Of a DNA stretch of 64,000 nt, positions 1-64,000 are shown piece after piece. The notes beneath the pieces were generated by a model. The model was given only the letters and a program-made list of their open reading frames with translations. It was not told the DNA's origin and made no database searches. This DNA is from Couchioplanes caeruleus (GTDB lineage Bacteria > Actinomycetota > Actinomycetes > Mycobacteriales > Micromonosporaceae). The position numbers and the translations under genes are program-made. Numbering within the stretch: position 1 is the first letter of the stretch; each line of letters opens with the position of its first letter. The stretch spans positions 8,140,501 through 8,204,500 of the forward strand of contig NZ_RJKL01000001.1 of NCBI RefSeq assembly GCF_003751945.1. Reading direction: 5' to 3'.

Positions 1-117
1 GGCGGCGGCGGGCACGGCCAGCGCCGCGTCGAGGGCCAAGGCCCCGGCGGCGGCCACGGCCACGGCCGCGGCACCGCCCAGGACGGCACGGCGGGTCGGC
101 TGAGGCGTCGTCTGCAT
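1..117 (-). CDS. Tat-exported protein, N-terminal fragment
   Basis: The first 39 codons of a minus-strand gene that runs off the left edge. The ATG at 117 opens a twin-arginine signal peptide: a polar n-region, the TRRAVLGG motif (residues 8-15), then a long Ala/Val hydrophobic stretch. The product is therefore expected to be exported folded through Tat. Its function cannot be read because the mature part lies outside the window. It is divergent from the ROK gene, with only about 70 bases between the two starts. Confidence 0.7.
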   Translation of the reverse strand, partial: MQTTPQPTRRAVLGGAAAVAVAAAGALALDAALAVPAAA

Positions 118-187
118 ACCGGGCAGTTCGACGGGTGCGGCGCTCGCCGTCGCCGCGGCAACCGGATGCTCACCTCGCGCAATCCGC

Positions 188-1273
188 GTGCACCCGTCGC
201 TGGAGCGCTCTCCGGGACGTACGCTCGGATCCGTGGATCAGATCGATGCGGTGCGGACCCCGGCCTCCTGGGTCGTGGTGGGTCTCGACAACGGTGGAAC
301 GTGCAACAACGCCACGGTGCTGGACGCGACGGGCCAGTTCCTCGTCGACCGGCTCGTGGAGAACCCGAGCCGGGTCCAGGACGGTCCCGAGTCGGCCGTC
401 GAGGCGCTCGCGGAGGCCTTCACCGGCATCCTCGCCATGACCAGCACGCCGCTGAGCCTGGTGCGCGCGGTCGGCCTGGACACCCCGGGGCCCGCCAGCG
501 CCGACGGTGTGATCTCCTCCAAGGGTTCGACGAACTTCTCCCAGGTCTCCTGGCACGGCTTCGACATCCGCGGCGCCCTGCAGGCGCGCATCGGCCTGCC
601 GGTGATCTACCACAACGACGCCAACGCGGCCGCGCTCTACGCCCACCACCGGCACTTCGGCGCCGACGCCGCACGCCGCTCCTCGGTGGCTGCGATCGTC
701 GGCACCGGGCTCGGCGGTGGCGTGGTGGAGGGCGGCAAGGTGATCAGCGGCGCGGCCGGCATGGCCGGCGAGCTCGGCCACGTGCAGATCCCGCTGCACG
801 GCGTGCTGGAGGAGGGCCAGCCGGTGCCGGTCTGCAACTGCGGCTTCGAAGGCGACGTGGAGAGCATCGCCTCGCTCACCGGCATCGCCAAGAACCTGCT
901 GCCGTACTGGTTCACCAGGTTCCCTGACCACCCGCTCGCCGCGGAACCGATCGGCTCCGCGGCCAAGATGCTGCGCGGGTACGGCGAGAAGGAGGACCCG
1001 CTGGCGCTGGCCGTCTTTGCGCAGCAGGCCCGGGCCATCGGCAAGCTGTTCACGATCGCGGCGAACTTCACCGACCCGGCCGCGTACTTCCTCGGCGGGG
1101 GAGTGGTGGAAGCCGCGCCGCACTTCCGGCAGTGGTTCCTCAACACCGTGCGCGAGCACACCCAGTTGCGCCGAGAGCAGCAGGAGGCGGCGACCTTCGC
1201 CCTGGTGCCCGACCTCGACATGGCGGGCGCCCGGGGCGCGGCCGTCGCGGCCCTGGAAACCGTCTCCGGCTGA
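188..1273 (+). CDS. ROK-family sugar kinase-like protein
   Basis: About 361 aa, full length for a ROK kinase without a DNA-binding domain. The N-terminal phosphate loop reads GLDNGGT, a later NDANAAAL segment carries the expected catalytic Asp, and IVGTGLGGGVV is the glycine-rich adenosine motif. ELGHV and CNCG mark the ROK zinc site, but the usual CxCGxxGCxE is CNCGFEGDVE here: the third cysteine is Asp. The family phosphorylates glucose, N-acetylglucosamine, N-acetylmannosamine and related sugars; the substrate cannot be assigned. The start is uncertain: GTG at 188 and GTG at 233 are both in frame and neither has a clear ribosome site. Confidence 0.85.
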   Translation: MHPSLERSPGRTLGSVDQIDAVRTPASWVVVGLDNGGTCNNATVLDATGQFLVDRLVENPSRVQDGPESAVEALAEAFTGILAMTSTPLSLVRAVGLDTPGPASADGVISSKGSTNFSQVSWHGFDIRGALQARIGLPVIYHNDANAAALYAHHRHFGADAARRSSVAAIVGTGLGGGVVEGGKVISGAAGMAGELGHVQIPLHGVLEEGQPVPVCNCGFEGDVESIASLTGIAKNLLPYWFTRFPDHPLAAEPIGSAAKMLRGYGEKEDPLALAVFAQQARAIGKLFTIAANFTDPAAYFLGGGVVEAAPHFRQWFLNTVREHTQLRREQQEAATFALVPDLDMAGARGAAVAALETVSG

Positions 1274-1411
1274 CCGTCCGTAGTGGACCCGGGCGCGCAC
1301 CGCCACAGGTATTAAGGGCCATCGACATACCTGGATATCGACCGCCACCTTCAGTAGCGTCCTGGATGCCGTCCGAGGCTGGGGCCCGGACGCGCTGAAG
1401 GGGGATACCTG

Positions 1412-3358
1412 ATGCGACGAAGCATCGCGACCGTCGGAGCCCTCGTGCTCGGGCTCGCCACACTCCTGCCGGGCGTGGTCCAAGCAGCTCCGCAACCGTC
1501 CGAACCGGGGCTCAGCCCCGCCGATCAGGCCTCGCTGGCCGCCGGCATCCCGGTGGCGCCGAAGGCCGCCCCGGGCGCCAAGCCGACCGGGCCCAACCCG
1601 TTCCTGTCCCTGCCGCCGGACGCGTCCAAGGTGGACTACAGCGGCTGGGCGGCGTACCTGAAGAAGCAGGCGTCCGCCAAGGCCGCGGCCCGGCTCAAGG
1701 CGCAGGGTGCGCCCTCGGCCGAGGCGAAGGCCGCCGCGGCCGTCGTGGTCGACGAGGACGAGCCCGACGGCACGTACGGCTCCAACGAGAGCCCGACGAC
1801 CGCGCAGCTCATCCAGACCTTCGGGACCGGCTCCCGGCAGAACTCGGCGATCCGGATCCTCGGCTCGCTCGACCCCCAGTCGGCCCTTCCGGCCGCCCGC
1901 GCGGCCACCCCGGAGGACGACGGCGCCATCCCGCTCGCGGGCGACACCGGCATCGGTGCCGGCACCACGGCCGTCATCACCGAGGCCCAGATCGGCGACG
2001 GCCCGCACGGCTCCGCCGGCACCGGCACCAACGACTTCGACTTCTACAAGCTGACGGCGACCGCCGGGCAGACCATCACCGTCGACACCGACACCCCCAC
2101 GGGTGATCTCGACACGCTGGTCGCCGTGTACACCCCGGACGGCACCATCGTCGCGTCGAACGACGACGCGGACGGCTTCGACAGCTTCCTCACGTACAGC
2201 GTGCCGTCCGCCGGCGCCTACTACGTGATCGTGGCGGCGTACAGCGGCCTGCCGGCCGACCCGTTCAACCCGGCCAGCGGCGACGGCGGGGCGAGCGAGG
2301 GGCCGTACGCGGTGACCATCTCGGCGACCTCGGCGGACACCGACTACTTCGCCGTGCAGCTCAAGCCCGGCGACGTGCTCGGCGCGTCGGTGAAGGGCGC
2401 GCCGGCGTACGTCACGGTGTACGACACCGACCCGCGCGAGGCGCACGGTTCCCGCCAGAACGTCACGTTCATCTATCCGATGGACAGCAAGCTGCCCGGC
2501 GGCGGCCGCGCGGTGACCGACTACGTCGCCACCAAGGCGGGCTGGCACTACCTCGGTGTGGCCGAGGGCAAGGGCAGCTACGACATCACGGTGGAGGCGT
2601 ACCGGCCGCCGCTGCAGGGCGACAAGCCCACCCAGACGCTGTTCCTCGACTTCGACGGCGCCCGGGTCAACACCGGCGTCTTCGGCGGCACGGGCAACGT
2701 CGAGCTGAGCCCGTTCTCGGCGTTCGTCGCCAAGTGGGGCATCGCGCGGGCCCAGGAGAACGCACTCGTCGACGCCGTCATCGCGAGCGCGACCGAGAGC
2801 CTCAAGGCGGACCTCGCCGCGAGCGGCCTCAACAGCCGGTTCAGGCTGAAGATCCTGAACAGCCGGGACCACGCGGACCCGTGGGGCCAGAAGAACGTCA
2901 GCCGCGTCATCATCGGCGGCACCATCGCCGAGTCCGGCATCGGCACCATCGGCATCGCGCAGAGCATCGACCCGGGCAACTTCGAGACCGAGGAGACCGC
3001 TCTGGTGCTGCAGGACGTGCTCAGCGACCCGGCTGGCGGCCCGGCATCGCTGAACACCTACCTGACCGACGCGAGCGACCGGGTCGCCTTCGTCGGCCAG
3101 GCGATCGGCAACGTGACCGCCCACGAGGCGGGCCACTTCTTCGGCAACTGGCACACCGACAATTCCGACGCCTCCCCGAACCTGATGGACGCGGGCGGCG
3201 CCAACTTCCACGTGCTCTTCGGCGTCGGCCCGGACGGCATCGGCGGCACGGCGGACGACGCGGACGTCGACTTCGGCCACGACGCCTTCAGCCCGGCCGA
3301 GGGCTTCATCGGCACGGAGGACACGCTGGGCCGCATCGTCTTCGGCGTCACCAGCTGA
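1412..3358 (+). CDS. Secreted metzincin-like zinc metalloprotease with PPC domain
   Basis: 648 aa, starting with a Sec signal peptide (MRRSIATVGALVLG, cleavage near VVQAAPQ). Residues about 208-300 form a pre-peptidase C-terminal (PPC) beta-sandwich (FDFYKLTATAGQ, DLDTLVAVY). The catalytic motif near residue 570 is HEAGHFFGNWH, the extended HExxHxxGxxH metzincin zinc site, followed by SPNLMD, which fits a Met-turn. The protein is expected to be an extracellular protease. The ATG at 1412 follows a purine-rich AAGGGGGAT. A perfect hairpin directly after the stop ends the transcript. The exact peptidase family was not determined. Confidence 0.85.
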   Translation: MRRSIATVGALVLGLATLLPGVVQAAPQPSEPGLSPADQASLAAGIPVAPKAAPGAKPTGPNPFLSLPPDASKVDYSGWAAYLKKQASAKAAARLKAQGAPSAEAKAAAAVVVDEDEPDGTYGSNESPTTAQLIQTFGTGSRQNSAIRILGSLDPQSALPAARAATPEDDGAIPLAGDTGIGAGTTAVITEAQIGDGPHGSAGTGTNDFDFYKLTATAGQTITVDTDTPTGDLDTLVAVYTPDGTIVASNDDADGFDSFLTYSVPSAGAYYVIVAAYSGLPADPFNPASGDGGASEGPYAVTISATSADTDYFAVQLKPGDVLGASVKGAPAYVTVYDTDPREAHGSRQNVTFIYPMDSKLPGGGRAVTDYVATKAGWHYLGVAEGKGSYDITVEAYRPPLQGDKPTQTLFLDFDGARVNTGVFGGTGNVELSPFSAFVAKWGIARAQENALVDAVIASATESLKADLAASGLNSRFRLKILNSRDHADPWGQKNVSRVIIGGTIAESGIGTIGIAQSIDPGNFETEETALVLQDVLSDPAGGPASLNTYLTDASDRVAFVGQAIGNVTAHEAGHFFGNWHTDNSDASPNLMDAGGANFHVLFGVGPDGIGGTADDADVDFGHDAFSPAEGFIGTEDTLGRIVFGVTS

Positions 3359-3379
3359 ACGAGCGTCCCTGAAGGACCG

Positions 3380-3407
3380 GTGGGCCACCGCACTCGCGGT
3401 GGCCCAC
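3380..3407. terminator. Bidirectional hairpin terminator
   Basis: Perfect 12-bp stem (GTGGGCCACCGC / GCGGTGGCCCAC) with the tetraloop ACTC. It sits exactly between the convergent protease gene and the SRPBCC gene. There is no T-tract, which is usual in high-GC actinobacteria. Confidence 0.75.
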
Positions 3408-3929
3408 TCACGCCAGAGAGTCCTTGATGCCCTTCAGCGTCGCGGCGATGGCGGCACGGAGCTCCGACAGCCGGAACTCGACGACCTCTTCCTCCCGGTC
3501 GGGCATCTGGTCGATCGCCAGGCTCAGGCCCGACCGCGACGGGCCGAGCCGTACGCCGTGCTCCAGCCGGCTGCCCGATCCCTGCTCCTGCACCGCGAAC
3601 CACCATCGGGCCAGGGCGTGGGCCGGGTCGTCCTGGGGCGCGCCGTAACGGCCGTCGGCGTCGAGGACCGCCCAGGAGAACAACGACGGCTCCTCGCAGG
3701 CGAGCACCTGCGACACCGTGCGCCAGCGTCCCAGCATCGCATGCTCGTTGTGCCCCTCGAACCGCGCGCCGACCGTGGGCCCCTCCGCGCCGTCCAGCCA
3801 CCGCACGCTCTGCAGTTCCCGGCTGAACCGGGTCGGCAGGGCGATGTCGGACACGATCGCCCAGACGGCAGCCGGTGGCTCCGGCACGACGACGGCATCG
3901 ACGACCGACGGAGCGTCCACGTACCGCAC
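3408..3929 (-). CDS. SRPBCC (polyketide cyclase/START-like) family protein
   Basis: 173 aa. It has the SRPBCC pattern: an opening strand (AVVVPEPPAAVWAIVSD), LPTRFSRELQSVRWLDG, GARFEGHNEH, a central WRTVSQVLACEEPSLFSW, and a long C-terminal helix (ELRAAIAATLKGIKDSL). Such helix-grip folds bind hydrophobic ligands or catalyse cyclisation; the ligand is unknown. The GTG at 3929 is chosen because AGAAGAGG lies 6 bases upstream. Longer readings from 4271 run through the intergenic region without a ribosome site. Confidence 0.8.
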   Translation of the reverse strand: MRYVDAPSVVDAVVVPEPPAAVWAIVSDIALPTRFSRELQSVRWLDGAEGPTVGARFEGHNEHAMLGRWRTVSQVLACEEPSLFSWAVLDADGRYGAPQDDPAHALARWWFAVQEQGSGSRLEHGVRLGPSRSGLSLAIDQMPDREEEVVEFRLSELRAAIAATLKGIKDSLA

Positions 3930-4307
3930 GATGCACCTCTTCTCATCGGTGACCTTGCGGCGGCACTTTACTCCACTGTGGTCATTGGGGTGCCCGGCGA
4001 GACAACTGAAAGTGAATGATCTCACGCTCCGAGTGACCACTCGGGGCGGTCCGCGGCCCGTGAGCTGGACATTGTCTACCGAGAGTGCCGAGAACGCTGC
4101 TCCCAGTCCCTGCGCCGACTTGACCGGCATCGGCGCGATGACATTGGATCTCGCACGCACCGTCAGGTGGGCACAACCCACAGCGAGCGTCCCTTCTGGT
4201 GCGTCGACCCGCGGCCCGGCCACGAGTCTGCGCTGAGCACGTTCGCCGACGGTGCCGAGCACCATCCACACTCCGCCCGATCGGCGGAGCTACCCGAAGG
4301 AACGACA
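3930..4307. promoter_or_regulatory. Divergent intergenic region with inverted repeats
   Basis: 378 bases between the SRPBCC gene (leftward) and a secreted protein (rightward); no convincing gene inside. Two symmetrical elements are visible. CCGAGTG-AC-CACTCGG at 4029-4044 could be an operator. CTCCGCC-CGATC-GGCGGAG at 4271-4289 is a hairpin just upstream of the ribosome site (GAAGG) of the rightward gene, so it would lie in its 5' leader. No confident -35/-10 pair could be picked. Confidence 0.4.
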
Positions 4308-4739
4308 ATGAAGTCTCTCGCCCGCGCTTGCGTCATCGTCACGATGGCCGGCATCGCCGTCGGCGCCCTCGCCGGCCCCGCGTCCGCCGCCGACAACACG
4401 TTCGAGCTCGCCACCGGAAGCGTCAGCGCGTACGGCACGTACGACCGCATGATGAGCATCCCGGAGCGGCCCGTGCCGCCGATCCGCGTCAGCGGCACCC
4501 TGGCCGTCAACTCCGCCAACCGGTGCGGCGTCGTCCAGATCGCCTACAACGGCCCGGCCGACGGCATCGAGTGGCGCACGTTCGGTCAGCTCTGCGGCAA
4601 GGGCAAGACCAACTACACCACCACCTCGAACATGCTGTTCGGCGGCTTCCAGCCGCAGGTGCGCCTCTGCAAGGGCACCAGCGTGAAGAAGGCGGAGCGG
4701 GGCACCTCCTGCGACACCTTCACCCCGGTCGCCGACTGA
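4308..4739 (+). CDS. Small secreted protein of unknown function
   Basis: 143 aa with a clean Sec signal peptide (MKSLARACVIVTMAGIAVG, cleavage after GPASA). The mature part of about 115 aa has four cysteines (NRCGVV, QLCGKG, RLCKGT, TSCDTF), probably two disulfides, and reads as a beta-rich extracellular domain. No family was recognised; it resembles many small Streptomyces/Actinoplanes exported proteins. The ATG at 4308 is used because it opens the signal peptide and follows GAAGGAACG; upstream in-frame starts would bury the signal. Confidence 0.8.
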   Translation: MKSLARACVIVTMAGIAVGALAGPASAADNTFELATGSVSAYGTYDRMMSIPERPVPPIRVSGTLAVNSANRCGVVQIAYNGPADGIEWRTFGQLCGKGKTNYTTTSNMLFGGFQPQVRLCKGTSVKKAERGTSCDTFTPVAD

Positions 4740-4762
4740 CCATGAACGACTGACCCGCCGAC

Positions 4763-4800
4763 CCGGCCTCGGACGCCTTGTCACGCAGCCCGAGGCCCGG
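4763..4800. terminator. Hairpin terminator
   Basis: An 8-bp GGCCTCGG / CCGAGGCC stem extended by an outer CC/GG pair across one bulged base, with a 17-base loop. It lies between the convergent small secreted protein and PP2C genes. Confidence 0.5.
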
Positions 4801-4871
4801 TCGCCGGCAAGGCCTGCTGCCGAAAGACCTCGCCGCCGCACTTCGGCTCGATCACGTTCGTCGCGAGCACG

Positions 4872-5567
4872 TCACTCCACGTCGGCCACCACGACCGTGA
4901 CGTTGTCCGGCCCGCCCCGTTCCAACGCAAGCGCCACAAGCCGCTCCGCCACGTCGCCCGCTCGCGCCGGCCGGCCGAGCGCCGCAGCGATCGTGCCGTC
5001 CGGCACCGGATTGCTCAGCCCGTCCGAACACAGCAGCAACCGATCGCCGGGCAGAACCACGAGCGGTACCAGGTCGGGGGACCGCCCGTCGCGGCGCCCA
5101 TCCAGGAACCGGGAAAGCCGCCCGGGCAGTTCCGGCACCCGCTCGGCACCGCCCACCAGGTTGCCGTACACATGGTCCTCGCTGATCTGCCGCAGCTCAC
5201 CGCCGCGCAGAAGGTAGGCGCGGGAATCGCCGATGTTGACCACTATGGCGATGTTGCCGGCCCAGGCGAGTCCCACGAGCGTGGTGCCCATCCCGGCGCA
5301 CTCGGGGCGAGCGCTCGTCACCTCCAAGAGGGCGTCGTTCGCCGCCGCCACGGCGCGTCCGAGATGGACCGCCAGATCGGCCGGCGCGATCGGGCGATCG
5401 AAGGCCCGCACGGCGTCGATGGCCGTGCTGCTCGCGACGTCGCCGGCCACATGGCCGCCCAGCCCGTCGGCTACGGCGAGGAGGTGTCGTCCGACGAGGT
5501 GGGCGTCCTCGTTCCGCTTGCGAACAAGGCCCACATGAGTACGCCCGTCAGCGGTCACCGTCATCAT
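4872..5567 (-). CDS. PP2C-family Ser/Thr protein phosphatase
   Basis: 231 aa, a compact PP2C domain. Metal-binding motifs are all present: RKRNEDAH near the start, VADGLGGHVAGD, MGTTLVGL, NIGDSRAYLLR, LLLCSDGLSN and the terminal GGPDNVTVVVADV. It is a soluble Mn/Mg-dependent phosphatase with no membrane segment or sensor domain. Its ATG (or the adjacent ATG at 5564) overlaps the GntR stop codon in a GTCATGATGACG context, so the two are translationally coupled and under the same promoter. Linking a phosphatase to a GntR/UTRA regulator suggests a ligand-controlled dephosphorylation step; its targets are unknown. Confidence 0.9.
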   Translation of the reverse strand: MMTVTADGRTHVGLVRKRNEDAHLVGRHLLAVADGLGGHVAGDVASSTAIDAVRAFDRPIAPADLAVHLGRAVAAANDALLEVTSARPECAGMGTTLVGLAWAGNIAIVVNIGDSRAYLLRGGELRQISEDHVYGNLVGGAERVPELPGRLSRFLDGRRDGRSPDLVPLVVLPGDRLLLCSDGLSNPVPDGTIAAALGRPARAGDVAERLVALALERGGPDNVTVVVADVE

Positions 5568-6367
5568 GACGCATCGCCCTCCCTCTCGGGCCACGATTCC
5601 ACGGCATCGCCTGCACGCTGCAGGACGTGCACGGTCTCCACCCGGTCGCTGGCGATGACGTACTCGGTCACCTCGACGGGCTTGCCGTCGGTTCCGGACA
5701 ATCCTTGACGGACGATCTCCAGGACCGGCAGGCTCACCGGGATCTGCAGGAGGTCCGCCTCTTCCAGGGACGGCATCCGGGCGCGGTGGAACTCTGTCCA
5801 GGAGATCGGCCAGTGACCGGCGCGCTCGATGCGGTAAAGCCAGTCGCCGGCTGCGGGCTCCGCGGAGACGCCGGTCACGGCGCCGGCCACACGCGGCGCG
5901 ATCCAGCTCACCGCGATCTGGAAAGGGGCTTCCGACGCGGGCCCGGTGACCCGGACCCGGCGCAACACCTCGGTTTCCGGAGCCACGCCGAGCAGCCGGG
6001 CGAGGCGAGGATCGTCCAACGGAGCGGGAGCGCTGACCGCCTCGCCGTGCCGGACCCACTTCTCGGCGCCGGACGCCGACGGGAACGAGTATCCGAGCGC
6101 CTGTGCGTTCCGCTTGACCAGGTTGCCCCGCGGCCGCCTGGGGCGCATCGTGCCGTAGCGCACGGAGATTCCCCGGCCCTGGACAGCCCAGACGAACCCT
6201 TCGGTCTCGAGCAGGGCGATCGCGCGACCGACAGTGTCCCGGTTCGCGCCGTACTCGGTGGCGAGGTCGTCGAGCCGGGGCAGCCGCGCACCGGGCTTCC
6301 ACTCGCCGGCCTCGATGCGCTGCTGGATCCGGGCCGCTATGTCGCGGTAGCGCGAATGCATAGGCAT
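5564..6367 (-). CDS. GntR-family (HutC/UTRA) transcriptional regulator
   Basis: About 267 aa. The N-terminal winged helix (YRDIAARIQQRIEAGEWKPG, LATEYGANRDTVGRAIALLETEG) is typical GntR. The C-terminal part (RRVRVTGPASEAPFQIAVSWI through PVEVTEYVIASDRV) is a UTRA ligand domain, so this is the HutC subfamily. The start at 6367 (MPMHSRY) is chosen for GAAAGGGAAAG upstream; 6361 is the alternative. Two copies of an ATTGTC-based element just upstream make autoregulation likely. It forms an operon with the PP2C gene. Confidence 0.9.
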   Translation of the reverse strand: MPMHSRYRDIAARIQQRIEAGEWKPGARLPRLDDLATEYGANRDTVGRAIALLETEGFVWAVQGRGISVRYGTMRPRRPRGNLVKRNAQALGYSFPSASGAEKWVRHGEAVSAPAPLDDPRLARLLGVAPETEVLRRVRVTGPASEAPFQIAVSWIAPRVAGAVTGVSAEPAAGDWLYRIERAGHWPISWTEFHRARMPSLEEADLLQIPVSLPVLEIVRQGLSGTDGKPVEVTEYVIASDRVETVHVLQRAGDAVESWPEREGDAS

Positions 6368-6387
6368 GCCAACTTTCCCTTTCGCCA

Positions 6388-6446
6388 GATTGTCTTGGGA
6401 CAATCCTTGACCGGCGGGAGTGCAGCTCCAAAGATTGTCCCAAGAC
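6388..6446. promoter_or_regulatory. Paired GntR operators
   Basis: Copy 1 (6388-6405) is a palindrome: GATTGTC-TTGG-GACAATC. Copy 2 (6433-6446) is GATTGTCCCAAGAC, which is the same 14 bases as GTCTTGGGACAATC in copy 1 but on the other strand. The two lie 28 bases apart, 20 to 80 bases upstream of the GntR start. Symmetry, duplication and position make them the likely GntR binding sites, perhaps also serving the rightward reading frame at 6484. Confidence 0.75.
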
Positions 6447-6483
6447 TAACTCCGGAGCGACACGGCGTCAGGGGGCCGTCCAC

Positions 6484-6972
6484 ATGGCAGCGACGTTCGA
6501 CCGTGAGAATCAGTTCGAGGCCGCGCTGGCAGCGTTCGTCGTTCACGAGTCGCCTCGCCTGTTCGCGATCGTCCAGATACACAAGGAATATGTGGACGGT
6601 CGGATCGCAGCGTGGGGTCTGGCGTTCGAGGATCGCGCCGAGGTCGTCTCGGTGTGTGGTGGCATGCGGGTGAGGGCCGAAGCTCCTTCGCCTGTTCCCG
6701 GCGGCAGGCCGCACGCGGGCACGGCTCGTATGGGTCGACGCCTCGGTCGTCGATGGTCCGGCGACGCTGGGGCCGCCTGCCTTGTGGCGGTGAGGAACAC
6801 CGGCAGTACTGGATGTGGACCTCCGCCCGGGCACGGCAGCGGTCGGGGAAGCGTCGGATCCTGCCCATGCTGGTCTCGCGAACGGCCGCCACCGTCTCTG
6901 CCTCCGGCTCCTCCCGGCGGGGAGAATCAGTCCTTGAGGGCGGTCTCGACGTCGGTGTGCAGGGACAGGTAG
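6484..6972 (+). CDS. Hypothetical protein, probably frameshifted after residue ~65
   Basis: The first 55-60 codons read like a real protein (FDRENQFEAALAAFVV, RLFAIVQIHKEYVDG, AAWGLAFEDRAEVVSV) with high-GC third positions. After that the frame turns into low-complexity Pro/Gly/Arg sequence. A neighbouring frame continues more naturally (SFACSRRQAAR), which suggests a frameshift near 6680 in a protein of about 90 aa. It is divergent from gntR and shares the operator region. No function recognised. The right end overlaps the STAS gene on the other strand, so the true 3' limit is surely earlier than shown. Confidence 0.3.
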   Translation: MAATFDRENQFEAALAAFVVHESPRLFAIVQIHKEYVDGRIAAWGLAFEDRAEVVSVCGGMRVRAEAPSPVPGGRPHAGTARMGRRLGRRWSGDAGAACLVAVRNTGSTGCGPPPGHGSGRGSVGSCPCWSRERPPPSLPPAPPGGENQSLRAVSTSVCRDR

Positions 6973-7289
6973 CCGGTGAGGCCGAGGGTGTCGAGGAGCC
7001 GGCGCAGGAAGCCCGAGGGCGCGGCGAGCCGGACCCACCCGCCGCGTTCCATGGCTCGGCCGTGCGCCGTGACCAGCACGCCGACGCCCATGGAGTCGCA
7101 GAAGTCGAGGCCCGACAGGTCGACGACGACGTGAGGGCTGGGGCGTTCCACGAGGCGGCTCAGGTTGGCCTTCAGGGCGGGCGCGGTGTCGATGTCGAGC
7201 GAGCCGCGCAGGGTGAGGACGGCCGTGTTCGGTGGGTGGTGCGCGACCGAGACCTGCATAGGGGTGTCACTTTCGTCGGTGGCGGGCAC
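6927..7289 (-). CDS. STAS-domain anti-sigma factor antagonist
   Basis: About 120 aa, a single STAS domain: AVLTLRGSLDIDTAPALKAN, VVVDLSGLDFCDSMGVGVLV, then helices ending in SLHTDVETALKD. The serine in DFCDSMG is the conserved site that an anti-sigma kinase phosphorylates in the SpoIIAA/RsbV family. No anti-sigma kinase or sigma factor is adjacent, so its partner is elsewhere. The start is either GTG 7289 or the internal ATG at 7259 (MQVSVAHH); neither has a strong ribosome site. Confidence 0.85.
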   Translation of the reverse strand: MPATDESDTPMQVSVAHHPPNTAVLTLRGSLDIDTAPALKANLSRLVERPSPHVVVDLSGLDFCDSMGVGVLVTAHGRAMERGGWVRLAAPSGFLRRLLDTLGLTGYLSLHTDVETALKD

Positions 7290-7384
7290 GGGTCAGCCAT
7301 GGGTCGACGGGCGACGGCGGTGGTGACCTCCACCCTAGGCGAGCGGTACCGCATGGGCGAATTCAGTCGCGTACCGTTGACGCC

Positions 7385-7864
7385 GTGACGATCGACAAGG
7401 GTGACTTCGCGCCCGACTTCGCGCTGCCCGACCAGGATGGCACCACGCTGCGGCTGAGCGAGTTGCTGGCCTCCGGACCGGTGGTTCTGTTCTTCTACCC
7501 GGCCGCGATGACCAGCGGCTGCACGGTCGAGGCCTGCAACTTCCGCGATCTGGCCGCGGAGTTCGCGGCGGCGGGTGTGCAGCGTGTCGGGATCAGCCGG
7601 GACGCGGTGGCCAAGCAGAAGCAGTTCGCCGACCTGCACAACTTCGACTATCCGCTGCTCTCCGACGCGGACAGCGCGGTCGCCGCCGCCTACGGCGTCA
7701 AGCGCCGGCTGCCGTTGGGCCCGCTCAGCATCAAGCGCATGACCTTCGTGATCGACACCGACCGTACGGTGCTCGACGTCATCCACTCCGAGCTGGACAT
7801 GAACGCACACGGTGACCGGGCCCTGGAGGTCCTTCGGGCCCGGTCCGCGCGAGATGTCGCTTAG
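7385..7864 (+). CDS. bcp: Bcp-type thioredoxin-dependent peroxiredoxin
   Basis: 159 aa with the full AhpC/TSA fold: FAPDFALPDQDGTTLRLSEL, VVLFFYPAAMTSGCTVEACNFRD. The peroxidatic Cys and a second Cys five residues later match the atypical 2-Cys Bcp/PrxQ arrangement. It reduces hydroperoxides in the cytoplasm with thioredoxin. GTG start at 7385. Its 3' end overlaps the convergent zwf gene by four bases, so there is no room for a terminator between them. The neighbouring NADPH-producing enzyme fits oxidative-stress metabolism, but the genes are convergent and not an operon. Confidence 0.9.
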   Translation: MTIDKGDFAPDFALPDQDGTTLRLSELLASGPVVLFFYPAAMTSGCTVEACNFRDLAAEFAAAGVQRVGISRDAVAKQKQFADLHNFDYPLLSDADSAVAAAYGVKRRLPLGPLSIKRMTFVIDTDRTVLDVIHSELDMNAHGDRALEVLRARSARDVA

Positions 7865-9354
7865 CGGGCGTTACGCCATTTGCGGCCGCCGCGGCCGATG
7901 AGGCGGTCGGCGTCCGTGGGGCCCCAAGAGGCCGCCTCGTAGGTGGGGATCGGCGACGGGTCGTTCTCCCAGTGCTCGATGATCGGGTCGACGATGCGCC
8001 AGCACTGCTCGACCTCGTCGGTGCGGATGAACAGCGTCGGGTCGCCGAGCAGGGCGTCGAGCAGGAGCCGCTCGTAGGCCTCCGGGGACTCCTCGGCGAA
8101 CGTCTGCTCGTACGAGAAGTCCATGCTGGCCGTGCGCACCCGGAAGGAGTGGCCCGGGACCTTGGCGCCGAAGCGCAGCGAGATGCCCTCGTTGGGCTGG
8201 ATCCGCAGGATCAGCGCGTCGGTCTCGAGGTCGGTGAGCTGGTTGGCCGGGATCGGCAGGTGCGGCGGCCGCTGGAACTGCAGCGCCACCTCGGTGAGCC
8301 GGGCCGGCAGCCGCTTGCCGGTCCGCACGTAGAACGGCACCCCCGCCCACCGCCAGTTGTCGACGTTGAGCCGCATGGCCGCGTACGTCTCGGTGCGCGA
8401 CAGCGGATCGACGCCGGCCTCGTCGCGGTAGCCGGCCATCAGGTCCTCGCGGGTGCCGCCGCGGGTGTACTGGCCGCGGACCGCCAGCTCGGCGATGTCG
8501 CGGTCGGTCGGCAGCCGGATGGCCTGCAGCAGCTTGACCTTCTCGTTGCGCAGGTCCTCGGCGTTGAACGAGGCCGGCGGCTCCATGAGCGCCAGTGCGA
8601 GGACCTGCAGCACGTGGTTCTGCACGATGTCGCGCATGGCGCCGGCGTGCTCGTAGAAGCCGCCGCGGGTGCCGACGCCCAGCGTCTCGGCGACCGTGAT
8701 CTGCACGTGGTCGACCCACGAGCGGTTCCAGATGGGCTGGAAGATGGCGTTGGCGAAGCGCAGCGCCAGCACGTTCTGGACGGTGTCCTTGCCCAGGTAG
8801 TGGTCGATGCGGAAGACCTGGGGCTCGTCGAACGCGGCGTGCACGATGGCGTCCAGCTCGCGGGCGGTGCGCAGGTTGTTGCCGTACGGCTTCTCGATCA
8901 CCAGGCGGGAGAAGCTGCCGTCGCCCGCCTGGTTCAGCCCGGCGCCGGCCAGGCCCTTGATCACCGGCTCGAACGCCTCGGCGGGGGTGGAGAGGTAGAA
9001 GATGCGGTTGCCGGCGGTGCCGCGGGTGGCGTCGAGGTCGTCGAGGGTCTCCGCGAGCCGCTTGTACGTTTCCGCGTCGTCGTAGCCGCCCGATACGTAC
9101 CTGATTCCGCCCTGAAGCTGCGGCTTGTCCGCCAGGCTGCGGCCGCCCAGCGCGCTCTGCGCGAACTGGTGGTCCTCCATCGGGGTGCGGGCGACGCCCA
9201 CGAGGGCGAACTCCGCCGGCAGCCGGTTGTGCCGAGCCAGGCTCTCCACGGCGGGCAGCAGCTTGCGGCGGGTCAGATCGCCGGACGCGCCGAAGATCAC
9301 CAGTGTGGCGGGCGGTGCGTTGCGGTCCTGTGCGAGCTGGGGAACGTTGTCCAT
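7861..9354 (-). CDS. zwf: Glucose-6-phosphate 1-dehydrogenase
   Basis: 497 aa, normal length. The NADP-binding N-terminus (VIFGASGDLTRRKLLPAV), the VIEKPYGNN motif and the active-site RIDHYLGKD (about residues 183-191, His acting as base) are intact. It oxidises glucose 6-phosphate to 6-phosphogluconolactone and supplies NADPH for the pentose phosphate pathway. It stands alone here and not next to tkt/tal/opcA, as it would in the usual actinobacterial pentose-phosphate cluster, so this may be a second zwf paralogue; that is inference. Confidence 0.95.
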   Translation of the reverse strand: MDNVPQLAQDRNAPPATLVIFGASGDLTRRKLLPAVESLARHNRLPAEFALVGVARTPMEDHQFAQSALGGRSLADKPQLQGGIRYVSGGYDDAETYKRLAETLDDLDATRGTAGNRIFYLSTPAEAFEPVIKGLAGAGLNQAGDGSFSRLVIEKPYGNNLRTARELDAIVHAAFDEPQVFRIDHYLGKDTVQNVLALRFANAIFQPIWNRSWVDHVQITVAETLGVGTRGGFYEHAGAMRDIVQNHVLQVLALALMEPPASFNAEDLRNEKVKLLQAIRLPTDRDIAELAVRGQYTRGGTREDLMAGYRDEAGVDPLSRTETYAAMRLNVDNWRWAGVPFYVRTGKRLPARLTEVALQFQRPPHLPIPANQLTDLETDALILRIQPNEGISLRFGAKVPGHSFRVRTASMDFSYEQTFAEESPEAYERLLLDALLGDPTLFIRTDEVEQCWRIVDPIIEHWENDPSPIPTYEAASWGPTDADRLIGRGGRKWRNAR

Positions 9355-9512
9355 CGTCTGGTCATCCTCCGACCGCGTGCGTGGGCTTCCGCCTGAACTT
9401 TACGCAGCGCGACCAGTCCCCGGATCAAACCTGTCCGTCGATGCGCCCGGGCCGGCACCCGCAAAAGTGGCAAACTAGGGCCTAAGCCGCCGATCCGCAT
9501 GAGGGAGATCCC

Positions 9513-10454
9513 GTGAAGTACCGGCTCGTGACCCGCAGCGACATGGACGGCCTGGTCTGCGCCGTGCTGCTCAAATTCATGAACGTCATCGACATCGACG
9601 ACATCAAGTTCGTGCACCCCAAGGACGTCCAGGACGGCACGGCCGATATCACTGAGCGTGACATTCTCACCAATCTTCCGTACCACCCCAAGGCTCATCT
9701 GGTGTTCGACCACCACCACTCGGAAACGCTCCGTAATGTCGACAAGCTGCCGAACCACATCATCAACGCCAGCGCGCCGTCCGCGGCCCGGGTGATCTTC
9801 GAGTACTACGGGGGCGCCGAGCGCTTCCCGGAGGTCCCCGACGACCTCATGCGGGCCGTCGACCAGGCCGACTCGGCCGACTACACGATCGACGACATCC
9901 TGAATCCCAGCGGCTGGACCCTGCTGAACTTCATCATGGACAGCCGCACCGGGCTGGGCCGCTTCCGCGAGTTCCGGGTCGCGAACTTCGACCTCATGCG
10001 GACGCTCATCGACGCGTGCATCCAGATGGGCATCGAGGAGATCCTCAAGATGCCGGACGTGGCCGAGCGGGTCGACATGTACCGCGACTCCTCCGAGTTG
10101 TTCGTCGAGCAACTGAAGCGGGTCAGCCGCGTGGACGGCGACGTCGTCGTCGTGGATCTGCGGGAGGAGGAGACCATCTTCGCGGGCAACCGCTTCATGG
10201 TGTACGCGCTCTTTCCCGAGGCACGGGTCTCCGTGCACATCATCTGGGGCTTCAAGAAGCAGAACACCGTGTTCGCCTGCGGCAAGTCGATCCTCGACCG
10301 CACCTCGCCCGTCGACATCGGCTCGGTGATGCTGCAGTGGGGTGGCGGCGGTCACCTCGCGGCGGGCACCTGCCAGGTCGAGCACGAGGACGCCGAGCGC
10401 GCCGAGTACGAGATCATCCAGGCCCTCAAGACGCCCCGTACGGTTTCGGTCTGA
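9513..10454 (+). CDS. DHH-family phosphoesterase (exopolyphosphatase-like)
   Basis: 313 aa. Motif I is RSDMDGLVCAVLL, the DHH motif is LVFDHHHSE, and the C-terminal DHHA1 part ends with WGGGGHLAAGTCQV. The family hydrolyses phosphodiester or phosphoanhydride bonds (RecJ, NrnA/GdpP and PPX-like members); this architecture is often labelled exopolyphosphatase, but the substrate is not proven. The GTG start at 9513 follows GAGGGAGATCCC. A strong hairpin lies right after the stop. It is divergent from zwf with about 160 bases between. Confidence 0.85.
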   Translation: MKYRLVTRSDMDGLVCAVLLKFMNVIDIDDIKFVHPKDVQDGTADITERDILTNLPYHPKAHLVFDHHHSETLRNVDKLPNHIINASAPSAARVIFEYYGGAERFPEVPDDLMRAVDQADSADYTIDDILNPSGWTLLNFIMDSRTGLGRFREFRVANFDLMRTLIDACIQMGIEEILKMPDVAERVDMYRDSSELFVEQLKRVSRVDGDVVVVDLREEETIFAGNRFMVYALFPEARVSVHIIWGFKKQNTVFACGKSILDRTSPVDIGSVMLQWGGGGHLAAGTCQVEHEDAERAEYEIIQALKTPRTVSV

Positions 10455-10461
10455 CTATGTT

Positions 10462-10495
10462 GGCGGGGTGGAGAGCCGAACCTCTCCACCCCGCC
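10462..10495. terminator. Strong hairpin terminator
   Basis: Perfect 14-bp stem GGCGGGGTGGAGAG / CTCTCCACCCCGCC with a 6-base loop (CCGAAC), 8 bases after the DHH gene stop. No T-tract follows. Confidence 0.8.
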
Positions 10496-10599
10496 GGACG
10501 CAGGTCGTGGGTCTTGCCCTGGACCCCACCCGCATGTCGTGGTCAGCGCCCCACGCGCGTCTTCACGACCAGCCCGCGCCCACCTGCGCGGGACATCCT

Positions 10600-11418
10600 C
10601 TATTCCTCCGGGCCGTCCTTGTAGCTCCAGGCGGTGACCCGCGGCCCGGTCGCAACCAGTTCCTTCGCCTCGCCGGCCGGGGCCTCGTCCGCGGCGTCCG
10701 GGGCGGGCCTGCGGCGCGCGCGCCGCACCATGACCGCGCCGGCGGCCGCGAGGAGACCCGCGACGACCCAGCCCGCGACCGTCCAGAAGCCCGGGCCGTC
10801 GTCGGCCGCCTCGGCCAGGGCCGCGAACATGGCCGCGTCGTCGGCGCTCGTACCCCCGCCGGGCGTGGTGCCGTGCGCCGGGTGGCCCGCCGTACCGCCT
10901 GCCGTGGCCGGGGTCAGCGCCAGCGTGACCGGCGGGATCGGGGCGCCCTTGGCCGGGTCGGCGTACGTGGGCGACAGGGTGAAGCTCATCTTGTCGCCGG
11001 TCGTCGGCAGCGGGCCCATCGCGACCGAGAGGTCGGCGGACTTTCCGGGGGCGAGGGCCTTGCCCGGCATGGCGGTCCAGGTGATCGCGGAGGTGGCCTC
11101 GGTGACCGGCGACCCGCCGTGGATGCTGGTCAGCGGCGTGTCCAGCTTCCGGTACTCCAACTGCGGCGCCCAGTCCGGTGCCGACAGGGCGTAGAACTCG
11201 GCGATCGGCATGTCCCGCGGCAGCACGAGTTTTATCTTGGTGATCGGGCTGCGCGCGGCGTTCGTGACCTTGAACGCGACGTTCTGCCCGCTGCCCTGCG
11301 GTGCGCTGGGCGGGCTGACCGTCACGCCGGCGGCCGCGGGCGCCGCGACGCCGAGCACGCCGGCGGCGACGGCGGCGGCCAGGACCCCCGCCCGGCGGTG
11401 CTTCTCCAGTCGACTCAC
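10600..11418 (-). CDS. YcnI-family (DUF1775) membrane-anchored exported protein
   Basis: 272 aa: signal peptide (VLAAAVAAGVLGVAAPAAA), a YcnI/DUF1775 beta domain (VTVSPPSAPQGSGQNVAFKV, ITKIKLVLPRDMPIAEF, AITWTAMPGKALAPGKSADL), a linker, and one C-terminal membrane helix (FWTVAGWVVAGLLAAAGAV) followed by Arg-rich cytoplasmic residues. YcnI proteins bind copper through the N-terminal His of the mature chain. Here the residue after the predicted cleavage site is Gly (AAAGVTV) where His is usual, so the canonical copper site looks altered. No copD or pcu genes are adjacent. Confidence 0.85.
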   Translation of the reverse strand: MSRLEKHRRAGVLAAAVAAGVLGVAAPAAAGVTVSPPSAPQGSGQNVAFKVTNAARSPITKIKLVLPRDMPIAEFYALSAPDWAPQLEYRKLDTPLTSIHGGSPVTEATSAITWTAMPGKALAPGKSADLSVAMGPLPTTGDKMSFTLSPTYADPAKGAPIPPVTLALTPATAGGTAGHPAHGTTPGGGTSADDAAMFAALAEAADDGPGFWTVAGWVVAGLLAAAGAVMVRRARRRPAPDAADEAPAGEAKELVATGPRVTAWSYKDGPEE

Positions 11419-11499
11419 GCCCGGTAGTTCGTTTCAGCGAGGCGAATGGTTCAACACCGCGGAGAAATTTCTTCTCCGGCCGTGGCGCATGATGGTCGC

Positions 11500-11709
11500 A
11501 TGCGTGAGGTAGCGATCGGCGGCGACATGATCAGACTCGGACAGTTTCTCAAGCTGGCCGATCTCATCGACACCGGTGGGGAGGCCAAGGTGCTGATCGC
11601 GGTGGGCGACGTGACGGTCAACGGCGAGGTGGACACCCGGCGTGGCCGCCAGTTGCACCCCGGCGACGTCGTCGCCGTCGGCGACCGGGCGGCGCGGGTG
11701 GTCGCCTGA
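11500..11709 (+). CDS. Small S4-domain RNA-binding protein
   Basis: 69 aa, essentially one S4 domain: IRLGQFLKLADLIDTGGEAK, LIAVGDVTVNGEVDTRRGRQL, HPGDVVAVG. It resembles the YbcJ/RlbA group of small S4 proteins that bind structured RNA or the ribosome. The ATG at 11500 is chosen because it places the S4 domain at the N-terminus; the longer reading from 11446 adds 18 residues without homology. Divergent from the YcnI gene. Confidence 0.85.
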   Translation: MREVAIGGDMIRLGQFLKLADLIDTGGEAKVLIAVGDVTVNGEVDTRRGRQLHPGDVVAVGDRAARVVA

Positions 11710-11762
11710 GGACACCCGGACAGGCTTCGACGTCCGTTTATGCAGCGGTGCGTGACGAGCTG

Positions 11763-11791
11763 TTGACATCGTGTCGATCTCAGGCATCTAC
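11763..11791 (+). promoter_or_regulatory. Putative promoter of the polyol/sugar ABC operon
   Basis: A consensus -35 hexamer TTGACA (11763-11768) is followed 17 bases later by ATCTAC, a weak -10. It lies about 65 bases upstream of the solute-binding protein ATG, in the only sizeable gap before the operon. Confidence 0.35.
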
Positions 11792-11856
11792 TGGGTCCGG
11801 AGTGTCACCGGCGTCACAGATGCCGGTTTCGATGTCCGCCTCGCCGGGGAGGCCCC

Positions 11857-13230
11857 ATGTCTCGTGCACGCGTCCGCGTGGCCCTGTCCGGGACCGTCAC
11901 CGCCCTTCTCGCCGTGGCCCTGGCGGGATGCGCGGGGTGGGGTGGCACCACCGCCGGCTCCGGGGGCGCGAACAGCATCGACGTCCTGATGGTCAACAAC
12001 CCGCAGATGATCGATCTGCAGCGGCTGACCGAGGAGAACTTCACCCGGCAGACCGGCATCGCGGTCAACTTCACGGTGCTGCCGGAGAACGACGTCCGTG
12101 ACAAGATCAGCCAGGAGTTCTCCAGCCAGGCCGGCCAGTACGACGTCGCCTCGCTGAGCAACTTCGAGATCCCGATCTACGCCACGTCGAAGTGGATCGC
12201 GCCGCTCGACGGGTACGTGGCCGCCGACACCGTGTTCGACCAGGCCGACATCCTGCCCTCGATGGCGAAGTCGCTGACCGCTGACGACGGCAGACTCTAC
12301 GGTCAGCCCTTCTACGGCGAGTCCTCGTTCCTGATGTACCGCAAGGACGTCCTGGACGCGCAAGGCATCACGATGCCCGCGAAGCCGACGTGGCAGCAGG
12401 TCGCCGACATCGCCGCCCGGGTGGACGGCGTCCAGCCCGGCATGGCGGGGATCTGCCTGCGCGGCCAGCCCGGCTGGGGCCAGATCTTCGCCCCGCTCAC
12501 CACGGTCGTCAACACCTTCGGGGGTACGTGGTTCGACGCCGACTGGAACGCCCGCGTCGACGCCCCGGAGTTCCGGGCGGCCACCCAGTTCTACGTGGAC
12601 CTGGTCCGCGCGCACGGCGAGACCGGCGCACCGCAGGCCGGCTTCACCGAGTGCCTCAACAACCTGATCCAGGGCAACGTCGCCATGTGGTACGACGCCA
12701 CCAGCGCCGCCGGCTCCCTCGAGGCCGCCGGCTCCCCGGTCAAGGGCAAGATGGGCTACGTCGCCGCCCCCGTGCTGAAGACCGCCAGCTCCGGCTGGCT
12801 CTACGCCTGGGCCTGGAGCATTCAGCAGGCCAGCGAGAAGAAGGACAACGCCTGGAAGTTCATCTCCTGGGCGTCCAGCCGGCAGTACGAGGAACTCGTC
12901 GGCGCCGAGCTCGGGTGGTCCCGGGTGCCCGCCGGCAAACGCGCCTCCACCTATGCCAACCCGGACTACCTGAAGGAGGCGTCCGCCTTCGCCGCACCGA
13001 CCGAGCAGGCCATCTCCAGCGCCGATCCGCGCAATCCCGGCGTGCAGCCCCGCCCGGCGATCGGCATCCAGTTCGTCGACATCCCGGAGTTCACCGACCT
13101 CGGCACCCAGGTCTCGCAGTACGTCAGCTCCGCCATCGCGGGCCGGATGAGCGTCGACGAGGCTCTGGAGCGCGGCCAGCGCCTCGCCGAGGACGTCGCC
13201 GAACGCTACCGGTCGCGCGAGGAAGGCTGA
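11857..13230 (+). CDS. Sugar/polyol ABC transporter substrate-binding lipoprotein
   Basis: 457 aa. Lipobox LAVALAGC puts the lipidated Cys near residue 25. The rest is a cluster B/D extracellular solute-binding protein (EENFTRQTGIAVNFTVLPEN, LYGQPFYGESSFLMYRKDVL, NNLIQGNVAMWYDATSAAGS, AWSIQQASEKKDNAWKFISW). Overall it looks most like the sorbitol/mannitol (SmoE/MtlE) group, which is inference. It captures the sugar outside the membrane and hands it to the two permeases encoded directly downstream. Confidence 0.9.
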   Translation: MSRARVRVALSGTVTALLAVALAGCAGWGGTTAGSGGANSIDVLMVNNPQMIDLQRLTEENFTRQTGIAVNFTVLPENDVRDKISQEFSSQAGQYDVASLSNFEIPIYATSKWIAPLDGYVAADTVFDQADILPSMAKSLTADDGRLYGQPFYGESSFLMYRKDVLDAQGITMPAKPTWQQVADIAARVDGVQPGMAGICLRGQPGWGQIFAPLTTVVNTFGGTWFDADWNARVDAPEFRAATQFYVDLVRAHGETGAPQAGFTECLNNLIQGNVAMWYDATSAAGSLEAAGSPVKGKMGYVAAPVLKTASSGWLYAWAWSIQQASEKKDNAWKFISWASSRQYEELVGAELGWSRVPAGKRASTYANPDYLKEASAFAAPTEQAISSADPRNPGVQPRPAIGIQFVDIPEFTDLGTQVSQYVSSAIAGRMSVDEALERGQRLAEDVAERYRSREEG

Positions 13231-13239
13231 GGTGTCGTC

Positions 13240-14199
13240 ATGACGTCCGTCGCCGAACAGACCGCCGCTCGCCCCGGCACGCCCCCGCGCCCGCCCGGCG
13301 TCGCCCGCCGCGCCGCCGGCTGGGCCCGCCGGGCGCCCCTGCTGCCCGCCCTGGTGTTCATGATCGTCGTGACCCAGTTGCCGTTCGTCGCGACGCTGGT
13401 CATCTCCTTCATGGACTGGAACGCGTACTACCCCGACGAGGTGGGCTTCGCCGGATTCGACAACTTCAAGCGGGTCTTCACCGACGTCAACATGCGCGAC
13501 GCGGTCTGGACGACCATCCTGCTCACCGCCGGTGTCGTGCTGATCAGCCTGCTGCTGGGCCTGGGCATCGCCCTGCTGCTGGACCGCAGGTTCCGCGGCC
13601 GCGGCGCGGTGCGCACGATGATGATCGCTCCCTTCCTGGTGGTGCCGGTCGCCGCCGCTCTGCTGTGGAAGCACGCGCTCTACAACCCCGAGTACGGCCT
13701 GCTCAACGGCGCCCTCACCCGGATCTGGGGCCTGTTCGGCTCGGACAACCCGCCGCAGCCCGACTGGATCACCAACGGGCCGCTGTGGTCGGTGATCTTC
13801 GCCCTGGTCTGGCAGTGGACCCCGTTCATGATGCTGATCCTGCTCGCCGGTCTGCAGGGGCGCCCGCTCGACGTGATCGAGGCGGCCCGCATCGACGGGG
13901 CGAGCAACTGGCAGATCTTCCGCAGCATGACCCTGCCGCACCTGCGCCAGTACCTCGAGCTGGGCGCGCTGCTCGGCTCCATCTACATCGTGCAGAACTT
14001 CGACGCGGTCTTCACGATCACGTCCGGCGGCCTCGGTACGGCGAACCTGCCGTACACGATCTACCAGATCTTCTACCAGGCGCACGACTACGGCCGGGCC
14101 TCCGCGGCGGCGGTCGTCGTGGTCCTCGGCACGATTCTCATCGCGACATTCGCGTTGCGTACCGTGTCGTCGCTGTTCAGGGAGGAATCGGGCCGATGA
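13240..14199 (+). CDS. ABC sugar permease, first inner-membrane subunit
   Basis: 319 aa with six membrane helices (LLPALVFMIVVTQLPFVATL, VVLISLLLGLGIALLL and so on). The EAA loop reads DVIEAARIDGASNWQIFRSM, where the ATPase docks. FMDWNAYYPDEVGFAGFDNF in the first periplasmic loop is typical of SmoF/MalF-type carbohydrate permeases. The start at 13240 is 9 bases after the binding-protein stop; its stop overlaps the next permease start (ATGA). Confidence 0.9.
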   Translation: MTSVAEQTAARPGTPPRPPGVARRAAGWARRAPLLPALVFMIVVTQLPFVATLVISFMDWNAYYPDEVGFAGFDNFKRVFTDVNMRDAVWTTILLTAGVVLISLLLGLGIALLLDRRFRGRGAVRTMMIAPFLVVPVAAALLWKHALYNPEYGLLNGALTRIWGLFGSDNPPQPDWITNGPLWSVIFALVWQWTPFMMLILLAGLQGRPLDVIEAARIDGASNWQIFRSMTLPHLRQYLELGALLGSIYIVQNFDAVFTITSGGLGTANLPYTIYQIFYQAHDYGRASAAAVVVVLGTILIATFALRTVSSLFREESGR

Positions 14200-15080
14200 G
14201 CATCACCGACACCGCACCGGTCCCGGCCACCCGCGACGAACGCGGCGCACCGGTCGTCAAGCGCAAGGAGCGCGCGGGCGTCTGGCTCACCTTGCTCGCC
14301 TGGGCCGTCGGCATCCTGTTCGTGCTGCCCGTGGTCTGGATGGTGCTGACCTCGTTCCACAGCGAGGCCGACGCCGCCACGAACCCGCCGTCCGTGCTCG
14401 CCCCGCTGACCCTGGAGGGCTACCGCGAGTTCTTCTCCGGCGGCGCGAGCCCGTGGCCGCCGCTGCTCAACTCGCTGACCGCCAGCATCGTGTCGACCGC
14501 CCTGGTCCTGCTGCTGTCGTTCCCCGCGGCGTACGCCCTGAGCATCAAGCCGGTGAAGAAGTGGACCGACGTCCTGTTCTTCTTCCTCTCCACCAAGATG
14601 CTCCCCGTGGTCGCGGGCCTGCTGCCGCTCTACCTGTTCGCGCAGAGCACCGGCCTGCTCGACAACATCTGGCTGCTGATCGTCTTCTACACCTCGATGA
14701 ACCTGCCCATCGCCGTCTGGATGATGCGCTCGTTCCTGTCCGAGGTGCCGGTCGAGATGCTGGAGGCCGCCGCGATGGACGGCGCCGGGCTGACCAGGAC
14801 CCTGCGCTCGGTCGTCGCGCCCGTGGTCATGCCCGGCATCGCCGCGACCGCGTTGATCTGCTTCATCTTCAGCTGGAACGAGCTGCTCTTCGCCCGGGTC
14901 CTCACCGCCACCGTCGCGGAGACCGCCCCGGTGTTCCTGACCAGCTTCGTCACCAGCCAGGGTCTCTTCCTCGCCCAGCTCTGCGCGGCCGCGTTCGTGG
15001 TCTCGCTGCCGGTGCTCATCGCCGGCTTCACCGCCCAGGACAAGCTCGTGCAGGGGCTGTCCCTGGGCTCGGTCAAATAG
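14196..15080 (+). CDS. ABC sugar permease, second inner-membrane subunit
   Basis: 294 aa, MalG/SmoG-like. Features include an N-terminal helix (LLAWAVGILFVLPVVWMVLT), the TSFHSEAD periplasmic start, and the EAA loop EVPVEMLEAAAMDGAGLTRTLRSVVAPV. Start codon overlaps the upstream stop by four bases. No ATP-binding subunit lies in the operon. In actinobacteria such importers commonly borrow the shared MsiK ATPase encoded elsewhere. A strong hairpin ends the operon 20 bases after the stop. Confidence 0.9.
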   Translation: MSITDTAPVPATRDERGAPVVKRKERAGVWLTLLAWAVGILFVLPVVWMVLTSFHSEADAATNPPSVLAPLTLEGYREFFSGGASPWPPLLNSLTASIVSTALVLLLSFPAAYALSIKPVKKWTDVLFFFLSTKMLPVVAGLLPLYLFAQSTGLLDNIWLLIVFYTSMNLPIAVWMMRSFLSEVPVEMLEAAAMDGAGLTRTLRSVVAPVVMPGIAATALICFIFSWNELLFARVLTATVAETAPVFLTSFVTSQGLFLAQLCAAAFVVSLPVLIAGFTAQDKLVQGLSLGSVK

Positions 15081-15099
15081 CCTCCGCCCCGCCCTGAGA

Positions 15100-15132
15100 G
15101 GTGGCCGGCCCCGCGACCCGGGGCCGGCCACC
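15100..15132. terminator. Operon terminator hairpin
   Basis: Perfect 14-bp stem GGTGGCCGGCCCCG / CGGGGCCGGCCACC with a 5-base loop (CGACC), right after the second sugar permease. Confidence 0.8.
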
Positions 15133-15195
15133 GCATTTCCGCAAATCCGCGGTAGTTGGTGGAACCGGCCGCCGCGAGGGTACGTCCGAACGGTT

Positions 15196-16068
15196 ATGAC
15201 GACACTTCGCGGTTTGCCCACGGCCGCTGCCGCCGCCATGGTGGTCCTGCTCAGCGCCTGCGCCCAGCCCGGTACGGGTCCCGGCGCCGGCTCACCGTCG
15301 TCCGCGCCGCCGGCCGGCGGCGACGGCGGTCTCGTCCTGCGGATCACACAGACCGGCGGGTTCGCCGGCCCCGACGCGATCGCCGCACGCCTGCCCGGCC
15401 TCAGCGTGTACGCCGACGGCAGGGTGATCTTCGACGGCCCGGTGACGGCGGACTACCCCGGCCCCGCACTGCCCAACGTCCTGGAGCGGGTGGTCCCGCC
15501 GGAGCAGGTGAAGCAGCTCACCGGCGAGGCCGAGGCCGCCGGGGTGCGCGAGGGCACCGACTTCGGCCAGCCCGGCGTCGCCGACGCGAGCACCACCGAG
15601 GTCACCGTCGTCACCGACGCCGGCGAGCGTACGGTCGGTGCGAACGCGCTGCACGAGGCGCAGGCGAACGACCCCTTGCTGACCCCGGCCCAGAAACAGG
15701 CCCGGGAGAAGCTGCGCGCCTTCCTCGACCGGGCGGAGCAGCTCGCGTCCGGCCCCGAGGCGCGGCCGTACCGGCCGGAGGTCCTCGCCGCGGTCGTCCG
15801 GCCGTACGTGGAGCCCGGCGACGACCTGCCCGCCCGGCCCAAGGAGATGCAGTGGCCCGGCCCGGCGCTGCCCGGCGAGCCCCTCACCACGGTGCAGAAG
15901 ATCAGCTGTGTCACCGCGACCGGCGCGCAGCGCGACGCGATCCTCGCCTCCGCGAAGAACGCGAAGGCCGGCGCCCCGTGGGTCTCCGGCGGCAACCGGT
16001 GGGCCGTCACCTTCCGGCCGCTGCTGCCCGGGGAGAGCGGATGCGCCGACCTGAAGGCGGCCCGATGA
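15196..16068 (+). CDS. Lipoprotein of unknown function
   Basis: 290 aa. Signal peptide with lipobox (VVLLSAC) then a Pro/Gly/Ser linker, so the protein is anchored outside the membrane. The globular part (VLRITQTGGF, LPGLSVYADGRVIFDGP, VVPPEQVKQLTGEAEAAGV) resembles a group of actinobacterial lipoproteins often found near envelope genes. The C-terminal third has two cysteines (KISCVTA, ESGCADL), possibly a disulfide. Function not recognised. Confidence 0.8.
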   Translation: MTTLRGLPTAAAAAMVVLLSACAQPGTGPGAGSPSSAPPAGGDGGLVLRITQTGGFAGPDAIAARLPGLSVYADGRVIFDGPVTADYPGPALPNVLERVVPPEQVKQLTGEAEAAGVREGTDFGQPGVADASTTEVTVVTDAGERTVGANALHEAQANDPLLTPAQKQAREKLRAFLDRAEQLASGPEARPYRPEVLAAVVRPYVEPGDDLPARPKEMQWPGPALPGEPLTTVQKISCVTATGAQRDAILASAKNAKAGAPWVSGGNRWAVTFRPLLPGESGCADLKAAR

Positions 16069-16134
16069 GCCCGATCGGCGAACCCTTCGAGCCTTCGCAG
16101 CTTTCCCCCCGCCCCGCCGTGGAGGAAGACGGCA

Positions 16135-16169
16135 ACGGGCCGGGACAGGCGACACCCGTCCCGGCCCGT
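16135..16169. terminator. Bidirectional hairpin terminator
   Basis: Perfect 12-bp stem ACGGGCCGGGAC / GTCCCGGCCCGT with an 11-base loop, between the convergent lipoprotein gene and FKBP gene. Confidence 0.7.
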
Positions 16170-16188
16170 ACGGCCTGCCGTCCGTGGC

Positions 16189-16557
16189 TCAGCGCACGCC
16201 GAGCAGATCCACCACAAAGATGAGGGTCTCGTTCGGCTTGATCACGCCGCCGGCGCCGCGCGCGCCGTACCCCAGATGCGGGGGAATGGTCAGCTTGCGG
16301 CGGCCGCCGACCTTCATGCCGGCCACACCCTGATCCCATCCGCCGATGACCTGGCCCCCGCCGAGCCCGAACTCGAACGGCGTACCACGGTTGTAGGAGG
16401 CGTCGAACTCCTTGCCCGAGGAGAACGCGACGCCCACGTAGTGGACGCTGACCTGGTGGCCGGGCTTGGCCTCGTCGCCGTCGCCGACGACGAGGTCCTC
16501 CGTGACCAGCTCGGCGGGCGGCTCACCGGTGATGGGGCCGACGTCGGGCTTCTCCAT
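16189..16557 (-). CDS. FKBP-type peptidyl-prolyl cis-trans isomerase
   Basis: 122 aa, one FKBP domain with no signal peptide. It shows VSVHYVGVAFSSGKEFDASYNRG, FEFGLGGGQVIGGWDQGVAGMKVGGRR, IPPHLGYGARGAGGVIKPNETL and FVVDLLGV: the active-site Tyr, Asp, Phe and Trp of FKBP12 can be placed. It catalyses prolyl isomerisation during cytoplasmic folding. Start ATG at 16557 follows AGGAGGACAC. Confidence 0.93.
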   Translation of the reverse strand: MEKPDVGPITGEPPAELVTEDLVVGDGDEAKPGHQVSVHYVGVAFSSGKEFDASYNRGTPFEFGLGGGQVIGGWDQGVAGMKVGGRRKLTIPPHLGYGARGAGGVIKPNETLIFVVDLLGVR

Positions 16558-16712
16558 GTGTCCTCCTGTGTCGAATTGCCTGCACGGCCATGCAACCACA
16601 GCGGCGGGAACTTATCCGCAGCGCCACCCATCGTGATGAACGATCCGCGACCGGCCTGCGTACTGTTCCGCGTGGGCCGCCGGCGCCCACACGGGTACCT
16701 CCGGGAGGTCGC

Positions 16713-17666
16713 ATGAGCTCCGTCCGCCGCACCGCGGCTCTCGCCGTCGCCGGCGGGATCGTTGCGGCCGCGTCCCTGCTCCCGGCCGCGCCGGCCCTCG
16801 CGCACGGCGCGCCGACCTCGCCGGTCAGCCGTACGGCCGCCTGCGCTTCCGGCGGCGACCGGGCGGGCTCCGCGGTGTGCCGGGCGGCGCTCGACGCCAA
16901 CGGCCTGCCGTTCGGCCGCTTCGACAACCTGCGGGTGCCCGGTGTCGGCGGCCGGGACCGCCAGGTCGTCCCGGACGGCCGCCTCTGCAGCGGTGGCCTG
17001 CCCGACTTCCGCGGCCTCGACCTGCCCCGCGACGACTGGCCCGCCACGAAGGTCACCGCGGGAGCCACGCTGAAGGTCGCGTACGTCGGAACGATCCCGC
17101 ACCGGGGCACCTTCCGGCTCTACCTGACCGGCCGGGGCTACGACCCCGCGAAGCGGCTCGGCTGGGGCGACCTGGGTTCGCCGCTCGCGGAGATCACTGA
17201 CCCACCGCTGCGCGACGGCGCATACCGGATGAGCGTGAGGCTGCCCGAGGACCGCGCGGGCCGGCATGTGCTCTACACGGTCTGGGAAACCTCGAGCACG
17301 CCGGACACCTACTACTCGTGCTCCGACCTGGTCATCCAGAAGGCCACGGCGCCGACGGAGGCGGCCCCGGCGGCGAAGGCGGCGAAGAAGCCCGCCCCGA
17401 AGGTCACTCGCTCGGCCGAGCCGGGCGCGGTCGCCACCCCGGTGGACGCCCAGACCGAGAAGTCCGCGGCGGCGCCGGTGGCGGCCCGCGAATCCTGGCT
17501 GCGCCCGGCCGCTGTCGAGAGCGAGGACGAGGTCAAGCCCGCCCACCAGATCGTCATCGCGGCGCTGATCGTCATGACGGGCGTGGCGGCGGGCGCCGGC
17601 TTCCTGCGCCTGCGCGCGGCCCGTACCCGGCGCGACGACCCGGGTCCGGACAGCGGGCCCCGGTGA
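16713..17666 (+). CDS. AA10 lytic polysaccharide monooxygenase, membrane-anchored
   Basis: 317 aa. A signal peptide ends at LAPALA, giving a mature N-terminus HGAPTSPVSR, whose first His is half of the copper histidine brace. The second His is in GTIPHRGTFRLYLT, and the tail RHVLYTVWETSSTPDTYYSCSDL is typical of AA10. A Pro/Ala linker and a C-terminal membrane helix (QIVIAALIVMTGVAAGAGFL) tether it to the cell. AA10 enzymes oxidatively cleave chitin or cellulose; which one is not decided here. ATG at 16713 follows GGGAGGTCGC. Confidence 0.9.
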   Translation: MSSVRRTAALAVAGGIVAAASLLPAAPALAHGAPTSPVSRTAACASGGDRAGSAVCRAALDANGLPFGRFDNLRVPGVGGRDRQVVPDGRLCSGGLPDFRGLDLPRDDWPATKVTAGATLKVAYVGTIPHRGTFRLYLTGRGYDPAKRLGWGDLGSPLAEITDPPLRDGAYRMSVRLPEDRAGRHVLYTVWETSSTPDTYYSCSDLVIQKATAPTEAAPAAKAAKKPAPKVTRSAEPGAVATPVDAQTEKSAAAPVAARESWLRPAAVESEDEVKPAHQIVIAALIVMTGVAAGAGFLRLRAARTRRDDPGPDSGPR

Positions 17667-17691
17667 CGTTCGCGCACGGTCGAAGGCTCGG

Positions 17692-17979
17692 TCAGGCGGC
17701 GTACTCCAAGCGGCGTAGTTCGTGGGCTTCCTTGGCGTAGCGGGCGAGCAGATGCACCGTGCGGGGGCCGGCCACGCCGTCGGTGTCGAGGCCTACGCGG
17801 GCCTGGAAGCGGCGGACGGCGGTGGTCAGGGCGTCGTCGTCCGCGGCGACCGTCAGGCCGAGCTGGGCGAACAGGTCGCGGACCGCGGCCGGGTCGGCGG
17901 CGGGGGCCGGGTCGCCGGTCCAGCCGATCAGGCCGCCGACGGCCGTTCCGACCACGCTGAGCATTCCTCGTGCCGACAT
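17692..17979 (-). CDS. Small peptidoglycan-binding-domain protein
   Basis: 95 aa. Residues about 30-85 match a PG_binding_1 helical bundle (AAVRDLFAQLGLTV, DDALTTAVRRFQARVGLDTDGVAGPRTVHLL). The N-terminus (MLSVVGTAVGGLIGW) is mildly hydrophobic but not a clear signal peptide. The ATG at 17979 has an excellent ribosome site, AGGAGGAACGC. A 14-base element 93 bases upstream recurs in front of the small membrane protein gene at 27657. Confidence 0.8.
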   Translation of the reverse strand: MSARGMLSVVGTAVGGLIGWTGDPAPAADPAAVRDLFAQLGLTVAADDDALTTAVRRFQARVGLDTDGVAGPRTVHLLARYAKEAHELRRLEYAA

Positions 17980-18072
17980 GCGTTCCTCCTGGGGATCTCG
18001 GCGGTGTCTCCCAGAATCCGCGAGCTGCCTGTGCCTGGCATCGGACCGTGGTCCTGACCTGCTGTGCACTCG

Positions 18073-18086
18073 CTATGACTTTCGGC
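18073..18086 (-). promoter_or_regulatory. Shared 14-base upstream element, copy 1
   Basis: Read on the minus strand the element is GCCGAAAGTCATAG, 93 bases upstream of the peptidoglycan-binding gene start. The identical 14 bases occur at 27959-27972 upstream of another small minus-strand gene. It may be a promoter or operator element; no partner hexamer common to both was found. Confidence 0.35.
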
Positions 18087-18095
18087 GGATCCGGG

Positions 18096-18578
18096 CTAGA
18101 ACTCGTCGACGCGGCGGTCCTGGTCCGGGCAGACCGTGTCGATCGCCAGCTTGACCAGCCGGCGGGCGGTGGCTCGGTCCGTCGCCGCGGCACCGGCCAG
18201 ATCGCGGGTGGCCGCGACGATCGCGCCGGCATCGTCGCCCCCGGCCAGCGAGGAGCAGGCCTGCTCGGCGATGGCGGCGATCTCCTCGTCGCGGTGGTCG
18301 AGGGCGATCCGCGGGAGCTTGTCGCGGACGGCTTCGACGAAGGCGCCGGTGCCGGCGGCGGCCCGTGCCTGCGTGGGCGTCTGCGGGGCGCGGGGCGCGG
18401 CGGTCGTGGCGGCCCGGGCTCCGGCCGTCGTGCTCTCGGTCACCATGGTCCGGGTCGACGCCGTGCCGCCGCTGCTGGTCGCCGGGACCGGCACCGTCGC
18501 CGGCTCCGCCGCGGCGTCGTCGCCGCATCCGCCCATCGCCAGCAGCAGCGCCGTCGCGGCCAGCCACTTCGTCATCAT
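18096..18578 (-). CDS. DUF732-like lipoprotein
   Basis: 160 aa. Lipobox ALLLAMGGC at the N-terminus, then a Thr/Ala/Pro-rich linker. The C-terminal 75 residues (GAFVEAVRDKLPRIA, AAIAEQACSSLAGGDDAGAI, ATARRLVKLAIDTVCPD) have the spacing and two cysteines of DUF732, a small helical exported domain common in actinobacteria and of unknown function. Start at 18578 (MMTKW); the second ATG is equally possible. Confidence 0.8.
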   Translation of the reverse strand: MMTKWLAATALLLAMGGCGDDAAAEPATVPVPATSSGGTASTRTMVTESTTAGARAATTAAPRAPQTPTQARAAAGTGAFVEAVRDKLPRIALDHRDEEIAAIAEQACSSLAGGDDAGAIVAATRDLAGAAATDRATARRLVKLAIDTVCPDQDRRVDEF

Positions 18579-18708
18579 CGGTACACCCCGTTCTCGCCTG
18601 TTGTGCTGCCGCAGGCTCAACGGGCGACGCGCGCCGGGGGGACGGACCGCCGGGCACGCTACCCGCACGGGTGAACGCCGGACGTTCGGCGGACACACCC
18701 GGGTCGTC

Positions 18709-21700
18709 TCAGCCCGCCAGGTCGCCGTAGCGGTCCTCGAGCTCCCGCCACGTGCCCTGCGCCACCGCGCGGCCGCCGATCAGCACCACCACGCGGTCCG
18801 CCCGCGACAGCGCCGCCCGCTTCGACGTCGAGCCCACCACCGTGATCCCGTGCTCGCGTAGCGCCCGCCACAGCTCCAGCTCGGTCGTGACGTCCAGCGC
18901 CGACGACACGTCGTCCGCGATCAGCAGCTCCGTGCGCGGCGCCAGGGCCCGGGCCAGCGCCAGGCGCTGGAGCTGGCCGCCGGACAGGCGGGTGCCCTTG
19001 TGGCCGATCAGCAGTTGCAAGCCGCCGCCGGCCGCCGCCAAGTCATGCTCGAGCTGGGCGGTCGTCACCGCGTCCGCGGCGTCCACCTGATGGCCGAGGG
19101 CGATGTTGTCGGCGACCGTGCCGGACAGGACGCGGGGCAACTGGGCGACGTAGCCGACCTGGTTGGGGCGCAGGAACGTCTCCGGCTCGTCCACCGGCCG
19201 GCCGTTCCAGGCCAGCGTGCCGGTGTGGTGCACGATGCCGGCCAGCGCCCGCAGCAGCGAGGACTTGCCGGAGCCCACCGGGCCCACGACCAGCACGAGC
19301 TCGCCGCGTTCCACGGTCAGGTCGATGTCCTGGGCGCCGACCGTACCGTTCTCGTGGACCGCGCTGAAGCCGGCGAGCTCCAACCGGCGCAGCGGGTTGC
19401 GCGGCGCCACCGGCGGAGCGTCCGCCGTGCCGGCGGCGATGTCCACCCCCGGCACCGACGACGAGTACGCCGATTCACCCGCCATGGCCGCCGTCCGGCG
19501 GGTCCAGACCCGCGCCGACGGGAAGTGCGACACCAGCGAGGCCGTGGTCCACGCGAACCAGCGGGCCGCCCCGAGCACCGCCACCGCGATCAGCGTGGCC
19601 GCCGCCGACAGACTGCCGGACAGGTACATCGCCCAGGCGGCGATCGGTAGCAGGCCGCTGAGCACCGACGGGGTGGACCGGGCCCACACCTGGATGGCGA
19701 TCTCCCGGCGCTGCAGTTCGCTGCGAGCGGTGTCGAGCCTGGCGAGATGCTCGAGGACCGGCACGGTCGCACCGGCCAGCTTCACCGTGCGCGCCGCCGA
19801 CAGCGAGGACACCAGGGCGGTGGCGAAGGAGGCCCGGGCGGCGACCGTACGCCGGGCCGCCCGCTCCAGCCGGGGCCCGAACAGCGTCGCCGCCAGCCCC
19901 GAGACGACCATCGTCCCGGCGAAGAACAGCGCGGGCACCCAGGACCCCGACGCCAGCGTCATCGCCACGATCATGACGAGGCTGACGGCGGTGTCGATGA
20001 GGTTGTCGGCGAGCATGACGACGCGCTCGGTGTCGCCGCCCTGCGCCACCACCTCGGCCGGGGTGTGCTTGCTGATCCGGCGGGGCCCGATCTGCCCGTG
20101 CACCAGGCGCATGCTGATCCGCAGCATCTGCCGGACCCACCACTCGGGGAACCAGGCGCCGGTGTAGTACAGCGTCGGGATGGCGACGATCAGGGCGGCC
20201 GCGATCGCCACCGCCGGCCACACCGGGTCGCCGACGCCGTCGACGACCTGCGACCAGAGCAGCGGCAGGATCGCGCCGTCGAGGCCCAGCAGGATCAGGA
20301 CCACGAACAGCGCCACGGCGCCCAGGCCGTACCGGGCGTCGTTGGTGGTCAGCCGGAAGATCTCGCGCATCGTCCGGGCCGGCGGCGGCTCGGGCAGCGG
20401 CGGCGGGTCGGCCAGGGGCAGGTTGTTGCCCAGCTCCGTGCCGACCGGCTCGGGGTCGCGTTCCAGGAGCACGACGCCGCCGCCGCTGCGGGCCGGTGCC
20501 GCCACGGTGGAGGTGGCCAGCAGCTCCGCGAAGCGGCGCGACTCGGCGAGCGGACCCGCCTCGAGCACCTCGCCGTCGGCCAGCACCACGACCTCGTCGC
20601 AGCGGCGGACCGACGACAGCCGGTGCGCCACGATGACGCCGATGCGGTCCTTCAGCAGCCGGTCGGTGGCGCGCTGCACCCAGGCCTCGGTGACCGGGTC
20701 CATCCGGGCGGTGGCCTCGTCGAGGATCACCACGTGCGGGTCGCGGACCAGGATGCGGGCAAAGGCGACGAGCTGCTCCTGCCCGGCGGACAGGACGTAG
20801 CCGCCCTCGCCGAGCTTGGTGCCGACGCCGTCGGGCAGGCTGTCCACCCACCCGCTCAGGCCGAGCTCCGCCAGGGCGTCCGCCACCTGGGGCAGCAGCT
20901 TCTCGTCGAACAGCGCGATGTTCTCGGCCAGGGTGCCGGCCAGGATCTCGGTGCGCTGCGGAACGATCGCCGTCCACCGGCGCAGACCCTCGACGTCGAG
21001 GTCGTTGATGTCGTGACCGCCGAGGAAGACGGTGCCGCGCGGGACGTCGACGGCGCGGGTCAGCACCTTGGCCAAAGTGGACTTGCCGGATCCGGTGCGC
21101 CCGATCAGCGCGTACGAGCGACCCCGCTGGAATGCGAGGCTGATGTCGCGCAGCGCGGGCGGACGGGCGGAGTCGGACTCGCCGTACCGGAAGGTCAGGT
21201 CCCGGACCACGAGATCGCCGGTGGCGGGAGGGAGGCCGCCGGCCGGCTCCTGGGGCACCTCGCGCAGCAGCCGCACCCGGCTCCAGGCACCGAGCGCGTT
21301 CTGCAGCTCCGGGACCATCCGGGTGACGTGCTCCAGCGTGCCGCCGAAGCCCAGCGCCAGCAGCCACACGGCGGTCAGCCGGGCGCCGTCGATGTGCCCG
21401 GTGGCCAGCGCCCAGGCGCCGCCGACGACGAGGACCGCGATGAGCGTGCGGGTGATCGCCCCGGCCCCCATCGTGACCCGCGCCGACATCCGCCACACCC
21501 GGCGCCCGCGCTCGAGCACCTCCCGGGCGCGCTGGGCGTAGAGGCGGCGCACGTACGGCGCGGCCAGGCTGGTGCGGACGTCGTCCTGGCCGTGGATGGC
21601 CTCCTCCATCACGGCGGCGAGATCGGACCAGGCCTCCTCCTCGTGGATGCGGGCGGGGGAGATGCGCTGGATCGGCTTGGTCATGACGGCCGCGAGCAGG

Positions 21701-22167
21701 AACGACACGAGGATCATGGCGACCGCGGCCGGCCACCAGGCGAAGAACGCGGTGACGATCGACAGGGCGGCCACGGCCAGCGACTGGGCCAGCCGGACGC
21801 CGCTGCCGCGCAGCTCGGCGCCGACCTGGTAGACGTCGCTGTCGATGCGGTCGAGCAGCTCGCCGACCGGGGTGTTCTCCAGGGTGGGCACGTCCTGGCC
21901 GAAGGCTACCCGGCACAGCCCCCGGCGTGCGGCGGCGGCCCAGTCGGCGGTCAGCCGCGCGGCGACCAGGCCGACCAGGACGTCGCCGAGCACCGACACC
22001 ACGAGGGCGGCCGCGAGCACGGCGAACAGCGGCTCCGAGCGGTCCACCAGGACGGCGCCGGCCAGGCCCAGGGAGGCGGCCTGACCGCCGGCCCCGAGCA
22101 CGATGAGGACGGCGATGAAGGCGGTGCGACGGGGGGAAACGCCCCATAAGTCGCGAAGCAGGAGCAT
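18709..22167 (-). CDS. Fused full-length ABC exporter (TMD-NBD-TMD-NBD)
   Basis: 1152 aa, two half-exporters in one chain. NBD1 has Walker A GRTGSGKST (about residue 358), signature LSAGQ and Walker B VVILDEATARMD. NBD2 has Walker A GPVGSGKSS (about 962), signature LSGGQ and Walker B LLIADDVSSALD. NBD2 has Asp where the catalytic Glu should be, and its site pairs with the weaker LSAGQ signature, so one ATP site is canonical and one degenerate, as in many heterodimeric exporters. Six helices precede each NBD. The substrate is unknown; drugs, lipids or peptides are all possible. Start ATG at 22167. Confidence 0.93.
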   Translation of the reverse strand: MLLLRDLWGVSPRRTAFIAVLIVLGAGGQAASLGLAGAVLVDRSEPLFAVLAAALVVSVLGDVLVGLVAARLTADWAAAARRGLCRVAFGQDVPTLENTPVGELLDRIDSDVYQVGAELRGSGVRLAQSLAVAALSIVTAFFAWWPAAVAMILVSFLLAAVMTKPIQRISPARIHEEEAWSDLAAVMEEAIHGQDDVRTSLAAPYVRRLYAQRAREVLERGRRVWRMSARVTMGAGAITRTLIAVLVVGGAWALATGHIDGARLTAVWLLALGFGGTLEHVTRMVPELQNALGAWSRVRLLREVPQEPAGGLPPATGDLVVRDLTFRYGESDSARPPALRDISLAFQRGRSYALIGRTGSGKSTLAKVLTRAVDVPRGTVFLGGHDINDLDVEGLRRWTAIVPQRTEILAGTLAENIALFDEKLLPQVADALAELGLSGWVDSLPDGVGTKLGEGGYVLSAGQEQLVAFARILVRDPHVVILDEATARMDPVTEAWVQRATDRLLKDRIGVIVAHRLSSVRRCDEVVVLADGEVLEAGPLAESRRFAELLATSTVAAPARSGGGVVLLERDPEPVGTELGNNLPLADPPPLPEPPPARTMREIFRLTTNDARYGLGAVALFVVLILLGLDGAILPLLWSQVVDGVGDPVWPAVAIAAALIVAIPTLYYTGAWFPEWWVRQMLRISMRLVHGQIGPRRISKHTPAEVVAQGGDTERVVMLADNLIDTAVSLVMIVAMTLASGSWVPALFFAGTMVVSGLAATLFGPRLERAARRTVAARASFATALVSSLSAARTVKLAGATVPVLEHLARLDTARSELQRREIAIQVWARSTPSVLSGLLPIAAWAMYLSGSLSAAATLIAVAVLGAARWFAWTTASLVSHFPSARVWTRRTAAMAGESAYSSSVPGVDIAAGTADAPPVAPRNPLRRLELAGFSAVHENGTVGAQDIDLTVERGELVLVVGPVGSGKSSLLRALAGIVHHTGTLAWNGRPVDEPETFLRPNQVGYVAQLPRVLSGTVADNIALGHQVDAADAVTTAQLEHDLAAAGGGLQLLIGHKGTRLSGGQLQRLALARALAPRTELLIADDVSSALDVTTELELWRALREHGITVVGSTSKRAALSRADRVVVLIGGRAVAQGTWRELEDRYGDLAG

Positions 22168-22254
22168 CGAAGATCCTCAAGGCAGGAGGGAAGCGGTGCA
22201 CCCATCCTGCGGGGCGGGCCGGGAGGGCTCAACGCAATTACGTGGCCCGTCCCG

Positions 22255-22707
22255 GTGGCCCGTGCCACCATCACGGCCGTGGACATACCGACGGTGGTCG
22301 CCGCCAAGGCCCGGGCGGCGGGGGCGGATGACTGGCTCGCCGGGCTGCCGTCGCTGGTCACCGCGCTGAGCGGGGACGGTCGTGCGGTCCTGGTCCACGG
22401 CGACGTGCACCAGTGGAACGCCCTGCGCGCGAGCGGTGGATGGAAGCTCGTGGACCCGGACGGCATGCTCGCCGAGGCGGAGTACGACCTCGGCGTGCTC
22501 ATGCGCGAGGACCCGCGGGAGCTGATGGCGGGCGACCCGTGGGACCGCGCGCGCCTGCTCGCCGGCCGGACCGGCCTCGACGTCACGGCGATCTGGGAGT
22601 GGGGCGTCGTCGAGCGCGTGTCGACCGGACTGCTGGCGGTGGGCATCGGCCTGCAACCCGTCGGCGACGACATGCCGGCGGCGGCGGACGCGATCAGCGG
22701 CGGGTAG
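22255..22707 (+). pseudogene. 5'-truncated aminoglycoside/streptomycin phosphotransferase
   Basis: About 150 aa matching only the C-lobe of an APH(6)-type kinase: the catalytic loop is LVHGDVHQWNALR, the metal-binding segment KLVDPDG, then AEYDLGVLMREDPREL. Intact members are about 280-300 aa; the whole N-lobe (P-loop-like ATP site) is absent, and the 87 bases up to the ABC exporter do not encode it. The fragment should therefore not be an active kinase. Its stop is two bases before the next gene, which may use the remnant's promoter. Confidence 0.7.
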
Positions 22708-22708
22708 C

Positions 22709-23293
22709 GTGCGGCTGATGTACCCACCGTCGCCGTGGCATCTGCGCGGACAACTCCATGTGTCGGTCTTCGCCGTACCCCGCAAGGAGCTGCCCGCGCT
22801 GCCGGCCGGCATCCGGCCGCTCACCGTCGCCGGCCGGGCCCTGGTCGGCGCGGCGTGGGTCGTCTACGAGCCGGGCGGCACGCTGCACTACCGCGAGCTG
22901 CTCGCCGCCGTCCTGAACCGCTCGCTGCGCAGCACGATCATGAACATCTGGGTCGACAGCCCCGAGTCGTGCGAGGGCGGCCGCGCTCTCTGGGCCATCC
23001 CGAAGGACCTCGCGGAGCTGACGATCGCGCCACCCGCGGCGGCCGCGGCCGGGATCGCCCGCGCGACGGTCGCGCCGGGCCGCCGCCTACCGGGCCGGTG
23101 GCCCACCCCGCTGTCGCTCGTGCAGGGCCGCGACGGCGCGCTCGTGCGCACGCCGGTCCAGGGCCGCGCGACGCTGCGCCCGGCCCGTATGACCTGGCAG
23201 ATCGAACCCGGCAGCCCGCTCTCCTATCTGGCCGGTCGCCGCCCCCTGGTGTCGCTGACCCTGGCCGACTTCCGCATGCGCTTCGGCGCCTGA
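22709..23293 (+). CDS. Acetoacetate decarboxylase-like family protein
   Basis: 194 aa. Visible ADC-fold features: YPPSPWHLRGQLHVSVFAVP, the central strand pair (AAWVVYEPGGTLHYRELL), MNIWVDSPESCEGGRALWAIPKDLAEL, where the Lys of IPK sits near the position of the Schiff-base lysine, and a final beta strand. Members of the clan range from true acetoacetate decarboxylases to enzymes of secondary metabolism and DUF2071-like proteins, so the substrate is open. GTG start at 22709, immediately after the phosphotransferase remnant. Confidence 0.65.
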   Translation: MRLMYPPSPWHLRGQLHVSVFAVPRKELPALPAGIRPLTVAGRALVGAAWVVYEPGGTLHYRELLAAVLNRSLRSTIMNIWVDSPESCEGGRALWAIPKDLAELTIAPPAAAAAGIARATVAPGRRLPGRWPTPLSLVQGRDGALVRTPVQGRATLRPARMTWQIEPGSPLSYLAGRRPLVSLTLADFRMRFGA

Positions 23294-23351
23294 CGGCCGC
23301 CATGCCCGGATCGGGAGGCCGCCGGGCAGACCCGGCCCGGCGCGCGCCTGG

Positions 23352-24545
23352 TCAGCCGGAGCGCAGGGTGAGCAGGGTGATCTCGCTCGGCGCGAAGATG
23401 CGGAACGGCGGCCCCCAGAAGCCCGTGCCCCGGGACGTGTAGAGCTGCGTGCGCTCGCCGTGCCGGCTGAGTCCCTGCAGGACCGGCTGGTCCAGCCGGA
23501 CGAGGTAGTGGAACGGCCAGATCTGCCCGCCGTGGGTGTGGCCGGAGAGCTGCAGGTCCACCCCGTGCGCGACCGCCCCGGCGAGCTGCTGGGGCTGGTG
23601 GGCCAGGAGCAGGACCGGTAGGTCCGGGTCGGCGCCGCGCAGGGCGGCCTCGTGGTCCATGTGGTGCCCCGGTACGCCCGATCCCGCCGCCGTGCGATCG
23701 TCGACCCCGGCGACGATCAGGTCGCTGCCGCCGCGGGAGACGACGAGGTGCCGGTTGTGCAGCGCCTCCCAGCCCAGTGACGCCATGTGCTCGACCCAGC
23801 GTTGGGCGCCGCTGAAGTACTCGTGGTTGCCGGTGACGTAGACCCGGGCCAGGCGGGCACGGACGTCGCCGAGCGGGGCGGCCTGCTCGCGCCGCTGTGC
23901 CACCTCACCGTCGGCGATGTCGCCGGTGTGCGCGACGATGTCCGGCTCCAGCGAGTTGACGACGTCGACGACGCCTCGTGACCAGCGAGCCCGGTCGATG
24001 GGTCCGTAGTGCGTGTCGGTCAGCAGGACGATGCGCAGGCCGTCGAGCCCGGGGCCGAGGCGGGGAATCGTCACCTCGACGCGGCGGACCCGCGAGACGC
24101 GCATCGCCTCGGCGTACCCCCAGAGCAGCAGGACCAGCGCGATGAGCGCGACCGTCGCGGTGACGATCCGCGAGCGGACCGGATCGGCGACCCCCGCGAC
24201 GGCCAGCCCGAGGCGGAGCACACCGCCGAGCAGCGACCACACGAACAGCACCCACACGACGCCGAGGAGGGTGTCGGCGAGGCGCGCGGCGGCGTCGCGG
24301 TGGTGGCGGCCGTGGCCGCTGAACATCAGCACGGGGAAGGCGGCGGCCAGGACCGCGAAGAGCGCCGTGCCGGCGGCGAGGACGGCGCCGGGCCAGCGGT
24401 TGCCGGACCAGACCAGGGTCCACCACGGTACGCCGAAGAGCAGCAGCACGACGGCGGTGACGATCAGGCCGAAGCGGACGACCCGGCCGCGCCGACGTCG
24501 CGGCTCGGTCTCGACGGCCTCTCCGACCGACGCTGGCTGGCTCAC
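23352..24545 (-). CDS. Membrane-anchored calcineurin-like metallophosphoesterase
   Basis: 397 aa. Residues about 25-155 hold four hydrophobic segments. The C-terminal catalytic domain has every metal-binding motif: LLTDTHYGPID, AHTGDIADG, VTGNHEYF, LLLAHQP and LQLSGHTHGGQ. This is the YkuE/YaeI group (UDP-2,3-diacylglucosamine or nucleotide phosphodiesterase-like). With the membrane part the active site may face the membrane; the substrate is not known. Start ATG at 24545. Confidence 0.9.
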   Translation of the reverse strand: MSQPASVGEAVETEPRRRRGRVVRFGLIVTAVVLLLFGVPWWTLVWSGNRWPGAVLAAGTALFAVLAAAFPVLMFSGHGRHHRDAAARLADTLLGVVWVLFVWSLLGGVLRLGLAVAGVADPVRSRIVTATVALIALVLLLWGYAEAMRVSRVRRVEVTIPRLGPGLDGLRIVLLTDTHYGPIDRARWSRGVVDVVNSLEPDIVAHTGDIADGEVAQRREQAAPLGDVRARLARVYVTGNHEYFSGAQRWVEHMASLGWEALHNRHLVVSRGGSDLIVAGVDDRTAAGSGVPGHHMDHEAALRGADPDLPVLLLAHQPQQLAGAVAHGVDLQLSGHTHGGQIWPFHYLVRLDQPVLQGLSRHGERTQLYTSRGTGFWGPPFRIFAPSEITLLTLRSG

Positions 24546-24606
24546 GGACGCTCCGTCTCACGGTGTGATCGTCAGGTGCGACGCGGGCCAGGCAAGCGTA
24601 TCCGTC

Positions 24607-25278
24607 CTACGTGTCGTCCCGTCGCCGCACCATCTCGGCGATCCAGACGGGTGCGAACGGCGACGTGCAGTTCGGGGGAGTCGGGTAGTCCTTGAGTACC
24701 TCCAGGCGCTCGCCGATCGCGATGGCGCGGGCGCGGTGCCCCGGGTGCTCGATCCCGATCTGCGCCAGGCAGTGGTTCATCGCCCACTGCAGGCGGTCAG
24801 GAGCGTCCTTCATCCGCGTCTCGATGTCGTCGAGCAGTCCCGTGAGGTCGAGGCCCTCGGGCTTCTTGGCGACGCGCTCGGTGGTCAGCGCCCAGCCGGC
24901 GCTCGCAACGACCGGATCCGGATCGGCGAACCAGGCCAGGCGCAGCGTCTCGGCATGCGGGTTCTTCTTCACCACGTAGTTCACGAGCCAGTCGTGCACC
25001 TTCGGAGTGCGTGCCTCGCGCAGCATGGCGTCCAGCTCGTCCCGCTCGAACGCCTTCGGGCGGCAGATCAGGAGCGCCAGCAGTCTCGCCGCGGTGTCGG
25101 CCGTCTGCCAGAGCCGGCGCGCGAGGTCCTGCTGCGTCTTCAGCCGCTTCGCGATCTCCCGAATCTTGCCGAGGTTCACGCCGTGGTCGTCGCCGTGCCG
25201 CTCGTTCACCGCGCGGATCTTCGGGTCCTCGAGCGCGGACAGCTCGGCCATCACCTCGGTCACCGTCGTGTCAGTCAC
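24607..25278 (-). CDS. AlkD-like DNA alkylation repair protein
   Basis: 223 aa, all-helical HEAT-like repeats: GKIREIAKRLKTQQDLARRLWQ, ARLLALLICRPK, VHDWLVNYVVKK, WALTTERVAKKPEGL, RLQWAMNHCLAQIGIEHP. This matches the DNA_alkylation/AlkD family, base-excision glycosylases for bulky or cationic alkylated purines, though many homologues lack activity. Divergence from AlkC/AlkD type enzymes was not measured. It is a single gene with a short gap to its neighbours. Confidence 0.8.
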   Translation of the reverse strand: MTDTTVTEVMAELSALEDPKIRAVNERHGDDHGVNLGKIREIAKRLKTQQDLARRLWQTADTAARLLALLICRPKAFERDELDAMLREARTPKVHDWLVNYVVKKNPHAETLRLAWFADPDPVVASAGWALTTERVAKKPEGLDLTGLLDDIETRMKDAPDRLQWAMNHCLAQIGIEHPGHRARAIAIGERLEVLKDYPTPPNCTSPFAPVWIAEMVRRRDDT

Positions 25279-25318
25279 CCGGCGGCCTCCTGCCCCTCGT
25301 CGCGTCGGGGATACCAGC

Positions 25319-25984
25319 CTACGAGGGGCGGCCGAGAGCGCGGATCAGCGGTGCCGGGACGACGAGATCGGCGCGGTCCCGGGTCGCCGCGATGATCACC
25401 GCGTTGCGCTCGTCGGTGCCGGTGGCCCAGGCGGTCGCCGCGGAGGCGTCCTTGCCGAAGCGGATGTGCCGGGCGATCAGCCGGTCGAGGCGGGTGGCGC
25501 GGTCGAGGTCGGCGTACCAGATCTCGTCGCACAACGGCCGGACCGGCGACCACCGGCCGTCCTCGACCAGTAGGTAGTTGCCCTCCGTCACGATCAGCCG
25601 GGCCGTGCGGGGCACCGGGATCGTGCCCGCGATCGGCTGCTCGATGACGCGTTCGAAGCCGGGCGCGTACACGATCTCGTCGGTGTCCTCGCGCAGCCGG
25701 CGCAGCAATGCCGCGTAGCCGAGGGCGTCGAAGGTGTCCGGGGCGCCCTTGCGGTCGCGGTTGCCGAGGCGCTCGAGCTCCACGTCGGCAAGATGGAAGC
25801 CGTCCATCGGCACGTGGGCGACCCAGCCCGGCCGGCTCTGCGCGGCGATCGCCGCGCAGAGCTCCTCGGCGAGGGTGGTCTTGCCGGCGCCCGGTTCGCC
25901 GACGATGCCGAGGATCGCCCGGCGCCCGCCGTCGGCCAGCGCCCGGGCCCGCCGCGCCAGATCGTCGAGGGTGTGTGCGGTCAT
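25319..25984 (-). CDS. Uridine kinase-like nucleoside/nucleotide kinase
   Basis: 221 aa P-loop kinase: Walker A GIVGEPGAGKTT, then VPMDGFHLADVELERLG (DGFH acceptor motif), DTFDALGYAALLRRL, a lid and EGNYLLVEDGRWSPV. This is the pattern of the YggC/FrcK-type nucleoside kinase group, often labelled uridine kinase or nucleoside/nucleotide kinase family; it also resembles fructose and pantothenate kinase relatives. Start ATG 25984 overlaps the stop of the broken upstream gene (ATGA), so both were once in one operon. Confidence 0.88.
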   Translation of the reverse strand: MTAHTLDDLARRARALADGGRRAILGIVGEPGAGKTTLAEELCAAIAAQSRPGWVAHVPMDGFHLADVELERLGNRDRKGAPDTFDALGYAALLRRLREDTDEIVYAPGFERVIEQPIAGTIPVPRTARLIVTEGNYLLVEDGRWSPVRPLCDEIWYADLDRATRLDRLIARHIRFGKDASAATAWATGTDERNAVIIAATRDRADLVVPAPLIRALGRPS

Positions 25985-26306
25985 GCGGGCCGGGCCGTGA
26001 GGTGGTGGGCCATGAAGCCGCGGGCGTGCCGGGCCAGGTCCTCGCCGTCGTGCCACAGGTTGCGCCAGATCGCGAGGTAGCCCCGTGCGCTGGAGAGGGC
26101 GCCGGTGAAATGGGTGCCGCCCAGCTCGTGGGTGATCACGAGCGAGTCGTGCTGGAGCTTGGCGCCCCGGTCGACCACGGCCGGGTCGGTGCTGGAGACG
26201 TCGGCGTCGAAGGCGAGCCCGCGCGAGCAGGCCACCGACAGGCGGAGGCGGGCGGGTTGTCGGCCCAGACCAGGGCGCGCACGCCGCGGGGATTGCGGAG
26301 CTGCAT
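25981..26306 (-). pseudogene. Frameshifted small conserved protein
   Basis: Read from ATG 26306 (ribosome site AAGGACA), the protein begins MQLRNPRGVRALVWADNP and then goes out of frame. The downstream frame carries PARLRLSVACSRGLAFDADV, VVDRGAKLQHDSLVITHELGG, TGALSSARGYLAIWRNLWHD and HARGFMAHHLTARPA to the stop at 25981. Restoring one C in the GACAACCCGCCC stretch near 26255 joins the two into one chain of about 108 aa. Function is unknown. The downstream piece could still be translated from GTG 26235. A sequencing error in the C-rich run is the alternative explanation. Confidence 0.6.
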
Positions 26307-26344
26307 GGCGTGTCCTTCGTGGTCAGGCGCTCTTGGCGCCGGTG

Positions 26345-26605
26345 ATGAGGGCGACGACTCTGGAACCTCGTGAGCAGGGCGGCGAGCACCACGACGACGC
26401 CGACGGCGAGCGGTTGGTGGCGTTCGGCGAGCATCGCAGCGTCTACCCCGAGGTGCGCCAGCTACTCATGCTCCAGGCCGGCACCGGCATCGGCGCGGGA
26501 ATGATCATGCTGCACACCCGCTCCGGACTGGTGGGCCCCGCCCTGCTGCTGGCCGACGGTATCTTCGCGCCGGACCGGGTGGGTGCCCTGATCGGCCAGG
26601 TCTGA
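26345..26605 (+). pseudogene. Unrecognised gene remnant
   Basis: A plus-strand frame ending at 26605 has credible protein-like sequence only in its last 60 codons (LVAFGEHRSVYPEVRQLLML, QAGTGIGAGMIMLHTRSGLV, DGIFAPDRVGALIGQV). Upstream it degenerates into Asp/His/Glu-rich sequence and then runs antisense to the frameshifted gene. It looks like the 3' end of a lost gene; no family was recognised and it may be chance. Confidence 0.25.
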
Positions 26606-26641
26606 CGACCCCGGCCATGGCCGGTCCCACCCGATACCACG

Positions 26642-26920
26642 GTGCCGGCCCTCGCCGCGTCCGCACCCGTCGCCACCGCGCCCCGCGGCGCGGCACCGCT
26701 CGCCACGGCCGGCCATCAGCCGAAGCCGCCGCCGCTCGTCGTGGCCGAGGGGCTGAACAACCCCCCCCGCGGGCTGGCCTTCGCGAAGGACGGCACTCTC
26801 TACGTGGCCTCGAGCGGGCTGTGCGCTCCCGGCGGCGTCGCCATCCGCGGGCGCGACGCCGACGTGACGACCTGCGGCATCTGCGCCGGCACGGGCACCG
26901 TGGTCAAGATCCGCCTGTAG
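26642..26920 (+). pseudogene. Truncated ScyD/ScyE-like beta-propeller fragment
   Basis: 92 codons from GTG 26642: a partial signal-like N-terminus (ALAASAPVATAPRGAAPLA), then VVAEGLNNPPRGLAFAKDGTLYVA, the first blade motif of ScyD/ScyE-type secreted beta-propellers, then CAPGGVAIRGRDADVTTC and a short end, GTVVKIRL. Full proteins are about 350-400 aa, so four-fifths is missing. The run of eight C near 26760 adds an extra Pro compared with the usual NNPRGLAF. Probably non-functional. Confidence 0.5.
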
Positions 26921-26939
26921 GACGGGACCCGCGTGCGGG

Positions 26940-27590
26940 TCACAGCCCGAGCCGCAGGGCGGTCACCCCCGCCGGGGACAGCGGCCGGGCGGTGGCCCGC
27001 ACGAGATCCGCGTGAATGCTGACCGGAAGCTGCGTCCCGAGCGCGCACAGCGCCGGGTAGTGGTCGAGCACCTCGCGGTGGCTCAGCGCGCCGACGCCGA
27101 TCAGCAGTCCGTTGACCGCGTTCGGCGTGCGGGCCAGCTCCGCGCAGAGCTCCATGCGCCACACCGGGTCGTCGATGTGGGTGGCGAACTCCCGGGCGAT
27201 CCGGTTCCCCGCCGGGCAGCCCTCTTCCGGTGCGGCGTGCCGGCCGGAGGGGGCGAGCACCGGCGCCGGGCGTACCGCGACGCCCAGCCGCAGCGCCAGC
27301 TCGGGCAGGGTGAGCACCGCCAGTCCGAAGGCGCAGTTGTCGCAGAGCCGCTGGAAGCTTTCGGCATGCACGACGGCCGCCGGTCGCGGGCATCCGGCGG
27401 GGGTGCCGCAGGCGGTGTCCAGAATGATCTCGGCGAGCCGTCCCGACTCGTCGAAGCGCCCCACACCGGAGAACATCGCCGGTGTCTCTCGGTAACGGGC
27501 AAGGGCGGCCCGCTCGCTGCCGTAGCCGTCGGGATCCACGCCGATGCGCGGGACGCCGTGCTGCGCGTGGAGCTGGATGAGTCGGAACAT
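26940..27590 (-). CDS. Conserved hypothetical protein
   Basis: 216 aa from ATG 27590 (MFRLIQLHAQHGV). No known domain recognised. Notable residues: a CDNCAFG pair and a CGTPAGCP pair, four cysteines that could bind metal, and a C-terminal helical half (WRMELCAELARTPNAVNGLLI, LSHREVLDHYPALCALG). Codon use is typical for the window, so it is a real gene. An in-frame upstream ATG at 27626 adds 12 residues. No signal peptide or membrane segment. Confidence 0.6.
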   Translation of the reverse strand: MFRLIQLHAQHGVPRIGVDPDGYGSERAALARYRETPAMFSGVGRFDESGRLAEIILDTACGTPAGCPRPAAVVHAESFQRLCDNCAFGLAVLTLPELALRLGVAVRPAPVLAPSGRHAAPEEGCPAGNRIAREFATHIDDPVWRMELCAELARTPNAVNGLLIGVGALSHREVLDHYPALCALGTQLPVSIHADLVRATARPLSPAGVTALRLGL

Positions 27591-27656
27591 CCTGGTCACT
27601 CCCGGGGGTGTTGAAGGACGGTGCATCCCGGGATACGAGCCAGAGGGTCCGGCGGT

Positions 27657-27899
27657 TCATTCCCTACGCTGGGTATAAGAAAAGCTGCCCTTCTGGCGCT
27701 GAGCAGTCAGTCTGAAGCAGTCGAACGTCACTGCGTGTAGCGCGTAGGTCGCGGCGGTGAGCGCGGCGAGCACGCCGGCGAGAACCGCCGTCAGTTCGCC
27801 GTCGAGGGCGCGCCAGGCGGCCGGCAGCGCCGTGACGCCGAGCACGAGTCCCGCCTCGCAGGCGGACTCGACGAGCCGGCGCGCGCGGTCTGAGGTCAT
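27657..27899 (-). CDS. Small membrane protein of unknown function
   Basis: 80 aa from ATG 27899. A charged N-terminal helix (MTSDRARRLVESACEAGL) is followed by one or two hydrophobic stretches (LVLGVTALPAAW, AVLAGVLAALTAATYALHAV) and a basic tail ending KGSFSYTQRRE. No family recognised. The element GCCGAAAGTCATAG lies 60 bases upstream, as it does in front of the peptidoglycan-binding gene at 17692. Confidence 0.55.
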   Translation of the reverse strand: MTSDRARRLVESACEAGLVLGVTALPAAWRALDGELTAVLAGVLAALTAATYALHAVTFDCFRLTAQRQKGSFSYTQRRE

Positions 27900-27958
27900 G
27901 GTCCCCACCCTGCCGTCACCGACGGTGTGCGCGCTTCCCTCCGCAGCCGGATCAACTC

Positions 27959-27972
27959 CTATGACTTTCGGC
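27959..27972 (-). promoter_or_regulatory. Shared 14-base upstream element, copy 2
   Basis: Minus-strand GCCGAAAGTCATAG, identical to the copy at 18073-18086 and 60 bases upstream of a small membrane-protein gene start. In an AT-poor genome a 14-base exact match at the same relative place is unlikely to be chance, but its role is unknown. Confidence 0.35.
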
Positions 27973-28097
27973 AGAGGGACGGTCGTCTCACGGGGTTGAA
28001 AACCGTGAAATGCCCCATTCCGCACGCGAGCCGCCTAGCGTGGGACAGGACGCCGCTATCCGGCGGCGACAACCCGCCACCGGCGAAAGGTGACCCC

Positions 28098-28328
28098 ATG
28101 ACCGTGCAGATCCCCTCCGCCCGGCAGGAAGACCTCGCCGAGCACCTCGCCGCCCGGATCGAACGGCGCCTCGCCGTGCTCTGTGACGAGCTGGAGCACG
28201 CGGGCGTCGTCGCGTACGGGGCGGACCGGGGCCTGGCGACCCGGGGCGGAACCGTCCGAATGACCGTCGCCGATATGTCCGCCGTTGTCGCTGCAGTCGT
28301 GCTGGACACTGCCGAAACTGCCCCGTAA
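28098..28328 (+). CDS. Small conserved hypothetical protein
   Basis: 76 aa from ATG 28098 (ribosome site CGAAAGG, 9 bases upstream). A helical N-half (QEDLAEHLAARIERRLAVLCDELEH) and a hydrophobic C-half (VRMTVADMSAVVAAVVLDTA). No domain recognised. Lies just upstream of the envelope-glycan genes, with about 125 bases between, so it may or may not belong to them. Confidence 0.55.
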   Translation: MTVQIPSARQEDLAEHLAARIERRLAVLCDELEHAGVVAYGADRGLATRGGTVRMTVADMSAVVAAVVLDTAETAP

Positions 28329-28452
28329 CGTGGCGCCAGCGGCGCGCACGTGGCGCCGCCGTCCCCCGCGGAAGAGTTCGGCGAACCACGAAGCTTGCTG
28401 GGGAGCAGACCGATAATGGTCATGTCCGGCAGCGCGTGGGGGAGGAAATGCG

Positions 28453-29265
28453 GTGACCGTCACGGTGCCGCCGGCATGGGAGACCATGCCGGCGCTGATG
28501 TACCACTCCGTGTCCGCGGTCGCCGGTCCGATGCGCGACCTGGCGGTGCCCCGCAAGCGTCTCGCCGAGCAGCTCTCCGCGCTGACCGCGGCCGGCTACC
28601 GGCTCGTCGGGCTCACCGAGGCTCTCGACCTGCTCGAACAGGGATGCACCGACAAGCTTCTCGCGGTGACCTTCGACGACGGCTACCGCGACTTCCTCAC
28701 CGAGGCCGTGCCCGTGCTCGCCGAGGTCGGCGCGGGCGCCACGCTCTACGCCTCGGTCGGGCACCTCGGCGCGTACGCCGACTGGCTGGGCCGCTGGTCG
28801 CCCGACTTCGGCAAGCTGCTGACCTGGGACGAGCTGGCCGAGGTGGCCGAGGCCGGCATCGAGATCGGCAACCACAGCCTGATCCACCACCCGCTCGACG
28901 TGCTGAGCGCCGCCGAGCTGCGCGAGGAGACGACGCGCAGCAAGGACGAGCTGGAGCAGCGCCTCGGCCGGCGGGTGCGCAGCTTCGCCTACCCGCACGG
29001 CTACAACGGCGCCAAGGTCCGCGCCGCGGTGCTGGCCGCCGGGCACGACAACGCCACCGAGGTGGGCCGGCGCCTGCACACGCCGGGCGAGCGGCGGTTC
29101 GCCGTACCCCGGTTGCAGCCGACCCCGGACATGACCGGCGCCGACCTCGTGGCCCTGGTGGCCGGGGGCGGCTCGCCGCTGGTGCCGCGGCTCAAGCAGC
29201 TCGCCCAGCCCGGATGGCGGGTGGTGCGCCGGATCGCCCGCGCCGCCGGACGGAACCTGACATGA
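28453..29265 (+). CDS. Polysaccharide deacetylase (CE4/NodB-like)
   Basis: 270 aa. NodB motif 1 is VTFDDGYRDF, whose Asp pair is catalytic base and metal ligand; motif 2 is GNHSLIHHPL with the two metal-binding His; motif 3 region is RSFAYPHGYN. It removes N- or O-acetyl groups from a polysaccharide. No signal peptide is apparent, so it may act inside or leave by another route. GTG 28453 follows GGGGGAGGAAATGC. Its stop overlaps the GH26 start (ATGA), a coupled pair. Confidence 0.9.
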   Translation: MTVTVPPAWETMPALMYHSVSAVAGPMRDLAVPRKRLAEQLSALTAAGYRLVGLTEALDLLEQGCTDKLLAVTFDDGYRDFLTEAVPVLAEVGAGATLYASVGHLGAYADWLGRWSPDFGKLLTWDELAEVAEAGIEIGNHSLIHHPLDVLSAAELREETTRSKDELEQRLGRRVRSFAYPHGYNGAKVRAAVLAAGHDNATEVGRRLHTPGERRFAVPRLQPTPDMTGADLVALVAGGGSPLVPRLKQLAQPGWRVVRRIARAAGRNLT

Positions 29266-30338
29266 GCCCGGTCCACCGCAATCCCACCCACCGCGGCACA
29301 CGCCGCGCCCCCGGCCGCACGCTGACCCGGCGGCACCTGCTCGGCCTCGTCGGCCTGGCGGCGGTGCCCGCGGCGATCGTCGGCGCGCAGCAGTTCCGCT
29401 CGGACGACACCGCGGCCGAGGCCACCACCTCGCCCGGGCGGACCGCAGGAACGCCGGCCTCGGCGAGCGCCCCGCCGAAGGTTGTCACCGAGGGCGGCGG
29501 GCCGGTGCCGTTCGTGCCGGGCAAGGCCATGCTGGGCGCGTACCTCTCCCTGTCCGGCAAGACCGCGACCCAGTCGCAGGCGCTGCGCCGGCAGCAGACC
29601 GGCCGGGAAGAGCGGATCGTGCACGTCTTCTACGACTGGCCCGACCTGCTGCCCACCTCCATCGAGGGGCTGCCCGCCCAGGCGGTTCCGATGGTCTCCT
29701 GGCGGGGGACCGCATACAGCGACATCACCTCCGGTGCCAGCGATGAGCTGATCGCCCGGGCCGCCCGCCGGCTCAAGAGCCTGGGCCGGCCGGTGCTCCT
29801 GCGCTGGGGCTGGGAGATGAACGGCGACTGGTACGACTGGTCACCCGCGCGCAACGGCAAGAACCCGGCCGGCTACATCCAGTCCTGGCGGCGGATGCAC
29901 GACATCTTCGCCAAGGAGGGCGCCACGAACGTCGCCTGGGTGTGGAGCCCGAACTGGAACTCCTCGCCGATCGCCGACTGGAACACGATCGCGGCGCTGT
30001 ACCCCGGCGACAAGTACGTCGACTGGGTCGGCGTCTCCGGCTACAACCTGCGTCGCGAGACGCCGGAGACGCTGTTCAGCCCGATCTACCGCTCGTACGC
30101 GGCCCGCAAGCCCATCCTGATCACCGAGGTGGGCTCGGTGGACCGCGGTGGCCGGACCAAGGCGGACTGGATCTCGCTGTTCGCCCGCTGGGTCGAGGGG
30201 CACCCGGCGGTGGGCGGCGTGGCCTGGTTCGACACCGACACCCACCCCGGGTACACGGAGAAGTGGCGCGTGGACACCGACGCCGCGTCGCTGGCCGCGT
30301 ACGTGGCGATGGCGAAGAGCGCCCGCTTCAGCGGCTGA
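29262..30338 (+). CDS. Tat-exported glycoside hydrolase family 26 protein
   Basis: 358 aa. Tat-type signal (TRRHLLGLVGLAAVPAAIVG), a Thr/Ala/Pro linker, then a (beta/alpha)8 GH26 domain: LLRWGWEMNGDWYDWSP carries the acid/base Glu, and ILITEVGSVD the nucleophile Glu. GH26 enzymes are beta-mannanases, 1,3-xylanases or lichenases; in bacterial exopolysaccharide loci they often trim the polymer. Coupled to the deacetylase by a 4-base overlap, so both probably modify one glycan. Confidence 0.9.
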   Translation: MSPVHRNPTHRGTRRAPGRTLTRRHLLGLVGLAAVPAAIVGAQQFRSDDTAAEATTSPGRTAGTPASASAPPKVVTEGGGPVPFVPGKAMLGAYLSLSGKTATQSQALRRQQTGREERIVHVFYDWPDLLPTSIEGLPAQAVPMVSWRGTAYSDITSGASDELIARAARRLKSLGRPVLLRWGWEMNGDWYDWSPARNGKNPAGYIQSWRRMHDIFAKEGATNVAWVWSPNWNSSPIADWNTIAALYPGDKYVDWVGVSGYNLRRETPETLFSPIYRSYAARKPILITEVGSVDRGGRTKADWISLFARWVEGHPAVGGVAWFDTDTHPGYTEKWRVDTDAASLAAYVAMAKSARFSG

Positions 30339-30349
30339 CAAGCGGCCCC

Positions 30350-30439
30350 GACGGCCTTGACGGCCCCGACGGCCTTGACGGCCCCGACGGCCTTGACGGC
30401 CTTGACGGCCTTGACGGCCTTGACGGCCTTGACGGCCCG
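30350..30439. repeat. 9-bp minisatellite, ten units
   Basis: Ten consecutive 9-bp units, GACGGCCTT in seven and GACGGCCCC or GACGGCCCG in three, starting 11 bases after the GH26 stop and ending 29 bases before the folD stop. The array is intergenic between convergent genes. It occupies the place where a terminator would be expected. Copy number is likely to vary between strains. Confidence 0.9.
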
Positions 30440-30467
30440 AGCTTGCGGCGACCGGGGCCGGCGTTGC

Positions 30468-31352
30468 TCAGCGGGTGGCCTTCTCGGCCGCCTCGACCGC
30501 GTTGCGGAACAGCATCGCCACCGTCGTCGGGCCGACGCCGCCGACCCGCGGAGTCAGCGCGCCCGCCACCCGGGCGACCTCCTCCGCCACATCGGGCAGC
30601 AGCTTGCGGCCCTCGTAGCGCACCCCCGCGCCGATGACGGTCGCACCGGGCCGTACGTGCTCGGGCTGGATGATGCCGGGCACGCCCGCGGCGGCGACCA
30701 GGATGTCGGCGCGCCGGGTGTAGCGCTGCCAGTCCGGCACCCCGGTGTGGACCACGGTCACGGCGGCGTTGGCGGTCGGGCGCTTCTGCGACAGCAGCAT
30801 GGCCAGCGGACGGCCGATGGTGGCGCCCCGGCCCAGGATGACCACCTCGTGACCGGCCACCGGGATCTCGTAGTGGGCCAGCAGCGCCTCGATGCCGGCC
30901 GGTGTGCAGGGCCGCGGCCCGGGCAGTCCGACGGACAGCCGACCCAGGTTGAGCGGGTGCATGCCGTCGACGTCCTTGTCGGGGTCCACGGTCATCAGCG
31001 CGGTGTCGTAGTCGATGTGGGCCGGCGGTGGGTACTGGATCAGCAGGGCGTGCACGGCCGGGTCGGCGTTCAGCCGGTCGATCACCCGGTGCAGGTCGTC
31101 CTGGGTGGCGCCGGCCGGAAGGTGCTCGTGGGGCGAGACGAAGCCGAGCTCGGCGGCCTGGCGCTGCTTGATCCGGATGTAGCCGGCGCTGGCGTCGTCG
31201 TCGCCGACCAGGATGGTGGCCAGCGAGGGCTGTACGCCACCCTCGCGCAGCTTCGCCACCCGCCGTGCCACGTCGGCCAGGACGGCGTCGGCGACGGGCT
31301 TGCCGGGCAGCGACCGTGCCTCGTGAGCGGGCGCCGGAGGGGTTTCGGACAT
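30468..31352 (-). CDS. folD: Bifunctional methylenetetrahydrofolate dehydrogenase/cyclohydrolase
   Basis: 294 aa. SAGYIRIKQRQAAELG carries the catalytic Tyr-xxx-Lys pair; HALLIQYPPPAHI, DKDVDGMHPLN, CTPAGIEALL, the Rossmann VILGRGATIGRPLAMLL and the ending TPRVGGVGPTTVAML are all FolD motifs. It interconverts 5,10-methylene- and 10-formyl-tetrahydrofolate in one-carbon metabolism. Start ATG 31352. This housekeeping gene sits inside a run of polysaccharide genes, so it is either a coincidental neighbour or an insertion boundary. Confidence 0.95.
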   Translation of the reverse strand: MSETPPAPAHEARSLPGKPVADAVLADVARRVAKLREGGVQPSLATILVGDDDASAGYIRIKQRQAAELGFVSPHEHLPAGATQDDLHRVIDRLNADPAVHALLIQYPPPAHIDYDTALMTVDPDKDVDGMHPLNLGRLSVGLPGPRPCTPAGIEALLAHYEIPVAGHEVVILGRGATIGRPLAMLLSQKRPTANAAVTVVHTGVPDWQRYTRRADILVAAAGVPGIIQPEHVRPGATVIGAGVRYEGRKLLPDVAEEVARVAGALTPRVGGVGPTTVAMLFRNAVEAAEKATR

Positions 31353-31510
31353 GCGCGTCTCCCAGACCGTGGGCACCCAGGCGGACGGCGCCCACGACGA
31401 GCTCCCCGATGGTGGTCCATCCTCGATGCCGCCAGTCGCGTGACGCGGACCAGTATGCCGTGCCCCGGCGAGCGGCTCGGAACGAGTCACCCCGCGGTGG
31501 CGGTGAGACC

Positions 31511-32404
31511 CTATTCGACGGCGCTGATGTGCAGTGTCCGGTAGGCCGTGGTGTCACCGGCCCGGAAGAGGTTCACGGTTATCCGCTGGTCGCCCGGCAG
31601 GCTCAGACTCTCGCTCCAGGTGCCGTCGGCGCCCACCGTGACGACCAGGCGCGACGGCGCGGTCCCGCGCGTCCCGGTCACCGTCAGCGTGTACGGGGCG
31701 TCCTCGGCGAGCAGCCCCGTCGCCGACACCGCCACGGTCCGGTTGCCTCGTGAGTCCACCGGCCCCGACGGCGTCGCCGACAGCGCGGTCACCGCCGTGT
31801 CGTACAGCTCCCGCGACGTGCCGAAGGACAGCCAGCTCGCCCCGACGAGGATCGCCAGCACCAGTGAAAGCGGCAGGAGTTGCCGCACCAGGCGCAGGCG
31901 CCGGGACTTCTCCGTCGCGGCCGTCTCCAGCTCGGTCCCGGCCGGCGCCACGGTCATGACGATCGTGTGCTGCTCGGCCGCCGCCTCCGCGTCCTGCGCG
32001 GAGAGCCGCAGGCTCGGCGCCGTCGCGCCTGCCGGCGCGGTCTCCTCCTCGGCGGGCGGCGCCACGGCGGCCTGTCCCGGCCGCAGCACCGTCACGAGCA
32101 GGGCCGCCAGCGTGACGCCCGCCGTGGCGAGCGTCCACGACAACCGGTCCAGGTCGGCGCCCGTCAGATGGATCGCCAGCCCGGCGACGACCAGCACGCC
32201 CAGGCTGAGCGCCGGGGCCAGCAGGGTGCGCTCGACCGAGGAGAGCGCACGGCCGGAGAACAGCGCCCCGGTCAGCGCCATGCCGGGCAGCACGAAGCCC
32301 AGCAGCAGCCCGCCGGCCACGGGCAGCGGGCCCGGCCCGGCGAGCACGGCGGCGCCGGCCGCCACGGTCAGCACCGCGAGCACGCGGGTGAGCATCGCGT
32401 TCAC
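31511..32404 (-). CDS. Membrane protein in the envelope-glycan locus
   Basis: 297 aa from GTG 32404, whose GTGA overlaps the stop of the large upstream membrane protein. Four hydrophobic segments (VLAVLTVAAGAAVLAG, VAGGLLLGFVLPGMALTG, SLGVLVVAGLAIHLTG, LATAGVTLAALLVTVL), then a cytoplasmic linker, a further helix (LLPLSLVLAILVGASWL) and an extracytoplasmic beta domain of about 90 residues. The first half resembles DUF1616-type proteins found with surface-polysaccharide genes. Function unknown; probably works with the 950-aa partner. Confidence 0.75.
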   Translation of the reverse strand: MNAMLTRVLAVLTVAAGAAVLAGPGPLPVAGGLLLGFVLPGMALTGALFSGRALSSVERTLLAPALSLGVLVVAGLAIHLTGADLDRLSWTLATAGVTLAALLVTVLRPGQAAVAPPAEEETAPAGATAPSLRLSAQDAEAAAEQHTIVMTVAPAGTELETAATEKSRRLRLVRQLLPLSLVLAILVGASWLSFGTSRELYDTAVTALSATPSGPVDSRGNRTVAVSATGLLAEDAPYTLTVTGTRGTAPSRLVVTVGADGTWSESLSLPGDQRITVNLFRAGDTTAYRTLHISAVE

Positions 32405-35253
32405 TGGACCCCCATGCGGTAGACGCGAACGGTGCCGTTGTCGTAGAGCCGGTCGACCTCGAGCAGCGCGTCGAACTTGAAGATCTGCGTGGCGGTCAGC
32501 GGCCGGGTGATGGAGCCCGCGTTCGGGTCGTTCTCGAAGTAGGCCTCGCCCTCCGGAAGCTGCTCCGACAGCCGCCGGTCCACGACCAGGTACTGCAGCC
32601 CCAGGCCGTCGGCGAACTGCTCCTGCGCCAGGCCCCACTCGTCGGCGTAGTAGAGCGGTCCGACCTCGCGCACCGGATCCTGCCGGCCGTAGGTGGAAGC
32701 CAGCGACACCGACGTGACGTCGCCGCCGACCCGGTTGCCCGGGCCCAGCGCCCGACGCTGCCACTCGGCGGCGTCCATCCCGTACGCGTCGACGGACCGC
32801 TCGAAGCCGCCGGCCAGGTACGGCCCCGGCAGGATCGACTGCAGTGGCGGCCAGCCGCCCGCCCTGGCGCCGATCATCAGCAGGGTGATCATCGCGGAGC
32901 CGGCGGCGACCCGGCTGTAGAGGTTCCAGCTACTCGGGGCGACCACGTCGATCGCGGGCGCGGCGGCCCGCCACCGGTGCCCCTCGGCGTCCTTCGCGGG
33001 GATGAGCTGCACTCCCCGGACCAGGGCGATCGCCGCCAGGATGGATATCGGCACGTACGTGAAGGTGGAGAGCCGCCCGGCGATCTCGGGGCCGTTCTGC
33101 CCGAGGAAGCGCACCCCGTTGCCGGCGAAGAAGATGGCGCCGCCGACGACGGCCGCCCACCGCCAGTGGTCCCGGTCGTGCCGGTGGATCATGTCGCGGA
33201 CCAGGGCGACGTAGAGCACGAAGAGCCCGAGCAGGCCGGTGCCCTGCACGACGAGTTGCCCGATGCTGACCGCCGCCGTGGTGGAGGAGGCCTCCTCGCG
33301 ACCGCTGAGCAGGTTGGAGATGGTCTGCCCGACCTGCTCGATCGGTGCCTCGAGGTAGCCGAGCACGTCCTGCGCCACGGTGAGCATCCACGCCGCCACC
33401 ACGACCACCGCCGCCGCGGGCATGATCAGCGCGCTCCAGCGCCGGGGCCGCTGCACGATCAGCTCGGACGCGGCGAGCAGGAGCAGCGTGAGCACCAGCG
33501 CGAAGGCGGTGATGTGGTGGCTGACCGTGGTCAGCGCGATGGAGCCCACCGCCAGCGCCACGAACGCCGGGCCGCCCCCCGTGCGCCACCGCCGGATCGC
33601 CCAGATCGTCAGCATGAAGAACGGCAGCGCGGCGGTCTGGTACAGGAACATCGAGTTGAAGAAGAGATAGTGCAGCGCGGTCGCGTACGTGACGCAGCAG
33701 ACTCCGGCGACCGCGGGGGAGTTGCTCGCCCGCAGCACCGCGGCGAACAGCACGGCGACGAAGACCAGATGCGCGACGCCCGCGACGACGACCCCGGCCG
33801 CCGTCACCGACAGGCCGGTCATCGAGGTGACCGCGGCGCCCATCTCGGCCAGCCCGGGGAAGTGCACCGCCGGCGGCAGGGCGGGGTTCGGCCGGAACAG
33901 GTCGCCGGACTCCACGATGATCGTCGTCGCGAGCCAGTGCTGCAGCTCGTCCGGGAACCGGAACTGGTCCGGGCTGTACATCCACTTCAGCAGGTACTGG
34001 TGCAGTGCCAGGCCCATGACCAGCAGGAACGACTCGGCCACGCCGGCCATGCGGCGGCTGAGCAGCCGGACCACGACCGGGGTGAAGACCACGACCTGAC
34101 CCACCCAGTACGCGAACTGCGCGTTGCCGGTGCCGATCCGGCCGCCGGCGTACGCGAGGGCGACCATGAGCACGCCCAGCGCCGAGATCATCAGTACCGC
34201 CGGCGCGTGGCCGAGGTCCAGCGGTTCCCGGCGGGGGCGCGCCGGCTTCGGGGCCCGGGCGGGGCTGGGCCCGCCGGGCAGCCAACTGCGCATGCCGCCC
34301 TTGCGTCCCGGCACGACCGGGATGATCGCGGTGACCGTCGGGTCGGCGGGCGGGGCGAGAACCGCGGCGGGAATCGCGACGGTCTCGTCGGCGGGCCGAG
34401 ACAGGACGACCACCGTGTCGTCGGCCGTGTTCCGCGGCGCTTCCTTGTCGCCGGCCTTCTCCGGTTCCGCCGCCTTGTCCGTCTCTGGTGGCGCGGCGGG
34501 CTTCGAAGGAGGCAGCACGATGGTGTCGTCGGCGGAGGCGGTCGGTGTGTCCTTCGCGGCGGACGCCGGCTCCCCGGGCCGCGTCCTCAGCACCATCGTC
34601 TCGTCCGGGTCTTCCGGCTTGTCCGCGTCACCGGCGTCGTCCGCCTCGGCGTCGTCGGCGTCGTCTTCCGGCTTGTCCGCCTCGTCCGCCTCGTCGGCGT
34701 CGGCTACGGAAGCGTCTTCCGGCTTGTCCGCCTCGTCCGCCTCGTCGGCGTCGTCGGCGTCGGCTACGGAAGCGTCTTCCGGCTTGTCCGCCTCGTCCGC
34801 CTCGTCGGCGTCGTCGGCGTCGTCTTCCGGCTTGTCCGCCTCGTCGGCGTCCTCCGGCTGGTCTGCCTCGTCCGCCTCGTCGGCGTTGTCCGGGGTTTCC
34901 GGCTCGTCCTGGTCGCCGTCGCCGGACGGAGGCGGTGTGGTCTTCTCCGGGGTCGTAGGCAGCGTGATCAGGACGGTCTCGTCGGGGTCGCTCTCACCCT
35001 CTACTTCAGGTGGAGACTTGTCACCCTCAACCTTCACCTCAGGTGCAGGGTCGGCGCCCTTCTGTCCCTCGGTGTCCTTTTTCTGGGATGCCTCGACCGT
35101 GGAGATGGGTCTCTTCGGCACCCCCGAGGTGGTCTGGAGGTCGGCCGGGTGGCCCGCCTTCTCGGGCACGCCGGGGCGGAGCCGAGGCGTGGCGGGTCGC
35201 GAGCGGTCGTCGTCCGTGGCTCGCGCCGGCTCGGCCGCGCGCTGGTCAGCCAT
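32401..35253 (-). CDS. Large GT-C-like membrane protein with acidic repeat N-domain
   Basis: 950 aa. Residues 1-330 are disordered and very acidic, with Asp-Glu-Ala-Asp/Lys-Pro-Glu-Asp repeats and several DET/DDT motifs (DPDETVLITL, DPDETMVLRT, ADDTIVLPP, ADETVAIPA). The remainder has about 12 membrane helices; an early loop holds FPDELQHWLATT, like the acidic loop motif of GT-C glycosyltransferases. The end is an extracytoplasmic domain (YLVVDRRLSEQLP). Probably a lipid-linked-sugar transferase or polymer assembly protein. ATG 35253 is chosen for GGGAGG 8 bases upstream; in-frame alternatives are 35391 and 35445. It begins an operon with the 297-aa membrane protein. Confidence 0.8.
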   Translation of the reverse strand: MADQRAAEPARATDDDRSRPATPRLRPGVPEKAGHPADLQTTSGVPKRPISTVEASQKKDTEGQKGADPAPEVKVEGDKSPPEVEGESDPDETVLITLPTTPEKTTPPPSGDGDQDEPETPDNADEADEADQPEDADEADKPEDDADDADEADEADKPEDASVADADDADEADEADKPEDASVADADEADEADKPEDDADDAEADDAGDADKPEDPDETMVLRTRPGEPASAAKDTPTASADDTIVLPPSKPAAPPETDKAAEPEKAGDKEAPRNTADDTVVVLSRPADETVAIPAAVLAPPADPTVTAIIPVVPGRKGGMRSWLPGGPSPARAPKPARPRREPLDLGHAPAVLMISALGVLMVALAYAGGRIGTGNAQFAYWVGQVVVFTPVVVRLLSRRMAGVAESFLLVMGLALHQYLLKWMYSPDQFRFPDELQHWLATTIIVESGDLFRPNPALPPAVHFPGLAEMGAAVTSMTGLSVTAAGVVVAGVAHLVFVAVLFAAVLRASNSPAVAGVCCVTYATALHYLFFNSMFLYQTAALPFFMLTIWAIRRWRTGGGPAFVALAVGSIALTTVSHHITAFALVLTLLLLAASELIVQRPRRWSALIMPAAAVVVVAAWMLTVAQDVLGYLEAPIEQVGQTISNLLSGREEASSTTAAVSIGQLVVQGTGLLGLFVLYVALVRDMIHRHDRDHWRWAAVVGGAIFFAGNGVRFLGQNGPEIAGRLSTFTYVPISILAAIALVRGVQLIPAKDAEGHRWRAAAPAIDVVAPSSWNLYSRVAAGSAMITLLMIGARAGGWPPLQSILPGPYLAGGFERSVDAYGMDAAEWQRRALGPGNRVGGDVTSVSLASTYGRQDPVREVGPLYYADEWGLAQEQFADGLGLQYLVVDRRLSEQLPEGEAYFENDPNAGSITRPLTATQIFKFDALLEVDRLYDNGTVRVYRMGVQ
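34664..34880. repeat. In-frame acidic coding repeat
   Basis: Copies of a segment beginning TCTTCCGGCTTGTCCGC start at 34664, 34715, 34775 and 34823, separated by 51, 60 and 48 bases, all multiples of three, so the reading frame is kept. They encode Lys-Pro-Glu-Asp plus Asp/Glu/Ala runs in the cytoplasmic tail of the large membrane protein. Length variation between strains is likely. Confidence 0.85.
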
Positions 35254-35506
35254 GGTTGCGGCCTCCCGGGCGTGGTCGGGGGCCCCGGACGACCGGTTCT
35301 CGTCGCTCGGGGCCGCGGGGTGCGGGGTCGTGGTGGGTACGGCCGGCCGCAGCACCGGCCCCTCCGGTCTCGGGTCGGGCGCGGTCAGCATGCCCCCGCC
35401 CCGCCCCGCGAGCCGGCGGCGTGCCGGACACCCGCCGTTCGCCATATATGTACCGAGAATGCCCGGTGGGCGGACGACTGTCCGGGGAACGGCGGAGTCA
35501 CCACGA

Positions 35507-36898
35507 TCAGCGGCCGCTCCGGGCCTTGGCCCGAGCCGCCCGCCGTCCCTTCAGGTACGCCCGCGGACCGGCGAGCATGCCCCGCCGGTTGGCGGTCAGC
35601 AGCTCGCGCGGGAAGTCCTCGCGCAGCGTCGACACGCGCAGGCTGTCCTTGCTCGTCAGGTCCCGCAGCGCGCCCGGGGCGAGCCTGAGCAGCGGCCACA
35701 GCAGGCCGGGGCGCTTCATCAGCAGGCTCGTGTACGCGGCGGTGAGCCCGGCGCCGTACCCGACCATCTGCTTGTGCAGCCCCTCGAGGTCACGCCGGTG
35801 GTAGTGGTGGGTGACCGCGGTGGGCTGGTAGACGATCGTGCCGCCACCGACCAGCACCTGGGTGAAGGCGAGGGTGTCCTCGGAGCCCATGGCCGGGGTG
35901 CCCGCGCCCAGGGCGGTGTCCCAGCCGCCGATGCGCTCGATGACGCCGGGGCGGAAGGTCATGTTCGCGCCGGTGCCGAACGGCGGCAGCGGGTACAGCG
36001 GGCTCTGGATGTGCGCCGTCGCCGGGCTGAACACGTCCGGCTTGAACCCGCGGCCCTTGCTGTGCCCGCCGAACTGCTCGAACCAGAGTTGCGCCTGCGT
36101 CTCCAGCTCGGCCGGGACGATCACTCCGGAGACCACGTCGGCCTCGGGGTGGTCGGCCAGCGCCCGGGCGACCTCGGCGAGCCAGTGCGGGTCGGCGTAC
36201 TCGTCGTCGTCGATCCAGGCGAGGATCTCGCCCGGCGCGGCGGCGACGGCGGCGTTGCGGGCGAACGACAGGCCGGCCTTCGGCTCCTTCAGGTAGGTGA
36301 CCGGGCCGCGGCGGGCCGCCGAGCGGACCACCTCGGCGGTGGCGTCGGTGACCGGCGCGTTGTCCACCACCAGCACGCGGAAGTCCGGGTACTCCTGGGT
36401 GAGCAGGCTGTCGAGGCAGCGGGCCAGCGCGCCGGGCCGCTCCCGGGTGCAGATCACCACGGTGATCGGCGGGGCGTCGGCGAGCACCTCGCGGCGCCGG
36501 GCGAGGAAGGCCGGCTCGGTGGCGGGGGTGACGCCGTCCACCGGGATCTCGGTCAGCCCCAGGCCGGCGAGGCGCGGCGCCAGCGTCGCGCGCAGCTCGC
36601 CGTCGATGGCGGCGGCCAGGCCGGCCGGGCTCAGGCCCTGGGCGGGTACGTCGGTCAGCACGGTGCCGAGCGGCTCGGTGAACAGGCGCACCAGCACCCA
36701 GGCCTGCAGCACCCGGCGCCCGTCGGACCCGACCGCGGCGACCGTCGGCAGCGGCTCGGCGAGGTCGACGTCGAGGACCACGGCGGGCAGCTCGGCCCCG
36801 CTGGGCTCGAAGGTGGGTGCGGTGATCATCTCGTCGGCCCGCAGCGGCGGCTGCCACGCGGTGCCGTTCACTCCGGTGCCGTTCAGTCCGGTGGTCAT
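35507..36898 (-). CDS. Family 2 glycosyltransferase
   Basis: 463 aa. An N-terminal 150-residue extension precedes the GT2 domain: ITVVICTRERPGALARCLDSL, FRVLVVDNAP, AGLSFARNAAVAAAPGEIL, the metal-binding WIDDDEYADPHWL, and the acceptor region GTGANMTFRPGVIERIGGWD with SEDTLAF. Cytosolic or peripheral, with a basic C-terminus. It transfers a sugar from a nucleotide donor, probably onto the glycan made by this locus. Its ATG overlaps the stop of the upstream GT2 gene. Confidence 0.9.
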   Translation of the reverse strand: MTTGLNGTGVNGTAWQPPLRADEMITAPTFEPSGAELPAVVLDVDLAEPLPTVAAVGSDGRRVLQAWVLVRLFTEPLGTVLTDVPAQGLSPAGLAAAIDGELRATLAPRLAGLGLTEIPVDGVTPATEPAFLARRREVLADAPPITVVICTRERPGALARCLDSLLTQEYPDFRVLVVDNAPVTDATAEVVRSAARRGPVTYLKEPKAGLSFARNAAVAAAPGEILAWIDDDEYADPHWLAEVARALADHPEADVVSGVIVPAELETQAQLWFEQFGGHSKGRGFKPDVFSPATAHIQSPLYPLPPFGTGANMTFRPGVIERIGGWDTALGAGTPAMGSEDTLAFTQVLVGGGTIVYQPTAVTHHYHRRDLEGLHKQMVGYGAGLTAAYTSLLMKRPGLLWPLLRLAPGALRDLTSKDSLRVSTLREDFPRELLTANRRGMLAGPRAYLKGRRAARAKARSGR

Positions 36899-37860
36899 CG
36901 GGTCGCTCCCACAGTCTCGAGCCGGCTCTGCGCGCGCCGGGCGGTCACCGTCTCCACCACGCCGCCCCAGCCGGCGGCGGCGACGCCGGCGAGCACCCCG
37001 CCGGCCTTCAGGGCGTGGTGCAACCCCCGGCCGCGACCGGCGGCGAGCAGGTTGCGGATCACGGCCTTCGGTAGCGAGCGCAGGTAGTCGCGCTCCGAGC
37101 CGAGGCTCTCCGAGCCGTCGAGCAGGCCGGCCATCGCGACCTTGCCGCGGCCCTCGGCGTAGCAGCGGCGCACGAACCAGCCGAAGGTGGACCGCTCGGC
37201 GGGCACCTCGTGGCGGATCACCGCGTCGGGCACGTACATCCAGTGGCCGCCGTTCAGGCCGCTCATCCGCAGGCACAGCTCGGTGTCCTCGGGGCGGTTC
37301 TGGCTGCCGAGCTTGCCGAAACCGGTCCGGAAGCCGCCGACCGCCAGGAACGCCTCGCGGCGCACGACCATCCCCGCCGACCAGACGTTGCGGACCCGGC
37401 TGGTGGTGGTGGGCAGCCCGGCGTACGAGCCGCCGACCGCCCAGAGGAACTCCTCGGGCATCCACCGCGGCTCGGGGCCCTCCCACGCCGGCGTGATCCC
37501 GCCGCCGGCGCCGATCACCTGGGGATCGGCGAAGGGGGCGACCAGGTTGCCCAGCCAGTCGGTGTCCATGATCACGTCGTCGTCGACGAACGCGATCAGC
37601 GACGTCGAGGTGTGGAAGGCACCGGTGTTGCGGTTGCCGGAGACGCCCTGGCTGTAGAGGTTCTCCAGGACGGTCACCCCGCCCAGGTCGCGGCGCGCCC
37701 GGCGGTACAGCGCCGGGTTGTGGTCGACCACGACGACGATCTCGGCCGGCGTGTACTGCTGGGACTTCACCGCGGCGACGGTGCGGACGAGCGACGACCA
37801 GCGCTGCTCGGTGTGGGTGGGGATCACGATGCTGACGGCGGGGCGGGGGGTGGCTTCCAC
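36895..37860 (-). CDS. Family 2 glycosyltransferase
   Basis: 321 aa. VSIVIPTHTEQRWSSLVRTV, EIVVVVDHNPALYRRARRDL, GVSGNRNTGAFHTSTSLIAF, the DDD motif VDDDVIMDTDWL, WSAGMVVRREAFLAVGGF and RPEDTELCLRM are standard GT2 motifs. Chitobiose or rhamnosyl-transferase-like; the donor is not predicted. GTG start at 37860 with GAGGAG upstream. Transcribed with the 463-aa GT2 (4-base overlap). Confidence 0.9.
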   Translation of the reverse strand: MEATPRPAVSIVIPTHTEQRWSSLVRTVAAVKSQQYTPAEIVVVVDHNPALYRRARRDLGGVTVLENLYSQGVSGNRNTGAFHTSTSLIAFVDDDVIMDTDWLGNLVAPFADPQVIGAGGGITPAWEGPEPRWMPEEFLWAVGGSYAGLPTTTSRVRNVWSAGMVVRREAFLAVGGFRTGFGKLGSQNRPEDTELCLRMSGLNGGHWMYVPDAVIRHEVPAERSTFGWFVRRCYAEGRGKVAMAGLLDGSESLGSERDYLRSLPKAVIRNLLAAGRGRGLHHALKAGGVLAGVAAAGWGGVVETVTARRAQSRLETVGATR

Positions 37861-37932
37861 GGGTGGTGCTCCTCGGGCGGGGTGGGCAGCGGGGGATGGC
37901 GGCGGTCGCAGGCGGGACGACCTGCGCGCCGG

Positions 37933-38940
37933 TCAGTCCTCGCGGGTGGCGCGGCTCTGCAGGGCGCCGTCGGCGCGGCGGCTGCCGGCCTCGTCGCGGC
38001 GCAGGCCCCGGTTGAGGTGCGCGACGTGCTGGCGGTCGGCGGCGGGGCTGACCGCGGCGGCCGGAGCGCGGTTGACGACCTTGTTGCGGGTCGGGGCGGG
38101 CGGGGCGTCGGGGGTCACGGCCGAGGGGCGCTGGTGCACGACGACACCGCCCCGGCGGGCGCCGCTGCGGCGGGTCCGGCGCATCCGGCCGTACTCGCTG
38201 AAGATCGTGCGCAGCACCCGGAAGCCGTCGCGGAAGGTGTTGAGGTTGCTCTGGCCGTGGATGCGCTCGTGCTCGATGCTGCCGACCTCGCCGACCTTCA
38301 TGCCGTCGGCCGCGGCCCGGATGTTGATCATCGTCTCGATCTCGAACCCGTCGCCCCACAGCTTGGAGCCGTCGGTCGGGCGCGGCAGCGTGGTCTCCGG
38401 CAGGTCCAGGACCGGCACGACCCGGCGCCAGAAGGCGTTGTAGCCGTAGCACAGGTCGGTGAAGCGGGTGCCGAACAGCACGTTCACCACGAGGTTGAGG
38501 CCGTCGTTGCCGAGCTTGCGCAGCTTGGTGATGTCGTGGCTGTGCCCGCCCTTGGAGAACCGCGAGCCCTTCACGAAGTCGGCGCCGCCGATGAGCTGCT
38601 CGACGAAGAGCGGGATCTCGGCCGGGTCGGTGGAGCCGTCGGCATCGATCATCACGATGATGTCGCCGGTGCAGGCCGCGAAGCCGCAGGCCAGTGCGTT
38701 GCCCTTGCCCGTACGGGTCTGCTGCACGATCACGACGTCCGGGCGCAGCTCACGAGCGACCTCGACGGTGCGGTCCTTGGAGCCGCCGTCGACCACGATC
38801 ACCTCGTCGATGCCGGCGGGCAGTTTCGCGAAGACGTGCGGAAGATTCCGCTCCTCGTTCAGGGCCGGGATCACGACACTCACGGTCGGTGACGAGTTGT
38901 CATTACTCGGTGTATTGCCGGGAGTCGTGTTGTGCGGCAT
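37933..38940 (-). CDS. DPM1-like polyprenyl-phosphate glycosyltransferase (GT2)
   Basis: 335 aa. VSVVIPALNEERNLPHVF, EVIVVDGGSKDRTVEVARE, GKGNALACGFAACTGDIIVM, IDADGSTDP and KGSRFSKGG match dolichyl-phosphate mannose synthase-type GT2, which load a single sugar onto polyprenyl phosphate. The C-terminal 90 residues are Arg/Ala/Pro-rich with no membrane helices. Such an enzyme would feed the GT-C-like membrane protein of this locus with lipid-linked sugar, which is inference. It is the first gene of the leftward glycosyltransferase run. Confidence 0.88.
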   Translation of the reverse strand: MPHNTTPGNTPSNDNSSPTVSVVIPALNEERNLPHVFAKLPAGIDEVIVVDGGSKDRTVEVARELRPDVVIVQQTRTGKGNALACGFAACTGDIIVMIDADGSTDPAEIPLFVEQLIGGADFVKGSRFSKGGHSHDITKLRKLGNDGLNLVVNVLFGTRFTDLCYGYNAFWRRVVPVLDLPETTLPRPTDGSKLWGDGFEIETMINIRAAADGMKVGEVGSIEHERIHGQSNLNTFRDGFRVLRTIFSEYGRMRRTRRSGARRGGVVVHQRPSAVTPDAPPAPTRNKVVNRAPAAAVSPAADRQHVAHLNRGLRRDEAGSRRADGALQSRATRED

Positions 38941-39433
38941 GTCGGTCCTTCCGGGCGCGGCAGATGCGGGGGAAGCGTGCGGTTTCCGGGGGCTGAAACC
39001 GACTCGTTCGCTTCTGCCGACAAATCTAGCCGCACGCTACGTAGCGTCAACTAACCGAAGGGCCAGGGTGACGAGGCCCGTGCGGTGAACCCCCACCATA
39101 CGTATGAGCAGTGATGATGCCCATGGACAACAGCAGTGATCACAAGTCTCATCCGTCACACTCCGTAACGGGCATTGAGGCAGTGATCGACTCAGAATGG
39201 CGAAGAATGGGCATTAGCGTCGAATGCAATTGTCGCGGGAAGGTACTCACGGAAAAATGTAATGTCCGACTTATAGTGGTGATCCACCTCACGCGGTGTA
39301 ATGTGACAGTGCGTAGGGTGACGGTTGCCGGACGGTTGTATCGGCGTGGCGGCGGCCGGAGCGGCCGTCGATGCCTAGGCTGATCACGTGACGAATCGCC
39401 GGCTCATCGCCGCCGCAGCAGGTCACCGGCACG
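38941..39433. promoter_or_regulatory. Lower-GC intergenic region upstream of the glycosyltransferases
   Basis: 493 bases; 39060-39330 falls to roughly 50% GC against about 72% elsewhere. It has no convincing gene. Features: an 8-base direct repeat TGTAATGT at 39258 and 39297, and GGTG-ATC-CACC near 39279. It is divergent-promoter space for the leftward glycosyltransferases and the rightward small Cys-rich gene, and may be horizontally acquired or a dense regulatory zone. Confidence 0.4.
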
Positions 39434-39586
39434 GTGGGTGAACCGGTGGCGACCACGACAGCGCTCTGTGTCTGCGGCCATGAGCGGGCGGCCCACGAGC
39501 ACCACCGTCGGGGCACCGACTGCGCCCTCTGTGGCCCCGAAATCTGCTCGCGTTTCCGCCGCCGCACGTGGTGGCGTCGGTCCTAG
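39434..39586 (+). CDS. Small Cys/His-rich (zinc-ribbon-like) protein
   Basis: 50 aa from GTG 39434 (GTG 39446 is also possible). LCVCGHERAAHEHHRRGTDC followed by ALCGPEIC gives two Cys pairs (CxC and CxxC) plus several His, the pattern of a family of tiny actinobacterial putative metal-binding proteins. The stop is TAG (39584-39586). The same frame continues 18 more codons with sensible residues (AAGWADFWHYVGLGL) to a TAA near 39645, so the TAG may be a recent nonsense mutation. Confidence 0.55.
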   Translation: MGEPVATTTALCVCGHERAAHEHHRRGTDCALCGPEICSRFRRRTWWRRS

Positions 39587-39591
39587 GGCCG

Positions 39592-40086
39592 CCGCAAGGC
39601 CGCCGGCTGGGCCGACTTCTGGCACTACGTCGGCCTCGGCCTGTAACGGCCGGCAGGTGCAGAACGCCCGGCGTGGTGCGCACGCCCGAGGGTCGGTGGC
39701 GGCTCTATGTCGGCGCCGCCACCCCCGGCACCAAGCACTGGCGCGTCGACCTGGTCGGGGTGGCCACCCCGCAGGGCCTGGCTACCGCGCCGGCCCGGAC
39801 GGTCCTGGCCGGCGACGCGACACCATCCAGGCCACGTACGACGGCCGGGCGACGGCGGGGGAGAACTGGGAGGAGCGCACCGGTGTGTCCCGGGGCGCCC
39901 GGCGGCCGGACGGCAGCTTCGGCGCACTGGCCGCGGCGGACGGCGAGCCGCTGGGCAGTCCCCACGCGCCCCGCGGCCTGCGCTGTCTGAGCCTGGTGAC
40001 GCTCCCGGACGGTCGCCGCCGCAGTTGTTACGAGGCCACCCCGTAAGGACGGCGCGCACGATCTGCGCACGGAGTCCGCCGGCTGA
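39592..40086 (+). pseudogene. Shattered GH43-like beta-propeller glycosidase remnant
   Basis: Three reading frames carry consecutive pieces of one protein. First GVVRTPEGRWRLYVGAATPG, then HWRVDLVGVATPQGLATA. After a shift near 39815 come TYDGRATAGENWEERTGVSR and LSLVTLPDGRRRSCYEATP. After another at 40045 comes DGAHDLRTESAG with the natural stop at 40084. These match the last blades of five-bladed GH43/GH32-type secreted hydrolases. The N-terminal half is gone. Not functional. Confidence 0.7.
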
Positions 40087-40499
40087 GAGCGCGGTCACCC
40101 CGCCCGCCCCCGGCGACGGGCGTTGATCCACTTCGTCCTATCGTCGCTCCCATCGCGCTCGGTCCTCTCTTCGACCGCCCCTACCCTTCGGCGGGCCGCG
40201 ACCTGAGTGACCTCCCATGGCGGAGCCGTCCCACAAGGACGGCCTCCGCCATGCCTGTTCCCGGACCCTCCGGGGCGATATCGCGCTTCGTCAAAGATCA
40301 GCTACGCACTGTGACGCCTGGTGACGTGAGTTGTGCCACTCCATCGACGTCGGGGCATGCCGTTGCCGGCTGCGCTGTTATGCCGCCGAAGCGTGAGAAG
40401 TCCTGATCTGCCGGGACTGCCGGGATTTCTGAGAGCGCAGGGGTGCGATCCTGGCCGTTTCGGCGAGGCGCTGAGCCCTCGCCGCGGCGCCGACGCCGG
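40087..40499. other. Intergenic region without a visible gene
   Basis: About 410 bases between the GH43-like remnant and the promoter of the SpeD-like gene. It contains a strong hairpin (annotated separately at 40216-40253) and a second one at 40461-40484 (8-bp stem CGGCGAGG / CCTCGCCG, 8-base loop). No open frame with typical codon use was seen. Confidence 0.4.
40216..40253. terminator. Strong hairpin, terminator-like
   Basis: CATGGCGGAG-CCGTCC pairs with GGACGG-C-CTCCGCCATG: 16 base pairs with one bulged C and a 5-base loop. It lies 130 bases after the end of the glycosidase remnant and insulates the downstream SpeD-like operon. Confidence 0.6.
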
Positions 40500-40527
40500 T
40501 TGACGCTCCGTAGTAACTAGCTACATT
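40500..40527 (+). promoter_or_regulatory. Promoter of the SpeD-like/acyltransferase operon
   Basis: TTGACG (-35, five of six consensus bases) is followed after 16 bases by TACATT (-10). The surrounding TAGTAACTAGCTACATTTGG is unusually AT-rich for this genome. Expected transcription start is near 40534, giving a leader of about 60 bases before the ATG at 40596. Confidence 0.55.
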
Positions 40528-40528
40528 T

Positions 40529-40547
40529 GGTACGAGGCGGGCGTACC
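40529..40547. promoter_or_regulatory. Inverted repeat overlapping the predicted transcription start
   Basis: GGTACG and CGTACC are perfect 6-bp arms with a 7-base spacer, placed just after the -10 element. The position would suit a repressor operator; it could also be a leader hairpin. Confidence 0.4.
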
Positions 40548-40595
40548 GCCTGTCTCACGCAAATCGGACCCCTGATTCCCCCGACAAGGAAGCGG

Positions 40596-40946
40596 ATGCT
40601 GGACTTCAAGGACCTCGCCCCGGCCATCACCCGTCAGCGCCTGGTCGTCGAGGGATACCCGACGTTCGTTATCACGGACGCGCACATCAAGGACTACCTG
40701 CGCCAGCTCTCGGACGTGACCGACATGATCACGATCATCGACCCGGTGACGCACGTCAGCGAGCTGTACGGCTGGGCCGGCTGGATCCACTGGGAGACCT
40801 CCGGCGCCCACTTCTACTCCTGGGAACGGCCGATCTCCTTCTTCAGCGTCGACATCTACACCTGCAAGGCGTTCGACCCGCGGGCGGTCGTCGACTTCAC
40901 CCGGGAGTACTTCCGCACCACCGAGATCGTCGCGAAGGAGTTCTGA
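40596..40946 (+). CDS. SpeD-like (S-adenosylmethionine decarboxylase fold) protein
   Basis: 116 aa, the length of bacterial class 1B AdoMet decarboxylase. The segment YGWAGWIHWETSGAHFYSWE and then FFSVDIYTCKAFDP align with the SpeD core YGVSG...SESHLTIHTW...AAIDLFTCG. The Ser of ETSG falls on the self-cleaving Ser that becomes pyruvoyl, but the residue before it is Thr where Glu is usual, and the His of IHTW is Tyr here. So this is a divergent member, with activity on AdoMet uncertain. ATG 40596 follows AAGGAAGCGG. The acyltransferase gene starts three bases after its stop. Confidence 0.65.
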   Translation: MLDFKDLAPAITRQRLVVEGYPTFVITDAHIKDYLRQLSDVTDMITIIDPVTHVSELYGWAGWIHWETSGAHFYSWERPISFFSVDIYTCKAFDPRAVVDFTREYFRTTEIVAKEF

Positions 40947-40949
40947 GCC

Positions 40950-41801
40950 GTGACCGCCGTGACCGGCACCCGCTATGAGATCAGCCCCACCACGGCACGC
41001 TGGATCGTCGCCGACTTCCTCGACGCGCACCCGACGCCACGCGGGCGCTTCGTCAGCGCGGTCGTCGGCCCCGGCACCCAGCTCGCCGACGTCGGACGGG
41101 CGCTGGAACGGCAGGTCTTCGAGCGGACCTTCGGCAACGACGCCGCGGTCATGGCGGGCGAGTACGGCCCGTACGAGGCGAACAGCATCTTCTTCGTCGT
41201 GCTCGACCGCCGCCGCCGCGTCCCGGCCGGGGTGGCCCGCATGATCGAGAGCACCGGCCGGGGCGTCAAGACGATCGACGACGCGCCGCGGCACATCGGC
41301 GTCGGCACCGCCGACATCCTGGCCGCGCACGGCATGGACGGCGGACGCGTCTGGGACTGCGCGACCCTGGCCGTGCTGCCGGAGTACCGCGGCAGCCGCT
41401 CGTCGCTGATCGTCAGCTCCCTGCTCTACCGCACCTTCCTGGTCATCGGCGGGCGGCGCGGGGTCCGGCACGCGGTCGCCATGCTCGACCGCGGCGCGTA
41501 CCGCAACATCGGGATGCTCGGCACGCCGTTGCGCCCGCTCGCCGGATCGGGGCCGTTCGCCTACCTCGGTTCGCCCGAGAACCGCGCGGTGTACATGGAC
41601 TTCCCGGCGATCGCCCCGGCCGTCGCCGCGCAGGCCGCCGTGCACCGCCGCGCGGCCCGGCCCGGCCTGGCCACGCTGCGCCCGGGTGGCCTGCGCCGGA
41701 TGCTGACCCGCCGCGTCGCCGCGACGGTCTCGCGGCGCGTCGGCACCGGCCAGGACCTCGACCGCCTCATCGTCGTCCCGGACGGCGCGATACACCTGTG
41801 A
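40950..41801 (+). CDS. Autoinducer-synthase-like (GNAT clan) acyltransferase
   Basis: 283 aa from GTG 40950. ERQVFERTFGNDAAVMAGEY, FFVVLDRRRRVPAGVARMIE, VWDCATLAVLPEYRG, SSLIVSSLLYRTFLVIGGRR and YRNIGMLGTPLRPLAG follow the order of motifs in the acyl-homoserine-lactone synthase/N-acyl amino acid synthase clan, where WxxxxLAV corresponds to the WElSRfaV block of LuxI. A C-terminal Arg/Ala-rich tail of about 70 residues is extra. Family members join an acyl-ACP or acyl-CoA to an amine; LuxI uses AdoMet. Acceptor and acyl group here are unknown. Confidence 0.6.
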   Translation: MTAVTGTRYEISPTTARWIVADFLDAHPTPRGRFVSAVVGPGTQLADVGRALERQVFERTFGNDAAVMAGEYGPYEANSIFFVVLDRRRRVPAGVARMIESTGRGVKTIDDAPRHIGVGTADILAAHGMDGGRVWDCATLAVLPEYRGSRSSLIVSSLLYRTFLVIGGRRGVRHAVAMLDRGAYRNIGMLGTPLRPLAGSGPFAYLGSPENRAVYMDFPAIAPAVAAQAAVHRRAARPGLATLRPGGLRRMLTRRVAATVSRRVGTGQDLDRLIVVPDGAIHL

Positions 41802-41912
41802 CCCCCGCTTCCTCGATCGGTGGGTGAGGCGTTTGTGCTCACCGATGCCGGGGTACCCGACGGAGATCACGGCGCGGGCGGGGCGCCGTGCAACAGCCTC
41901 AGGAGGTGGCCG

Positions 41913-42890
41913 ATGCGCACGCTGGGCGGGCGGTACCAGCTCGTACAGCGCATCGGCATCGGCGGGATGTCCGAGGTGTGGCGCGGCCACGACCGGGTGC
42001 TGGACCGGCCGGTAGCCGTGAAGATCATGGCGCCGGCCGTGGAGGGCACGCTCGGCGACGTGAACGGCGTCGAGCTCGTCCGCACCGAGGCACGCTCCGC
42101 GGCCCGGCTGGCACATCCCAACGTCGCCGGCGTGCACGACTTCGGCACGTCGCCGGCGCCGGGCCGGGAGGTCCCGTACATCGTCATGGAGCTGGTCGAG
42201 GGGCAGACCCTCATGGAGCACCTCGCCGGTGGCCGGCTCGACTGGCGCATCGCCGTGCGGATCTGCGCCGAGGTCGCGGCGGCGCTGGCCGCCGCGCACG
42301 CCGAGCAGGTCGTGCACCGCGACGTCAAGCCCGCCAACATCATGCTCACCCCGTCCGGGGCGAAGGTCCTCGACTTCGGGATCGCGGCCTCCACCGGCAC
42401 CCCCGACCCCGATCCGGACGGCCCGGTCATGGGTACGCCGGCCTATGTCGCACCGGAACGCTTCGAGGGCCTGCCCGCCACCCCGGCCTCCGACATGTAC
42501 TCGCTCGGCGTGCTGCTCTATCACTGCCTTTCCGGCCGGCTGCCCTGGAACGCCGAGTCCGGCACCGCGCTCGTGTACGCCCAGCGCTACCGCGACCCGG
42601 ACCCGCTGCCGCCCGTCGACGGCCTCGCGACCGAGGTGGTCGACCTGTGCTCGCGGTGCCTGCACAAGGACCCGGCGGAGCGACCGACCGCGCTGGTCGC
42701 GGCCCTGCTGCTGGCCGAGGCGGTGGACGCCCGCGTCTACGTCCCGCTGGCCGACCTGGGCACCCGGATGCCCCGCCCGTCGACGCTGTCGCCGTGGGAC
42801 GAGCGGGCGGCGCAGGCGTCGACGGACATGGCGCTGCCGGTGGACCAGGAGACGATCGTGCAGGAACGCCCCGGCCGTCACCGCGCCTGA
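41913..42890 (+). CDS. Soluble Ser/Thr protein kinase
   Basis: 325 aa, a complete Hanks-type kinase domain: RIGIGGMSEVWRGHD (glycine loop), VAVKIMAP (ATP Lys), VVHRDVKPANIML (catalytic loop, about residue 133), VLDFGIAAS (DFG), GTPAYVAPE and DMYSLGVLLYHCLSG. No membrane helix or PASTA repeats, so it is cytosolic. The tail ends DQETIVQERPGRHRA, with an acidic Thr motif like those in the large membrane protein at 32401. ATG 41913 has an ideal AGGAGGTGGCCG. It lies 110 bases after the acyltransferase, possibly co-transcribed. Confidence 0.92.
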   Translation: MRTLGGRYQLVQRIGIGGMSEVWRGHDRVLDRPVAVKIMAPAVEGTLGDVNGVELVRTEARSAARLAHPNVAGVHDFGTSPAPGREVPYIVMELVEGQTLMEHLAGGRLDWRIAVRICAEVAAALAAAHAEQVVHRDVKPANIMLTPSGAKVLDFGIAASTGTPDPDPDGPVMGTPAYVAPERFEGLPATPASDMYSLGVLLYHCLSGRLPWNAESGTALVYAQRYRDPDPLPPVDGLATEVVDLCSRCLHKDPAERPTALVAALLLAEAVDARVYVPLADLGTRMPRPSTLSPWDERAAQASTDMALPVDQETIVQERPGRHRA

Positions 42891-42919
42891 TCGGCGTTCC
42901 GGGGCTCCACCGCGGCGGC

Positions 42920-43789
42920 TCAGCCGCTGCGGGGAACGACGACGACCGGACGGCGGGCCCGGCGCAGCAGCCGCGCCGACACGCCGCCGAGCAGCACCCG
43001 CCGTGCCGGGCCGTAGCCGCGCGAACCGCAGAACAGCACGTCCACGTCGTCCAGCTCGGCGAGCTGGTCGACCACGTCGCCGACGCGGATCTCCCAGTCC
43101 ACGCGTGCGTCGGGCACCGACTCCGCGGCCCGGGCCAGCGACTGCTCGTAGGTCTCGCGGGCGGTGTCGAGGAAGGCGCGCTCGGCGTCCTGACCGACGA
43201 GGAACGGCAGCGCCGCGTCGGCCCCGGCCACCACCGTCGAGAGCCGGATGCGGCTGCCGGTGCGCACCGCCAGCCGCGCCGCCGCCTCCAGCGCCGCGCG
43301 GCCGTCGGGAGTGTCCACATACGCGACGCCGATGCGGCCGTACGCCCCCGGCGGCGTCTCCAGGCCCGACGGGGCCACCGCCACCGGGCACACGCTGCCG
43401 GCCAGGAGCCGGTCGGCGGTGCTGCCCGTGAAGAGCCGGTGCCGGGGACCCGCCCGCCCGGAACCCACCACGATGAGCTCCGCCCGCAGCTCCTCGGCCA
43501 GGTCGTGCAGGCCGTGCGCCGCGGAGCTCGAGGCGACGATCCGGAACTGCGCGTCCTCGGGCGCCCCGGCGAGCAGCGCGCGGGCGTCCTCCAGCACGGC
43601 CCCGGCGGCCCGGTCGCGGTCGGCGATCCACTCGGCGTCCACCCGGCCCGAGCCCAGCGCCGCGGGCGCCGGGCGTACCACCGCCACCACCAGCGGAACG
43701 CCGAGCACCGACGCCGCCCACCGGCCCAGGACCAGGGCGTCCCGGCCGGTGGCACCCCCGTCCACCCCCACGATCACCGGGCCGGTCAC
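42920..43789 (-). CDS. Tandem universal stress protein
   Basis: 289 aa, two UspA domains. Repeat 1 begins VIVGVDGGATGRDALVLGRW and has the ATP motif VGSGRAGPRHRLFTGSTADRLL. Repeat 2 begins RIGVAYVDTPDGRAALEAA and has CGSRGYGPARRVLLGGVSARLL, each a G-2x-G-9x-G(S) pattern. Such proteins bind ATP and respond to stress or dormancy in actinobacteria. GTG start overlaps the permease stop, so the two are coupled. Confidence 0.92.
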   Translation of the reverse strand: MTGPVIVGVDGGATGRDALVLGRWAASVLGVPLVVAVVRPAPAALGSGRVDAEWIADRDRAAGAVLEDARALLAGAPEDAQFRIVASSSAAHGLHDLAEELRAELIVVGSGRAGPRHRLFTGSTADRLLAGSVCPVAVAPSGLETPPGAYGRIGVAYVDTPDGRAALEAAARLAVRTGSRIRLSTVVAGADAALPFLVGQDAERAFLDTARETYEQSLARAAESVPDARVDWEIRVGDVVDQLAELDDVDVLFCGSRGYGPARRVLLGGVSARLLRRARRPVVVVPRSG

Positions 43790-45246
43790 GGGTTCCTTCC
43801 TTCCCCGCGGGCCCAGCCCGGGGTGCCGGTGTCCTCGTGGCGCAGCCGGGAGTTGCGGTAGCCGTACAGGAAGTAGATGAGCAGGCCCACCGCGAGCCAG
43901 GCGACGAACCGGACCCAGGTGTCCCACGGCAGGTCGCTCATCAGGTAGACGGCGAACAGGACGCCGAGGACGGGCAGCACCGGCGACCACGGCACCCGGT
44001 ACGGCCTCGGCATGTCGGGCCGGGTCCGGCGCAGGATGATCACGCCGATGTTGACCAGGACGAAGGCGAACAGCGTGCCGATGTTGACCAACTTGACGAT
44101 CTCGGAGAGCGGCACCAGCGCGGCCAGGATCGCGATCAGCACGCCCAGCACGACGGTGAGCTTCGCCGGCGTGCCGTAGCGCGGGTTGACCGTGGCGAGC
44201 CGCTGGGGGAGCAGGCCGTCGCGGCACATGGCGAAGAAGATGCGGGTCTGGCCGTACATGATGACCAGGACCACGCTGGTGATCGCCACGACCGCGCCGA
44301 GCGCGAGGACCGCGGCCGCCCAGCTCAGCCCGGCGCCCTGGTCGAGGGCGGCGGCCAGGGGAGCGTCGCTGCCCTCGAGCGTCTGAGGGCTGGCGATGCC
44401 GATCGCGCCGACCGCGGTGAGCACGTAGAACACCGTGCAGATCGCCAGCGAGCCGATGATCGCCTTCGGCAGGTCCCGGGCCGGGTTGCGCGCCTCCTCG
44501 CTGCCGGTGGAGACCGCGTCGAAGCCGATGTACGCGAAGAAGATGATCGCGGCCGCCGCGGTCACCCCGTCGACGCCGGACGGTGCGAACGGCTGGAAGT
44601 GGCCGGTGCTGAAGTTGACCATCGCCACCGCGATGAAGAACAACAGCACGGCGAGCTTCACCACGACCATGACCAGGTTGACCCGCGCGCTCTCGGTGAC
44701 GCCGCGGACCAGCAGCAGTGTGATCGCCAGGACGATGATCACCGCTGGGAGGTTGAAGACGCCGCCGTCCTCGGGCGACTTGGCGATGGCGTCCGGCAGG
44801 GTCCAGCCGAACGCGGCACCCAGGAAGGCGTTGAGGTTGCCGCCCCAGCCCACCGCGATCGCGGCCACGCTGACGCCGTACTCGAGGATCAGGTCCCAGC
44901 CGATGATCCAGGCGACGATCTCGCCGAGCGTGGCGTACGTGTACGTGTACGCGCTGCCGGAGACCGGGATCGACGACGCCAGCTCGGCGTACGACAGGGC
45001 CGAGAACGCGCAGGCGACGGCGGCCAGCACGAAGGACAGGATCACCGCCGGCCCGGCCACCCCGGCGCCCTCGCCGATGACGACGAAGATGCCGGTGCCG
45101 ATGATGGCGCCGACGCCCATGGCGGTGAGCTGCCAGGACCCGACGGCCTTCTTCAGGCCGTGCCCCTCCTCGGCGGTCTCGGTGATCAGCGAGCGGACGT
45201 CGCGCACCGCGAAGATGCCCGGTTTCCGGCCCGGAGTCGTTGCCAT
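43786..45246 (-). CDS. APC-superfamily amino acid permease
   Basis: 486 aa with about 12 membrane helices. The N-terminal region LTAMGVGAIIGTGIFVVIGE is the conserved substrate-binding break of cationic-amino-acid-transporter/YfnA types, and FFAYIGFDAVSTGSEEARNP is the matching helix 6 motif. It likely takes up an amino acid in symport; specificity is not predicted. Transcribed with the USP gene that follows. Confidence 0.92.
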   Translation of the reverse strand: MATTPGRKPGIFAVRDVRSLITETAEEGHGLKKAVGSWQLTAMGVGAIIGTGIFVVIGEGAGVAGPAVILSFVLAAVACAFSALSYAELASSIPVSGSAYTYTYATLGEIVAWIIGWDLILEYGVSVAAIAVGWGGNLNAFLGAAFGWTLPDAIAKSPEDGGVFNLPAVIIVLAITLLLVRGVTESARVNLVMVVVKLAVLLFFIAVAMVNFSTGHFQPFAPSGVDGVTAAAAIIFFAYIGFDAVSTGSEEARNPARDLPKAIIGSLAICTVFYVLTAVGAIGIASPQTLEGSDAPLAAALDQGAGLSWAAAVLALGAVVAITSVVLVIMYGQTRIFFAMCRDGLLPQRLATVNPRYGTPAKLTVVLGVLIAILAALVPLSEIVKLVNIGTLFAFVLVNIGVIILRRTRPDMPRPYRVPWSPVLPVLGVLFAVYLMSDLPWDTWVRFVAWLAVGLLIYFLYGYRNSRLRHEDTGTPGWARGEGRNP

Positions 45247-45577
45247 GACGCACCCTTCGCAGGGCGGCGGCCGCGCCGTGTCCGCCGCGTGTCACCACAC
45301 CCGGCGGCACCCCCGGGTGGCGGCCGACGCCGGCGCCGTACATTGTCGACCGCCGCTGTCACCGTGGCGCCCACCTGCGCGGACCGCAAGATGATCTGCG
45401 TTATCCTCCAAACTTGCCCGCTCCGCTTGCCGATCCGCGCCCGCCCGGCGTAGGTGACGTCGGCGTGCCGGCGGACTGGCTGTGCGCTGCGCTCACCCAG
45501 TTGTGCGGCAGCCTGCGGACGCGATGGCCCACGGGGTACCGTGGGCATACGGGCACGATCTTCACGAGGCAGGATGC
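45247..45577. other. Divergent intergenic region
   Basis: 331 bases between the permease (leftward) and a STAS gene (rightward). A perfect 8-bp inverted repeat GCCCACGG-GGTA-CCGTGGGC lies at 45527-45546, about 30 bases upstream of the STAS start, so it may be an operator or a leader hairpin. An AT-richer patch near 45390-45415 (TTATCCTCCAAACTTG) could hold a promoter. No gene seen. Confidence 0.4.
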
Positions 45578-45928
45578 ATGGGCGAGGCCGTCATGACCAC
45601 CCGGCGCCAGGCGGACGGCGCCATCGTGGTCGACGTGCGCGGCACGCTGGACGCGGCCACGGTGGACGCCTTGCGGGACGCCCTGGTCGGCGCCCTGCAC
45701 GCGGAACGGCCCGCCGTCATGATCGTCGATCTCACCTTCGTGACCTTCATGGACTCGCTGGGCGTCGGGGTGCTGGTCACCGGCTACAACACCGCCCGCG
45801 AGACCGGCACCCGGTTCGTGCTGCGCAATCCCAGCGAATTCGTGCACCGGCAGCTCCGCGTCACCGGCCTCGCCGAGATGTTCGGGCTGGACGCCGCCCC
45901 GTCCAGCCCGCAGACGTACACCCCCTGA
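45578..45928 (+). CDS. STAS-domain anti-sigma factor antagonist
   Basis: 116 aa. GAIVVDVRGTLDAATVDALRD, VMIVDLTFVTFMDSLGVGVL and the C-terminal LRVTGLAEMFGLD make a complete STAS domain; Ser of FMDSLG is the phosphorylation site. Start 45578 (MGEAV) or 45593 (MTTRR); both have a weak GAGG-type ribosome site. No anti-sigma kinase nearby. It precedes the esterase operon by 28 bases and may be its first gene. Confidence 0.85.
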   Translation: MGEAVMTTRRQADGAIVVDVRGTLDAATVDALRDALVGALHAERPAVMIVDLTFVTFMDSLGVGVLVTGYNTARETGTRFVLRNPSEFVHRQLRVTGLAEMFGLDAAPSSPQTYTP

Positions 45929-45956
45929 TCGACCGCATACCGGTTAAGGTTCCGAC

Positions 45957-46979
45957 ATGGAGCCAGCGGCCGGAGCATGGTGCACCGCGACCGAGGTCGG
46001 GTTCCGGCTGCGTGACCACGAACACCGGCTGGCCGGCGCACGGCTGGAGTCCGGCGTCACCGGCGGCGACTTCCACTACCGCGACGAGATCCGTACCTGG
46101 GAGCTGCGCCTGCCCCGGCCGGCGGTGCAGCGCGTCGAATACCGGCTGACGCTCGCCCACCCCGACGGCCGCGTCGAGACCGTCGCCGACCCGGACAACC
46201 CGCGCCGGCAGGGCGAGGCGTCGGTGCTGTGCTGCCCGGACTACCGCGAACCCGGCTGGCTGAGCCTGCCCCACGGCGCCGGCCGCTGGCGTGACGTCTA
46301 CCTGCCGCTGCCGCCCGTGCACGGCGAGATGGTCGCCCGCATCTGGTCGCCGGACCTGCCCACCGACCGCGTCGTCGTCGCCCACGACGGTCCGGACTAC
46401 CACCGGCACGGAGAGCTCGGCCGCTACAGCGCCGCCATGATCGGTGCCGGGCGCGTGCCGCCGTACCATCTCGTGCTGCTTCCGCCGGGGGAGCGGCTCG
46501 AGTGGTATTCGGCCAGCCCGGCGTACGCCCGCGCGCTCGCCGGCGACGTGCTGCCCAAGATCGCCGCCGAGCTGGGCACCACCCGGCCCGTGGTGGGCGT
46601 CGGCGCCAGCCTCGGCGGGCTCGCCATGCTGCACGCCCAGCGCCGGCACCCGGCCGGGTTCGGCGGCCTGTTCCTGCAGTCGGGCAGCTTCTTCCAGCCG
46701 CGCCACGACCGGCAGGAGTCCGGCTTCCGCCGCTACCTGCGGATCGTGCGCTTCACCGGCCGGGTGGTCCGGGCCGCCGACGGTCCCGGCGTGCCGGTTG
46801 CGCTCACATGCGGCACCGTGGAGGAGAACCTCGCCAACAACCGGGACATGGCGCGTGCTTTGCGCGATCACGGGTACGCCGTGACGTTCGCGCAGGTGCC
46901 GGACGCGCACAACTGGACCGCTTGGCGGGACGCGCTCGACCCGCACCTCACCGCACTGCTGCAGAAGGTGTTCAACTAA
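45957..46979 (+). CDS. Enterochelin esterase-like alpha/beta hydrolase
   Basis: 340 aa. The N-terminal 110 residues form a CBM48/E-set-like beta domain (VEYRLTLAHPDGRVETVADP, GWLSLPHGAGRW) as in Fes/IroE esterases. The hydrolase core has VVVAHDGPDYHRHGELGRYS, the nucleophile elbow GVGASLGGLAML, a probable acid in VALTCGTVEENL and the catalytic His in VPDAHNWTAW. These enzymes hydrolyse esters of siderophore-like lactones. Directly followed, 11 bases later, by an ATP-grasp gene. Confidence 0.82.
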   Translation: MEPAAGAWCTATEVGFRLRDHEHRLAGARLESGVTGGDFHYRDEIRTWELRLPRPAVQRVEYRLTLAHPDGRVETVADPDNPRRQGEASVLCCPDYREPGWLSLPHGAGRWRDVYLPLPPVHGEMVARIWSPDLPTDRVVVAHDGPDYHRHGELGRYSAAMIGAGRVPPYHLVLLPPGERLEWYSASPAYARALAGDVLPKIAAELGTTRPVVGVGASLGGLAMLHAQRRHPAGFGGLFLQSGSFFQPRHDRQESGFRRYLRIVRFTGRVVRAADGPGVPVALTCGTVEENLANNRDMARALRDHGYAVTFAQVPDAHNWTAWRDALDPHLTALLQKVFN

Positions 46980-46990
46980 AGGAGGCGCCA

Positions 46991-48226
46991 ATGGCCGACG
47001 TCGAGCACACCATCGGACTGCTGCTGGGCACCGAGGACGACTGGCCACGGGCGTACGAGGCCCTGCTGCGCAGGGTCGGGGCGATCACCGACGGCACCGG
47101 GCGTACCCATCGCATCCGCAGTGTGCGGGTCACCATCGAGCCGTTCAACCTGCGCGCCTCGCCGCGGCACGATCTGATCATCGACCGGCTCGCGTACTGG
47201 TACTACCACCCGCGCGAGTGGCTCAAGAAGGTCGCGCTGATGAACGACGTGTACCTGCTCAACAGCCCGTTCACCTTCCAGTCCATGGAGAAGCATGCCG
47301 CGTACTGCGCGATGATGCGGCTCGGCCTCAAGGTGCCCGAGACGGTCCTGGTCCCGTTCAAGAACCCGCTCGACAACTCCCGGTACGCCTACACCTCGGC
47401 GCGCTACAACCAGCCGTTCAACCTGGACGCGCTGGCCGCGGCGGTCGGCTATCCGATGTTCATGAAGCCGTACGACGGCGGCGCCTGGGTCGGCGTGTCC
47501 AAGATCCGCAATCCGGCGGAGCTGCACGCCGCATACGACGCCTCGGGGGAGCGGCTCATGCATCTCCAGGCCGCCGTCGAGGACTACGACGTCTTCGCGC
47601 GCTCGCTCACCATCGGCCCCGAGACGATGGTGATGAAGTTCCGTCCCGACCTGCCGATGCACGAGCGCTACGCGGTCGACCACAACTTCCTCGGCGCCGC
47701 GGTCGGCGAGGAGGTCGTCACCATCTCGCGGCTGGTCAACGCCTTCTTCCGGTGGGAGTTCAACTCCTGCGAGTCGCTGGTCAAGGGCGACGACGTGCAC
47801 CCGATCGACTACGCCAACGCCTGCCCGGACGTGGCCGTGACCTCGCTGCACTACTACTTCCCGTGGGCGATGGCGGCGCTGCTGCGCTGGACCGTCTACT
47901 GCGTGGTGACCGGCCGCAGGCCCCGCCTCGACATGGACACCTCGGCCTACTTCGCCGTCGCCGACGACCCGGATCTGTCCTATGCGGAGAAGCTCGGCTG
48001 CTACCGGCGGCTCGCCGACGACTACTTCGAGACGGCCCGCTACGAGGAGTTCTGCGAGAAGCACCTTTCCCACGTCGACGAGATGGTGCACGAATGGGTC
48101 GGCTCCCCGGAGTTCCGGTCCCTGCTCGGCGAGACGGTCCGCGCCATGTACCCGCCGCACGAGCACGAACGCTTCCTCGGCCACTTCGGCGGCCTCATCG
48201 ACGCCTGGCTGCGCGAGAATGGCTGA
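46991..48226 (+). CDS. ATP-grasp ligase-like protein
   Basis: 411 aa. Central ATP-grasp features: VYLLNSPFTFQSMEKHAAYC, GLKVPETVLVP, YPMFMKPYDGGAWVGVSKIR (ATP Lys and Gly loop), a later acidic metal region and YFPWAMAALLRW. The family joins carboxylates to amines or thiols via acyl phosphate. The first 70 residues (VEHTIGLLLGTEDDWPRAYE) resemble an N-terminal pre-ATP-grasp domain. Ribosome site GGAGGCGCCA is ideal. Its 3' end overlaps the P450 start by 8 bases, so both act on one product, which is inference. Confidence 0.75.
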   Translation: MADVEHTIGLLLGTEDDWPRAYEALLRRVGAITDGTGRTHRIRSVRVTIEPFNLRASPRHDLIIDRLAYWYYHPREWLKKVALMNDVYLLNSPFTFQSMEKHAAYCAMMRLGLKVPETVLVPFKNPLDNSRYAYTSARYNQPFNLDALAAAVGYPMFMKPYDGGAWVGVSKIRNPAELHAAYDASGERLMHLQAAVEDYDVFARSLTIGPETMVMKFRPDLPMHERYAVDHNFLGAAVGEEVVTISRLVNAFFRWEFNSCESLVKGDDVHPIDYANACPDVAVTSLHYYFPWAMAALLRWTVYCVVTGRRPRLDMDTSAYFAVADDPDLSYAEKLGCYRRLADDYFETARYEEFCEKHLSHVDEMVHEWVGSPEFRSLLGETVRAMYPPHEHERFLGHFGGLIDAWLRENG

Positions 48227-49484
48227 CCTCGCCGGCACCCTGCGCTTCGCCGCGGCCCTGCACGGCCGCCGGCTGGGCTTCGTCTACCACGGGTACGTGC
48301 GCCGCGACCCGATGTCGCTGCTGCACCTGCGGCCGGGACGCGACGACCCGTACGCCATCTACCGCGGCATGCCGGTGCTCGGGCCCACCCGGCTCGGCCA
48401 CTGGGTGACGACCAGCCACGCCCTGTGCGACAGCGTGCTGCGGGACCGGCGGTTCGGCGTACGCTCCGCGGAGCTGACCGTGCCCACCCCGCCGACCGAC
48501 GGCTTCGACATGTCCTTCCTCGACCGGGACCCGCCCGACCACACCCGGCTACGCCGCCTGGCGCAGCCGGCGTTCGCCCCCAAGCGCATCGCCCGTTACC
48601 GCGCCCGCGTGGAGGCGACCGTCGACCGCCTGCTCGACGACGCGGCCACCGCAGGGGGATTCGACCTGGTGCCCGCCTTCGCGGCGCCGCTGCCGATCGC
48701 CGTCATCACCGACCTGCTCGGCGTCCCCGACGCGGACGCCGCCCGCTTCGCCCGTTACGGCGCGGTGATCGGCAGCGCCCTCGACGGCATCCGGTCGCTG
48801 ACCCACGCCGCCCGCCTCCAGGCGGCGAGGAACGACCTGCACGACCTCTTCGAGCGCCTCTTCGCCCTGCGCCGCGCCGCGCCCGCGGACGACGTGGTCA
48901 CCGCCGTCGTGGCGGCCGAGGGCGACCGCATCCGGGCCGAGGAGATGGTCCCGATGTGCATGCTGCTGCTGGTGGCAGGCTTCGAGACCACGGTCAACCT
49001 GATCGGCAACGCGGTCAACGCCCTGCTCGCGAACGCCGACCAGTGGGCGGCCCTCTGCGCCGACCCGGCCGCCCTCGCCCCGTTGGCGGTCGAGGAGACC
49101 CTGCGCTACGACCCGCCGGTCCAGCGCACCGCCCGCTGCGCCCAGCAGGACCTCGAGCTGAACGGCCGGCTCATCCGCGAGGGGCAGTTCGTGGTCACGC
49201 TCATCGGCGCGGCCAACCGCGATCCTGTGGCGTTCCCCGATCCGGACAGGTTCGACATCCACCGCAAACCGGCCGCCGAGCACCTTGCGTTCTCCAGTGG
49301 CATCCACTACTGCGTGGGCGCGCCGCTCGCCCGGATGGAGGCGACGGTCGCCCTGCAACGTCTCGCCGAACGCATGCCGGACCTGCGCCGGGCCGGTCCG
49401 CTGCGGCGGCGGGTGTCGAGCACGGTCCGCGGACCGATCAGCTTCCCCGTCCGTACGTCGGCCAAGGTCATGTCCGCCCGGTGA
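48219..49484 (+). CDS. Cytochrome P450
   Basis: 421 aa. I-helix AGFETT (about residue 252), K-helix EETLRYDPP, then FSSGIHYCVGAPLAR with heme Cys near residue 364. No redox partner is adjacent; soluble bacterial CYP of the class that uses ferredoxin and ferredoxin reductase. The 8-base overlap with the ATP-grasp gene shows coupled translation. Its role is presumably hydroxylation or coupling of the compound made by this small cluster. Confidence 0.93.
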   Translation: MADLAGTLRFAAALHGRRLGFVYHGYVRRDPMSLLHLRPGRDDPYAIYRGMPVLGPTRLGHWVTTSHALCDSVLRDRRFGVRSAELTVPTPPTDGFDMSFLDRDPPDHTRLRRLAQPAFAPKRIARYRARVEATVDRLLDDAATAGGFDLVPAFAAPLPIAVITDLLGVPDADAARFARYGAVIGSALDGIRSLTHAARLQAARNDLHDLFERLFALRRAAPADDVVTAVVAAEGDRIRAEEMVPMCMLLLVAGFETTVNLIGNAVNALLANADQWAALCADPAALAPLAVEETLRYDPPVQRTARCAQQDLELNGRLIREGQFVVTLIGAANRDPVAFPDPDRFDIHRKPAAEHLAFSSGIHYCVGAPLARMEATVALQRLAERMPDLRRAGPLRRRVSSTVRGPISFPVRTSAKVMSAR

Positions 49485-49533
49485 GCCGCGGCCGGTGCCG
49501 GGAAATGTCGGTGGGGCCGCCTAGAGTGCAGGC

Positions 49534-49977
49534 GTGTTCATCCGGATCGAGGGCGACGACCTGCCCGGGCTGCGGGGCGGGGTCGAGGCCGACGCCCTGC
49601 GGCGCGGCAACGTGCACGTGGGCGTGCAGCGCAAGGCCGACGTCGTCGATCGGTTCCCCGCGGACGCGGTGTCGGTGCGGTGGGAGCTGGAGGTCACCAG
49701 CCGCGAGGTCGACGGGCTGCTCGACGTGGGCGGCCCCTGGGCGCACGGGCGTCCCGGCGCCCGGTTCCTCTACCTGAGCTGGGGCGCCGTCGACGGGCCG
49801 GCCTTCGCCATGTTCCGGCGGGCCAAGCTCATGTTCGGTGACGTGCCCACCGCGGTGCTCCGGGCCGCCCACGACGGCGGCGGCGTGCTGGTGGGGCGCC
49901 TCGGGCTGACCGGGCCCGACGGGGGACCGCGGTGCGCCCGGGTGCGGCCGCCCGACATCGCGTGGCAGCTCGAATGA
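49534..49977 (+). CDS. DUF5990-family protein
   Basis: 147 aa from GTG 49534. MFIRIEGDDLPG, NVHVGVQRKADVVD, VSVRWELEV, GRPGARFLYLSWGAVDGPAF, RRAKLMFGD and RCARVRPPDIAW match the actinobacterial DUF5990 family, small proteins of unknown function. The last base pair run overlaps the SNF2 helicase start (ATGA), so it is the first gene of that operon. Confidence 0.8.
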   Translation: MFIRIEGDDLPGLRGGVEADALRRGNVHVGVQRKADVVDRFPADAVSVRWELEVTSREVDGLLDVGGPWAHGRPGARFLYLSWGAVDGPAFAMFRRAKLMFGDVPTAVLRAAHDGGGVLVGRLGLTGPDGGPRCARVRPPDIAWQLE

Positions 49978-52900
49978 TCGGCGCCGGTGTGACCGTGCTG
50001 CACGGGTTCCTCGCCCGCGACGGGGCCCTGGCGGTGTGGCTGGAGGGTGCCGGTCTGCCGGAGGCCGGGTCCACGGGGCGCGAGCGGGGCGCGCATCCCT
50101 TCGCGGTTCCCGCGGCCGGTGAGCCGCGGGCGGCGACCTTGCTGCTGCCCTCGACCTCCGCCGGGCCGCTGCCGTCGCCGCAGCTCGGGGCGGCGCCGCG
50201 GCGGGGGAGGCCACGGCTGAGGCCGTGGCGGGTGCCCGCGGTCGTCGTGCCGTTCGTGACCGCCGAGCTGGCGGACGAGCTGGACGCCCGCCCCGCGCCC
50301 TCCCTGACCTATCTCGCCGAGGTCTGTGGCTTCGCCGCCGACCTGGTCGCGCGCGGGCGCGTGCTGCCCGCGCTGCGGCCCGCCGGCGCGCGGGCCCGGG
50401 TCCTCTGGCGTCCCGTCCTGACCGGGCCGGACGCCGCACGGCAGGCGGAGCTGGTCGAGGCCATGCCCGCGGCCTGCCGCGCCGAGCGGACCCGCCCCGG
50501 CGCCGCCGACGGCCTGCCCGCCGCCGACGTGCTGCCCGCGGCCCTGGAACGCCTGGTCGACGGCCTGGTACGCACCCGGCTGGCCGAGTCCCGTGTCGCC
50601 CTGACCGGCGCGCCCTGGCTGGCGGCCCTCACCGCGGACGGCGATCCCGTCGTCGAGGCCCCGCCCCGGGAGCTCGAGGCCGTCGCCGACGCGCTCGACG
50701 GATGGCATGCCGAGGCGAGCAGCGGCGCCGCCGTCCGGGTCGTGTTCCGGCTCAGCGCCCTGGACGAGCCCGAGCCCGACGCGCCCGACGCCACCACCGT
50801 GCCCGACGCCACCACCGCACCCGACGCCACCACCGCGCCCGGCCCCCTCGGCAGCACCGGCGAGTGGCTGCTCGAATTCCTGCTCCAGCCGGTCGACGAG
50901 CCCAGCCTGCTCGTCCCCGCCGCCGACGTGTGGCGCGATGCCGTCGCCCCGCTGCGGCGGTGGACGCACCGGCCCCAGGACCGGCTGATCGCCGGGCTCG
51001 GACGGGCCGCGCGGCTGTGCGGGGAGCTCGACGCCGCGTTGCGCCTGGCCCGCCCCGCCGAGCTGGTCCTCGGCACCGAGGCCGCCCACCGGTTCCTCGG
51101 GCACGCCGCGCTGCTCGAGCAGGCCGGGTTCGGGGTGTTGCTGCCCGCCTGGTGGCGCGAGCCGCAGCGCCTCGGGCTGGCTCTCGAGGTACGCAGCCCG
51201 CCGGCCGCCGCGCCGGTGTTGCGCGACGAGGCCGCCGATCTCGCCACGATCGTCGGGTACGACTGGGGGCTGTCGCTCGGCGGCCGGATGCTCACCGAGA
51301 CCGAGCTCGCCGACCTGGCCCGGGTCAAGGTGCCCCTGGTCCGGATGCGGGGCCGCTGGGTCTACCTCGATCCCGAGCGGCTGCGCGCGGGGCTGGAGTT
51401 CCTGCGGCGCGGCGGGGGCACGATGACCGCCGGGGATGCCCTGCGCCTGGTGCGGCTGCTGCCGCCGGAGGAGGTGCCGCTGCCGGTCACCGAGGTGCGC
51501 GGCAGCGGGTGGGTCGCCGACCTGCTGGCCGGACGGCTCGGTGAGCGGCTCGAGCTGCTGGACCCGCCCCCGGGGCTGGACGCCGTGCTCCGGCCGTACC
51601 AGAGACGGGGTTTCTCGTGGCTGGCCTTCCTCGACGGCCTGGGCCTGGGCGCCTGCCTCGCCGACGACATGGGCCTGGGCAAGACCGTGCAGTTGCTGGC
51701 GTTGTTGCTGCACCGCGCCGACGGCCCGGCGTTGCTGATCTGCCCGTTGTCGGTGCTCGGCAACTGGCAGCGCGAGGCCGCCCGGTTCGCGCCGTCGCTG
51801 CGGGTCCGGGTGCTGCACGGCGCCGACCGGCCGGACCCGGCGCGCCTGGCCGACGGCGCGGACGTCGTGCTGACCACGTATGCGACCGCGACCCGCGACG
51901 CCGACGCGCTCGCCGCCGTGCAATGGGACCGGGTCGTGCTCGACGAGGCGCAGCACATCAAGAACAGCGCGGCCGGCGCGGCGAGGGCGGTGCGCCGGTT
52001 CCCGGCCCGGCACCGCGTCGCCCTGACCGGCACCCCGGTCGAGAACCGCCTCGCGGAGTTGTGGTCCATCCTCGACTTCCTCAACCCCGGCCTGCTGGGC
52101 GGCGCGCACACCTTCCGCAACCGCTACGCCGTGCCGATCGAACGGTACGCCGACGAGGACGCCGCCGCCCGGCTGCGCCACGCCACCCGGCCGTTCCTGT
52201 TGCGCCGCGTGAAGTCCGATCCCGCGGTCGTCGGCGACCTGCCCGACAAGCGCCACACCCGCCACCTGTGCGGCCTGACCGCCGAGCAGGCCACCCTCTA
52301 CCGCGCCGTGCTCGACGACATGCTGCTGCGGCTCAAGGAGACCGCCGAGACCCGCCGCAAGGGCCTCGTCCTGGCCGCGATGACCAAGCTCAAGCAGGTC
52401 TGCAACCATCCCGCCCATCTGCTCGGCGACGGCTCCCCGCTGCCGCGCCGCTCGGGCAAGCTGGAACGCCTGGAGGAGATCCTCGACGCCGCGCTCGGCG
52501 AGCGGGAGAGCGTGCTGTGCTTCACCCAGTTCGCCCGCTTCGGTGCGATGCTGACGCCGCATCTCGCCGCCCGCTTCGGCGTACCGGTGCGCTATCTGCA
52601 CGGCGGCACGCCGCGCGGCGCCCGCGACGAGATGGTGGCGGCGTTCCAGGCCGACGACCGGCCCGGGATCTTCGTCCTGTCGCTGAAGGCGGGTGGCACC
52701 GGCCTCAACCTCACCGCCGCCAACCACGTGGTGCACGTGGACCGGTGGTGGAACCCGGCGACGGAGGCGCAGGCCACCGACCGCGCCTTCCGCATCGGCC
52801 AGCACCGCGACGTGCGGGTGCACACCCTCGTCTGCCTCGGCACCCTGGAGGAACGCATCGACCGGCTCATCGCCGGCAAGGGCGTGCTCGCCGAGCGGGT

Positions 52901-52991
52901 GGTCGGCAACGGCGAGGGCTGGCTCACCACGCTCTCCACCGACGAGCTGCGCGACCTGGCCCGGCTGGACCCGGAGGCCGTCGGTGACTGA
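49974..52991 (+). CDS. SNF2-family DNA-dependent ATPase/helicase
   Basis: 1005 aa. A 540-residue N-terminal SNF2-associated region precedes the motor: LADDMGLGKTVQLLALL (Walker A, about residue 563), VVLDEAQHIKNS, ALTGTPVENRLAELWSIL, then motifs LSLKAGGTGLNLTAANHVVH and RWWNPATEAQATDRAFRIGQ. It belongs to the RapA-like/SNF2 family paired in actinobacteria with a SWIM protein. A PDATT repeat (three copies) occurs near residue 275. Probably remodels protein-DNA complexes. Next gene overlaps by 8 bases. Confidence 0.92.
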   Translation: MIGAGVTVLHGFLARDGALAVWLEGAGLPEAGSTGRERGAHPFAVPAAGEPRAATLLLPSTSAGPLPSPQLGAAPRRGRPRLRPWRVPAVVVPFVTAELADELDARPAPSLTYLAEVCGFAADLVARGRVLPALRPAGARARVLWRPVLTGPDAARQAELVEAMPAACRAERTRPGAADGLPAADVLPAALERLVDGLVRTRLAESRVALTGAPWLAALTADGDPVVEAPPRELEAVADALDGWHAEASSGAAVRVVFRLSALDEPEPDAPDATTVPDATTAPDATTAPGPLGSTGEWLLEFLLQPVDEPSLLVPAADVWRDAVAPLRRWTHRPQDRLIAGLGRAARLCGELDAALRLARPAELVLGTEAAHRFLGHAALLEQAGFGVLLPAWWREPQRLGLALEVRSPPAAAPVLRDEAADLATIVGYDWGLSLGGRMLTETELADLARVKVPLVRMRGRWVYLDPERLRAGLEFLRRGGGTMTAGDALRLVRLLPPEEVPLPVTEVRGSGWVADLLAGRLGERLELLDPPPGLDAVLRPYQRRGFSWLAFLDGLGLGACLADDMGLGKTVQLLALLLHRADGPALLICPLSVLGNWQREAARFAPSLRVRVLHGADRPDPARLADGADVVLTTYATATRDADALAAVQWDRVVLDEAQHIKNSAAGAARAVRRFPARHRVALTGTPVENRLAELWSILDFLNPGLLGGAHTFRNRYAVPIERYADEDAAARLRHATRPFLLRRVKSDPAVVGDLPDKRHTRHLCGLTAEQATLYRAVLDDMLLRLKETAETRRKGLVLAAMTKLKQVCNHPAHLLGDGSPLPRRSGKLERLEEILDAALGERESVLCFTQFARFGAMLTPHLAARFGVPVRYLHGGTPRGARDEMVAAFQADDRPGIFVLSLKAGGTGLNLTAANHVVHVDRWWNPATEAQATDRAFRIGQHRDVRVHTLVCLGTLEERIDRLIAGKGVLAERVVGNGEGWLTTLSTDELRDLARLDPEAVGD

Positions 52992-53736
52992 CCGGTATTC
53001 CGCGCCGTTCGTGGCGATGTTCGAGGCGCTGCGGATGGCGCCGACCTTCGCCCGCGGCCGCCGCGACGCCCGCGCCGGGCACGTCCGGAGCCTCACGATC
53101 TCCAGCAGCCTGGTCGTCGCCCAGGTCCGCGGCCCCGACGACACCCATCCCTTCCGCGCGCGCATCGCGGTCCGGGCCTTCGGCGCGGCGCAATGGGCGC
53201 GCGTCGAGGACGACCTGGCCGCGCAGGCCCGCTACGTCGCCGACCTGCTCGCGGGCCGCATGCCGGACGACATCGACGACGTCTTCTCCGGCGCCGGCCT
53301 GACGCTGCTGCCGCTGTCGCTCGACGAGGTCGCGATGGACTGCACCTGCGAGCGGTGGCCGATGCCGTGCGCCCATCTCGCCGCGACCTGTTACGCCCTC
53401 GCCGCGTCGTTCGAGACCGACCCCTTCGGGGTCTTCGCCTGGCGCGGCCGGGGCCGCGACGAGCTGCTGGTCCGGCTCAGCCAGTTGCGCGGCACGTCGG
53501 TGCACGAGGCGGACGCTGCCGTCGTGCCCCCCGGGGACGGGACCGCGGGTCTCGGTGACCTGGCGGACTTCTGGGGCACGGGTACGCCGAGCGCACCCGC
53601 ACCGTCCCCGCCGGCGACGCGCCCCGACCTGCTGCTCGACCAGCTCGATCCGCCGGGGTTGCACTACGGCGGGCTGCCCCTCGCGGAGCTGCTGCGGCCG
53701 GCCTACCTCGCGCTCCCTCCGGAGGAGCCGCCGTGA
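52984..53736 (+). CDS. SWIM zinc-finger protein, partner of SNF2 helicase
   Basis: 250 aa from GTG 52984, overlapping the helicase end by 8 bases. The SWIM finger is CTCERWPMPCAHLAA (CxCx7CxH, about residues 119-130), preceded by DVFSGAGLTLLPLSLDE and followed by GVFAWRGRGRDELLVRLSQ. SWIM domains bind DNA or protein. The invariable neighbourhood with SNF2 in actinobacteria makes it a cofactor of the ATPase. Confidence 0.9.
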   Translation: MTDRYSAPFVAMFEALRMAPTFARGRRDARAGHVRSLTISSSLVVAQVRGPDDTHPFRARIAVRAFGAAQWARVEDDLAAQARYVADLLAGRMPDDIDDVFSGAGLTLLPLSLDEVAMDCTCERWPMPCAHLAATCYALAASFETDPFGVFAWRGRGRDELLVRLSQLRGTSVHEADAAVVPPGDGTAGLGDLADFWGTGTPSAPAPSPPATRPDLLLDQLDPPGLHYGGLPLAELLRPAYLALPPEEPP

Positions 53737-53808
53737 TCCGGGCCTCTGAGGCCGGCGGGGTATCGTCGCTGCGGTGTTCAGTTGTCCGGTCCGCGAGGGG
53801 ATGACCAG

Positions 53809-55255
53809 GTGAGGGGCCCGCTCCTGCCGGGTGACCCGCGGCGGCTCGGCGGATACCGCCTGGAAGGCCGCCTCGGCCAGGGCGGCATGGGCACCGTCTA
53901 CCTCGGCTACGGCCCCGACGGCCGCCCGGTGGCGATCAAGGTCATCAAGCCCGAGTATGCCTACGAGGAGCAGTTCCGCGCCCGCTTCCGCAGCGAGGTC
54001 ACCCGGGCCCGGCAGGTGCCTCCGTTCTGCACCGCCGAGGTGCTCGACGCCGACGCCGACCACGAGACGCCGTACCTGGTCGTCGAGTACGTCGACGGCC
54101 CGAGCCTGGCCGAGATCGTCGCGCAGCAGGGGCCGTTGAGCAGCGGCAACCTCTACAGCGTCGCGGTCGGCGTGGCCACCGTGCTGGCCGCGATCCACGG
54201 CGCCGGACCTGAGCGGCCTTCCTGCGTCGTTGCGCGACCTCGTCGCGATGACCCTGGAGAAGGACCCCGGCCGCCGGCCGTCGGCGGCCGACCTTCTCGA
54301 CCGGCTGCTCGCCGCCGGTGGACAGGCCGCCGCGGGCGCCGGGGGTGGACAGGCCGCGGCGGGCGCCGGGGGTGGACAGGCCGCCGCGGGCGCCGCCGGT
54401 CTGTCGGGCCTGCCGGAGCTGCGACGCGTGGCGCAGGTTGTACAGCGCTCCGGCCCGAGCCGTGAGCAGGTCACGGACGGCCGCGGCACCGGGGTGACCC
54501 CGCGGCGCTGGCGGCGGTTGGCGCCCGCCCTGGCCGCCGCGGCGATCGGCGGCATCGCGCTCGCCGGCTTGCTGACGTTCGGGCCCAGCCGGGAGCTGGT
54601 GCTGGGCCGGGACGCCGACGCCGGATCGCCGGGCGCACCGGCGACGGCCGCATCGACGCCGGCGACCGCGCTCCCGCCGACCGGTAGCGCCTCGCCCGCC
54701 GACCGCCCGGCCAACGGACGTGCGGAGCCGGACCGGGAGGCACCGGCCGGCGCACCGGCCGTCACCCGGACCGAGCCATCCGTCCCTTCCGCGTCGCCGG
54801 CGGTCCGGCCGTGCCGCAACTCCGACGTCCGCGTGTCGGTCGCGGCGCAGAACGACAATGCGGCCGAGACGAGTACGCGGAAAGCGATCGTCTCGGTGGT
54901 CAACGAGTCGGCCACCGCCTGCCGGGTCGACGGCCGGGTCACCATCCAGCTCTACGACGCCGCCGACGAGGCGGTGCCGGTGCCGACCCAAGGCGTCGAC
55001 CAGCCGGGCCCGGCCGCCGAGATCGTCCTGCGGCCGGGCAACGCCGCCTTCCAGGGCATCAAGTGGCAGGCGTGCGACCTCGCCGCCGCGGACTGCCCCG
55101 CCGGCAACACGCTGCGCGGCAGCCTCGGCACGTCGTCCCCGGGCGTGGTGGCCGTCCTGGAGGGCTTCTCCTCACCGCAGGGTCACCACATCACCATGCG
55201 TACGCTGCAGCTCGGCACCCTGCAACCCGCCACCGACGGCACCGTGGCGTGGTGA
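53809..55255 (+). pseudogene. Membrane Ser/Thr kinase with its catalytic core deleted
   Basis: N-terminal half from GTG 53809: RLGGYRLEGRLGQGGMGTVYLG, VAIKVIKPEY and LAAIHGAG, the end of the N-lobe and helix E. The next kinase sequence, in a different frame, is PDLSGLPASLRDLVAMTLEKDPG, the end of the C-lobe. The HRDLKP loop, DFG and APE (about 110 residues) are missing, and the join near 54208 is out of frame. After it come a repeat linker, one membrane helix (ALAAAAIGGIALAGLLTF) and a DUF4232-like domain (RVSVAAQNDNA, VSVVNESATACRVDGRVTI). Not an active kinase; the DUF4232 part might still be made from a start near 54230. Confidence 0.85.
54317..54397. repeat. 27-bp tandem repeat in the kinase linker
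   Basis: Three head-to-tail 27-bp units starting GGTGGACAGGCCGC at 54317, 54344 and 54371, differing by one to three bases. They encode Gly-Gly-Gln-Ala-Ala-Ala-Gly-Ala-Gly in the juxtamembrane linker of the decayed kinase. Confidence 0.9.
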
Positions 55256-55298
55256 GCGTCGGCGCCACGGTCGCCGCCGGTCGCTCCCCCGCCTCGGC

Positions 55299-57806
55299 CT
55301 ACCGTTTCCAGAAGGCCTTGCGCCCCGGGCGGGCCGGGGCGAAGCCGTCCAGGACCTGCCGGGCATAGGCCCAGTCCGCGGTCAGGTCGCCGGGCGCACG
55401 GAGCCGTTCGACCAGCTCGCGCAGTGCGGCGACCTCGGGCCCGGTCACGCCCTCGAGCACGGCGGCGAGCCGGCTGCCCAGGTCGGCGAGCAGGTCACGC
55501 CGCTGCGCCGCGGGCCGGTCGTCCGCCTCGCGCAACCGTGCCGCCTCGACCGCGACGATCGAGGCCAGGCTCTCGAGCGTCACTCCCGAGGCGCCCGCCG
55601 TCCTTGCGCCGCCGCGCGCCATGACCGCCGACGGCATGGCCGCGAACGGCTGCGGTCCGCGCACCGATCCCCGGGCCGGCGCGAACCGCGGAGCGCCGGG
55701 CGCCGCGGTCGGCGCGGGGACTCCGGGTGCGGGCGGGGGCGGCGGCAGAGGGGGCGCGGGGGTGCCGGGCGCTTGCGGCACGGGGTAGGCGGGCGGTGCG
55801 GGCGGGACGGGGGGAAAACCGCCGGGCGGAGGTCCGCTGGGAGCGGCCGCCGCGAACGGCATCGGTGCCGCAGCCCCGGCGATCAGGAACGGCTGCGAGA
55901 CCGTCTGGTCGGCCATCTCCCAACCGGACGGCGTCTCCACCGGCTGGGTGACCCGTCGCCGCTCGCCGCCCTCGTGCACCACCCGGCTGTCCACCGCGAC
56001 GAACGCCGTGAACCGGCACAGCACGCCGTACCGCAGCGACGTCGCGACGATCTCCTTCTCCAGGCCGTTCTCACCGGCGGCGTAGCGGTCCTCCAGCTCC
56101 CGAAGCCGGGCGCGCGCCCACTGCGCGGTGACCGCCGGCTCCTCGCGGAGCTCGGCCGGCACCTGGACGGCGAAGCCCTTGTCGTCGCGGGTGCGGCCGT
56201 GCACCGTCACCGACGCCGGAGCGGTTCCCGTGTACCGGCCGAAGAGGACCAGCGGCACCCCCGGGAAGATCGACTGAGGGCGGACCGGGTCGACGCCGGT
56301 CACGGTGACGTCGGTGACCAGCGGCGCGCCGATCCGGCGGTGGATCCGCTCCATCGCCTCGTCCAGCCGGTCCTCGCTCTCCACCAGTTCGCAGCGCCCG
56401 GCCCCGAGGGTGGCGAGGCGGCCGAGGAAGCCCGCGTTCACCGCCCGGTCGATGCCGACGGTGTGGATCCGGATCCTGCCGACGAGCGCGCCGACCTCGG
56501 CGAGGATCTGGTCCTCGTTGCCCACCTGGCCGTCGGTGACCAGCACCAGCACCCGGTCGCGCCCGCCGGTTGCGGACTGGTCGTGTCCGGCCGTCGGGGT
56601 CGGGGGCAGGTCGCTTCCCGCCGGGGCGGAGAGCAGAGTCAGGCCTTCGCGCAGCGGCGCGAGGAGTTCCGTGCCGCCGCGGGCGTCGGCGCGGGCGAGG
56701 TGCTCGACCGCGCGGAAGCGGTGCCGGTCGGTCGCCTCCGCCAGGCCGTCGCCGAGGTCCTGCGGGTGGTCGATCTGGTGGTCGAAGGTCAGGACCGCGA
56801 ACCGGTCGGCGGCGGTGAGCGTATCCACCACCCGGGCGGCGGCGCGGCGGGCGGCGACCATCTTCCAGCCGCGCATGCTGCCCGAGCGGTCGAGCAGCAG
56901 GACGACGTCCTTGGGCCGGGCGGGGGCGTCCGCGTCGGCCGGGGGCAGGACCACGAGCTGGTACGTGCCGCCAGGCTCGTCCGCCTCCGGGTCCGGCACG
57001 CACACCGCCCCGGAGCCGTCCCCCGCGTACGGCAGCCGCAGGACGAAGTCGCGGTCCGCCCGCTCGCCGGGGGCGATCTCGATCCGGGTGCCGGCCGTGG
57101 TGACCGTGTGCAGGCTGGACCGCACCTCGCTCAGGGGCAACCCGGCGGTGTCGATGTCGACGCCGATCGACAGCCGTAGCGGGTTGGGGAAGCCGGGCAG
57201 CAGCACCGGGGGAGTGATCCGGGAGGCGTCCGGCACGGCGTCGGTGTCGCGTGCCTGGCCGTCGCCGACCGGCGTGCCGGGCAGGGGGACGCCGGGCACG
57301 TACCGGGGTGCGACCACGAGCGGGAACCGGAACGTCGCCGCGCCGTCCTCCCACGGCAGCGGGCCGACCAGCGTGAGTTCGACGGCGACGCGTTCGCCGG
57401 GCACGATGTTGCCGACCCGCATGGTGAAGACGTCGGGACGTTCCTCCTCGGCGATGGAAGCCCGCTGACCGGCCTCGACGGCCCGGTCGTACGCCTCCCG
57501 CGCCGCGCCGCGCTCCTGCAGCTCGGCCTCGACGGTCCGCCCGTCGGCCGTCATCGTCATGCCCGTGACGGCGGCGCGGTCGGGCAGCGGGAAGACGTAC
57601 GTGGCCTCCAGCGCGGTGTCGTAGGCGTTGACGAACTCGGTGGTGACGGTCGTCCGGGCGACGAGCCCGCTGATCCGGGTCTGGACGTCGAGCCGGTCCA
57701 ACGGGAGGTTGCCCCGGTCGGTGCGCAGGGTGCCGAGGCCCGCGCCGGGCAGGACGCGGATGCGGCCGAGCTCCGCCGGCTCCATCGGCGTGACGGACAG
57801 GGTCAT
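55299..57806 (-). CDS. VIT and von Willebrand A domain protein
   Basis: 835 aa. Residues about 35-170 are a VIT domain (RISGLVARTTVTTEFVNAYD, EATYVFPLPDRAAVTGM, EAYDRAVEAGQRASIAEEER). A vWA domain follows, with a perfect MIDAS start VVLLLDRSGSMRGWKM at about residue 305 and VLVTDGQVGNED. The C-terminus is a Pro/Ala-rich linker and a helical tail ending in ARPGRKAFWKR. No signal peptide, so a cytosolic or surface-associated scaffold. Its ATG overlaps the MerR stop, and both are under the inverted repeat at 58576. Confidence 0.92.
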   Translation of the reverse strand: MTLSVTPMEPAELGRIRVLPGAGLGTLRTDRGNLPLDRLDVQTRISGLVARTTVTTEFVNAYDTALEATYVFPLPDRAAVTGMTMTADGRTVEAELQERGAAREAYDRAVEAGQRASIAEEERPDVFTMRVGNIVPGERVAVELTLVGPLPWEDGAATFRFPLVVAPRYVPGVPLPGTPVGDGQARDTDAVPDASRITPPVLLPGFPNPLRLSIGVDIDTAGLPLSEVRSSLHTVTTAGTRIEIAPGERADRDFVLRLPYAGDGSGAVCVPDPEADEPGGTYQLVVLPPADADAPARPKDVVLLLDRSGSMRGWKMVAARRAAARVVDTLTAADRFAVLTFDHQIDHPQDLGDGLAEATDRHRFRAVEHLARADARGGTELLAPLREGLTLLSAPAGSDLPPTPTAGHDQSATGGRDRVLVLVTDGQVGNEDQILAEVGALVGRIRIHTVGIDRAVNAGFLGRLATLGAGRCELVESEDRLDEAMERIHRRIGAPLVTDVTVTGVDPVRPQSIFPGVPLVLFGRYTGTAPASVTVHGRTRDDKGFAVQVPAELREEPAVTAQWARARLRELEDRYAAGENGLEKEIVATSLRYGVLCRFTAFVAVDSRVVHEGGERRRVTQPVETPSGWEMADQTVSQPFLIAGAAAPMPFAAAAPSGPPPGGFPPVPPAPPAYPVPQAPGTPAPPLPPPPPAPGVPAPTAAPGAPRFAPARGSVRGPQPFAAMPSAVMARGGARTAGASGVTLESLASIVAVEAARLREADDRPAAQRRDLLADLGSRLAAVLEGVTGPEVAALRELVERLRAPGDLTADWAYARQVLDGFAPARPGRKAFWKR

Positions 57807-58555
57807 GACGGGCTCCCATCATCGGTGTGCTGCTCATCGGGGGTGCGCGGGCAGGTTGCCTTGTGTAGTCCGGCGGAGGTGTGCGGGCCGGCGTCGAGCA
57901 GGCCGCGGGTGGCGAGCAGGTCCAGCAGGGGCGCGGCGGCTGCGGCGATCGCGGCGTGATCGGCGCTGTGGGGGCGTGCCGGAAGAATCAGGATGGCGCC
58001 GCCGCCCAGCGCGACGCCGCCGACCTCGCGGACCGGAACGGGGGCCGGGAACGGCGGAGCCGGCGGAGCCGGCGGAGCCGCGAAAGCTGGGGGAGCCGCG
58101 GGAATCGGAGGAGTCGCGAAAGCTGGGGGAGCCGCAGGGGCTGGGGGAGCCGCAGAGGCCGGGAAGGCGGGGGCGGTGGGGGGAGCCGCGGGAGCCGGCG
58201 GTGCCGCCCAGAAGCGGGGGCGGGCCGGCTCGGGTGGCGGGAGCGGGGCCGAGGGGACGACCGGCAGCCGCGCCAGGGTGGCGAGCTCGGCGTCGGTCGC
58301 GCCGGCGAGCTCCGCCTGGATGGCTGCCAGCGAGTGACCCTGAGCCTGGCGGCGCTTGACCGCGACCAGTTGCAGCAGGTGTCGTGGCCCGTAGAGGGCG
58401 GTGCGGCCCCGCATGCCGGACGGGCGGTCGACCAGTCCCGTCGTCGTGTACCACCGGATGGCGCGCCGGTCGGGCACGTCGCGGACCCGGCCGTTGGGGG
58501 CGCCGGGATACTCCGCCGCGAGTGCCCGGCGTACCTGTTCGACGAGCTCGTCCAT
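57803..58555 (-). CDS. MerR-family transcriptional regulator with long P/A-rich middle
   Basis: 250 aa from ATG 58555; a second ATG at 58573 would extend into the operator and is less likely. The winged-helix start RVRDVPDRRAIRWYTTTGLVDR, RGRTALYGPRHLLQLVAVKR and AQGHSLAAIQAELAGA are clear MerR. Residues about 105-180 are low-complexity Pro/Ala repeats, and the C-terminal 70 residues (GGVALGGGAILILPARPHSA, AAAPLLDLLATRGLLDAGP) are an unknown effector domain. It is the upstream member of the MerR-VIT pair, joined by a 4-base overlap. Confidence 0.9.
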   Translation of the reverse strand: MDELVEQVRRALAAEYPGAPNGRVRDVPDRRAIRWYTTTGLVDRPSGMRGRTALYGPRHLLQLVAVKRRQAQGHSLAAIQAELAGATDAELATLARLPVVPSAPLPPPEPARPRFWAAPPAPAAPPTAPAFPASAAPPAPAAPPAFATPPIPAAPPAFAAPPAPPAPPFPAPVPVREVGGVALGGGAILILPARPHSADHAAIAAAAAPLLDLLATRGLLDAGPHTSAGLHKATCPRTPDEQHTDDGSPS

Positions 58556-58575
58556 CGTCCACACGCCGACCATCC

Positions 58576-58600
58576 TGACACTGTCATCGTGACAGTGTCA
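58576..58600. promoter_or_regulatory. MerR operator candidate: 11-3-11 inverted repeat
   Basis: TGACACTGTCA, then TCG, then TGACAGTGTCA: a perfect inverted repeat in which each arm is itself TGACA-N-TGTCA. It lies directly upstream of merR and 38 bases upstream of the divergent cyclase gene, so it can control both. Symmetry and position are seen; binding by this MerR is inferred. Confidence 0.8.
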
Positions 58601-58637
58601 ATGTGCGACCCGGGCCGACGACCGGCAGACTGGCGGG

Positions 58638-59345
58638 ATGCGGCTCGATCTGGTCAACCTGTCGCACGTCGCCGATCCCGCGACGACCTGCCTCTATCCC
58701 GGCGATCCCGCCTTCGAGCTGGAGATCGTCGCGACCATCGCCGAGGACGGCTTCCGCCTGCACCGCCTGCGGCAGGGCGAGCACACCGGCACCCACTGGA
58801 GCGCGCCCGGGCACTTCACCGACGGCGCCGCGCTCGCCGACGACCTCGACGTGCAGGACCTCTGCCGGCCCGCGGTCAAGATCGACGTCCGCGAGCGGTG
58901 CGCCGCCGACCCGGACTACGCGCTGTCGCAGGCCGACCTGCTCGCCTGGGAACGTGCCCACGGCCCGATCCCGCCCGAGTCGATCGTCGTGCTCTGGACC
59001 GGCTGGGACGCGAAATGGGGAACGGACGCCTACTACGGCTACGACCGCGACGGCGTCATGCACCAGCCCGGCTTCGGCGTGGACGCGGTGCGGTGGCTGA
59101 TCGGCACCGGGCGCCTCGGCCGGCGCGGCGGCACCGGCACCGACACCTTCGGGCCCGACCCCGGCGCCGATCCGACGTACGCGGTCTCCCGGCTGGTCCA
59201 CCGAGAGCACCGCCTCAGCGTCGAGGTCCTGGCCAACCTGGCCGCCCTGCCCGCGACCGGAGCGTCCCTGCTCTGTGGCGGCCAGATCGTCCGGGGCGGC
59301 GCGGGCTCGCCCGCACTGATCTACGGCGTCCTACCGCCCGGCTGA
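58638..59345 (+). CDS. Cyclase-family (kynurenine formamidase-like) metal hydrolase
   Basis: 235 aa. LVNLSHVADPATTCLYPGDP, LRQGEHTGTHWSAPGHF, DLDVQDLCRPAVKIDV and GFGVDAVRWLIG belong to the cyclase/KynB-like superfamily. The usual metal motif is HxGTHxDxPxH; here it is HTGTHWSAPGH with Ser where Asp is standard, so metal binding may be altered. Role could be formamide or isatin-type hydrolysis. Its 3' end runs 25 bases into the convergent protease gene. Confidence 0.85.
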   Translation: MRLDLVNLSHVADPATTCLYPGDPAFELEIVATIAEDGFRLHRLRQGEHTGTHWSAPGHFTDGAALADDLDVQDLCRPAVKIDVRERCAADPDYALSQADLLAWERAHGPIPPESIVVLWTGWDAKWGTDAYYGYDRDGVMHQPGFGVDAVRWLIGTGRLGRRGGTGTDTFGPDPGADPTYAVSRLVHREHRLSVEVLANLAALPATGASLLCGGQIVRGGAGSPALIYGVLPPG

Positions 59346-61555
59346 GTCACCCCGTTCACCACCAGCGTGTAGGGGGCGTACTGCGTGAGCTCCCCGCTGG
59401 GCTCGTCGTACGCCACCACCGCGACCACCTTCGGATACGACCGCAGCGCCGCGAACTGATCGGCCGGCACCTGCCGCGCCCGCCGCCCGGCGTCGTCGAG
59501 TCCGATCAGCCGGACATGCCAGGCGTGCACCGCCACCGGCCGGATCTGCGACGGCGACCGGAAACCGCGCAGGCTCGAACCGTCACTGACCTGCCGCGTC
59601 TCCACCGCTACGTCGTCGACGTACCAGCCGCCCTCGTTCACCGCGCCGTCGCTGACGTAGCGGAAACCGAGAAGGATGGTCGTGCCGGCGTACGCGGAAA
59701 GGTCGTAGCGATGCGGCACGAAGCCGTCGGTGCGCCCGGTCACGCCGGGGCCGAGCGGGCCGGGGACGGTCCGGTCGCCGGGGATCGCCTGGTACGTGCG
59801 ACCGCCGTCGGTCGACACCGTCACGTACCCGTAGTCGTAGCGCTCCTCGGCGCCGTACTTCGCGCGCAGGTTCAGGGTGGGCTTTCCCTTGGGCACCCGC
59901 ACGGACACCACCGCGGTCGCATCGGTGTCGCTGGCGTCACCGGAGAACAGGGCGCCGTCACGAACCCGCCACGTCAGCGGAAGCGGAGGCAGGGTGCGGG
60001 CGCCGCGGAACCGCACGGACCGCAGGGCGTTTCCGGTCAGCGACCGCCCGGCGGCGTCGCGCAGCCGCACGTAGTCGGCGCCGTTGGGGGCGGCACCCGG
60101 CCGGTCGTAGGAGGCGGGGTTGGCCAGGTTGATCGTGGAACGCAGGCCGGGCACGCTGACCCGCTCCCGGGGCACGCCGGTCATGGTCCCGTCGCCCACG
60201 ACCTTGTCGACCAGCGTCATCGTCTGGAAGTCGTGCAGCACGCCGTACAAAGGTTCGCCCGACCCGAGCGCCTCCTGCACCGCGGCCAACCCCTGGCGTT
60301 CGCGGTCGCGGTGCAGCCGGGACAGCACCGCGGGGCCGAATCGATCGCGCAGATAGAGCATGAACTGGTACGCGTGCCCGTAGTCGGCGAGCACCTCCTC
60401 GGGCTTGCCCTCATTCCACAAGTTCAGCGAATTCTGCGCCCCGCCGCAGTCGCGCGGATTGGCGTTGAAGGCGGTCCGCACCACGGCGAAGCCCTGGAAG
60501 CACACCAGATGGGCGTCCGCGCCGGGATGGTGCACGGTGGCGGTGCCGTCGGCGTAGCCCACCAGGCTCTGCGCGTAGTCGGACAGGCCCTCGTTCACCC
60601 AGAGATCCTCGCCCGGGTCGGTGTAGTACTGCAGGAGGTGCTGCCACTCGTGCGCGAACGTCCCCTCGTACATCCGCGGACGGGCCGGGCGGCTGGTGCA
60701 GAGATCGTCGGTCGGCTCGTTCGGAGGGGCGGCCCCGGTGCGGTGCTTCCAGTCGTACGCGTCGATCGTCATGACATTGCGATCGACGAGCTCATTGAAC
60801 TGCGACGAGAAGAAGCCCGCGATGTACGTGGCCGCCTCGGGAAAGTCGTAGTAGTTGTCGTCGCGGATGTTGTCGATGAGCGTCACCGTCCGCCCGCCGG
60901 CCCCGGTGTAGTCGCCGGAGACCAGCGCATCGGTGCCGTCGCGGTCCGGCGGGGTGCTGAAGGCCGCGGTCTCTCGTGGGTAGATCGTCGTGTCGAACTC
61001 GCGGACCAGGTCGGCGATCCGGGCGTCGGTCACCTCGGTCGAGACGGCCGGCCGGCAGTCACCGGCCGGAAAGGCGAGGTGGTTCGCCACCCAGACCTCG
61101 ATGTGCTCGCCGATGCCGCGCAGGGTGTAGTCCTTGCGGTAGAACCTCCCTTCGACATCGTCGAGAGCGAGCCACTCCCGCACGGTGCCGGTGGGCGGGG
61201 TGGGGGCGGCACGCCGCGCGAAGCCTGGTGGGCGAGTGCCGAGCCCGGTGGTGGAGTAGGTCCTGCGGGAGGGTTCGCGGACGTCATCCATCACGGACGT
61301 GACCGGGGTGTGTGCCGAGCCGGCTTCTCTCATGCCTGCGTTGGCTGTGGTGCCGGCTTCTCTCGCGTCTGCGTTGGCTGTGCCGGCTTCTCTCGCGTCT
61401 GCGTTGGCTGTCGTGCCCGCGCTGCTCGTCAGGCCGGCGTCGACGGCTCTTCCCGCGTGGGACGGGGACGCGGGCGTGAGAAGCAGGGGGGCGGTCAGGA
61501 GGGTAGCGGCGGAAAGACGAAGTGAGGCGCGCACAGCATAGGACGCTACCGCCAT
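59321..61555 (-). CDS. Secreted M6/immune-inhibitor-A-like metalloprotease
   Basis: 744 aa. Signal peptide (LRLSAATLLTAPLLL, cleavage after SHA), a repeat-containing linker, then the zinc motif FAHEWQHLLQYYTDPGEDLW with the third ligand probably in VNEGLSDYAQ (about residues 301-325). C-terminal jelly-roll parts (TTILLGFRYVSDGAVNEGGW, YVDDVAVETRQ) match the InhA/PrtV type. An extracellular protease. GTG 61534 is a possible shorter start. Confidence 0.88.
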   Translation of the reverse strand: MAVASYAVRASLRLSAATLLTAPLLLTPASPSHAGRAVDAGLTSSAGTTANADAREAGTANADAREAGTTANAGMREAGSAHTPVTSVMDDVREPSRRTYSTTGLGTRPPGFARRAAPTPPTGTVREWLALDDVEGRFYRKDYTLRGIGEHIEVWVANHLAFPAGDCRPAVSTEVTDARIADLVREFDTTIYPRETAAFSTPPDRDGTDALVSGDYTGAGGRTVTLIDNIRDDNYYDFPEAATYIAGFFSSQFNELVDRNVMTIDAYDWKHRTGAAPPNEPTDDLCTSRPARPRMYEGTFAHEWQHLLQYYTDPGEDLWVNEGLSDYAQSLVGYADGTATVHHPGADAHLVCFQGFAVVRTAFNANPRDCGGAQNSLNLWNEGKPEEVLADYGHAYQFMLYLRDRFGPAVLSRLHRDRERQGLAAVQEALGSGEPLYGVLHDFQTMTLVDKVVGDGTMTGVPRERVSVPGLRSTINLANPASYDRPGAAPNGADYVRLRDAAGRSLTGNALRSVRFRGARTLPPLPLTWRVRDGALFSGDASDTDATAVVSVRVPKGKPTLNLRAKYGAEERYDYGYVTVSTDGGRTYQAIPGDRTVPGPLGPGVTGRTDGFVPHRYDLSAYAGTTILLGFRYVSDGAVNEGGWYVDDVAVETRQVSDGSSLRGFRSPSQIRPVAVHAWHVRLIGLDDAGRRARQVPADQFAALRSYPKVVAVVAYDEPSGELTQYAPYTLVVNGVTQPGGRTP
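61319..61411. repeat. 30-bp in-frame tandem repeat in the protease leader
   Basis: Three units of 30 bases beginning GCCGGCTTCTCTC start at 61319, 61352 and 61382, the first two separated by an extra GGT. On the coding strand they encode Thr-Ala-Asn-Ala-Asp-Ala-Arg-Glu-Ala-Gly-type decapeptides just after the signal peptide. Confidence 0.9.
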
Positions 61556-61582
61556 ATAGCGGACAAAAGCGGCAAGACGCGA

Positions 61583-61849
61583 CTACTCAAAGAGTGAGTG
61601 GTGTCGTCCGCCCTCCGCCCGTGACCGAGCCCGCCGCCGCAACTGCACCACCACGGCATCACCGGCGGCGACCACCGCCCACGCGACCAGCAACCACCCG
61701 GGCACCGTCCACCCTCGCCGGAACAGCAGGACGGCCAGCCCCGTGCAGACGACAACGCCGAACAAGGCCAGGACAAGCCGCAAATTGAGCGCGCTGTACG
61801 GCTTGTCCACGGTTCCCCGACGGCCAGGAGGTTGCGCACCGATCGGCAT
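61583..61849 (-). CDS. Small two-helix membrane protein (DUF6343-like)
   Basis: 88 aa. Two hydrophobic helices (LRLVLALFGVVVCTGLAVLLF and WLLVAWAVVAAGDAVVVQL) separated by a short basic loop, followed by an Arg-rich tail. The arrangement is like actinobacterial DUF6343 proteins of unknown function. Start ATG 61849. Confidence 0.7.
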   Translation of the reverse strand: MPIGAQPPGRRGTVDKPYSALNLRLVLALFGVVVCTGLAVLLFRRGWTVPGWLLVAWAVVAAGDAVVVQLRRRARSRAEGGRHHSLFE

Positions 61850-62150
61850 GCCCTCAGCCTAAGTCCGCCGCCCCCGCCCGGGCCAGACCGAGCTGACCCG
61901 GCAAACGACCCCGGCCCCGTCGTCATCGATGTCGGCTTGGCCAGTGACGCCGACGCCTTCGAGGAAGTGGCGACCACGCCCCCTTGCTGAACGCCGGGTT
62001 CGCCCGGCTCGCAGAATCCAGGGCGGTCGAGTCGGGGGTCTCGGTGTCCGTGAGGCCGAGTCGCCCTGGTGCCCGGGCTCATGCCTGCGTCCGCCGGGCG
62101 TGGGCCGGCGGGCTGCCGGTGTGGGTTCGATCGGGATGCACCGGGCCTGC
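61850..62150. other. Region without a convincing gene
   Basis: About 300 bases between the small membrane protein and the kinase pseudogene. One short plus-strand frame (VIDVGLASDADAFEEVATTP, near 61920-61990) has plausible codons but ends at once. No domain, promoter or repeat was identified. Confidence 0.4.
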
Positions 62151-62471
62151 GTACCAAGCCACGACCCCTCTCGGCCGCCGCATCAAGGCGGCGCACCTCG
62201 TCGGTGGTGACATTCGGGTCGGCGCGACGCCGGGACACGGCGTCGGTCAGCCGTGCCGGTGCGTCTCCGCCGGCCTGGTCGAGGAACGCGGCGAGCAGCA
62301 GGTCGGCGGACGCCGCCGCCGGATGCGCCGGGTCGGCGGCGACCTGAGCGATCAGAAGGGCGGTCATCGCCAGGTCCAGATCTGCTGGTCCGGCACCCGC
62401 AGCACCCGGTGGGCGTCCAGGGCGTAGACGTCGGCCTCCCGCCCCGCGGCGAAGGGCTGCTGATCTTCCAT
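62151..62471 (-). pseudogene. Phosphotransferase (APH/choline-kinase fold) with internal deletion
   Basis: From ATG 62471: MEDQQPFAAGREADVYALD, RVLRVPDQQ, the first strands of an APH-like N-lobe, then a stop. In another frame the next sequence is ADLDLAMTALLIAQVAADPA, LLLAAFLDQAGGDAPARLTD and AVSRRRADPNVTTDEVRRLD, the C-terminal helices of the same family. The catalytic loop and most of the C-lobe are gone and the join near 62380 is out of frame, so it is dead. Confidence 0.75.
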
Positions 62472-62590
62472 ACGGCAATCATCGTGGAGAAGCAGTCCCG
62501 AGATCCGCGGCCCTCCGTCGCAAGGTCATCTCATCGGCGGACGGTCAACAACACCTTCTCCCTCGACAGTCGGGATGTCGGATAAGTCGG

Positions 62591-62650
62591 GTGCCGGGTG
62601 GTGCGGCGGTCGGGGTCCCGGGTGGTGCGGCGGTCGGGGCGCCGGGTGAG
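62591..62650. repeat. 24-bp tandem repeat
   Basis: Two and a half units beginning GTGCCGGGTGGTGCGGCGG at 62591 and GTCCCGGGTGGTGCGGCGG at 62615, followed by a partial third (GCGCCGGGTGAGG). It is in the intergenic gap downstream of the ABC-2 permease gene. Confidence 0.85.
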
Positions 62651-62701
62651 GTGCCGCAGCCACCAGGGCCGCGGCACCGACGCGAGGCGCCGCGCCCGCG
62701 G

Positions 62702-63508
62702 TCAGGACACCTCGCGTCGCAGCATCCGCACAGTGCCGAGCACCAGCGGCAAGCCCACCCAGAACGCGCAGGCCACGCCCAGCCGGCCCCACTGGCCGCC
62801 GCTCATCGTCGCTTCGCTCAGCGGCAACGACGTGACGTTGACGTCGAGCCATTCGGCTGCCCGCGCCAGCCACTTGACCATCGCGCCGAGCACCGTCCAC
62901 GCCGTCGGTATGGCGAAGTACAGCACGATGGCCACCGGGGAGTTCATCAGCAGCGCCCCGAACGCCGAACCCATCAGCACGAAGATGACCTGGTTGAGCA
63001 GCAGCCGGCCGATCTGCTCGGCGGTGATCTCCCAACTGCCGTCACCACCCGTACCGATGGCGACGAGGTTCGCCGCCACGGTCAGGACGGCCGCCGCGGC
63101 CGTCGCCGCCACCGCGATGAGCACCGCCGCGGCAAGCTTCGCCACAACGACGCGTCCGCGGGCCGGGGTCAGGGTGAACGTGCCGAGCGCCGTCCGCTGC
63201 GACCACTCGCTGGTCATGGACAGGATGCCGAGCACAGGCAGCAGCACGCTCGCCGGTATCAGGCCGAACGCGAGCAGTCCCCGATACGTCTGCTCGGCGT
63301 CCGGAGCCGCGGCGATCATGATCACGGCCGTGCCGGCCGCGGCCAGACCGATCGCGATCAGCAGCCACAACCCCGATCGGGTGTCGGCCAGCTTGCGCAG
63401 CTCCACCTGCGTGAGCCGGACCAAGGACACCCCTTCTCCCGTACGGCTAGCGGACGAGCCAGGCGCAACACCGGGCGCCGAGGTCGGTGCATTCTGGACG
63501 GCGGTCAT
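62702..63508 (-). CDS. ABC-2-type transporter permease
   Basis: 268 aa with six hydrophobic segments (GLWLLIAIGLAAAGTAVIMI, LLAFGLIPASVLLPVLGIL, AVLIAVAATAAAAVLTVA, IVLYFAIPTAWTVLGAMV and so on) and the ABC-2 contact SMTSEWSQRTALGTFTLTP. Probable drug, lipid or antibiotic export. The ATG overlaps the stop of the ATPase gene by four bases. Substrate unknown. Confidence 0.9.
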   Translation of the reverse strand: MTAVQNAPTSAPGVAPGSSASRTGEGVSLVRLTQVELRKLADTRSGLWLLIAIGLAAAGTAVIMIAAAPDAEQTYRGLLAFGLIPASVLLPVLGILSMTSEWSQRTALGTFTLTPARGRVVVAKLAAAVLIAVAATAAAAVLTVAANLVAIGTGGDGSWEITAEQIGRLLLNQVIFVLMGSAFGALLMNSPVAIVLYFAIPTAWTVLGAMVKWLARAAEWLDVNVTSLPLSEATMSGGQWGRLGVACAFWVGLPLVLGTVRMLRREVS

Positions 63509-64000
63509 CGCGCGGCCTCCTTCGCCGACTCACCGGCGGTCAACGTCAGGAACAGGTTCTCGAGGCCACTGCTGCCGGCGGGACGCAGTTCCAGCAGTAC
63601 CAGCCCCGCGTCGGCGGCCGCACGGCCGACGGTCTCGGCATCCGCCTGCACCACGACGCCCCCGTCGGTCGTCGCGGCTCCGCTGAGCCCGGCACGCCGC
63701 AGCGCCACCCCCAGCGCTCCCGCGTCGAGCGCGCGCACCACCGTGCCGGACGACGCGAGCAGTTCCGCCTTGTCGCCCTGCGCCACGACACGGCCTCCGC
63801 CGATGACGACGAGCCGGTCCGCCACCGCCTCCACCTCGCGTAGCAGGTGCGAGGAAAGAAGCACGGTGCCTCCCCGGTCGGCGAAGTCGCGCAGTAGCCC
63901 GCGCATCCAGAAGATGCCCTCCGGGTCGAGACCGTTCGCCGGCTCGTCGAGGATGAGGATGCCCGGATCGCCGAGCAGCGCGTATGCCAGCCCGAGCCGC
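63505..64000 (-). CDS. ABC transporter ATP-binding protein, C-terminal part
   Basis: The gene begins beyond the right edge. The visible portion holds GLAYALLGDPGILILDEPAN (Walker B with catalytic Glu), GLDPEG (D-loop), TVLLSSHLLREVEAVADR (H-loop) and a C-terminal regulatory domain (GSSGLENLFLTLTAGESA). Typical DrrA/CcmA-like ATPase. Couples with the ABC-2 permease encoded directly downstream. Confidence 0.92.
   Translation of the reverse strand, partial: RLGLAYALLGDPGILILDEPANGLDPEGIFWMRGLLRDFADRGGTVLLSSHLLREVEAVADRLVVIGGGRVVAQGDKAELLASSGTVVRALDAGALGVALRRAGLSGAATTDGGVVVQADAETVGRAAADAGLVLLELRPAGSSGLENLFLTLTAGESAKEAAR

What the first reader, a model, noticed from the sequence alone, without database searches (positions are those of the whole stretch)
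40500..42890. SpeD-like gene coupled to an autoinducer-synthase-like acyltransferase, with a kinase behind: possible new signal or lipid-amine pathway
Two small genes three bases apart share one AT-rich promoter with a palindrome at the predicted start. One has the AdoMet decarboxylase fold but with a changed residue before the pyruvoyl Ser (ETSG) and Tyr in place of a conserved His. The other shows the motif order of the LuxI/N-acyl amino acid synthase clan. Both folds classically act on AdoMet or an amine. A two-enzyme system that makes a pyruvoyl-derived amine and acylates it, perhaps a diffusible signal or envelope lipid, would be new. Some SpeD homologues are known to have become amino-acid decarboxylases, so a changed substrate is plausible. 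A soluble Ser/Thr kinase follows and may be co-transcribed.
Basis: partly seen in the sequence, partly recalled or inferred. Interest (0 to 1): 0.85.

Follow-up and report, generated by a model that had tools for sequence, protein, structure and literature searches.

The report
Decarboxylase-acyltransferase pair beside signal sensors
Two neighbouring genes in a soil bacterium look like a decarboxylase that makes an amine and a signal-synthase-like enzyme that attaches an acyl chain to it; the same pair, sometimes fused into one protein, turns up in distant bacteria and fungi and in many bacteria sits next to sensor genes, which suggests an undescribed chemical signalling system.

The parts
40500..40527 (+). 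promoter-like site TTGACG-16-TACATT upstream of the pair
   Evidence: 2 sites found in 40100-43000 against 0.1 expected; TTGACGCT-N12-GCTA in 7 of 10 upstream regions aligned, window included
40596..40946 (+). SpeD-like pyruvoyl-decarboxylase-fold protein, 116 aa with Met; predicted self-cleavage between Thr67 and Ser68 (numbered from the residue after Met; Ser codon 40800-40802)
40935..40940 (+). AAGGAG, likely ribosome-binding site of the second gene, inside the first gene
   Evidence: read from the sequence
40950..41801 (+). LuxI/FeeM-clan acyltransferase, 283 aa
41913..42890 (+). Ser/Thr protein kinase, 325 aa, first gene downstream; possible output or regulator, link unproven
   Evidence: PF00069 E 7.2e-45; a kinase of this family lies near the pair in 13 of the 80 loci, all in the Actinoplanes group: 8 on the same strand, 5 on the other, one of these 4.9 kb off

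Best explanation
The two genes form one biosynthetic module. The SpeD-like protein, still a self-processing pyruvoyl enzyme but with a remodelled active site, decarboxylates an amino acid or AdoMet to an amine. The LuxI/FeeM-clan acyltransferase then N-acylates that amine from acyl-CoA or acyl-ACP. The order follows from known pyruvoyl chemistry (recalled): the cofactor needs the free alpha-amine, so decarboxylation must come first. The N-acyl amine is most likely an extracellular signal that feeds linked sensors: multi-pass GGDEF-EAL proteins or multi-pass histidine kinases in relatives, perhaps the Ser/Thr kinase here. Shown: the folds (predicted models), the conserved pair, natural fusions, the invariant residues, and the linkage to sensor genes. 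Inferred: self-cleavage, substrate, acyl chain, export and signal role. Guess at the amine: putrescine, agmatine or a similar diamine, because SpeD homologues are known ornithine and arginine decarboxylases and the SpeD-less paralogue in this genome lies beside an Orn/Lys/Arg decarboxylase.
For: Adjacent, same strand, in 75 of 80 loci kept out of 128 found. In 60 related genomes (own included; the set overlaps the 80 loci) 19 have a strong SpeD match (E < 1e-50): 18 have the acyltransferase within 50 bp, and in the 19th a GGDEF-EAL gene lies between the two. 36 of 42 longer proteins are SpeD-acyltransferase fusions, 11 named from fungi. SpeD is constant and the acyltransferase variable (median 64% against 29%), and the two identities are correlated (r 0.85, 0 of 999 permutations) over 73 copies (shared ancestry contributes). 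Active-site Ser68 and Cys89 are invariant. No spermidine synthase match at E <= 0.001 in this genome. Signalling genes lie within 700 bp in 66 of 160 flanks (150 with full coverage); 12 at 0.7-2 kb (138 covered), 2 at 2-4 kb (123 covered), 3 at 4-7 kb (56 covered). The best match to the GGDEF-EAL sensor region lies next to SpeD in 10 of 10 genomes of that type, including 5 that gave no row to the profile, and beside a second SpeD copy in G078. The histidine-kinase sensor region has no further match in 6 of 7 genomes that carry it. The SpeD-less paralogue in this genome lies beside an Orn/Lys/Arg decarboxylase.
Against: No product, cleavage or sensing has been measured. Five loci (L039, L042, L048, L068, L081) have SpeD without this acyltransferase; in L042 the next gene weakly matches a phosphatidylglycerol-lysyltransferase domain below cut-off. 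Fifteen acyltransferase copies read have no SpeD beside them, and only 3 of 15 have an Orn/Lys/Arg decarboxylase. The two kinds of sensor region do not align (probability 1%), so no shared receptor domain was found. 24 of 80 loci have no detected signalling gene within 700 bp, 14 of them in the Actinoplanes group to which the window belongs. Between the Actinoplanes group and the other loci the identity correlation is only r 0.16. The GGDEF-EAL neighbour of L007 has PAS domains and may not be of the multi-pass kind. Relatives of the multi-pass GGDEF-EAL region are common elsewhere (16 matches in this genome). Bacterial sensors cannot explain the fungal fusions. The loss of His68 leaves self-processing uncertain.
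Confidence: 0.55

Rival explanations
1. The same two-step pathway, but the product is a structural or protective molecule: a membrane or envelope aminolipid, or an N-acylated polyamine made for storage or detoxification. Linkage to sensors then reflects regulation by envelope state.
For: Relatives match PF13444 Acetyltransf_5 most often (16 of 37); that family also holds lipid-forming N-acyltransferases (recalled). The FeeM-like TyzA makes a lipid precursor (PMC10404671, passages read). Fungal fusions occur without bacterial sensors. In L042, which has SpeD but not this acyltransferase, the next gene weakly matches a phosphatidylglycerol-lysyltransferase domain (E 1.8e-4, below cut-off).
Against: Apart from L042 no lipid-synthesis gene was seen among the neighbours scanned, which were only a part of all neighbours. 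Plain lipid enzymes would not predict signalling genes within 700 bp in 56 of 80 loci, nor a GGDEF-EAL gene between the two enzymes in G262 and G036. The acyltransferase diverges much faster than its partner.
Confidence: 0.25
2. The SpeD-like protein is a true AdoMet decarboxylase, and the acyltransferase acylates decarboxylated AdoMet or a breakdown product of it, giving an AHL-like molecule without the lactone.
For: Both clans include enzymes that act on AdoMet. The aromatic stretch GWAGWIHW is invariant or nearly so (partly by selection, since WAGWIHW was a search peptide) and could stack adenine. Arg104 of LasI, part of the bulge tied to AdoMet binding (PMC1282579, passages read), is Thr or Ser here, as might suit a substrate without a carboxylate.
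Against: TIGR03330 far below cut-off. The anomalous SpeD homologues characterised in PMC10407285 (sections read) were ornithine or arginine decarboxylases. No direct test was possible.
Confidence: 0.15
3. The SpeD-like protein is no longer an enzyme; it is a binding partner or regulator of the acyltransferase.
For: Catalytic His68 is Tyr in 80 of 80. Some acyltransferases exist without it.
Against: Ser68 and Cys89 are kept in 80 of 80 loci and 42 of 42 longer proteins, with His71 invariant on what should be the same face of predicted strand 69-75 (the face is inferred from alternation). SpeD is the more conserved member of the pair.
Confidence: 0.1

Closest known systems
SpeD-derived ornithine and arginine decarboxylases (SpeDC, SpeDA; Li et al. 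2023, PMC10407285)
   Same: SpeD homologues found without spermidine synthase; pyruvoyl-position Ser and catalytic Cys kept
   Different: That paper reasoned that His68 would be conserved too; here it is Tyr. Most of those genes sit in polyamine clusters, here with an acyltransferase and signalling genes. The words acyl, N-acetyltransferase and GNAT do not occur in its main text
LuxI-type acyl-homoserine-lactone synthases (RpaI, BjaI, LasI)
   Same: Fold and best structural matches; motif order R..E..VF, D, G..R, WD..T against WE..R (partly recalled; LasI alignment)
   Different: Arg104 replaced by Thr or Ser in 73 of 75; dedicated decarboxylase partner; linked sensors are membrane proteins with c-di-GMP or kinase outputs
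FeeM N-acyl amino acid synthase and TyzA
   Different: Those acylate the amino acid itself; here a decarboxylase partner implies an amine
Synthase plus membrane-sensor signalling, such as DSF (RpfF/RpfC/RpfG) or CqsA/CqsS (recalled)
   Same: Signal synthase gene beside a multi-pass kinase or a c-di-GMP enzyme
   Different: Unrelated synthases; two-enzyme synthesis and enzyme fusions here

Membership tests
AdoMet decarboxylase SpeD (class 1b) | AdoMetDC fold | tested here: met
AdoMet decarboxylase SpeD (class 1b) | pyruvoyl Ser63 and catalytic Cys83 | tested here: met
   Ser68 and Cys89 in 80 of 80 loci
AdoMet decarboxylase SpeD (class 1b) | catalytic and processing His68 | tested here: not met
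   Tyr73 in 80 of 80 loci and 42 of 42 longer proteins
AdoMet decarboxylase SpeD (class 1b) | equivalog score TIGR03330 | tested here: not met
   15.2 bits against 75.65
AdoMet decarboxylase SpeD (class 1b) | spermidine synthase partner in the genome | tested here: not met
   no speE match at E <= 0.001 in the own genome; the same search matched 10 of 14 control genomes. In 19 genomes of related loci 12 have no match and 7 have matches below cut-off, three with E < 1e-30
SpeDC ornithine or SpeDA arginine decarboxylases | diagnostic residues of Fig. 8 in PMC10407285 | not tested
   figure not held; residue positions not given in the text read
LuxI acyl-homoserine-lactone synthase | fold | tested here: met
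LuxI acyl-homoserine-lactone synthase | Ser103-Arg104 of the AdoMet-binding bulge | tested here: not met
   alignment to LasI (weak match, E 1.9); Thr 63, Ser 10, Val 1, gap 1 of 75
LuxI acyl-homoserine-lactone synthase | Autoind_synth PF00765 match | tested here: not met
   none for the window protein; weak in 9 of 37 members, best E 3.8e-4
LuxI acyl-homoserine-lactone synthase | LuxR-type partner gene | not tested
   no search for LuxR was made
FeeM N-acyl amino acid synthase | fold and PF21926 | tested here: inconclusive
quorum-sensing type signalling system | synthase linked to a cognate sensor | tested here: inconclusive
   linked signalling genes in 56 of 80 loci; in the window only a Ser/Thr kinase; cognate binding not testable
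quorum-sensing type signalling system | diffusible product with a density-dependent response | not testable with these tools
   needs chemistry and genetics

The most novel reading that the evidence does not exclude
An undescribed autoinducer class: N-acyl amines made by a pyruvoyl decarboxylase and a LuxI-clan acyltransferase. The amine half is constant across phyla and the acyltransferase is diversified for specificity. [quoted passage not shown] PMC9040727, abstract start in the listing), and in fused form in fungi. Bacterial carriers read the signal with dedicated multi-pass histidine kinases or GGDEF-EAL proteins, so it could carry messages between Saccharibacteria and Actinomycetota.
Probability: 0.35. 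Interest if true: 0.95.

Novelty: new variant of a known kind. Interest (0 to 1): 0.82.

Why it matters
If right, it adds a new chemistry to small-molecule signalling in groups where few acyl signals are known (recalled), including Saccharibacteria, and gives a defined two-gene cassette, or a single fused gene, to express and analyse. It would also show a further destiny for SpeD: a decarboxylase feeding an acyltransferase instead of polyamine synthesis. The absent His68 makes it a test case for how pyruvoyl enzymes process themselves.

Tried and rejected
Ordinary spermidine synthesis: rejected for this genome (no speE match; TIGR03330 fails). The speE cut-off is strict (only 4 of the 10 control genomes with a match pass it), so the failure of 19 related genomes to pass it says little; 3 of them have matches at E < 1e-30. 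PF02675 itself matches in only 9 of those 19 genomes although each was chosen for a copy of this decarboxylase, so it is not a sensitive test for second copies. Chance neighbours: rejected (75 of 80 loci, fusions). A shared receptor domain in both sensor types: tested, not found. A linked membrane sensor for the window itself: a six-frame check of the whole window found no GGDEF, EAL, histidine-kinase or receiver match at E <= 1e-6, only two Ser/Thr kinase matches (41913-42890 and near 53737-54462); profile A8 has 16 distant matches in this genome, none inside the window. Sequence search of the PDB: no useful hit for the single proteins or for the SpeD profile (RNA-binding proteins, E 0.04-2); the acyltransferase profile gave a ferritin (E 0.58) and a weak LasI alignment (E 1.9). 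Phages: only a standard-motif SpeD comparator (L084) was searched, 3 records match. Plasmids: 3 distant relatives of the window's SpeD, one beside an unrelated tandem GNAT. Phylum survey: rare and patchy, 9 of 396 genomes with any SpeD match, 4 strong (E < 1e-30), the own genome among them. The acyltransferase tree puts M. sphagni beside Saccharibacteria with support 91/80, below the program's star: transfer is suggested, not shown. Papers: searches found no description of the pair among the listed titles and abstracts; subscription journals and preprints are not held. Passages of PMC9654057 and one section of PMC9992855 were read and add nothing decisive.

Selection effects: the 80 loci are the best of 128 by SpeD similarity and were found by the peptides WAGWIHW and FFSVD[IV]YT, so residues in those stretches are conserved by selection; Ser68, Gly69, His71, Tyr73 and Cys89 lie outside them. 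Many loci are close relatives and not independent. The 60 genomes overlap the 80 loci (for example G020 with L007 and G050 with L062, by identical coordinates or contig length). The signalling profiles were built from genes near the pair, which favours finding such genes. Multi-pass means counted from hydropathy. My simple gene caller missed some genes; the statements on the SpeD-less copies were therefore repeated on all six-frame open frames. Of one search's acyltransferase matches without adjacent SpeD, 15 were read and G036 and G051; the G018 fragment was not read.

Full report
What is there. The window lies at G000:C1:8140501-8204500 of an 8.43-Mb genome in 2 contigs. Its nearest named relatives by these genes are Couchioplanes, Pseudosporangium and Actinoplanes. 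The SpeD-like gene runs 40596-40946 and the acyltransferase 40950-41801, three bases apart and in frame; AAGGAG at 40935-40940 could couple their translation. A Ser/Thr kinase follows at 41913-42890.

The acyltransferase. No Pfam match alone. Of 37 members of an alignment of relatives, 16 match Acetyltransf_5, 9 Autoind_synth and 4 FeeM, all weakly. The model (pLDDT 94.6) matches FeeM, BjaI, MesI, RpaI, LasI and TofI at the top of Foldseek, and RpaI 17.5, BjaI 17.1, FeeM 16.6 and LasI 16.1 by VIA-align. A plain acetyltransferase, 5jph, also reaches 16.6, so chain length is open. Conserved R50, E53, F57, D86, R97 and D136 follow the LuxI motif order (recalled). LasI Arg104, which PMC1282579 (passages read) ties to AdoMet binding, aligns with Thr139: Thr or Ser in 73 of 75.

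Conservation of the pair. A scan of genome contigs found 128 relatives of the decarboxylase and kept the best 80. The acyltransferase lies directly downstream on the same strand in 75 of 80, in Micromonosporaceae, Geodermatophilaceae, Actinotalea, Acidimicrobiia, M. sphagni, Saccharibacteria, one Patescibacteria bin and one Acidobacteria bin. The exceptions are L039, L042, L048, L068 and L081. In 60 related genomes, own included and overlapping the 80 loci, 19 have a strong SpeD match; 18 have the acyltransferase within 50 bp. The 19th, G036, has a GGDEF-EAL gene between the two, the order first seen in G262. A 20th genome, G005, has only a weak SpeD match (E 8.7e-5). Over 73 copies (the window's and 72 of the 80 loci) the two proteins' identities are correlated (r 0.85, 0 of 999 permutations), with medians 64% and 29%; across the gap between the Actinoplanes group and the rest r is only 0.16.

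Fusions. With the length limit set by a read-through of both genes, 42 longer proteins with this decarboxylase were found. 36 of 42 carry the acyltransferase behind it; 11 of the 36 are named from Apiospora, Neoarthrinium, Xylariales or Calycina, which are fungi. The six without are P0257, P0263, P0266, P0267, P0277 and P0281.

Sensors. In Saccharibacteria and M. sphagni the next gene is a multi-pass sensor histidine kinase (HisKA_7TM, GAF, HisKA and HATPase in M. sphagni), and in Saccharibacteria a lone receiver gene often lies divergently upstream. In Geodermatophilaceae, Actinotalea and Acidimicrobiia the neighbour is a multi-pass GGDEF-EAL protein: upstream on the same strand, downstream convergent, upstream divergent, or between the two enzymes. 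Within 700 bp, 66 of 160 flanks carry a signalling gene (150 with full coverage); the counts are 12 (138 covered) at 0.7-2 kb, 2 (123) at 2-4 kb and 3 (56) at 4-7 kb; 56 of 80 loci have at least one within 700 bp. Of the 24 without, 14 are in the Actinoplanes group. In 10 of 10 genomes of the GGDEF-EAL type the best match to its sensor region lies next to SpeD; G075, G076, G077, G262, G360 and one copy in G078 gave no row to that profile. G077's own match is weak (E 5.3e-8). Relatives of this region are common elsewhere: 16 matches in the window's genome, 11 in G061. The kinase sensor region has one match in 6 of 7 genomes and a tandem second in G069, always beside the module; all seven gave rows, so only the absence of other matches is informative. 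In G051 the acyltransferase without SpeD still lies beside a GGDEF-EAL gene. Against one shared receptor: the two sensor regions do not align.

Results against a strict pair. 15 acyltransferase copies without SpeD were read. In three, the own genome's second copy and two relatives, an Orn/Lys/Arg decarboxylase lies tail to tail with it (Pfam for the own copy; similarity for the other two). This hints at putrescine, cadaverine or agmatine as the amine; 12 of 15 show no such partner. The own second copy also has a receiver-like open frame upstream.

Reading. A decarboxylase must act before N-acylation, because the pyruvoyl group forms a Schiff base with the free amine (established chemistry, recalled). 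The simplest product is an N-acyl amine. Constant decarboxylase, variable acyltransferase, patchy spread (4 strong SpeD matches, the own genome among them, in 396 Actinomycetota genomes) and linkage to signalling genes point to a signal. An aminolipid remains possible. I put the two-step pathway at about 0.75 and the signal role, given the pathway, at about 0.7. Ten searches of open-access papers found no description.

Noticed in passing
L093:4612-5478 and 5793-8300 (G000:C1:7597000-7607500): Second copy of the acyltransferase in the window's own genome, without SpeD, tail to tail with an 835-aa Orn/Lys/Arg decarboxylase and with a receiver-like open frame at 3860-4315 upstream; the decarboxylase neighbour recurs in 2 of 14 further SpeD-less copies.
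   Followed up: partly
L111:3905-5354 (Acaryochloris plasmid), L110, L112: Sister SpeD family (33-38% identity) on plasmids of Nostoc, Acaryochloris and Halioglobus with DSG or ESG and Tyr for His68; in Acaryochloris a tandem GNAT lies 40 bp upstream, not of this acyltransferase family.
   Followed up: partly
L083:896-1833 (Winogradskya humida): A second SpeD homologue with ETSS that appears to keep His68, overlapping by 4 bases a 185-aa gene without Pfam match at E <= 10.
   Followed up: no
P0242, P0244, P0245, P0247-P0252, P0254, P0262: Fused decarboxylase-acyltransferase proteins named from fungi, up to 69% identical to the window's decarboxylase: apparent transfer between bacteria and fungi.
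   Followed up: partly
L031 (Mycolicibacterium sphagni): Carries the Saccharibacteria-type module with the histidine kinase; its acyltransferase groups with Saccharibacteria at support 91/80.
   Followed up: partly
window 46502-48226: Open frame with only a weak D-Ala-D-Ala-ligase C-terminal match, ahead of a cytochrome P450 frame (48093-49484); possibly a small biosynthetic cluster.
   Followed up: no
window 53737-54462: Open frame with a second Ser/Thr kinase match (E 1.7e-33), 11 kb downstream of the first.
   Followed up: no
window 39100-40500: About 1.4 kb without a convincing gene upstream of the pair.
   Followed up: no
L095:2633-3031 (G351:C92): A more distant decarboxylase (E 4e-32) in a fragmented genome; no acyltransferase match in that genome at E <= 1e-6.
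   Followed up: no
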